Shown here: positions 1 to 22,669 of the stretch, one piece after another
How positions within the stretch are numbered: position 1 is the first letter of the stretch
Layout: every line of letters begins with the position of its first letter
Source: Myxococcales bacterium
GTDB taxonomy: Bacteria > Myxococcota_A > Polyangia > Fen-1088
Assembly: GCA_003170035.1 (NCBI GenBank)
Contig: PMZX01000293.1
Location: 11,794-34,462, forward strand
Direction of reading: 5' to 3'
DNA length: 22,669 bases
Notes under the pieces: generated by a model
The model's database searches: none
What the model saw: only the letters and a program-made list of their open reading frames with translations
What the model was told of the DNA's origin: nothing
Program-made: the position numbers and the translations under genes

Positions 1-1265
1 AGCTCGCGGTAGAGCGCCGCCATCCTCGGGGCTGCCACCTTGATGGAATACACCGCCGGGATTCCCTCGACGAGTTGCTCCCACAGACCAGGCGTGCCAG
101 CGGCTTTCCGAAAGCTGTCGGCCAGGCTGAGCGGATCGCGCACGCGGAAGTGCAGACCGTTCTTGCCGTGGGTGACCTTTTCGGCCATGCCACCGATGTC
201 GCTGGCGATAACCGGCCTGCCCGCAGCGAATGCCTCCTGGATCACCAGCGGCGCGTTCTCCCACCAGATCGAGGGCACCACGACCCAATCGACCTCCGCC
301 ATCAGCGCCGGTTGTTGCGTCGGAGTGTAGGGACCGGCGAAGCGCAGTCGGCAGTGCGAGTTTTGCGGGAAACGCTCGAGCGCTTCCCGCAGCCAGGGTT
401 GCCGGTCCACGCCCGCGCCGTGCACGGAGACCTCGATGGCCGTACCCTGCAGCGGCTTCGCAGCGATTGCTTCCAGCCCGTGCAGCAGGACGTCGAGGCC
501 CTTGAACGGGTCTGCCAGGTTGCCGAAGAACCCGAAGCGGTTGCGTGGTCCCGGGCGAGCAGGAACTTCAGCCGCGGGCAAGGCACGGCGGCCGTTGTCC
601 TCGTAGCTGATGCGCGCAGCAGGAATGCCCCAGGCCACGAAGCGCTCGCGCAGAAAGTGGCTGGGCGCCAGGAAGCGATCGACCACACCGAAGTGCGATT
701 GGATGAAGCACCGGCGCCGGAAGAAGTCGGCCGGCGAGCATTCGGGAAAGCAGCGGGCACAATCTGCGGGCGAGGCCGACTCGCACAGATCGTTGCCCGC
801 CGTGCGCACCATCTTGCCGTCGTGCAGGCAGATGGGCACGAATTCGTGGAGCGTGTACAGGATGGGGGCGGCCGGCAGCAGGCTGCGCGTGGCGCGCAGC
901 AGATCGAAGCCGAGCAGCAGAGTGTGCTGGAAGTGCACCACGTCGGGGCGAATGGCTTGCACAAGCTGCGTCCAGAGCGGCACCACGTGCTCTTTGTCGC
1001 GGATCACGTCGAGAAACGAATCCCACTGGGATTCATCGACGAAGAAGGCGAACTGGTTGGGGTCGCCTCCGATGCCGGCCCCGCGCTGCCCGTCGTGCGG
1101 GCTGCCGGCTCCCCGCGCGTGGTCTTGGGCACGGCAGATGAGAAAGGGCTCGAAGTCGTTCTGGCGACGGATCTCTTGGTACAGCTCCTGGGTGTAGATT
1201 TCCGTTCCCCCGGCGCTCCAGGCCGGATGGGCGTGACAGACCAGAAGTACGCGCGGCTTGCTCAT
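1..1265 (-). CDS. GT4-family glycosyltransferase, 3' end cut by window edge
   Basis: The minus-strand frame from the ATG at 1265 stays open to the left edge (421 codons), so the C-terminus is missing. It starts with a Rossmann-type strand and the G-G-T-E motif (MSKPRVLLVCHAH...AGGTEIYTQEL) of GT-B retaining glycosyltransferases. The C-terminal half has FGFFGNLADPFKGLDVLL and the nucleotide-sugar site with an E-x7-E pair (WENAPLVIQEAF, about residues 325-350) followed by AAGRPVIASDIGG. Enzymes of this family transfer a sugar from a nucleotide donor in the cytoplasm. The ATG overlaps the stop of the upstream 582-aa GT2 gene by 4 bp (ATGA), indicating translational coupling. With the ABC exporter upstream it probably builds an exported surface polysaccharide. 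Donor and acceptor cannot be told from the sequence. Confidence 0.88.
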   Translation of the reverse strand, partial: MSKPRVLLVCHAHPAWSAGGTEIYTQELYQEIRRQNDFEPFLICRAQDHARGAGSPHDGQRGAGIGGDPNQFAFFVDESQWDSFLDVIRDKEHVVPLWTQLVQAIRPDVVHFQHTLLLGFDLLRATRSLLPAAPILYTLHEFVPICLHDGKMVRTAGNDLCESASPADCARCFPECSPADFFRRRCFIQSHFGVVDRFLAPSHFLRERFVAWGIPAARISYEDNGRRALPAAEVPARPGPRNRFGFFGNLADPFKGLDVLLHGLEAIAAKPLQGTAIEVSVHGAGVDRQPWLREALERFPQNSHCRLRFAGPYTPTQQPALMAEVDWVVVPSIWWENAPLVIQEAFAAGRPVIASDIGGMAEKVTHGKNGLHFRVRDPLSLADSFRKAAGTPGLWEQLVEGIPAVYSIKVAAPRMAALYRE

Positions 1266-3010
1266 GCTTCGCGTTCCCCGTCTGCCGTCGCGGCGAATCG
1301 CCGCATCGCCTCGCGCATGCGGGCGGCCAGATCGCGGTCGCTGAGCCAGGAATCGTAGGCGGACAACAACCGCTCCCTCGGACGGAAGCGGCCGGCGAGA
1401 TGAAAGAGCGTGACCTCGGGCAGGACCCAATTGTGTCGTCCCGCCTCCAGCAGGCGCAGACACAGCTCGGCACCGGCGAAGTCGCCGCCAACGAAAGCTC
1501 CGAAGAAGCCTCCCACTTGCTCGAAGATCTCGCGACCGATCAGCAGGCATGCGCCCGCCACGACCGGCACGCGGCGTGCTCGGCTGGCCCCCGCGTCGCA
1601 CGACGAATTCCTGTTGGCGTGTAGGTCCACTCCGCGCTCGTCGAGCAACATGGGCCCGAGCGCACCCATGTCGGACTGCGAGCGCGCAAAGCGCTGCAGT
1701 GAGGACAACCAGCCGGGCGCCTGCGGGATCACGTCGGCGTGGAGAAACAGCAGGTCTCTGCCACGCGCCAGCCGGGCCCCGGCGTTGTTCGCCTCGGCCT
1801 GCCCCACGCCACCATCGATCGCCGCCAGACGGAAGGGCACTCGGTAGATGGCGAACAGATGGGGACACTGCCGGCGCAGGCGCGCAGCTTGCTCGGGCGA
1901 ATCGAGCAGGTAGAGCAGGTCGCTGACGGCGATCTCCGGATCGTCCGCGAACTGCGCCAGCTGCTCTTCAAGTCGCTCGATGCGCTCGTCAAGGGCCACC
2001 ACGATGGTCGCGGCCGGATCGCACGGCGGCTCGCCGAAGCTGTCGACCGACGAGATGCGTGCGGGATTGCGCGCCTGCAATTCGCGCAAGGCCGGATACA
2101 GGCAGCGTTCGACGAGCAGGCTGCTCGGCGATTCTATCCGCTGCGCGGACTCCAGCAGCCTCTGGCGCGCTCGCACCGGGTCGCACACCGGCTCGGGGCA
2201 AAGCGCCTCGATCCGTTCGCCGCCGGCGCTCGCCATCTCGAAGACCGATCCGGCATCCAGGCGGTCGGGGGCAGTGAAGAGCGCCATCCAGCCGTGGTTG
2301 CCCGCTGTCGGCTCGCCGAAGTGGCGGGCCACCTCGGGCAGGGGACAGCGGGTGAAGGTATCGTGCAGCTCGATGCGCAGGCCTTCGGCGGTCAACACGG
2401 CCGCTCGCCCTTCCAGCCCGCGCGCCCAGCCCGCGATGAAATACTGGCCCGGCTTCGCCTCGACCAGCGCATCCACATACGCGGCCAGTGGGGCAGCCGG
2501 GCTGTTGTCCCATCGGCGCGCAGGCAGGCGGAGCGCTTGGTGGATGCGCCGGGTGGCCTCGCTCCAGGCGGCGGTGCTCCCAGTTGCCGGCCGGCTAGCG
2601 CGGGCGATGAAGTCGGCTGCTTGCTTGCGTATCTCGGCATCCCAGGGCAGGGCCACCGCGCGCGCCCAGTCCGCCGGTGTCGCGGCCAGTTGCCCTATCC
2701 GCTCCAGGGAGATGGACAGGACCAGCGGGCCCACCTCGATGTCCAGCCAGCCCGATGAGTCAGGCGTGACCGGATAGACGACCAGAAGCTTGCCGCCGTT
2801 CTCGTCGCTCGTGGGCGAGTCGAGCCGCGGGTGCGCGAAAGCGTGCATGTCGACCGGCAATACCGTCTGGCCGCGTAGCCGGCCGACCAGTGGCTGCCCA
2901 GGCGACCGGGGGAACCAGCCCGAGAGCAGCAGGCAGTCGCCATGAACCCAGGTGACATACTCTATGTGGCCCGGCAGGGGGCTCGCAGTATTCGGGTCGG
3001 GGGCGCTCAT
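1262..3010 (-). CDS. GT2-family glycosyltransferase with two N-terminal accessory modules
   Basis: This 582-aa protein has its GT2 (GT-A fold) domain at about residues 334-545: ATIVVALDERI at 334-344, an N-x-G-A-R-x-A-R-G segment, the DxD-like LFLHADVIP (421-429), and the acceptor-site region VGGFFGAFVGGDFAGAELCLRLLEAG (499-524). Residues about 15-100 and 180-270 look like two related beta-rich modules (VTWVHGDCLLLSGWFP; GQYFIAGWARGLEGRAAVL). A similar module starts the 838-aa fusion glycosyltransferase at 8935, so it is probably an accessory domain used by this polysaccharide locus. No membrane segment is evident, so the enzyme is cytoplasmic or peripheral. It lies 49 bp after the ABC ATPase gene and overlaps the following GT4 gene by 4 bp. 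The second acidic residue of a classical DxD is replaced by V-I-P, so activity or metal binding may differ. Confidence 0.85.
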   Translation of the reverse strand: MSAPDPNTASPLPGHIEYVTWVHGDCLLLSGWFPRSPGQPLVGRLRGQTVLPVDMHAFAHPRLDSPTSDENGGKLLVVYPVTPDSSGWLDIEVGPLVLSISLERIGQLAATPADWARAVALPWDAEIRKQAADFIARASRPATGSTAAWSEATRRIHQALRLPARRWDNSPAAPLAAYVDALVEAKPGQYFIAGWARGLEGRAAVLTAEGLRIELHDTFTRCPLPEVARHFGEPTAGNHGWMALFTAPDRLDAGSVFEMASAGGERIEALCPEPVCDPVRARQRLLESAQRIESPSSLLVERCLYPALRELQARNPARISSVDSFGEPPCDPAATIVVALDERIERLEEQLAQFADDPEIAVSDLLYLLDSPEQAARLRRQCPHLFAIYRVPFRLAAIDGGVGQAEANNAGARLARGRDLLFLHADVIPQAPGWLSSLQRFARSQSDMGALGPMLLDERGVDLHANRNSSCDAGASRARRVPVVAGACLLIGREIFEQVGGFFGAFVGGDFAGAELCLRLLEAGRHNWVLPEVTLFHLAGRFRPRERLLSAYDSWLSDRDLAARMREAMRRFAATADGEREA

Positions 3011-3059
3011 CCAGCCACCAACCTGTCATCATACCCTCACCTGCGCCCGCGCGAGATTC

Positions 3060-3812
3060 TCAGCCCGCGGGTCTCTCCAGTGCCAGCAACTTGAGATAGG
3101 CCTGCACCACCTCGGGCCCTGTGCCCTCCAGCGCGATCTTCCCCGCGTCGAGCAGCAGGGCGCGGTTGCAGAAGGCCTGGATGGGGCGCGGATCGTGGCT
3201 GACCAGGACCACGGTGTGTCCTTGCGCCGCCAGTTCGCGGTAGCGTTCCTCGCAGCGTCGGCGGAATCCGATGTCACCCACCGCGAAGACTTCATCGATG
3301 ATCAGCACCTCGCACACGGCCTTGAAGGCCACAGAGTATGCCAGCCGCGAGGCCATGCCCGAGGAATAGTGCTTGAGCGGCAGGCCGGCAAAGCCTTCGA
3401 GCTCGGCAAACGCCAGGATCTCGTCCACCGCAGCCCAGGCCTCACGCCGCGACAGGCCCATGGCGATACCGAGTAGCATGATGTTGTCGATGGCGTTCAG
3501 TTCGGGGCTCCAGCCGATGCCCAGTTCCAGCACGGGCGTGATGGGGGCGTGGGCCCGGACAGTGCCACGCTCGGGCTGGTAGATGCCACTCAACAGCTTG
3601 AGCAGCGTGCTCTTGCCCGAGCCGTTACGGCCCATGATTCCCACGGTTTCCCCACGTCGCACGTCGAAACTGATGTCATCAAGGACCTGCAGCCGGCGGT
3701 AGCCGCGGGGACGCAACAGGCCGAACAGGTGCTCGCGGATGGTCTCGCGGCGCACTGTCGGGATGCGAAAGGACTTGCACAGCCCGCGGACCTCGATGAC
3801 GTTGGCGCCCAT
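3060..3812 (-). CDS. Polysaccharide ABC exporter ATPase (Wzt/KpsT-type)
   Basis: This 250-aa cytoplasmic ATPase powers export of a lipid-linked polysaccharide across the inner membrane. Visible motifs are Walker A GRNGSGKST (61-69), the family-typical signature HYSSGMASRLAYS (148-160), Walker B VLIIDE (169-174) followed by VFAVGD, and the switch histidine in VSHD (His206). An N-terminal stretch ahead of the nucleotide-binding core (RRETIREHLFGLL) is typical of the Wzt/TagH/KpsT group. The start is the ATG at 3812, which shares one base with the permease stop (TGATG). The frame stays open upstream to 4232, but that part only mirrors the permease gene. At 250 aa it lacks the C-terminal carbohydrate-binding domain of Wzt from O8/O9a-type systems, so export is probably not tied to recognition of a capped chain end. 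Confidence 0.93.
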   Translation of the reverse strand: MGANVIEVRGLCKSFRIPTVRRETIREHLFGLLRPRGYRRLQVLDDISFDVRRGETVGIMGRNGSGKSTLLKLLSGIYQPERGTVRAHAPITPVLELGIGWSPELNAIDNIMLLGIAMGLSRREAWAAVDEILAFAELEGFAGLPLKHYSSGMASRLAYSVAFKAVCEVLIIDEVFAVGDIGFRRRCEERYRELAAQGHTVVLVSHDPRPIQAFCNRALLLDAGKIALEGTGPEVVQAYLKLLALERPAG

Positions 3813-4597
3813 CACAGATTCTCCGCGGCCGAGGGGGCGTAGTGGCGGTAGAGCAGCAGTCCCGATAGGAAGATGGTCGCGGTGACCCCGGCGAGCATCG
3901 AGAAAGCCTTCAGGGTGGGCACGTGGTGTTCGACCAGAAGCTGGCGCGAGAACTGGATCACCGCGGTGGGCGGCCAGATGTACAGGTAGAAGTGGTACTT
4001 CTCGGGGATGATTCCCAGCGGGTAGACGACCGGGGCCACGAAGAACCCTGCCTGGACGATCACATCCCAGATCTGGTTCAGATCGCGGTAGCGCAGGAAC
4101 AGGACACTGGAGCCCAGCGAAAATCCGATCGTGATGACGATCATGGCCAGCAGGCACAGGCCAAACAGGCCCAGGGCGGCCAAGCTGGGCGAGCGGCCCG
4201 TCACCGACAACGCGATGACGATGGTCAGGCACACCACTGACAGCGTCATCAGCGCGTTCGAGGGCGAGGTGACCACCAGCAGCCAGCGCGGGAAGCGCGT
4301 CTTGCCCAGCAGGTAGCCCTTCACCGCCAGCGAAGTGACGCCCACACGGGTGGACTCCGAGAAGAAGTCGAACAAGAACAGACCGAGGAGCAGGTTGAAC
4401 GCGTAGTTCCGCTCCTGGGCGAAGATGAACGAGAACACGGTCATGAGGACCAGGAACATGGCCAGGGGCTTGAACAACGCCCAGAGGAAGCCCATCCAGG
4501 TTCCGTGGTAGCGCACCTTGAAGTCAGTGCGAACGAGCGTCCACAGCAGACCCAGCAGGTCGACACGAGCGATATCTTCAGTGGTCCTGATGCGCAT
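3812..4597 (-). CDS. Polysaccharide ABC exporter permease (Wzm/KpsM-type)
   Basis: This 261-aa integral membrane protein of the ABC-2 permease family would form the channel for polysaccharide export with the ATPase encoded next. The cytoplasmic N-terminus carries the usual LVRTDFKVRYHGTWMGFLWALFKP segment, followed by about six hydrophobic spans, the conserved LFLRYRDLNQIWDVIVQAGFFVAPVVYP loop, and a basic/amphipathic end. Length and layout match the Wzm/TagG/KpsM family. It is the first visible gene of a minus-strand operon (permease, ATPase, GT2, GT4). I see no strong Shine-Dalgarno sequence before the ATG at 4597. Beyond it lies decayed sequence, so the operon promoter is probably at about 4600-4680, although I cannot pick a convincing one. 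Confidence 0.92.
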   Translation of the reverse strand: MRIRTTEDIARVDLLGLLWTLVRTDFKVRYHGTWMGFLWALFKPLAMFLVLMTVFSFIFAQERNYAFNLLLGLFLFDFFSESTRVGVTSLAVKGYLLGKTRFPRWLLVVTSPSNALMTLSVVCLTIVIALSVTGRSPSLAALGLFGLCLLAMIVITIGFSLGSSVLFLRYRDLNQIWDVIVQAGFFVAPVVYPLGIIPEKYHFYLYIWPPTAVIQFSRQLLVEHHVPTLKAFSMLAGVTATIFLSGLLLYRHYAPSAAENL

Positions 4598-4664
4598 CCG
4601 GAATTGCCGAGAAGATCGAGCGCGGGCTTTGTGAAGTGCGGCCCCGCGGCGCGAGTATCGGAGC

Positions 4665-4765
4665 CTATCTTATCGGAAAGGCTGAAAGGGCGCGCTGGGC
4701 GGTGGCTCGGATCTGGTCACTGCGTCAAAGGGTGCCTATGGGCCGCAGTCGCGTCGGCGGGCAAG
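4665..4765 (-). pseudogene. Degenerate copy of the 3' end of the TPR gene
   Basis: The segment at about 4673-4765 closely matches the last ~90 bp of the TPR membrane protein gene (5534-5645). The first 20 bases at 4681-4700 are identical to 5556-5575, followed by a shared CACTGCGTCAA block and a shared CCGCAG(T/C)CGCGTC block, with small indels between. Read on the minus strand, the frame of the true gene (ACTGCGGC..., FDAV...) is broken by a stop and a frame change, so this copy is non-coding debris. It sits 875 bp from the intact 3' end, in the same orientation. It could be a relic of a second TPR gene or of a duplication that placed the lipoprotein-like sequence between the copies. Confidence 0.6.
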
Positions 4766-4820
4766 CTAGACTTTGCCCGAAACGACGGCCCTGTGGTCTA
4801 ATTCGAGTACCTGCTGGACG

Positions 4821-5560
4821 GTGCGCGTGAAGCGACAATCGATCATTCTTTCTGTCCTCTTCTCGACAGCGCTCGTCGGCACCGGATCCGGAAAAAACCA
4901 GGGTGGTACAGCCGGTGTGGATGGTGGTAGGGCGGACGGCAGCGACACAGCCGGCTGGGGCGGCGCTGGTCGGGCGACGGCGATGGCGGCGTGGACGGCG
5001 CTGGCAGAGCGGACAGCGGTGGCAGGGCGGACGGCGCTGGCGGAGCGGATCGGGCTGGCACGACTGACGACCGCGACACAGCCAGCGCAGACCGCGCTGG
5101 CACGACCGACGACAGCAGCACAGACGGCGTGGACGGCGCTGGCACGACCAACGACGGCAGCCGAACTTTTTCCGCAGCCCGGTCTACCGGCCAGCGAAAC
5201 GACGCTTTTCCTCTCTGCCCACGACGGGCAGGGGACTGGAGGAATCTGAGGCTCGCGTTCAAGGGCGCCGGGGGTGGCCTGCTCGACTCACAGGACATCG
5301 ACCTGTCCGACGATTGGGGCGACGTAGCCCTCGTGGAAGAACCGTTTGCGCTGTCGTTACCGCCGGGAACCGCATCTGTGGATGCCACGCTCACGGATTC
5401 CATGTCCTTGACCTCGGCCACGGTCAATGCGGAGCTGACCCCCTGGGCGCACCTCGGTCAGGTCTGCAATGCGACGCTCACGGCTCCCGACCCGTGTCTG
5501 AACGGGCTTACCCGACGGCTCAAGCCCTACAGCCCATCGGAAGGTTCAGTACCCGGCTGA
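4821..5560 (+). pseudogene. Frameshifted lipoprotein-like reading frame with Gly/Ala/Asp repeats
   Basis: From a GTG at 4821 a frame begins with a basic, hydrophobic signal-like segment (VRVKRQSIILSVLFSTALVG) and then T-G-S-G-K-N, where a lipoprotein would usually have a Cys. A Gly/Ala/Asp-rich tract follows (GGTAGVDGGRADGSDTAG). At about 4971 the same composition continues only in another frame (DGDGGVDGAGRADSGGRADG...). That frame runs to a TGA at 5558-5560 through a more ordinary stretch (LSDDWGDVALVEEPFALSLPP). A frameshift at about 4971 would join the two parts. The tract repeats GACGGCGCTGGC-like 12-mers between about 4990 and 5140. The end overlaps the TPR gene tail-to-tail by 15 bp. 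I do not recognise the family. It may be a decayed lipoprotein gene, or the error may lie in the sequence. Confidence 0.38.
4915..5165. repeat. Low-complexity GACGGCGCTGGC-type repeat tract
   Basis: Imperfect copies of a 12-base unit (GACGGCGCTGGC and variants such as GACCGCGCTGGC) recur at about 4994, 5030, 5090 and 5125, interleaved with ACGAC(C/T)GACGAC units. In the frame of the lower half this encodes D-G-A-G / R-A-D / T-T-D-D motifs. Such tracts expand and contract by slippage, which fits the frame change at about 4971. Confidence 0.5.
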
Positions 5561-7174
5561 AAGGGCGCGCTGGGCCTTTTCGTGGTGCGGATCCAGCTTC
5601 ACTGCGTCAAGGAAGTGCTGGTGAGCCGCAGCCGCGTCGCCGCGCATGCGTGCGAGCAAACCGAGGTTGTAGTGTGGGCTCGCCCGCGTGGGGTCCAGCG
5701 CCAGCGCCCGCGACAAGGCCGCCTCGGCCTCGGCCAGGGCACCGGTCTGGGCCTGACAGATGCCGAGGTTGGTCCATGCATCGGGGTGGTCGGCCACGCG
5801 CTCGGTGGCTCGCTGGTACTCGACAATGGCGGCCGCGCAATCGCCCTTTTCGCGCAAGGCCTCGGCAAGCGCGTAGTGGGCTGCATAGGTATGGGGCGCC
5901 TTGGCTGTGGCGTCCGACCACAGGGTGACAGGATTCCTCCAGACCCGCGCGCGGGCCACGGTGGCGCTGGCCAGGGCCAGGATCAAAAGGACGGCCGCTG
6001 CGCCTGCCACCCGCGGGAAGGCCGGGCTTGCGAAGCGGGCCGCAAGCGAGGCGGCCAAACCCGCCACGGCCAGGAAGACGCCGGCGCTGGCCAGATACAC
6101 GCGATGTTCGGCCATGGGCTCCGCCATGGGCACGATGCTGGACGAGGGCAACAGGATGAGCAGGAACCAGAGAATCCCGAATGCGATGTGCGGCTCGCGC
6201 CTGCGCAGGCGCCAGGCCGCCAACACCAGGCCCGCCAGACCCAGTCCCGCGGCCATCACGCCCGGCTCGAACGCGCTACCGACCTCGCGGTACTCGTGAA
6301 TCACGGATTGCCCCACCGGCAGCACCAGCAGCGCCAGGTAGTGCCACATCACCTTGATCTGCAAGAGCAGGTTGCGGCCCACGATCGACGAGGCACCGGC
6401 CGCCTCGCGACCGAAGTAGATGGCCAGCCGCACGCAGCCCAGGGCCGCAATCAGGACCAGGGGCGGCAGATAGCAGGTCAGTTGCCGTCGGCGCGATCCG
6501 GGATGCTGGGGCAGAAAAAGGCGGTCGTAGGCCCAGGCCAGAATGGGAGCCATAGCCGCGACCTCCTTGCAAGCCAGGCCCAGCAGCATGGCCACGAAGG
6601 CCGGCACCAGCCAGCGACGGCGTCCACTGGTGGCCGCGCGGCGAAAGGCGAGCAGCGCCAGGAAGGTGAACAGCGCGCACAGCAACTCGGAACGCGCGGA
6701 CGCGTAGGCCACAGCCTCGGTCTGCAGGGGATGGACTGCGAACAGGATGGCGGGCAGCGCGGCCCAGAGCGGCTGCGGGTCGGTTCCACGGACTCTGGCG
6801 CGGTCGAGAACCGCACACCAGGCCAGCAGGAAGAGAAGGCCGGTATTCGCAGCGTGCAGCACCAGGTTGGTCAGGTGAAAGCCAAACGGGTCGATGCCCC
6901 AGAAGAATGAGTCCAGCGCATACGACACATTCACCACCGGCCGGAACAGGGCGTAACCGAAGACGTAGCGCCAGGCTACCGGGTGACGGATGGACAGGTT
7001 GCCCACGATGGTCCCCAGATCGTCGTAGGCAAAGGAGTTGCCCAGCGAGTCCAGATAGGGAAGCGCGGCCAGCAACACCGCCAGTCCGCCCAGCAGCCAG
7101 GGAAAGCGCGGCGCAGGCGTGGTAGCGGATTCTGCGGCGGGGAGGCCCGCACCACGTTTTCGGCGGGATTTCAT
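5546..7174 (-). CDS. Polytopic membrane protein with PMT/TMTC-like core and C-terminal TPRs
   Basis: This 542-aa protein starts with a hydrophobic span (about 26-42) and a luminal-type acidic pair in FAYDDLGTI (Asp51-Asp52). RPVVNVSYALD (79-89), HLTNLVLHAANT (100-111), FAVHPLQTEAVAYASARSELL (145-165), several more spans, and PMAEPMAEHRVYLASAG (349-365) follow. These are hallmarks of the TMTC/protein O-mannosyltransferase-like superfamily, in which an acidic motif in the first external loop is catalytic and the donor is a polyprenyl-phosphate sugar. Residues about 428-540 form three TPR units (AAHYALAEALREKGD; AWTNLGICQAQTGA; PHYNLGLLARMRGD). The probable role is glycosylation of exported proteins or glycans on the outer face of the inner membrane. 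The ATG at 7174 has no clear ribosome binding site. A decayed copy of its 3' end lies at about 4673-4765. Confidence 0.8.
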   Translation of the reverse strand: MKSRRKRGAGLPAAESATTPAPRFPWLLGGLAVLLAALPYLDSLGNSFAYDDLGTIVGNLSIRHPVAWRYVFGYALFRPVVNVSYALDSFFWGIDPFGFHLTNLVLHAANTGLLFLLAWCAVLDRARVRGTDPQPLWAALPAILFAVHPLQTEAVAYASARSELLCALFTFLALLAFRRAATSGRRRWLVPAFVAMLLGLACKEVAAMAPILAWAYDRLFLPQHPGSRRRQLTCYLPPLVLIAALGCVRLAIYFGREAAGASSIVGRNLLLQIKVMWHYLALLVLPVGQSVIHEYREVGSAFEPGVMAAGLGLAGLVLAAWRLRRREPHIAFGILWFLLILLPSSSIVPMAEPMAEHRVYLASAGVFLAVAGLAASLAARFASPAFPRVAGAAAVLLILALASATVARARVWRNPVTLWSDATAKAPHTYAAHYALAEALREKGDCAAAIVEYQRATERVADHPDAWTNLGICQAQTGALAEAEAALSRALALDPTRASPHYNLGLLARMRGDAAAAHQHFLDAVKLDPHHEKAQRALSAGY

Positions 7175-7293
7175 CGGGCACGCCCAGTGTGGGGGGTGGG
7201 CCGGGGCCCGTCAAATCCTTGGCAGCGCGTCCGCCCCGCCCGTATCGCGTCTTGTGTACTGGCAATCGTCCCACGCCTGTACCACGTTCTATG

Positions 7294-7315
7294 TAGGGGC
7301 GATCTGCGGTCGCCC
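7294..7315 (+). repeat. Dispersed palindromic repeat, copy 1 (left arm of a pair)
   Basis: TAGGGGCGATCTGCGGTCGCCC. The core GGCGAtC-TGC-GGTCGCC is a hairpin with a 3-base loop and one mismatch. Together with the reverse copy at 7334-7356 it forms a larger inverted repeat across an 18-base spacer. The flank on its left (ACCACGTTCTATG) resembles, in reverse, the flank of the copy at 11498. Confidence 0.8.
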
Positions 7316-7333
7316 GTCGGAGGCACGCCCACA

Positions 7334-7356
7334 GGGGCGACCGCAGGTCGCCCCTA
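7334..7356 (-). repeat. Dispersed palindromic repeat, copy 2 (right arm of a pair)
   Basis: This is the reverse-orientation copy, beginning GGGGCGACCGCAGGTCGCCC and ending CTA. Its core is a perfect 7-bp stem with a GCA loop. It pairs with the copy at 7294-7315 in the gap between the divergent TPR and ribbon-helix-helix genes. No gene is evident in this 277-bp gap. Confidence 0.8.
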
Positions 7357-7403
7357 GATGAGAGGCTCCAGTTCGCGCCTATGCCCCCTGCCCCGCGCAT
7401 GTT

Positions 7404-7422
7404 GGGGCGACCTGCGGTCGCT
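7404..7422 (+). repeat. Dispersed palindromic repeat, copy 3
   Basis: GGGGCGACCTGCGGTCGCT: the same 7-bp stem and TGC loop, forward orientation, third copy in the gap upstream of the small ribbon-helix-helix gene. It has no obvious partner arm. Confidence 0.75.
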
Positions 7423-7451
7423 CGCGGGCGGCATGTGGTAACACCAATCCC

Positions 7452-7721
7452 ATGGCGCATGCCCGGAAGAAGACCACGACCATCGCATTGGAACCTGCCG
7501 CCGATCGGTTGTTGACTCGCGCTGCGCGGAGCACAGGCGTGTCTCGTTCCGAGTTCATCCGGCGCCAACTGGAAGTCGTCCTCGAACAGTATCGCCCCCG
7601 CCCGAGGCCGCGCTCGGCCGGCGTCATCAAATCTCGACTGGCCGAGCGCGGAGATGAAGCCGAGCTCTTTCGTTTGGCCGTCCACCCCACCCGCCCCGAA
7701 AGGCCGAGGCGCTATAATTGA
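7452..7721 (+). CDS. Ribbon-helix-helix (Arc/MetJ-fold) DNA-binding protein, orphan-antitoxin-like
   Basis: This 89-aa protein has the ribbon-helix-helix layout: a strand (about 8-14, TTTIALE), helix A (15-28, PAADRLLTRAARST), G-V-S-R-S-E turn, helix B (31-46, FIRRQLEVVLEQY). Such proteins dimerise, pair their N-terminal strands in the DNA major groove, and usually act as antitoxins or small repressors. The basic Pro/Arg linker and the AERGDEAELFRLA tail resemble antitoxin-type proteins. No toxin gene follows: the next gene is a glycosyltransferase whose likely TTG start overlaps this stop by 4 bp. It may therefore be a domesticated regulator of the downstream glycosyltransferase genes. I see no strong Shine-Dalgarno sequence before the ATG. 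Confidence 0.7.
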   Translation: MAHARKKTTTIALEPAADRLLTRAARSTGVSRSEFIRRQLEVVLEQYRPRPRPRSAGVIKSRLAERGDEAELFRLAVHPTRPERPRRYN

Positions 7722-8935
7722 TCTCGGTGCGCTCCCTTCGCCTCCTGCACGTCACACCCTTCTACGGCGACGCCTGGGCCTATGGCGGCATCCCGCGCGC
7801 GGTGGCGGCGCTGGCGCGCGCCCAGAGCCGCCGCGGCCACCAGGTCACGGTGGCGACCACCGATGCGTGCTCGGCGGCGAGCCGCCTGCCTGTCGCAGCA
7901 GGCGACCCGATACGCGGCCCGCGCCGGGCGACACACGAGTTGCAGGGGCCCGAGGTGCGCGTGTTCGGAAACCTGTCGAACCGTCTGGTCCACCGCCTGC
8001 AGTTCCTGTTGCCGGTGGGCCTGCACAGCTTTCTGCGCGACGAGGTAGGCCGATTCGACGTGGCCCACCTGCACGCGGTCCACAACCTGCCAACCTCGCT
8101 GGCCGCGCATGCCTGCCTGCACGCGCGCGTGCCCTACTTGCTGCAGACGCACGGAACGGCACCGCTCATCGAGCGCCGGCGCCTGGCCAAGTGGGCCTTT
8201 GATCACACCCTGGGCCGCGGTGTCTTCGAGAATGCCGCGCGCTGGATCGCGATCAGCGACGCCGAACAACGCCAGCTGATCGAACTGGGCGCGCCGGCGG
8301 AGCGCATCCGGACTATTCCCTCGGCGCTGGATCTGGACGAACTCGACCTCATCCCGCGCGGCCAGCTCCGCGCGCGGCTGGGTCTGCGGGACGAGCCGCT
8401 GGTCGTGTACCTGGGCCAGCTCATTCCGCGCAAGCGGGTGGATGTGCTCATCCATGCCTTCGCGGCGCTGGCGCGGCCCGAGGCTCGGCTGGTGATCGTG
8501 GGACCGGACATGGGCAGTGGTGGCGAGCTGCGCGAGCTGGTGCAGCGCTGCCGCCTGAATGACACGGTGACTTTCCTGGATACCCTGGCAGGGCAGGCGC
8601 GGCTGGCTGCCCTGGCCGATGCCGATGTGGTGGCCTACGCGTCCGAGGACGAGGTTCTGGGCCTGGTGCCGCTGGAGGCGCTCCTGTGCGGCACACCGGT
8701 GGTGGTGGGCAACGATTGCGGCAGCGGCGAGACCATCGCCAAGGTGACCGGCGGCCGCGTGGTGCCGGTGGGTGATGCACCGGCGTTGGCCCGGGCGCTG
8801 GGCGAGATCCTGGACGCGCAGGCGCGCTGGCGGGGCGTGGCTTGCCAGGCGCAGCCAGCGGTGCGAACCGGTTTCGGCAGTGCCAGCGTGGCGGCGCGCC
8901 TTGATGACGTGTACTTCGAGGTGGTGTCGGCGTGA
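7718..8935 (+). CDS. GT4-family glycosyltransferase
   Basis: This protein is about 405 aa with the GT-B fold of family GT4. The N-terminal domain opens with LRLLHVTPFYGDAWAYGGIPRAV. The C-terminal domain begins at about residue 225 (EPLVVYLGQLIPRKRVDVLI) and carries the donor-site E-x7-E pair in DEVLGLVPLEALLCGTPVVVGNDCGSGE (about 310-340). It is a retaining cytoplasmic sugar transferase; the donor is unknown. The start is either TTG 7718, with GAGG (7705-7708) at good spacing and a 4-bp overlap with the ribbon-helix-helix stop, or GTG 7727, which gives the more usual N-terminus (VRSLRLLHVT). The TGA stop at 8933-8935 shares a base with the ATG of the next gene, so the two are coupled. Confidence 0.88.
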   Translation: MISVRSLRLLHVTPFYGDAWAYGGIPRAVAALARAQSRRGHQVTVATTDACSAASRLPVAAGDPIRGPRRATHELQGPEVRVFGNLSNRLVHRLQFLLPVGLHSFLRDEVGRFDVAHLHAVHNLPTSLAAHACLHARVPYLLQTHGTAPLIERRRLAKWAFDHTLGRGVFENAARWIAISDAEQRQLIELGAPAERIRTIPSALDLDELDLIPRGQLRARLGLRDEPLVVYLGQLIPRKRVDVLIHAFAALARPEARLVIVGPDMGSGGELRELVQRCRLNDTVTFLDTLAGQARLAALADADVVAYASEDEVLGLVPLEALLCGTPVVVGNDCGSGETIAKVTGGRVVPVGDAPALARALGEILDAQARWRGVACQAQPAVRTGFGSASVAARLDDVYFEVVSA

Positions 8936-11451
8936 TGGGAAAATGCTCCATCGACGGTGCCGGGGATCTGGAAGGCTGGCTCGACCAGCCTACGCCGGAC
9001 GAAGTCGTCAGCGGGGACTCGCTGCTGGTACGCGGCTGGGTGTTCGACGCGCGGTCGGAGGTGCGCGCGGTCCTGGTCCGTGCCCGCGGCCGCGAGACGG
9101 CGCTCACCTGCCGGCCGGCACGACCCGACGTGGCCTTTGACTACCCCGAGCAGAAACAGGCCGGCTGCTGCGGTTTCGAGGGGCGCATCCCGGTGCGGCC
9201 CGGGGCCATGCGCATCGAGGTGTTGGCGGTTCTTGACGGCGGGCGACGCGAACGCTGCTTTGCACATTCGGTGATCGTGCGGCGAGCGAACAAGAGAGTT
9301 CCTCTGGCGGCCTTCTTGTGGAGTGCCGTTCGCAAGGCCTTCCGTGCGTGGCGAGAAGGCCGGCTGGCACTGTCCCCAAGACAATGGCTTCGCTTGCTGC
9401 GGGCGCTCCGTCGCGAGATGCGGGAGAACACCGCGGGGGATGCGGCTGCGCTTCCCGCGGGCGCGCGCGCCGGCCTGGAGCTTCAGCATGCTGAACTGCT
9501 TCGCGATTTCCTGGCCAGTGGTGCCCGGCTGGATCTGACCCCGGCCGGGCAACCCGAGGTCAGCGCCCTGGTGGTGCTCTACAACCGGGCCGAGCTGACC
9601 TTGCGCTGCTTGCGCGCCCTGGCCGAGATCCGCTCGCCACTCGTCGAGGTCGTGCTGGTCGACAACGCCTCCTCGGATGAAACCGCCCGGCTGCTCGATC
9701 GCATCGACGGCGCCACCATCCTGCCCAACCAGGAGAACCTGGGCTTTCTGCGCGCCACCAACCAGGCCGCGGCGGCGGCGCAGGGGCGCGTGCTGCTTCT
9801 GCTCAACAACGACGCCGAGCTTCTGCCCGGCAGCTTGGCCGCGGCCCTGCGCACCCTCGATTCGTCGCCCTCGATCGGCGCCGTGGGCGGTCGTCTGATC
9901 GCGCCCGACGGATCTTTGCAGGAGGCCGGGAGCATCATCTGGAAGGACGGCTCGTGCCTGGGCTACGGTCGCGGCGGCAAGCCGCGCGATCCGCAGTACA
10001 TGTTCGAGCGCGACGTGGACTTTTGCTCGGCGGCTTTGCTGCTCACCCCGCGCGCGCTATGGAACCAGATGGGCGGCTTCGATACCGATTTCGCGCCCGC
10101 GTACTACGAGGACGCCGACTACTGCGTGCGCTTGTGGAAATCGGGCCGGCGCGTGGTGTTGCAGCCGCGCACGGCGGCCCTGCACTTCGAATTCGCCAGT
10201 TCGCCCTCGCGAGCGAGAGCCATCGCCCAGCAGGCCGAGCGGCGCCAGATCTTCCTGCGCAAGCACCGCGACTGGCTGGCACAGCAGCCGGCCGCGCATC
10301 TCGCGCGTGCTCATCACGCTCGCACCCACCGGCCTGGGCCGCGCATCCTGGTGCTGGACGATGGCGTGCCGCAGGTTGCCCGGGGCAGCGGACAGCCCCG
10401 ATCGCTCGAGCTTCTGACCGCTCTCGTGCGGCTGGGCTGGCTGCCGACCCTGGTTCCGCTGTCCTATCCCGACGACGACGACCCGCACGCCGAGTTGCCG
10501 CACACGATGGAGGTACTCACCGGCGTGGGTGCCCGGGGCTTGTTCCGACTGCTGGAGGAGCGGCGCGGCCTCTATTCCTGCGTGCTGGCCAGCCGGCCGC
10601 ACAACATGGTCCGCCTGAATTCCGCCTGCGCACGCCTGCGCAAGCCTCTGGATGTCCCCATCATCTACGACGCCGAGGCCATCTTTGCCGACCGAGAACT
10701 CGCGGGCCGTCGCATGCGCGGCGAGAAAATTAGAACGGACGAGGGTGAGCGGCAGCGTTCCGCCGAACTGGCGCTGGCGCGGCAAACTCAGGCGGTGCTG
10801 GCCGTCTCTGCCCGCGACGCCGCGATATTTTCCGACGCAGGCGCCCCCCACACCTTCACTCTCGGGCATCGCGTGGATTGCAGGCCCACGCGCCAGCCGT
10901 TCAGCGAGCGCAGCGGCCTGCTCTTCGTGGGGGCTCTCGACGAAGAAGGCAGTCCCAACGTGGATTCGGCGTGCTGGTTCGTACGCGAGGTGCTGCCCAA
11001 ACTGCGCGCCAGGCTGGGCATGAACGTGACTGTCGATCTGGTGGGCGCCACCACCTTGCCGGCGGTGCTCGACCTGGCCTCGCCAAGCGTGCGCGTGCTC
11101 GGCCAGGTGGAAGATTTGACTGAGTTCTACGGCCGGGCCCGCGTCTTCATCGCGCCCACGCGCTTTGCCGCGGGCATTCCCTACAAGGTGCACCACGCGG
11201 CTGCGCACGGTCTGCCCGTGGTGGCGACATCGTTGCTGGCAGGCCAGCTCGGCTGGCAGTCGGAGCGCGAGCTGCTGAGCGCCGACGACGCAGATTCCTT
11301 TGCCGAAGCCTGCGCGCGCCTCTATTCCGATCCCGAATTGTGGCAGCGCTTGCGTTCGGCCGCACTGGATCGCGTCGCGCAGGACTGCTCAGAGGCCAGC
11401 TTCGATGCCGCACTCGCCGACGCGCTCGACGCCGTGGTTCGCGCACGGTAG
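8935..11451 (+). CDS. Bifunctional GT2-GT4 glycosyltransferase fusion with N-terminal accessory module
   Basis: This 838-aa protein has three parts. Residues about 1-110 form a beta-rich module (DEVVSGDSLLVRGWVFD...) like those in the 582-aa glycosyltransferase at 1262-3010. Residues about 208-440 form a GT2 domain with SALVVLYNR, VDNASSDET, the DxD-type LNNDAEL (about 291-297) and GGFDTDFAPAYYEDADYCVRLWKSG (from about 380). Residues about 468-838 form a GT4-like GT-B domain (PRILVLDDGVP...GLLFVGALDEEGSPN...GIPYKVHHAAAHGLPVVATSLLAG). Two transfer reactions on one chain suggest building a repeating unit. The ATG at 8935 overlaps the previous stop (TGATG) with GAGGTGG upstream; a GTG three bases earlier is also possible. 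The TAG stop is the first three bases of a palindromic repeat copy. Confidence 0.86.
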   Translation: MGKCSIDGAGDLEGWLDQPTPDEVVSGDSLLVRGWVFDARSEVRAVLVRARGRETALTCRPARPDVAFDYPEQKQAGCCGFEGRIPVRPGAMRIEVLAVLDGGRRERCFAHSVIVRRANKRVPLAAFLWSAVRKAFRAWREGRLALSPRQWLRLLRALRREMRENTAGDAAALPAGARAGLELQHAELLRDFLASGARLDLTPAGQPEVSALVVLYNRAELTLRCLRALAEIRSPLVEVVLVDNASSDETARLLDRIDGATILPNQENLGFLRATNQAAAAAQGRVLLLLNNDAELLPGSLAAALRTLDSSPSIGAVGGRLIAPDGSLQEAGSIIWKDGSCLGYGRGGKPRDPQYMFERDVDFCSAALLLTPRALWNQMGGFDTDFAPAYYEDADYCVRLWKSGRRVVLQPRTAALHFEFASSPSRARAIAQQAERRQIFLRKHRDWLAQQPAAHLARAHHARTHRPGPRILVLDDGVPQVARGSGQPRSLELLTALVRLGWLPTLVPLSYPDDDDPHAELPHTMEVLTGVGARGLFRLLEERRGLYSCVLASRPHNMVRLNSACARLRKPLDVPIIYDAEAIFADRELAGRRMRGEKIRTDEGERQRSAELALARQTQAVLAVSARDAAIFSDAGAPHTFTLGHRVDCRPTRQPFSERSGLLFVGALDEEGSPNVDSACWFVREVLPKLRARLGMNVTVDLVGATTLPAVLDLASPSVRVLGQVEDLTEFYGRARVFIAPTRFAAGIPYKVHHAAAHGLPVVATSLLAGQLGWQSERELLSADDADSFAEACARLYSDPELWQRLRSAALDRVAQDCSEASFDAALADALDAVVRAR

Positions 11452-11470
11452 GGGCGACCTGCGGTCGCCT
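11449..11470 (+). repeat. Dispersed palindromic repeat, copy 4, supplying a stop codon
   Basis: TAGGGGCGACCTGCGGTCGCC with a perfect 7-bp stem and TGC loop. Its first three bases are the stop codon of the 838-aa glycosyltransferase. It pairs across about 27 bases with the inverted copy at 11498-11519. The whole structure lies between convergent genes and could act as a bidirectional terminator or transcript stabiliser. Confidence 0.8.
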
Positions 11471-11497
11471 CGGTGGGCCCCCACGTAAACCCCCGTG

Positions 11498-11519
11498 GGG
11501 CGACCGCAGGTCGCCTCTA
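11498..11519 (-). repeat. Dispersed palindromic repeat, copy 5, supplying a stop codon on the other strand
   Basis: GGGCGACCGCAGGTCGCC followed by TCTA. Read on the minus strand its outer edge gives the TAG stop of the GT2 gene at 11517. Its flank (ACACGAAACGTGATG), which encodes the last few residues of that gene, resembles in reverse the flank of copy 1. The spacer contains further short inverted repeats (CCCCCACG...CCCCGTGGGG). Confidence 0.8.
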
Positions 11520-12452
11520 CACGAAACGTGATGCAGGCGCGGCGCGGGCGCCAAAACGGCCGGCGCAGTAGTCGCGCAGGCCGCTGGCCAGGGCGCGTGC
11601 GCCTGCCAGGCGTGGCACCTTCGAATGCAAGGTCACGTACGCCAGATTCAGCGCCATGACGTGGGCCGCGCGCAGGGCGGAGAGCGGCGCGGGCAGCGGG
11701 CGCGCGCGCCGCGCAAGCAAGAGGTGGTTGCGGGCCGCAAAGTAAATGCGATCAGGTGAGTCGGGCGCCAGGCTGGCGCCCCCCTGGTGCAGCACGCGGG
11801 CGGCAGGGGCGCACAAGGCAAGGAAACCGGCGCTCCTTGCCCGCAGGCAGAAATCCAGATCCTCGAAGCCGAAGAAGTATTCCTCGGGCAGCAGGCCCAC
11901 GACGTCGAAGACCTCACGACGGATCATGAGGGCGCAGCCACTTAGCGCGTCCACGAGGTGCGCCGGACTGCTGGCTGCCGGCACCAGCTTGCCCCAGCCG
12001 GAAAGTCGCATTCGTCCCGTGAGCGGCCTGTAGGCGATCCCGGTCGATTCGAGCGTGGCTGGGTCGCGGGCAGAAACGATGGCAGGCCCAACCAGCCCTA
12101 CGCCCGGCTGGTCCAGGGCACTTTCCAGAATGCCCAAGCAATCAGGCTCGACGAGTGCGTCGCTGTTGATCAGAAGCACGCGGCTGGCGCCCACATCCAG
12201 GACGCGCCGGATACCCAGGTCGGCGCCGCCGGCGAAACCCAGGTTGCGCGGCGTCTCGATCCAGTCCAACGGTGCCAGCCTGTCCCGCAGGCCTTGGTCC
12301 CCCGATCCATTGTCCACCACCACCAGATGGTCGGCGATCCGCCGCGAGCCCCGGAGCGCGGCCACGCAAGCCGCGGTCTGGCCGGGCGTGCCAAAGTGCA
12401 CGACCACGGCCGCCAGCCGGTGGCGGTCACAGGGCTGGGCATCGCGGCTCAC
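11517..12452 (-). CDS. GT2-family glycosyltransferase (rhamnosyltransferase-like)
   Basis: This 311-aa single-domain GT-A protein has LAAVVVHFGTPGQT (13-26), VVVDNGSGD (44-52), RNLGFAGGADLGIR (69-82), the DxD-like LLINSDALVEPD (93-104), an SGCALMIRREVF segment (171-182) and the acidic EEYFFGFEDLDFCLRARSAGF (190-210). This pattern is common in rhamnosyl-type GT2 enzymes of O-antigen loci, but the donor is not proven. The start is GTG at 12450-12452. The gene is convergent with the 838-aa fusion glycosyltransferase, and its last residues (SRFV) and stop fall within the palindromic repeat and its flank, so the repeat may have replaced the original C-terminus. Confidence 0.87.
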   Translation of the reverse strand: MSRDAQPCDRHRLAAVVVHFGTPGQTAACVAALRGSRRIADHLVVVDNGSGDQGLRDRLAPLDWIETPRNLGFAGGADLGIRRVLDVGASRVLLINSDALVEPDCLGILESALDQPGVGLVGPAIVSARDPATLESTGIAYRPLTGRMRLSGWGKLVPAASSPAHLVDALSGCALMIRREVFDVVGLLPEEYFFGFEDLDFCLRARSAGFLALCAPAARVLHQGGASLAPDSPDRIYFAARNHLLLARRARPLPAPLSALRAAHVMALNLAYVTLHSKVPRLAGARALASGLRDYCAGRFGARAAPASRFV

Positions 12453-12652
12453 GGCTTCATCGTATCAGAGCCAGGCCTGGACCCACATCTCGCCACACGG
12501 GGCTCAGGACCGGGGCTTGCGCGATGGGCGGCGGCGAGAATTCCCCCGCGTGAACCGTCGGTGTTCCGACATCAGTGTTGTCTACCCGCTGACGGGCCGC
12601 CGTCTTCTCTGTTCGCATCCACTCGTAATCACCCGGCTTCTTCGCTGGCCCG

Positions 12653-12666
12653 GGGGTTGCAACCCC
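12653..12666. promoter_or_regulatory. Perfect 14-bp palindrome upstream of the lipoprotein gene
   Basis: GGGGTTGCAACCCC is a perfect palindrome about 50 bp before the lipoprotein start, within the 264-bp gap 12453-12716. It could be an operator for a dimeric regulator. There is no second copy to support it and I see no convincing -10/-35 pair beside it. Confidence 0.25.
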
Positions 12667-12716
12667 TGTTGAGCGTGATGCTGACAGCAACGACAAACGA
12701 TTCGAGGAGGAATGTC

Positions 12717-14414
12717 ATGAAGACGCTGGCGTGTTTGCCCCTTTTTGCAATTGGAGCCGCGTTGTTCACGCTGTCGCTGTGTGGCTGCTCGGAACGCAGG
12801 GACGGCCCAAGCCTTGGTGGCGCAGAGGTGAAGGTGTACGCAATCAACGCAGCCGACGTCTACTCGGTCACGGTCACCATCACCGCGGATGACATAGCGG
12901 ATCCCATCGTCGTTCCGCTGACCAAGGTCGGGGACCAGTGGGTCGCCAACCTCAGCGGGATCCCGGCGGGAACAAATCGCACATTCACCCTCTCCGCCCG
13001 CGACGCTTCGGATACGGAGATCTACAGTGGCGTGGCCACCGGGGTGACGATCACCGCCGACCAGACGGCTTCGGTGTCAATCGGCGGCCAGGAGACGAAT
13101 CCGCCCCCCGCGAGCGGCAACGCATCGCCGGTGATCGACGCCCTGGTTGCGTCGTCGATAGCTGTGGTCCCGGGAGCGACGGTCACCCTGTCGGTGAACG
13201 CCCATGACCCGGATGCGGGCGACACGCTCGCATATCTGTGGACGTCACCCAGCGGGACGTTCGACACCTCGAACACAGCGTCGACCACCTGGACAGCGCC
13301 CGAGACGGCCGGGACATACCGGATCACGGTGCGGGTTCAGGACAATCACCAGGCGCAGACGACGATGTCCGTCGACATCACGGTCCGTGCGGAGAGTGAT
13401 GCCGGCACCACCGCGACGATCACGGTCACCCTCAACAACTCGCCCGTGGTGAGCGAAGTGACCTCGACCAAAGGTCGGATCGGCGTTGGTGATACGACCA
13501 CGCTGGATTGCGCGGCAACCGACGATGACAGCGACACGCTGACCTATGCTTGGACCGCGGACAGCGGTTGTGCCGGAACGTTCAGTGCGTCGAACGTCAA
13601 GAGCCCGACGTTCACGCTGGGCAACACTTTGCCATCGTCCGGCGCGTGCCAGTTCTCGGTGACCGTGTCCGATGGCCGCGGTGGTACCGGCACAGGGTCG
13701 CTGACCATCACCGCCTCTGCTCCTCCGCCGGTCAACGTGGCGCCGCAGATCGAGGGCTCCAGCCAGTCCGCCGCGTCTGCTGTGGCCGGCCAGGCGGTGA
13801 CCCTGTGGGTCCTGGCGTCCGATCCGGAAGGTACCGCAGTGACCTTCGCGTGGAGCGCGGCCAGTGGCACGTTCGCAACGCCGGTCGACTTGAGCGCCGG
13901 AAGCCAGCAGGTAGTCTGGACTGCGCCGCTCAACTTCGTGGGTGATATCCAGGTCCAGGTGACGGTCACCGACGCGGGGAACGCGTCGACGGTGAAGAGC
14001 TTCACCATCGCAAAGACTCAGCCTCCCTCGGGCGAGGGCGGGTGGACTGCCGACCCGAGCTACTACGGCTCCGGCGACGGCTGTGATTGCGGCCACGGCT
14101 CCTGGGATCCGGATTGCGCCATTCCAGGTCAAGTGCTGCACAACTGCAACAACGGGCAAGCCTGCGTTCAGTCCGGTCAGCTGGGCGTCTGCCAGACCGT
14201 GGTGACGCCCGCAATGCCCGACCCCGCGCCGCCTTCCACGCCGCCAGCGGGATGGACCTGTGACCCGAGTTACTACAACGCCGGCGACGGCTGCGACTGC
14301 GGGTGCGGCGCCTTCGATCCGGACTGTGGAAGGCCGAATCAGAGGGGGTTCGATTGCAATGTGGGGCAATACTGCGGGCAATCAGGCACCTGCGAGAGCC
14401 TGCCCAGCCAGTAG
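12717..14414 (+). CDS. Surface lipoprotein with Ig/PKD-like modules and two Cys-rich C-terminal repeats
   Basis: The start is the ATG at 12717, preceded by a strong GAGGAGG at 12704-12710; the long open frame upstream of it is antisense to the GT2 gene. The 565-aa product has a lipoprotein signal with lipobox L21-C-G-C24. A beta-rich module follows (about 36-123), then three cadherin/PKD-like modules (about 137-223, 241-333, 341-433) with motifs such as NAHDPDAGDTLAYLWTSPSG, ATDDDSDTLTYAWTADSG and ASDPEGTAVTFAWSAASG. Two Cys-rich repeats end it (442-492 and 511-560) with the pattern W-x-x-D-P-S-Y-Y-x(2)-G-D-G-C-D-C-G-x-G-x(2)-D-P-D-C...G-Q-x-C-x(2)-S-G-x(2,3)-C. The first repeat has A-D where the second has C-D and H where the second has C, so it has lost two cysteines. 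It is probably anchored in the outer membrane as an adhesin or matrix protein. The ligand is unknown. Confidence 0.82.
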   Translation: MKTLACLPLFAIGAALFTLSLCGCSERRDGPSLGGAEVKVYAINAADVYSVTVTITADDIADPIVVPLTKVGDQWVANLSGIPAGTNRTFTLSARDASDTEIYSGVATGVTITADQTASVSIGGQETNPPPASGNASPVIDALVASSIAVVPGATVTLSVNAHDPDAGDTLAYLWTSPSGTFDTSNTASTTWTAPETAGTYRITVRVQDNHQAQTTMSVDITVRAESDAGTTATITVTLNNSPVVSEVTSTKGRIGVGDTTTLDCAATDDDSDTLTYAWTADSGCAGTFSASNVKSPTFTLGNTLPSSGACQFSVTVSDGRGGTGTGSLTITASAPPPVNVAPQIEGSSQSAASAVAGQAVTLWVLASDPEGTAVTFAWSAASGTFATPVDLSAGSQQVVWTAPLNFVGDIQVQVTVTDAGNASTVKSFTIAKTQPPSGEGGWTADPSYYGSGDGCDCGHGSWDPDCAIPGQVLHNCNNGQACVQSGQLGVCQTVVTPAMPDPAPPSTPPAGWTCDPSYYNAGDGCDCGCGAFDPDCGRPNQRGFDCNVGQYCGQSGTCESLPSQ

Positions 14415-14433
14415 CTTTCTCCGAAACCGAGTC

Positions 14434-14476
14434 CCGAGACCCTCTTTGCTGGCCAGGCCAGCGATGAGGTTCTCGG
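14434..14476. terminator. Long hairpin between convergent genes, candidate bidirectional terminator
   Basis: CCGAGACCCTC pairs with GAGGTTCTCGG (one mismatch), and inside it GCTGGCC pairs perfectly with GGCCAGC around a single A. It lies 20 bp after the lipoprotein stop and between two convergent genes. The T-tract is weak (GCGTTTTGG), so it is a good stem-loop but an imperfect intrinsic terminator. Confidence 0.55.
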
Positions 14477-14506
14477 GCGTTTTGGCGTCATGGTCCGTCC
14501 AGCGGT

Positions 14507-14530
14507 CTACTGGATTCTCGTCGTGGGATC
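14507..14530 (+). repeat. 24-bp duplication of the C25 peptidase 3' end (outer copy)
   Basis: These 24 bases match 14565-14588 with one mismatch (T at 14515 against G at 14573). On the minus strand they repeat the last seven codons and stop of the peptidase gene (D-P-T-T-R-I-Q-stop; the true end reads D-P-T-T-R-L-Q). The 34 bases between the copies hold a palindromic repeat. Confidence 0.8.
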
Positions 14531-14542
14531 TGGAATTCGTAC

Positions 14543-14560
14543 GACCGCAGGTCGCCCCTA
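14543..14560 (-). repeat. Dispersed palindromic repeat, copy 6, between the 24-bp duplications
   Basis: GACCGCAGGTCGCCCCTA, reverse orientation, lacking the outer few bases of one arm. It ends 4 bp from the stop of the C25 peptidase gene. Confidence 0.75.
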
Positions 14561-14564
14561 CACG

Positions 14565-17500
14565 CTACTGGAGTCTCGTCGTGGGATCGCCGAGCAGGAT
14601 CCAGGTGCGGCGGACGTCGAGGTCGCTGACCGCTGTCTTGGCCCGCGCCGTGGCCTCGCCGATGGTCGGCTTCCTGGCGGCAAACAGCAGCCGCATGAAC
14701 TCCCGGTCCAGCGCCATCTGCCCGTCCGGCTCGGTCAGGCCCGACGAGGCCCACACCGCGATGGCTCCGCCCTGCGGCGCCTTGAGCAACGCTTCGCCCA
14801 GGGTTTCGCCATACGGGTCCGCAAACCAGCCGGTCCAGCAGGTCATGCTGGACACGAAGGGCAAGCGCGACCCGTTGGTAAGCAGGGGCACGTCGTCCAT
14901 GCTCAGCAGATTGCCCTGCCAGGCAGTTTCCGAGGCGTGGCCCATGTAATTCACCAGCAGCGCGCCCTGGTTGAACGCGCCCAGCACCGCCGCGTGCGCA
15001 AGCGTGTCGTCGGCAAAATCACTACGGAACACCTGCTTGAGGAAGATGTTGGAGGGAATCTGGGCTGCCACCGCATCGCTGGCTGCCGGGAAGTCGAAGT
15101 CGTCGGTGGCGGGGCCGGACACCAGCACGGCCGTATTTTTCCAGTCGGCGCCGCCCGTGCGGCTGTATCCGACTAGCTTCTGCACCACCGCCGCGGCCTG
15201 GATGGAATCGCGCACCGGCAAACGGCCGATGGCCAGGCCGGGCAGCCCGTCGTCGTTGAAATCCACGAACCAGTCATCAGACGCGGCGTAGTTATAGGTC
15301 GCCTCGACGAACTTCGTCGGCACCAGGTCGGAATCGCCGTAGCCGAGGAAGTTGCGCGGATCCGCGCTGGCCGACCCGGCCAGCAGTACGAAGCCCGGCC
15401 GCTTGCGCCAGGTCGATGATGCCAGGGCCAGGAAGTCGCGCAGTGCCTGCGGTGTCTTGTTGCCAAAGCTGAACTCGTCGTACACGTCCTCCACGTCGAC
15501 AACCGCGACGACGTATCCCTGCCCCTGGCGCAGCCGAACCAGCGGCTGGAGCGCGTCCGCCACCGCGGCGTGAGTCAGGATAATCAGGTTGGCCGCCCTG
15601 TCGGCCGAGTGCCAGCTCGACGGGCTGTTGGTCTTCACACTGGCAGGCGACTCGATCTTCTCGTCAGTGAAGGCGATAAGATTGCGCAGGCCCGCGCCGG
15701 CAACGCCGGTCGCCGCCGCGTAGCCAGATCCATCATTCTGCACCGCCGCGACAAGCTCGTACGCATTCTCCGGGTCGGTCACATCCATCACGCGAATGTG
15801 CGACGAAATGAAACCGCTGACCACCAGGTGGCCGCCACCCGGCGCGGTCATGCCCAGGGTATCCCCGTCGGCAACGTACCGTCGCGCGTAGGTCAACCCG
15901 ACCGACTCGACCAGGCTGAGATCCATCTGACCCCCCTGTGCCCACAGGGCGATCTGGTTGGGACCTTCGTGCAGCGAAGCCGCCTGGTCGAGTAGCAGGT
16001 GCGCAGTGCCGCGCTCCTGGCCGCTCAACTCGATCTGTCCTACCGGGATGCCGTTTAGCAGGATGGCCACAAGGTGGGGAATATTCATCACGCCCTGCAC
16101 TGCCACGTCGAGGACCGCCTGGCCCGCTGTGGACAGGTCGGCGTTGCGCACGTCGAGAGTTACCGTGGTCGGCGCCTGCGCATCAGTGGACACAATCGGT
16201 CCGAAGTACTTGTCTCCTTCGCCGTTCATCAGCGCCATGAAGTAGATCGTCTTTGGCCTGGACTCGACCGTGAAGGGGAAGTTCGCGGGCGCGGCCGTAC
16301 TGGCCGCAGCACTGACCTTTCCGATTCGCTCGCCGGCGCTGGTCCCGGCCACCAGCCAGTAGCTTCGTTCGCTCGACCACGGACTGTCGAGCCCGGTGGC
16401 GTAGAACTCGACGGTGCTTTCGGGAACGATCTGGCGACCGCGCGCCAGGCCTCGCACGACCAGCGGGATCTGCTGCCCGTCGGCGAAAAGCTGGAGCCGG
16501 CTCGGATCGACACTGCCCAAGCCATGGTCGCGCAGATCCTGTCCGGTCACCCGATACCAGGCTGGATGCGAGATCCCGATCTTGAGGGCTCGGCCGGACG
16601 CCAGCGCCCATTGCGCCGCAATCGTGGTCGGCGTCCTCGGCGACAGGCCGCGCAGAACACGTCCCGCCGGCCCGCCTTGCACGCCGGATCCTGATGGGGA
16701 AAGTCCGTCTGGTCCCCCCTCGCCGGTCAATCCGGCGAGCTGCTGCAGATGGGGCGCATTGCGCACGTCGGGCGGCGGTTGATCCGACGGCTCGGGCACG
16801 ACCGGTCCATGGAAGGTTTGCTCGCCGCTGAGGTCCACGTCCGCCAGCCAGTAGCGCGTGGTGCGCGCGACGGCGCCGCCAGGCAGGTCATCCCACCAGA
16901 CATAGGACCGGCCGCCCGACATGCTCGCGCGGCGGCCCACCATCAAGGCCGAGCCCGAGATCAGGTGGGGCGTGACCGGCGAAGAGGCATCGCCGGCCTC
17001 GCGGTACAGGCGGAAGCCGATGTTGTCGGTTTCCATGGCCGTCTGCCATTTCAACAAGACCCGGCCGCCGTGAACCGTTGCCGTGAAGCTGGCCAGCCGC
17101 ACTGCCGTGGGAAAGGCAGGCGCGCCCGTGCAGTTGTTGGTATTGAGGGTGATCCCGGAATCACCGGTACCCGCGGCGTTGAAAGCGGTAATGGTGCCGA
17201 CCCCGCTGCTCTGGTTGGTGAGAGTCACGTCAATCAACTGGAACGCCCCGGTTCCAGTCCAGGTCCGGGTTGCTGTCCCGGTAATCGTGGCTCGCGTGTC
17301 CGTGGTGCGGCAGCCGCCGCTGTTGCCGTCGACCGAGAACTTGCCGTTGTTCACCAATCCCCCGGAGCCGAGCGTCAGGGTGTTTGCCGTCTGGGAGAAC
17401 GTCGTGCCGCTCCCTACGGTGAGAGTGCCGGTGGTGCCTGTCGAGACGTTCCCGGTGATGGTCTTGACCCCGCTGCCCGCCGTCTGCAGGTTGTTGAAGG

Positions 17501-19343
17501 TGAACGCGGGAATGTTCTGCGCCCCGCTGCCGTTGAAGCTGACGGTGTTGTTGGTCACGGTGGGGGTGCCCACCGGCGTGAAGGTTCCCGCGATGCCGAT
17601 GGTGCCCCCATTGATCAGGGTCTTGGCGCCGCCGGTGAGCGTCAGGTTGTTGTAGTTGAAGGCAGGTACGATCTGGCCGGCAGCCGCTTGGCTGAAATTG
17701 ACAGTGCTGCCGGTGATGGTCGGAGTCCCGGCGGCCCCTGGTGTGAAGACTGTCGCGATAGCTATCGTGCCGCTCGATGCCAGGGTCTTGCTCTGGTTGT
17801 TGAACGTCAGGTTGCCGTAGGTGCCGGCGCACACGTTCTGGCCTGCGGGCCCCCCGTAGCTGACGGTTCCGGTCGCGCTGCTCGTGATGGCACCAGGGCC
17901 GCAGGTGACCGCGCCGTTCGCGTTCAGCGTGTTCGTGTTCACAGAAAGGGTTCCTGCGGTCAGCGACAGGGTGCCGGCCGCGGTCACGATCCCGGTCATG
18001 GTCTTGGTGCCGCTGCCAGAGATCGTAAGGTTGTTGTAGTTGAAGGCGGGAACGTTCTGCGCCGCCCCGTTGAAGCTGACGGTGCTGCCGGTCACCACGT
18101 TTCCGGTCGCGGCTCCCGGTGAGAAGGCTCCTGCGATGTTGATCGCACCGTTGAGAGTTTTGGTGGTGGCGGCATTGAACGTCAGGCCTACGTAGGTCCC
18201 GGGACACACGTTCTGGAGCGCAGCTCCGGTGTAGCTGACGAGTCCGCCCGCACTCGTGATCGTCCCGCCGTTGCAGTTCACGGTGCCGCTCGCGGTCAGC
18301 GTGTTCGCGACCGCGCCCAAGGAGAGGACGCCCGAGGTCAGCGTCAGAATGCCGGCCAGTGCCTGGGATCCCGCCAGTGTTTTCGTGCCGCTGCCGGCGA
18401 TGGTGAGGTTGTTATAGGCGAGCACGGGAATGGTCTGGTTTCCTGCCCCGTTGAAACTGACGGTGCTGCCGGTCATGGTGGCGGTCGCCGTCCCCAGGTT
18501 GAAGGCTCCCGCGATGCCAACCGTGCCGGTCGCTGGCAGGGTCTTGTTGCCGCTGCCGAACGTCAGGGTGCCGTAGGTACCAGCGCAGACGTTCTGGGCA
18601 CCGGTCCCGTAGGTGAAAGTTCCGGTCGCGCTACTGTCGGCGATGGTGGTGCCGCAGGTGGCGACGGCGCCATTCGCGGTCAGCGTGAACGTGCTCACGT
18701 CGAGGGTACCCGAGGTCAGCGTAAGGGTGCCAGTCGTCGTCACGTTCGCGGCCAAGGTCTTCGTGCCGCTGCCGGAGATCGTCAGGTTGTTGAAGGTCGT
18801 CGCACTCGTTCCACCAATTGTTGTCGCCGACGTGCCGTTGACAGTGACATCGATTATTGAAGTGCCTCCGACAGCCGTGAAAATCCCGTTGTTGGTCCAC
18901 CTCCCGCCAACCGTGATCGAGTTTACCCAGGTGCTGGCTGGCCGGTTCTCGATGGTTCCGTTGTTCAGCAAGTCTCCCTTGACCACAGGAGTTCCAGCAG
19001 CAACCCCGCTTCCCATCCTGAGGACGCCGCCTGCGTTGACGGTTAAGGTTGTCAAGGTCGGCGTGGTGCCGCACCGGATCGTGCTGAGGTTCGGAATCAC
19101 CACATCCGCGCCGGTGCCCGGCACGGGCTGTCCCGAGTTTCCCGTTCCGGTGCATCCGGCGCCGGTCCAGGTCACGTCGAGCCAGCCTTGCTCGGTGTTG
19201 CCGTTGGCGGGTGCGGTGCACAGACCCTGCGCGTGGGCATTTCCCGCGGCAAGCAGCAGGAGGAGCAAGCCCAGTCCGACCGCAGCGGCCTTGCCAGGCG
19301 CCGGTAAAGCCAACCACCGTGAGCCTCTTGTCGGGAACATCAT
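14565..19343 (-). CDS. Secreted C25 (gingipain-family) cysteine peptidase with long beta-strand repeat region
   Basis: This 1592-aa protein has a signal peptide (hydrophobic core AVGLGLLLLLLAAG, likely cut after AHA at 38). About residues 60-730 are Thr/Gly/Asn-rich beta repeats with the recurring phrase Y-N-N-L-T-I-S-G-S-G-T-K-T and T-V-S-F-N-G, probably a beta-helical stalk. Residues about 745-790 (VRLASFTATVHGGRVLLKWQTAMETDNIGFRLYRE) form an Fn3-like module. A propeptide-like segment (HPAWYRVTGQDLRDHGLG) and the catalytic domain from about 1250 (NLIILTH...) follow. His1469 in NYMGHAS and Cys1502 in SSMTCWTGWF are 33 residues apart, as in gingipain R (His211/Cys244). The gene starts 41 bp after the peptide gene on the same strand with no terminator between them, with GAGAAG before its ATG, so it may share the radical SAM transcript. 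There is no evident C-terminal sorting domain. Confidence 0.88.
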   Translation of the reverse strand: MMFPTRGSRWLALPAPGKAAAVGLGLLLLLLAAGNAHAQGLCTAPANGNTEQGWLDVTWTGAGCTGTGNSGQPVPGTGADVVIPNLSTIRCGTTPTLTTLTVNAGGVLRMGSGVAAGTPVVKGDLLNNGTIENRPASTWVNSITVGGRWTNNGIFTAVGGTSIIDVTVNGTSATTIGGTSATTFNNLTISGSGTKTLAANVTTTGTLTLTSGTLDVSTFTLTANGAVATCGTTIADSSATGTFTYGTGAQNVCAGTYGTLTFGSGNKTLPATGTVGIAGAFNLGTATATMTGSTVSFNGAGNQTIPVLAYNNLTIAGSGTKTLAGSQALAGILTLTSGVLSLGAVANTLTASGTVNCNGGTITSAGGLVSYTGAALQNVCPGTYVGLTFNAATTKTLNGAINIAGAFSPGAATGNVVTGSTVSFNGAAQNVPAFNYNNLTISGSGTKTMTGIVTAAGTLSLTAGTLSVNTNTLNANGAVTCGPGAITSSATGTVSYGGPAGQNVCAGTYGNLTFNNQSKTLASSGTIAIATVFTPGAAGTPTITGSTVNFSQAAAGQIVPAFNYNNLTLTGGAKTLINGGTIGIAGTFTPVGTPTVTNNTVSFNGSGAQNIPAFTFNNLQTAGSGVKTITGNVSTGTTGTLTVGSGTTFSQTANTLTLGSGGLVNNGKFSVDGNSGGCRTTDTRATITGTATRTWTGTGAFQLIDVTLTNQSSGVGTITAFNAAGTGDSGITLNTNNCTGAPAFPTAVRLASFTATVHGGRVLLKWQTAMETDNIGFRLYREAGDASSPVTPHLISGSALMVGRRASMSGGRSYVWWDDLPGGAVARTTRYWLADVDLSGEQTFHGPVVPEPSDQPPPDVRNAPHLQQLAGLTGEGGPDGLSPSGSGVQGGPAGRVLRGLSPRTPTTIAAQWALASGRALKIGISHPAWYRVTGQDLRDHGLGSVDPSRLQLFADGQQIPLVVRGLARGRQIVPESTVEFYATGLDSPWSSERSYWLVAGTSAGERIGKVSAAASTAAPANFPFTVESRPKTIYFMALMNGEGDKYFGPIVSTDAQAPTTVTLDVRNADLSTAGQAVLDVAVQGVMNIPHLVAILLNGIPVGQIELSGQERGTAHLLLDQAASLHEGPNQIALWAQGGQMDLSLVESVGLTYARRYVADGDTLGMTAPGGGHLVVSGFISSHIRVMDVTDPENAYELVAAVQNDGSGYAAATGVAGAGLRNLIAFTDEKIESPASVKTNSPSSWHSADRAANLIILTHAAVADALQPLVRLRQGQGYVVAVVDVEDVYDEFSFGNKTPQALRDFLALASSTWRKRPGFVLLAGSASADPRNFLGYGDSDLVPTKFVEATYNYAASDDWFVDFNDDGLPGLAIGRLPVRDSIQAAAVVQKLVGYSRTGGADWKNTAVLVSGPATDDFDFPAASDAVAAQIPSNIFLKQVFRSDFADDTLAHAAVLGAFNQGALLVNYMGHASETAWQGNLLSMDDVPLLTNGSRLPFVSSMTCWTGWFADPYGETLGEALLKAPQGGAIAVWASSGLTEPDGQMALDREFMRLLFAARKPTIGEATARAKTAVSDLDVRRTWILLGDPTTRLQ

Positions 19344-19384
19344 GTGGGTTCTTCTCGTAGCGATTTTTGGGAAGGGGATCGCAG

Positions 19385-19582
19385 CTAGGTGGCAATTTCA
19401 GTGCCGCAGAGCCGGCAGAGTGCCGATGTACCAGCACCGCCTGCTGTGGCTGTCTTGCAGGTGCCCAGGACGGCCTCTTCCGGCCTGAGCTTGATGCTCG
19501 TGAGTCTGGGCGGTGCATAGGGCTTCTTGCACCCTGGCTCGGTCGATGTCGTTGCTGTCTTGCTGTTTTCACTATCTTGCAC
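19385..19582 (-). CDS. Cys-containing RiPP precursor-like peptide, 65 aa
   Basis: The start is GTG at 19580-19582, preceded at 6 bp by a perfect GGAGGAG. The ribosome site and start lie inside the last codons of the radical SAM gene (11-bp overlap), which suggests translational coupling. The 65-aa product has an acidic/Thr-rich N-terminus, then KPYAPPRLTSIKLRPEEAVL (20-39), containing Y22-x-x-P25-x-L27. That fits the Y-x-x-P-x-L leader motif bound by PqqD-like recognition proteins in lasso and related systems. The tail (40-65) is Gly/Thr/Ala-rich with Cys42, Cys56 and Cys59 (C-R-L-C) and ends G-T-E-I-A-T; Cys18 is in the leader. The tail probably is the modified core. An in-frame ATG at 19597 would add five residues but overlaps the ribosome site. 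Neither the modification nor the cleavage site can be read from the sequence. Confidence 0.78.
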   Translation of the reverse strand: MQDSENSKTATTSTEPGCKKPYAPPRLTSIKLRPEEAVLGTCKTATAGGAGTSALCRLCGTEIAT

Positions 19583-20717
19583 TGATATCTCCTCCATGAA
19601 TCTGCAGACAGTACTGGCACTCCCCATGGGGTTTCGCCTCGACGCCCAGGGCGCGCGCCCGCAGGTGAGCCACCTCGCAGTAGAAGGCAGCCGGAGTCTC
19701 CGGGTCGCCGTGTTCCAGCTCTCCGTTGGGCGGACACGACCCGCATAGGTGCCGGACCGAACAGCCCAGGCACTTGGTCGCACGCGAGACCTTCCTGCTC
19801 CGCTCGGCCAGAAGAGCGCCCTCCCAGCCGTCCTTGAAGCTTCCGCCGCGCAGATCGTACTTGCCCCCGGGCGAGAACAGGCACAGGTTCATGCCGCCGT
19901 ACGCGTCGATGCCAAAGCCATTGATGCCGGCCTTGCAGTAGTAGAGTTCCTGCTTGGGATGCAGCGCCGGGAAACAGCCGCCGAACTCGCGCGCCAGATC
20001 CTTCCACCCGGCGGCCTGCTTGGGGTCGCTCATTTCCAGATCCACCACCGTGCGGGCGGGAACCCGGAAAGAAAGCGGCCGCTGCGAGAAGTCGAGACGA
20101 GGGGTGACCATGGGATCGATCCTGAAGTTCAGCCCCAGATCCTTCTCCACCAGATCCTTCATCTGTTCGATCTCGTGCTGGTTGAGGGTCAGCACGATGG
20201 TCTTGAGGCTGATCTGGATCTTGCGCTCGCAGAGCAGGCGGACCGCTCGCATGCACTTGTCGTAGGAACCCGGCACCCGGGTGACGCTCTCGTGGGTTTC
20301 ACGGGTGCTGCCATAGATCGTGATCTCGACCGCGTAGGGGCGCCAGGTGGCCAGGTGGTCGGCAATCCGCGGGGTGATGAGCGTGCCGCTGGTGAACAGG
20401 ATGACGAGCAGCCCCTTCTTCTTCGCGTGGGTGTAGATGTCGAGGAAGTCCCCGCGCCCGAAGATCTCGCCCCCGGTATAGGTGAGCCACAGGCAGCCTG
20501 CCTCGGCGAGCTCGTCGATGATGCGGATATGCTCCGCGGTGGCGAGTTCCCGGCGGGCGTTCTCTTCGTCGCGCAGCGGGAGGTTGTTGTAGCAGTGCAC
20601 GCAGTTAAGCGGGCAGCGTCGGGTGACCTCGATCATCCCGTAGCCGGGCAGACGCTTGCTGGACCAGACGTCCCGGACTTTGGTGTGGAAGTCGCGGTAT
20701 GAGATGCTTTCGATCAT
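19572..20717 (-). CDS. Radical SAM/SPASM peptide-modifying enzyme
   Basis: This 381-aa enzyme has the radical SAM cluster motif CPLNCVHC (Cys35, 39, 42) after EVTRR, and the SAM-binding TGGE (81-84). The C-terminal SPASM region has Cys261 and Cys279 (YYCKAGINGFGIDAYGGMNLC), Cys316/319/325/328 (CLGCSVRHLCGSC) and Cys347, ligands for two auxiliary Fe-S clusters. An extra C-x-x-C (367-370) lies close to the C-terminus. SPASM enzymes of this length usually form C-C or thioether bonds in ribosomal peptides. The start chosen is ATG 20717 with GGGAGGG about 12 bp upstream; a longer open frame to 21524 would run through the divergent kinase gene. The overlapping peptide gene is the obvious substrate. 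The cytoplasmic reaction and the bond formed are inferred. Confidence 0.88.
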   Translation of the reverse strand: MIESISYRDFHTKVRDVWSSKRLPGYGMIEVTRRCPLNCVHCYNNLPLRDEENARRELATAEHIRIIDELAEAGCLWLTYTGGEIFGRGDFLDIYTHAKKKGLLVILFTSGTLITPRIADHLATWRPYAVEITIYGSTRETHESVTRVPGSYDKCMRAVRLLCERKIQISLKTIVLTLNQHEIEQMKDLVEKDLGLNFRIDPMVTPRLDFSQRPLSFRVPARTVVDLEMSDPKQAAGWKDLAREFGGCFPALHPKQELYYCKAGINGFGIDAYGGMNLCLFSPGGKYDLRGGSFKDGWEGALLAERSRKVSRATKCLGCSVRHLCGSCPPNGELEHGDPETPAAFYCEVAHLRARALGVEAKPHGECQYCLQIHGGDISAR

Positions 20718-20750
20718 TGGCTTGGGGTCTACCCTCCCTGACGCGTGACG

Positions 20751-20781
20751 AAAATACCCAGGTAACCGTTGAGTGTAGCAA
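20751..20781 (-). promoter_or_regulatory. Candidate promoter for the radical SAM-peptide(-C25) unit
   Basis: On the minus strand TTGCTA (20781-20776) and TATTTT (20756-20751) are separated by 19 bases, wider than the preferred 17. They lie about 34 bp upstream of the radical SAM start. Confidence 0.3.
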
Positions 20782-20791
20782 TACTCCGCGT

Positions 20792-20805
20792 CGCCAGGTA
20801 TGGCG
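20792..20805. promoter_or_regulatory. Inverted repeat between the divergent promoters
   Basis: CGCCA-GGTA-TGGCG lies between the two candidate promoters of the divergent peptide-cluster operons. It is a possible shared operator. The arms are short (5 bp), so chance cannot be excluded. Confidence 0.25.
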
Positions 20806-20815
20806 CTCCTGGGGT

Positions 20816-20843
20816 TTGAAAACCGACCCATAGGCGCTATCCT
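20816..20843 (+). promoter_or_regulatory. Candidate sigma70-type promoter for the kinase-PqqD-S26 operon
   Basis: TTGAAA (20816-20821) and TATCCT (20838-20843) are separated by 16 bases. This would start transcription at about 20850, some 27 bp before the GTG of the kinase-like gene. It is the best promoter-like pair I see in the 159-bp divergent gap. Confidence 0.45.
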
Positions 20844-20876
20844 GCAACGAGCCATGGCCTTTCCTGGTAGCCCGTC

Positions 20877-21833
20877 GTGATTGCCCGTTGCGACAAAGAA
20901 GCTGCGCCTCTCCGGATTGACCGTCGGTGGTTCCAGATCGGCGGAATCACCATCCAGGTCGAAGCCGATCGGCCCATCACGTCGCAGACCTTCGCGCCCA
21001 AGTTCGAGGCCTTCGAGGTCAATGGCCCGGGCAGCGACACCATCTTCATCCACCACCGTTTTGGCCTCCCTGACCTGCAGGGCCGTGACCTGGGCCGCCA
21101 GGTTTACCGGAGAACGCCGTGGGCGGTTTTCGAGAGGCCGGATGCGTGGCTCTACTTGGGCATCGCGAAGGATCCCGACGATGCACGACTCTTCACCTTC
21201 GCCGAGTTCGACCGGGAACACAGCCGAGGCACCATCTGGAGCCCCACCGACGACAAGTTCATGCAAGGGCGCCTGGATTCCCTGACCATGTTCCCCACCG
21301 ATCAGGTTCTGCTCGCGCGCGTGCTGGCCGACCGCCGGGCGTGCTATCTGCACTCGTGCGCCGTGATCGTCGAAGGCGCGGGCCTGCTGTTTCTCGGCCA
21401 TTCTGGGGCGGGCAAATCCACCATTGCGGGGATGCTCGACGGGCGCGCCCAGATCCTGTGCGACGACCGCAACATCGTGCGCCGCTGGCCGGATGGGTTC
21501 CGGGTCCACGGCACGTGGAGCCACGGCGAGATCCCGCGCGTGTCAGCGACCTCGGCGCCCCTAGCCGCGATCCTGCTGCTGACCAAGGCCGAGGAGAATC
21601 GCCTAGTGAAGGTGGCGGATCGCGTGCGCCTCGCGAGCACGCTGGCAGCGTGTATGATCAAGCCGGTGGTGGACGCGGGCTGGTGGGAGAAGAGTCTGGA
21701 CCTGATTGAAACCATGATTAACGAGATCCCCTGCTACGAGATGCGATTTGACAAGAGCGGCGCGATCGTGCCCGCGCTGCTCGAACTGGCGCGCAGTTTT
21801 CCGCCGACCAACCGAATAGAGCCGAGCCGATGA
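20877..21833 (+). CDS. HPr-kinase/phosphorylase-related P-loop protein of a RiPP-type cluster
   Basis: This 318-aa protein has the P-loop GHSGAGKST (174-182) after LHSCAVIVEGAGLLFL, a CDDRNIVRR segment (195-203) in the Walker B position, and VHGTWSHGE (210-218), which matches the H-G-T-x-W-H-G-E phrase of HprK-related proteins in RiPP clusters. About 155 N-terminal residues precede the kinase fold; their role is unknown. HprK-like kinases in some lasso peptide clusters phosphorylate the C-terminal residue of the precursor; here the peptide ends in Ala-Thr, so the same is possible but unproven. The only start in frame is GTG 20877, just after an in-frame TAG at 20868. The stop overlaps the PqqD gene by 4 bp. 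It is divergent from the radical SAM gene. Confidence 0.8.
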   Translation: MIARCDKEAAPLRIDRRWFQIGGITIQVEADRPITSQTFAPKFEAFEVNGPGSDTIFIHHRFGLPDLQGRDLGRQVYRRTPWAVFERPDAWLYLGIAKDPDDARLFTFAEFDREHSRGTIWSPTDDKFMQGRLDSLTMFPTDQVLLARVLADRRACYLHSCAVIVEGAGLLFLGHSGAGKSTIAGMLDGRAQILCDDRNIVRRWPDGFRVHGTWSHGEIPRVSATSAPLAAILLLTKAEENRLVKVADRVRLASTLAACMIKPVVDAGWWEKSLDLIETMINEIPCYEMRFDKSGAIVPALLELARSFPPTNRIEPSR

Positions 21834-22132
21834 GCCCATCCGTAGATCCCGACGTGCGGGTCCGCCATTCGGACGACGTCGTCGCGCGGCTGATCGAGGG
21901 CCAGCTCCTCATCGTTCCGTTGGTTTCCGGCGTGGGCGATCTGGAGGACGAGCTGTACACGCTCAACGAAACCGGCCGGGCGATCTGGGAGAAGCTGGAC
22001 GGCAACCGAACCATCGACGAGGTGGCCCGCGAGATGGCGCGCGAGTTCGACGTCGCTGAAGAAGCCGTCCGGCTGGACGTCATCAACCTGGTGGAAGACT
22101 TGTTGGGAAGGAAGATCCTGGTTGCCGGTTGA
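21830..22132 (+). CDS. PqqD-like RiPP recognition element protein
   Basis: This 100-aa PqqD-family protein has beta strands with VRVRHSDDVVARLIEGQLLIVPL, the conserved ELYTLNETGRAIWEKLDGNRTIDEVA segment (41-66) and a helical end with FDVAEEAVRLDVINLVEDLL. Such proteins form a three-helix/three-strand winged fold that binds the leader of a precursor peptide and presents it to modifying enzymes. Here the likely ligand is the Y-x-x-P-x-L motif of the peptide encoded at 19385-19582, and the likely partner is the radical SAM enzyme. The ATG overlaps the kinase stop (ATGA) and the stop overlaps the next gene by 11 bp, so the three proteins are made together. It stands alone and is not fused to the radical SAM enzyme. 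Confidence 0.88.
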   Translation: MSPSVDPDVRVRHSDDVVARLIEGQLLIVPLVSGVGDLEDELYTLNETGRAIWEKLDGNRTIDEVAREMAREFDVAEEAVRLDVINLVEDLLGRKILVAG

Positions 22133-22646
22133 CGGCGCGCCCCCTGATTCACATCTCGCCACCGGCGATGTCCTGGAGATCTCCGGGGAACAGCTAGAAG
22201 AGTTGCTGATTGCGGTTCTTTCCCAGGGCCGCCCGCTGCGCTTCCGGGCGCGCGGGTTCAGCATGGGCCCGCTGATCCAGGACCGCGACGCGATCACCAT
22301 CTCGCCGTTCGCCGGCCGGACGCCCAGCACCGGGGACATCATCGCCTGCCGTCATCCGCAGAGCCGGCGCCCGGTCGTCCATCGCGTGCGTGCGGTCAGG
22401 GACGACGGATTTCTGGTTCAGGGTGACAGCGCGCCCCTGCCCGACGGACTGATCCCGCTTGGCGATGTGCTCGGCCTGCTCGCTGTTGTCGAGCGCGACG
22501 GCGTGGTGGTGTATCGGGCGCGAGGCCACCGTCCCGCGGCCATCCGCCATTTGGCCTGGATCGTCTGGCGGTGGAGGAACCGCGCTGCCGGTGTGGCCCA
22601 TCGCCTGAAGCAGCGGCTGTTCTCGCCCGGTCTTCGTGACGGCTGA
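22122..22646 (+). CDS. S26-type signal-peptidase-like serine protease, soluble form
   Basis: This 174-aa protein has the catalytic-serine box R-G-F-S47-M-G-P-L, then RDAITISPF, GDIIAC, the H-R box PVVH87RVR and FLVQGDS (97-103), in the order seen in S26 signal peptidases. His87 stands where bacterial LepB has Lys, so it resembles the Ser-His (archaeal/ER, SEC11) type. No N-terminal membrane anchor precedes the serine, unlike LepB, so it is cytoplasmic or peripheral. The C-terminus (AIRHLAWIVWRWRN) may touch the membrane. The start is TTG 22122 with GGAAGGAAG at good spacing; no other start lies before the serine box. In this operon it is a candidate leader peptidase for the small peptide. A palindromic repeat begins 3 bp after its stop. 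Confidence 0.75.
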   Translation: MPVDGAPPDSHLATGDVLEISGEQLEELLIAVLSQGRPLRFRARGFSMGPLIQDRDAITISPFAGRTPSTGDIIACRHPQSRRPVVHRVRAVRDDGFLVQGDSAPLPDGLIPLGDVLGLLAVVERDGVVVYRARGHRPAAIRHLAWIVWRWRNRAAGVAHRLKQRLFSPGLRDG

Positions 22647-22648
22647 AC

Positions 22649-22662
22649 GGGCGACCGCAGGT
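22649..22662 (-). repeat. Dispersed palindromic repeat, copy 7 (partial, at window edge)
   Basis: GGGCGACCGCAGGT, then ACCGCTC to the window end. It carries one arm, the loop and the start of the second arm of the repeat, and begins 3 bp after the stop of the S26-like gene. Confidence 0.6.
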
Positions 22663-22669
22663 ACCGCTC

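Follow-up and report, generated by a model that had tools for sequence, protein, structure and literature searches.

Linear polyphosphorylated peptides (LPPs), a family reported in 2026 from the lpp cluster of Paenibacillus alginolyticus, are restricted to Bacillota according to that report (PMC13381572). Their leader is cleaved by LppS together with LppB, and the kinase LppK phosphorylates an internal serine (S3), not the C-terminus (PMC13381572). In paeninodin-type lasso peptide clusters, the kinases PadeK and ThcoK phosphorylate the C-terminal serine of the precursor (PMC9266682).

The DNA analysed here (the window, a 22,669-nucleotide stretch of a Myxococcales contig) carries a compact five-gene cassette (Table 1), for which the best reading is a branch of phosphorylated RiPPs with SpI processing and a radical SAM enzyme, rather than lasso peptides. 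We give a probability of about 0.68 to the whole explanation, in which the cassette makes a RiPP in four steps suggested by the protein families, with a protease partnership in a sub-branch. The PqqD protein would bind the KPYxxPxL leader of the precursor, and the radical SAM/SPASM enzyme would put cross-links, most likely thioethers, into the Cys-rich core. The HprK-like kinase would then phosphorylate the C-terminal Ser/Thr hydroxyl, as PadeK and ThcoK do on paeninodin-type lasso precursors, and the S26-like Ser-His-Asp peptidase would cut the leader off, probably between EEA and VLG, with the RRE presenting the substrate. In the window and a large sub-branch, gene linkage suggests that the mature phosphopeptide may work with the neighbouring giant C25 protease, for example as inhibitor, activator or substrate.

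Table 1 Features of the cassette and its neighbourhood, in positions of the window
Feature	Position	Strand	Description and basis
Giant Peptidase_C25 protein gene	14565-19343	-	1592 aa; PF01364 E 6e-81, cassette association
Precursor peptide gene	19385-19582	-	65 aa; GTG start after GGAGGAG; alternative upstream ATG at 19597 would give 70 aa
Radical SAM/SPASM peptide maturase gene	19572-20720	-	382 aa; PF04055, conserved Cys, fold
Intergenic region separating the divergent units	20721-20876	.	156 bp; probable two-way promoter, from gene coordinates alone
HprK-like kinase gene	20877-21833	+	318 aa; conservation, HprK/PEPCK fold; family scores below cut-off
PqqD-family RRE (leader-binding protein) gene	21830-22132	+	100 aa; PF05402, structural RRE matches
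S26-like (archaeal-type signal peptidase-like) leader peptidase gene	22122-22646	+	174 aa; family scores below cut-off

All five genes named in an earlier note on this DNA are real and lie where it placed them. The tight overlaps and two divergent units that it described are also present: the radical SAM and precursor genes overlap by 11 bp, the HprK-like and PqqD genes by 4 bp and the PqqD and S26-like genes by 11 bp, with the two units on opposed strands. Its gene set was nevertheless incomplete, as the C25 gene, on the precursor's strand and 41 bp beyond the precursor gene, had been overlooked. It also proposed no target for the kinase and made no reference to LPPs. The contig ends at the right edge of the window, 23 bp past the S26-like gene, and the region 3' of that gene lies outside the sequence.

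All four partners of the precursor (PqqD, radical SAM/SPASM, HprK-like and S26-like proteins) are found in 52 of the 62 precursor-bearing loci, a count that is blind to cassettes without a precursor because it begins at the precursor. Three of the complete loci (L130, L142 and L154) include one partner scoring ≤40, and contig ends interrupt 5 of the 10 incomplete ones. The cassette with a homologous small peptide also occurs in records titled Acidobacteria, Nitrospiraceae, Desulfobacterales and Omnitrophota. The five-gene set, for which the earlier note had proposed a neighbourhood search, thus recurs across phyla, and its conservation exceeds chance; the case named there as contrary, a radical SAM/PqqD pair kept without the small peptide, was not found in this precursor-based count. 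Among 282 genomes of the window's phylum, at least six have an HprK match better than 1e-40 and the same six have the precursor; these tallies from profile searches are lower bounds, and one precursor match in this phylum (G022; in-frame stop, E 0.0017) was omitted. Two divergent cassettes (L169 and L170) contain kinase, RRE, radical SAM, S26 and C25 genes; the precursor profile matches nothing in them, but each holds another small peptide, in both cases ending in Pro. Three loci with a precursor and no cassette nearby (L135, L159 and L160) were considered as counter-examples and dropped after a wider look at the genomes, because a complete cassette is present at another place in G372 (L139), and in G683 the contig that bears the L159 precursor also encodes the kinase, PqqD, S26 and radical SAM proteins, 12-18 kb away from it. 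In a literature search with most subscription journals outside its scope, no paper describing the cassette was found among the matches listed, and none for the motif RPEEAVLG or for peptidase C25 with radical SAM. The available text of RRE-Finder (PMC7470986) and of a 2025 RRE paper (PMC12710340) contains no occurrence of 'kinase'.

The Cys-containing 65-aa peptide pointed out in the earlier note is the product of a real gene. The frame has no match in Pfam or NCBIfam, as might be expected of a chance open reading frame, but 229 proteins matching at E ≤1, with homologues in the same place of the cassette across relatives, refute that reading and leave it next to no probability. The leader contains KKPYAPPRLTSIKLRPEEA, and the predicted core, VLGTCKTATAGGAGTSALCRLCGTEIAT, has three Cys and a C-terminal Thr; cleavage between A and V is predicted from the register with LppA. 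Across the family the leader is lasso-type (KPYxxPx[LIV]..LRPEEAVLGxCK), and among the 71 precursors of the loci the core has exactly three Cys in 57, with 20 residues from Tyr/Trp to the first Cys in 59, 21 in 11 and 19 in one. Every one of these 71 ends in Ser (66) or Thr (5), residues that together make up 17% of the remaining positions of the last 20; the profile match stopped before the C-terminus in 43 of them and, since the loci are related by descent, they do not amount to 71 independent events. The C-termini of the 120 proteins listed, the window's included, are Ser in 110, Thr in 9 and Asp in one (P0033).

The radical SAM/SPASM protein matches Radical_SAM (PF04055) at 3.3e-17, with a CX3CX2C motif at Cys 36/40/43 and SPASM-type Cys at 262, 280, 317, 320, 326, 329 and 348. 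The triad and Cys 262/280/317/320/326 are 100% conserved among the aligned rows and Cys348 is conserved in 81%, whereas Cys329, invariant in seven sequences, falls outside the ≥80% conserved columns of the larger alignment. Radical SAM-HprK fusions were found in two genomes. The fold falls among SuiB, anSME, SkfB and 5wgg, which we take to be CteB. SkfB (6efn) and CteB are sactipeptide/ranthipeptide maturases, and for the window enzyme, their fold neighbour, thioether chemistry is a prediction; we know of no HprK kinase partner in the SkfB and CteB systems. A cassette of this kind might instead excise a few cross-linked residues to yield a small redox cofactor-like product, in the manner of PqqA/PqqE/PqqD or mycofactocin. 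We consider this improbable: the core is patterned over its entire length (three Cys in most cases, and Ser/Thr at the C-terminus), the cassette encodes a kinase as well as a leader-type peptidase, and Tyr is scarce in the cores (0.6% in the 120 listed precursors).

The HprK-like protein has an HprK/PEPCK fold and matches Hpr_kinase_C at 5e-4, under the Pfam cut-off. Its His159, P-loop Lys180, Asp196 and Asp197 reproduce the His-Lys-Asp-Asp set of HprK-type RiPP kinases (PMC9266682), paired by residue type rather than by alignment to PadeK. Over 64 aligned rows, the His and Lys are conserved in 100% and the first Asp in 98%, and the second position is Asp in 41 rows, as in the window, and Glu in 23. 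Kinase homology alone cannot fix the phosphosite, because LppK of the nearest studied family targets the internal S3 (PMC13381572). The kinase could likewise modify a Ser/Thr inside the core, with the C-terminal Ser/Thr retained for some other purpose, for example so that the radical SAM enzyme or a transporter can recognize the peptide, and the L169 and L170 peptides, which end in Pro despite the adjoining kinase, are consistent with this. We nevertheless judge an internal site unlikely: the Ser/Thr stays at the very end while core length varies freely, the C-terminal position is the site of paeninodin-type kinases (PMC9266682), and Tyr+18, the position of the LPP phosphosite, is Gly in 104 of the 120 precursors listed. 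We prefer a product that is probably cross-linked and bears a phosphate on the final residue of the peptide, an easily tested prediction for a precursor family with no match in Pfam or NCBIfam.

The PqqD-family protein matches PqqD at 2.3e-16, above the Pfam cut-off, and resembles the RRE structures of PqqD, TbiB1 and a lasso RRE. Its Asn46 and Asp83, each conserved in 97% of aligned rows, are 37 residues apart, as are Asn33 and Asp70 of LppB, an equivalence by spacing only. The S26-like protein matches Peptidase_S24 at 2.2e-3, under the Pfam cut-off, and NCBIfam sigpep_I_arch with 33.9 bits (E 2.6e-8; cut-off 51.85), and is without a strongly hydrophobic span. Its catalytic residues Ser47, His87 and Asp102 are conserved in 100%, 98% and 100% of 61 aligned rows.

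The C25 protein, apparently secreted, scores 273 bits against PF01364 (cut-off 23) and comprises a signal-peptide-like N-terminus (judged by eye), repeats and a C-terminal C25 domain (1254-1591). This domain, presumably gingipain-like, carries MGHA and MTCW, which we take to be the active-site motifs. A C25 gene adjoins the cassette in 15 of 62 precursor loci and is not seen in 47, one of which (L124) is broken where it would fall; in the window's phylum it is adjacent in just 2 of 6 cassette genomes. The tie could be one of mere neighbourhood inherited with the cassette, a possible though doubtful reading that fits the 47 loci, the power of descent alone to keep neighbours together and the many genomes with C25 but without the precursor (13/27 genomes with a full C25 domain in the phylum of L006, from lower-bound tallies). 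Against it, the C25 gene occupies four different places (ahead of pqqD, between hprK and S26, following the precursor or, in the divergent cassette, following S26), and among the 24 genomes searched the linked C25 gene is the only one of its kind in 13, or 13 of the 15 linked ones. On the C25 tree the linked label requires at least five changes, with the fragments L116 and L149 poorly placed and the 'unlinked' label uncertain for L172, L173 and L174 because these rows end at the ends of short contigs. A 'long' class (full domain, E <1e-50, open frame ≥1300 aa), defined after viewing the list, has the precursor in 13/13 (Fisher p 5e-12, post hoc and with relatedness ignored); further long frames in G305, G422 and G577 have partial and weak C25 matches and no precursor. 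We tentatively suggest that the radical-SAM cross-linked, C-terminally phosphorylated peptide may regulate, as a cognate inhibitor, activator or docking factor, the giant and putatively cell-surface C25 protease. We know of no RiPP that is a dedicated regulator of a protease partner; the recurrent pairing hints at an undescribed peptide-protease partnership and could supply such peptides with a concrete physiological target.

Other identities fit less well. With PADLOC the radical SAM protein showed similarity of the viperin type and the kinase matched by its P-loop, the other three giving nothing, and a defence system was rejected. SynChlorMet (NCBIfam ScmC-ScmF) likewise combines radical SAM/SPASM, PqqD and HprK-like protein types, but the window reaches only 28 of 125 bits for ScmC, 32 of 100 for ScmD, 84 of 400 for ScmE and 61 of 400 for ScmF; nine relatives scanned (E ≤1e-12) also stay under these cut-offs, and membership was rejected. 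A lasso peptide was rejected as well: Transglut_core3 (the lasso B2 protease) has no match in the window's assembly (76.88% complete), and Asn_synthase (macrolactam cyclase) matches only on other contigs, none near the cassette, whose right flank lies beyond the contig. The earlier note's assignment to a RiPP class other than lasso is thereby supported, since the adjacent cyclase and B2 protease that would speak against it were not found on the available contig. The paeninodin-type system shares with the window an HprK-like kinase, an RRE and a conserved C-terminal hydroxyl residue (the phosphosite Ser there, PMC9266682; a predicted phosphosite Thr in the window), and differs in that the window has a radical SAM enzyme and shows neither a macrolactam cyclase nor a B2 protease next to its genes.

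The closest likeness is to LPP. The window has an S26-like counterpart of the SpI-like Ser-His-Asp leader peptidase, a discrete RRE with equally spaced Asn/Asp, an HprK-like kinase, a [Y/W]xxP leader, no need for a lasso cyclase and polysaccharide genes nearby. The LPP core gene NTP_transf_5 (PF14907) occurs in the loci of eight relatives, where scanned unassigned cluster-F0 proteins are NTP_transf_5 in 8 of 11 cases and methyltransferases in 3; the window shows none, its contig stopping just past S26. Proteins with ABC_membrane and ABC_tran adjoin the cassette in L008 and L118, and the window has just an ABC_tran gene, ~15 kb off. An MsbA-like exporter belongs to the LPP core cluster as described. 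The precursors share YxxPx[LIV] and depart from the LPP motif YxxPxVLxHQxIxFETxxS in the leader tail, which is L[RV][PA]EEAVLGxC, with EEA in place of FET. The His-to-Asp spacing is 15 in the S26-like protein and 25 in LppS, a comparison made without direct alignment. The LPP phosphosite is S3, and the available text of PMC13381572 mentions no C25 protease; the word 'radical' is absent from its main text, whereas the window has a radical SAM enzyme. The cassette would thus carry the LPP logic of RRE, HprK-like kinase and signal-peptidase-like protease beyond Bacillota, joined to radical SAM chemistry.

The five-gene arrangement described in the earlier note, with two divergent units of overlapping genes, is borne out by the window sequence. 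The right unit runs HprK-like, PqqD, S26-like, with successive overlaps of 4 and 11 bp, and the contig ends 23 bp past the S26-like gene. In the left unit, a gap of 41 bp separates the precursor gene from a large gene encoding a Peptidase_C25 (PF01364) protein. The radical SAM protein carries a short C-terminal tail with two extra cysteines, Cys368 and Cys371 (CQYC). PF27840 is the precomputed Pfam accession on 120 listed relatives of the window HprK-like protein; it was absent from the local Pfam scan of that protein.

Coordinates of the cassette, C25 and surface-region genes in the window
Feature	Position	Strand or unit	Remarks
Radical SAM/SPASM gene	19572-20720	minus	11 bp overlap with 65-aa peptide gene (left unit)
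Precursor peptide gene, 65 aa	19385-19582	minus	GTG start after GGAGGAG
C25 gene, 1592 aa	14565-19343	minus	C-terminal Peptidase_C25 domain, E 6e-81
HprK-like gene	20877-21833	right unit	4 bp overlap with PqqD gene
Surface-region genes: glycosyltransferases, ABC ATPase, PKD/Big-domain protein	3-1967(-), 8908-11448(+), 3063-4523(-), 11946-14411(+)		

Scanning GTDB contigs with the window radical SAM protein gave seven relatives, four of which have the full set of PqqD, radical SAM, small Cys peptide, HprK-like and S26-like genes (records titled Acidobacteria, Nitrospiraceae, Desulfobacterales and Omnitrophota). The precursor search found no match in the genomes of two other relatives, L009 and L010. 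A precursor profile built from 53 peptides matched, as lower bounds, 7 genomes out of 282 in the window's phylum (E up to 0.01), 45 of 295 in the phylum of the Nitrospiraceae record and 12 of 297 in that of the Desulfobacterales record (both E up to 0.001). In the window's phylum, flanks came from 6 genomes, G022 being excluded for its in-frame stop; the phylum of the Nitrospiraceae record contributed 37 of its 45 matching genomes and that of the Desulfobacterales record every one of its 12. Loci L005 and L008 were added and L006, a duplicate of L129, was removed, giving 62 loci. The search for the five-gene set in related genomes that had been proposed earlier recovered it whole in 52 of these 62 precursor-bearing loci, with the four partners lying inside a range of about 8 kb and a usual order of PqqD, radical SAM, precursor, HprK, S26. 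Five of the ten remaining loci lie at contig ends, the S26 gene was undetected in range at two (L051 and L055), and in three the precursor stands apart from a cassette located elsewhere in the same genome. Some HprK-profile match, mostly weak, occurs in 134 of the 282 genomes of the window's phylum; matches better than 1e-40 occur in exactly the 6 precursor-bearing ones.

The precursor consensus is KPYxxPx[LIV]xx[VI]xLRPEEAVLGxCK, followed by a variable Gly/Ser/Thr/Ala-rich core. Among the 71 precursors in the loci, the core holds three cysteines in 57, two in 1, four in 2 and five in 11, and in 59 the first Cys stands at position +20 relative to the Tyr/Trp. The C-terminal residue is Ser in 66 and Thr in 5, compared with a Ser+Thr frequency of 17% across the remaining positions of the last 20 residues. 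Because the profile match ended short of the C-terminus in 43 of the 71, this terminal Ser/Thr was not demanded by the search. Among 120 listed of the 229 proteins found (the window's own included), the C-terminus is Ser in 110, Thr in 9 and Asp in 1.

Several cassettes vary this theme. In two genomes, radical SAM and HprK-like domains share a single ORF (L008, 5576-7726; L184 of G683, 6813-8825), a sign that the two proteins act together. Single ORFs also join the S26-like domain to a GNAT acetyltransferase domain (L005, 4363-5658) or to a weak methyltransferase match (L006, 2433-3566), so extra tailoring is possible there. A sub-branch with three radical SAM genes (L130-L147, in the phylum of L006) has, in its scanned representatives, NTP_transf_5, methyltransferase, ECF sigma and RskA-type anti-sigma genes nearby. 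Divergent cassettes of kinase, RRE, radical SAM and S26 genes occur at L169, L170, L053, L057 and L059. At L169 and L170 these genes and a C25 gene adjoin a different small peptide, WETPR..W.G.IQTLAYQCSSGPAPVSGS.TEGCPP, ending in Pro; the candidate peptides end in Ser at L053 and in Thr at L059, and no clear candidate was found at L057.

Neighbourhood clustering placed a C25 family at 15 of the 62 loci, and a PF01364 search confirmed the domain at all 15, with open frames that range from 1149 to 2967 aa. In 12 of these loci the gene precedes pqqD; two others have it between hprK and S26, and in the window it follows the precursor gene. We searched 24 genomes for C25, namely all 15 with a linked gene and 9 other cassette genomes, deliberately chosen. 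The linked gene is the sole copy in 13, including the window's genome; G267 and G283 have additional copies. C25 was absent from 8 of the 9 others, and the ninth (G394) has it on another contig. In the phylum of L006, a full C25 domain (E below 1e-50) occurs in 27 of 295 genomes, and the precursor is present in 14 of these 27 versus 31 of the 268 others. With a frame cut of at least 1300 aa, chosen after seeing the data, 13 genomes remain, all with precursor and all linked, linkage in G473 spanning two contig ends. Another three long frames match C25 only partially, and their genomes lack the precursor. Of the 282 genomes from the window's phylum, 58 have C25 (E up to 1e-20); all 6 cassette genomes are among them, but in only 2 is the gene adjacent to the cassette. 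On the C25 tree the linked label changes at least 5 times, with L116 and L149 badly placed as fragments and the 'unlinked' label uncertain for L172, L173 and L174, at contig ends. On these observations taken together, the association looks functional rather than one frozen neighbourhood.

Two glycosyltransferase genes, an ABC ATPase gene and a gene for a PKD/Big-domain protein give the window the appearance of a region for cell-surface polysaccharides and adhesins. Scanned members of families common to several relatives are Wzz-type, polysaccharide-export and Wzy-type proteins.

The nearest described family is that of the linear polyphosphorylated peptides (LPP) of Bacillota, discovered via an archaeal-type signal peptidase (PMC13381572). 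Peptidase type, RRE, kinase, leader type and polysaccharide neighbourhood are common to both systems. In contrast, the radical SAM enzyme and C25 are features of the window system not shared with LPP as described, whereas the leader tail, phosphosite and host range described for LPP are not common to the window system. Because the LPP leader motif was not found in its precursors, we set the window system apart from LPP and file it as a putative separate variant of phosphorylated RiPPs processed by a signal-peptidase-like leader peptidase.
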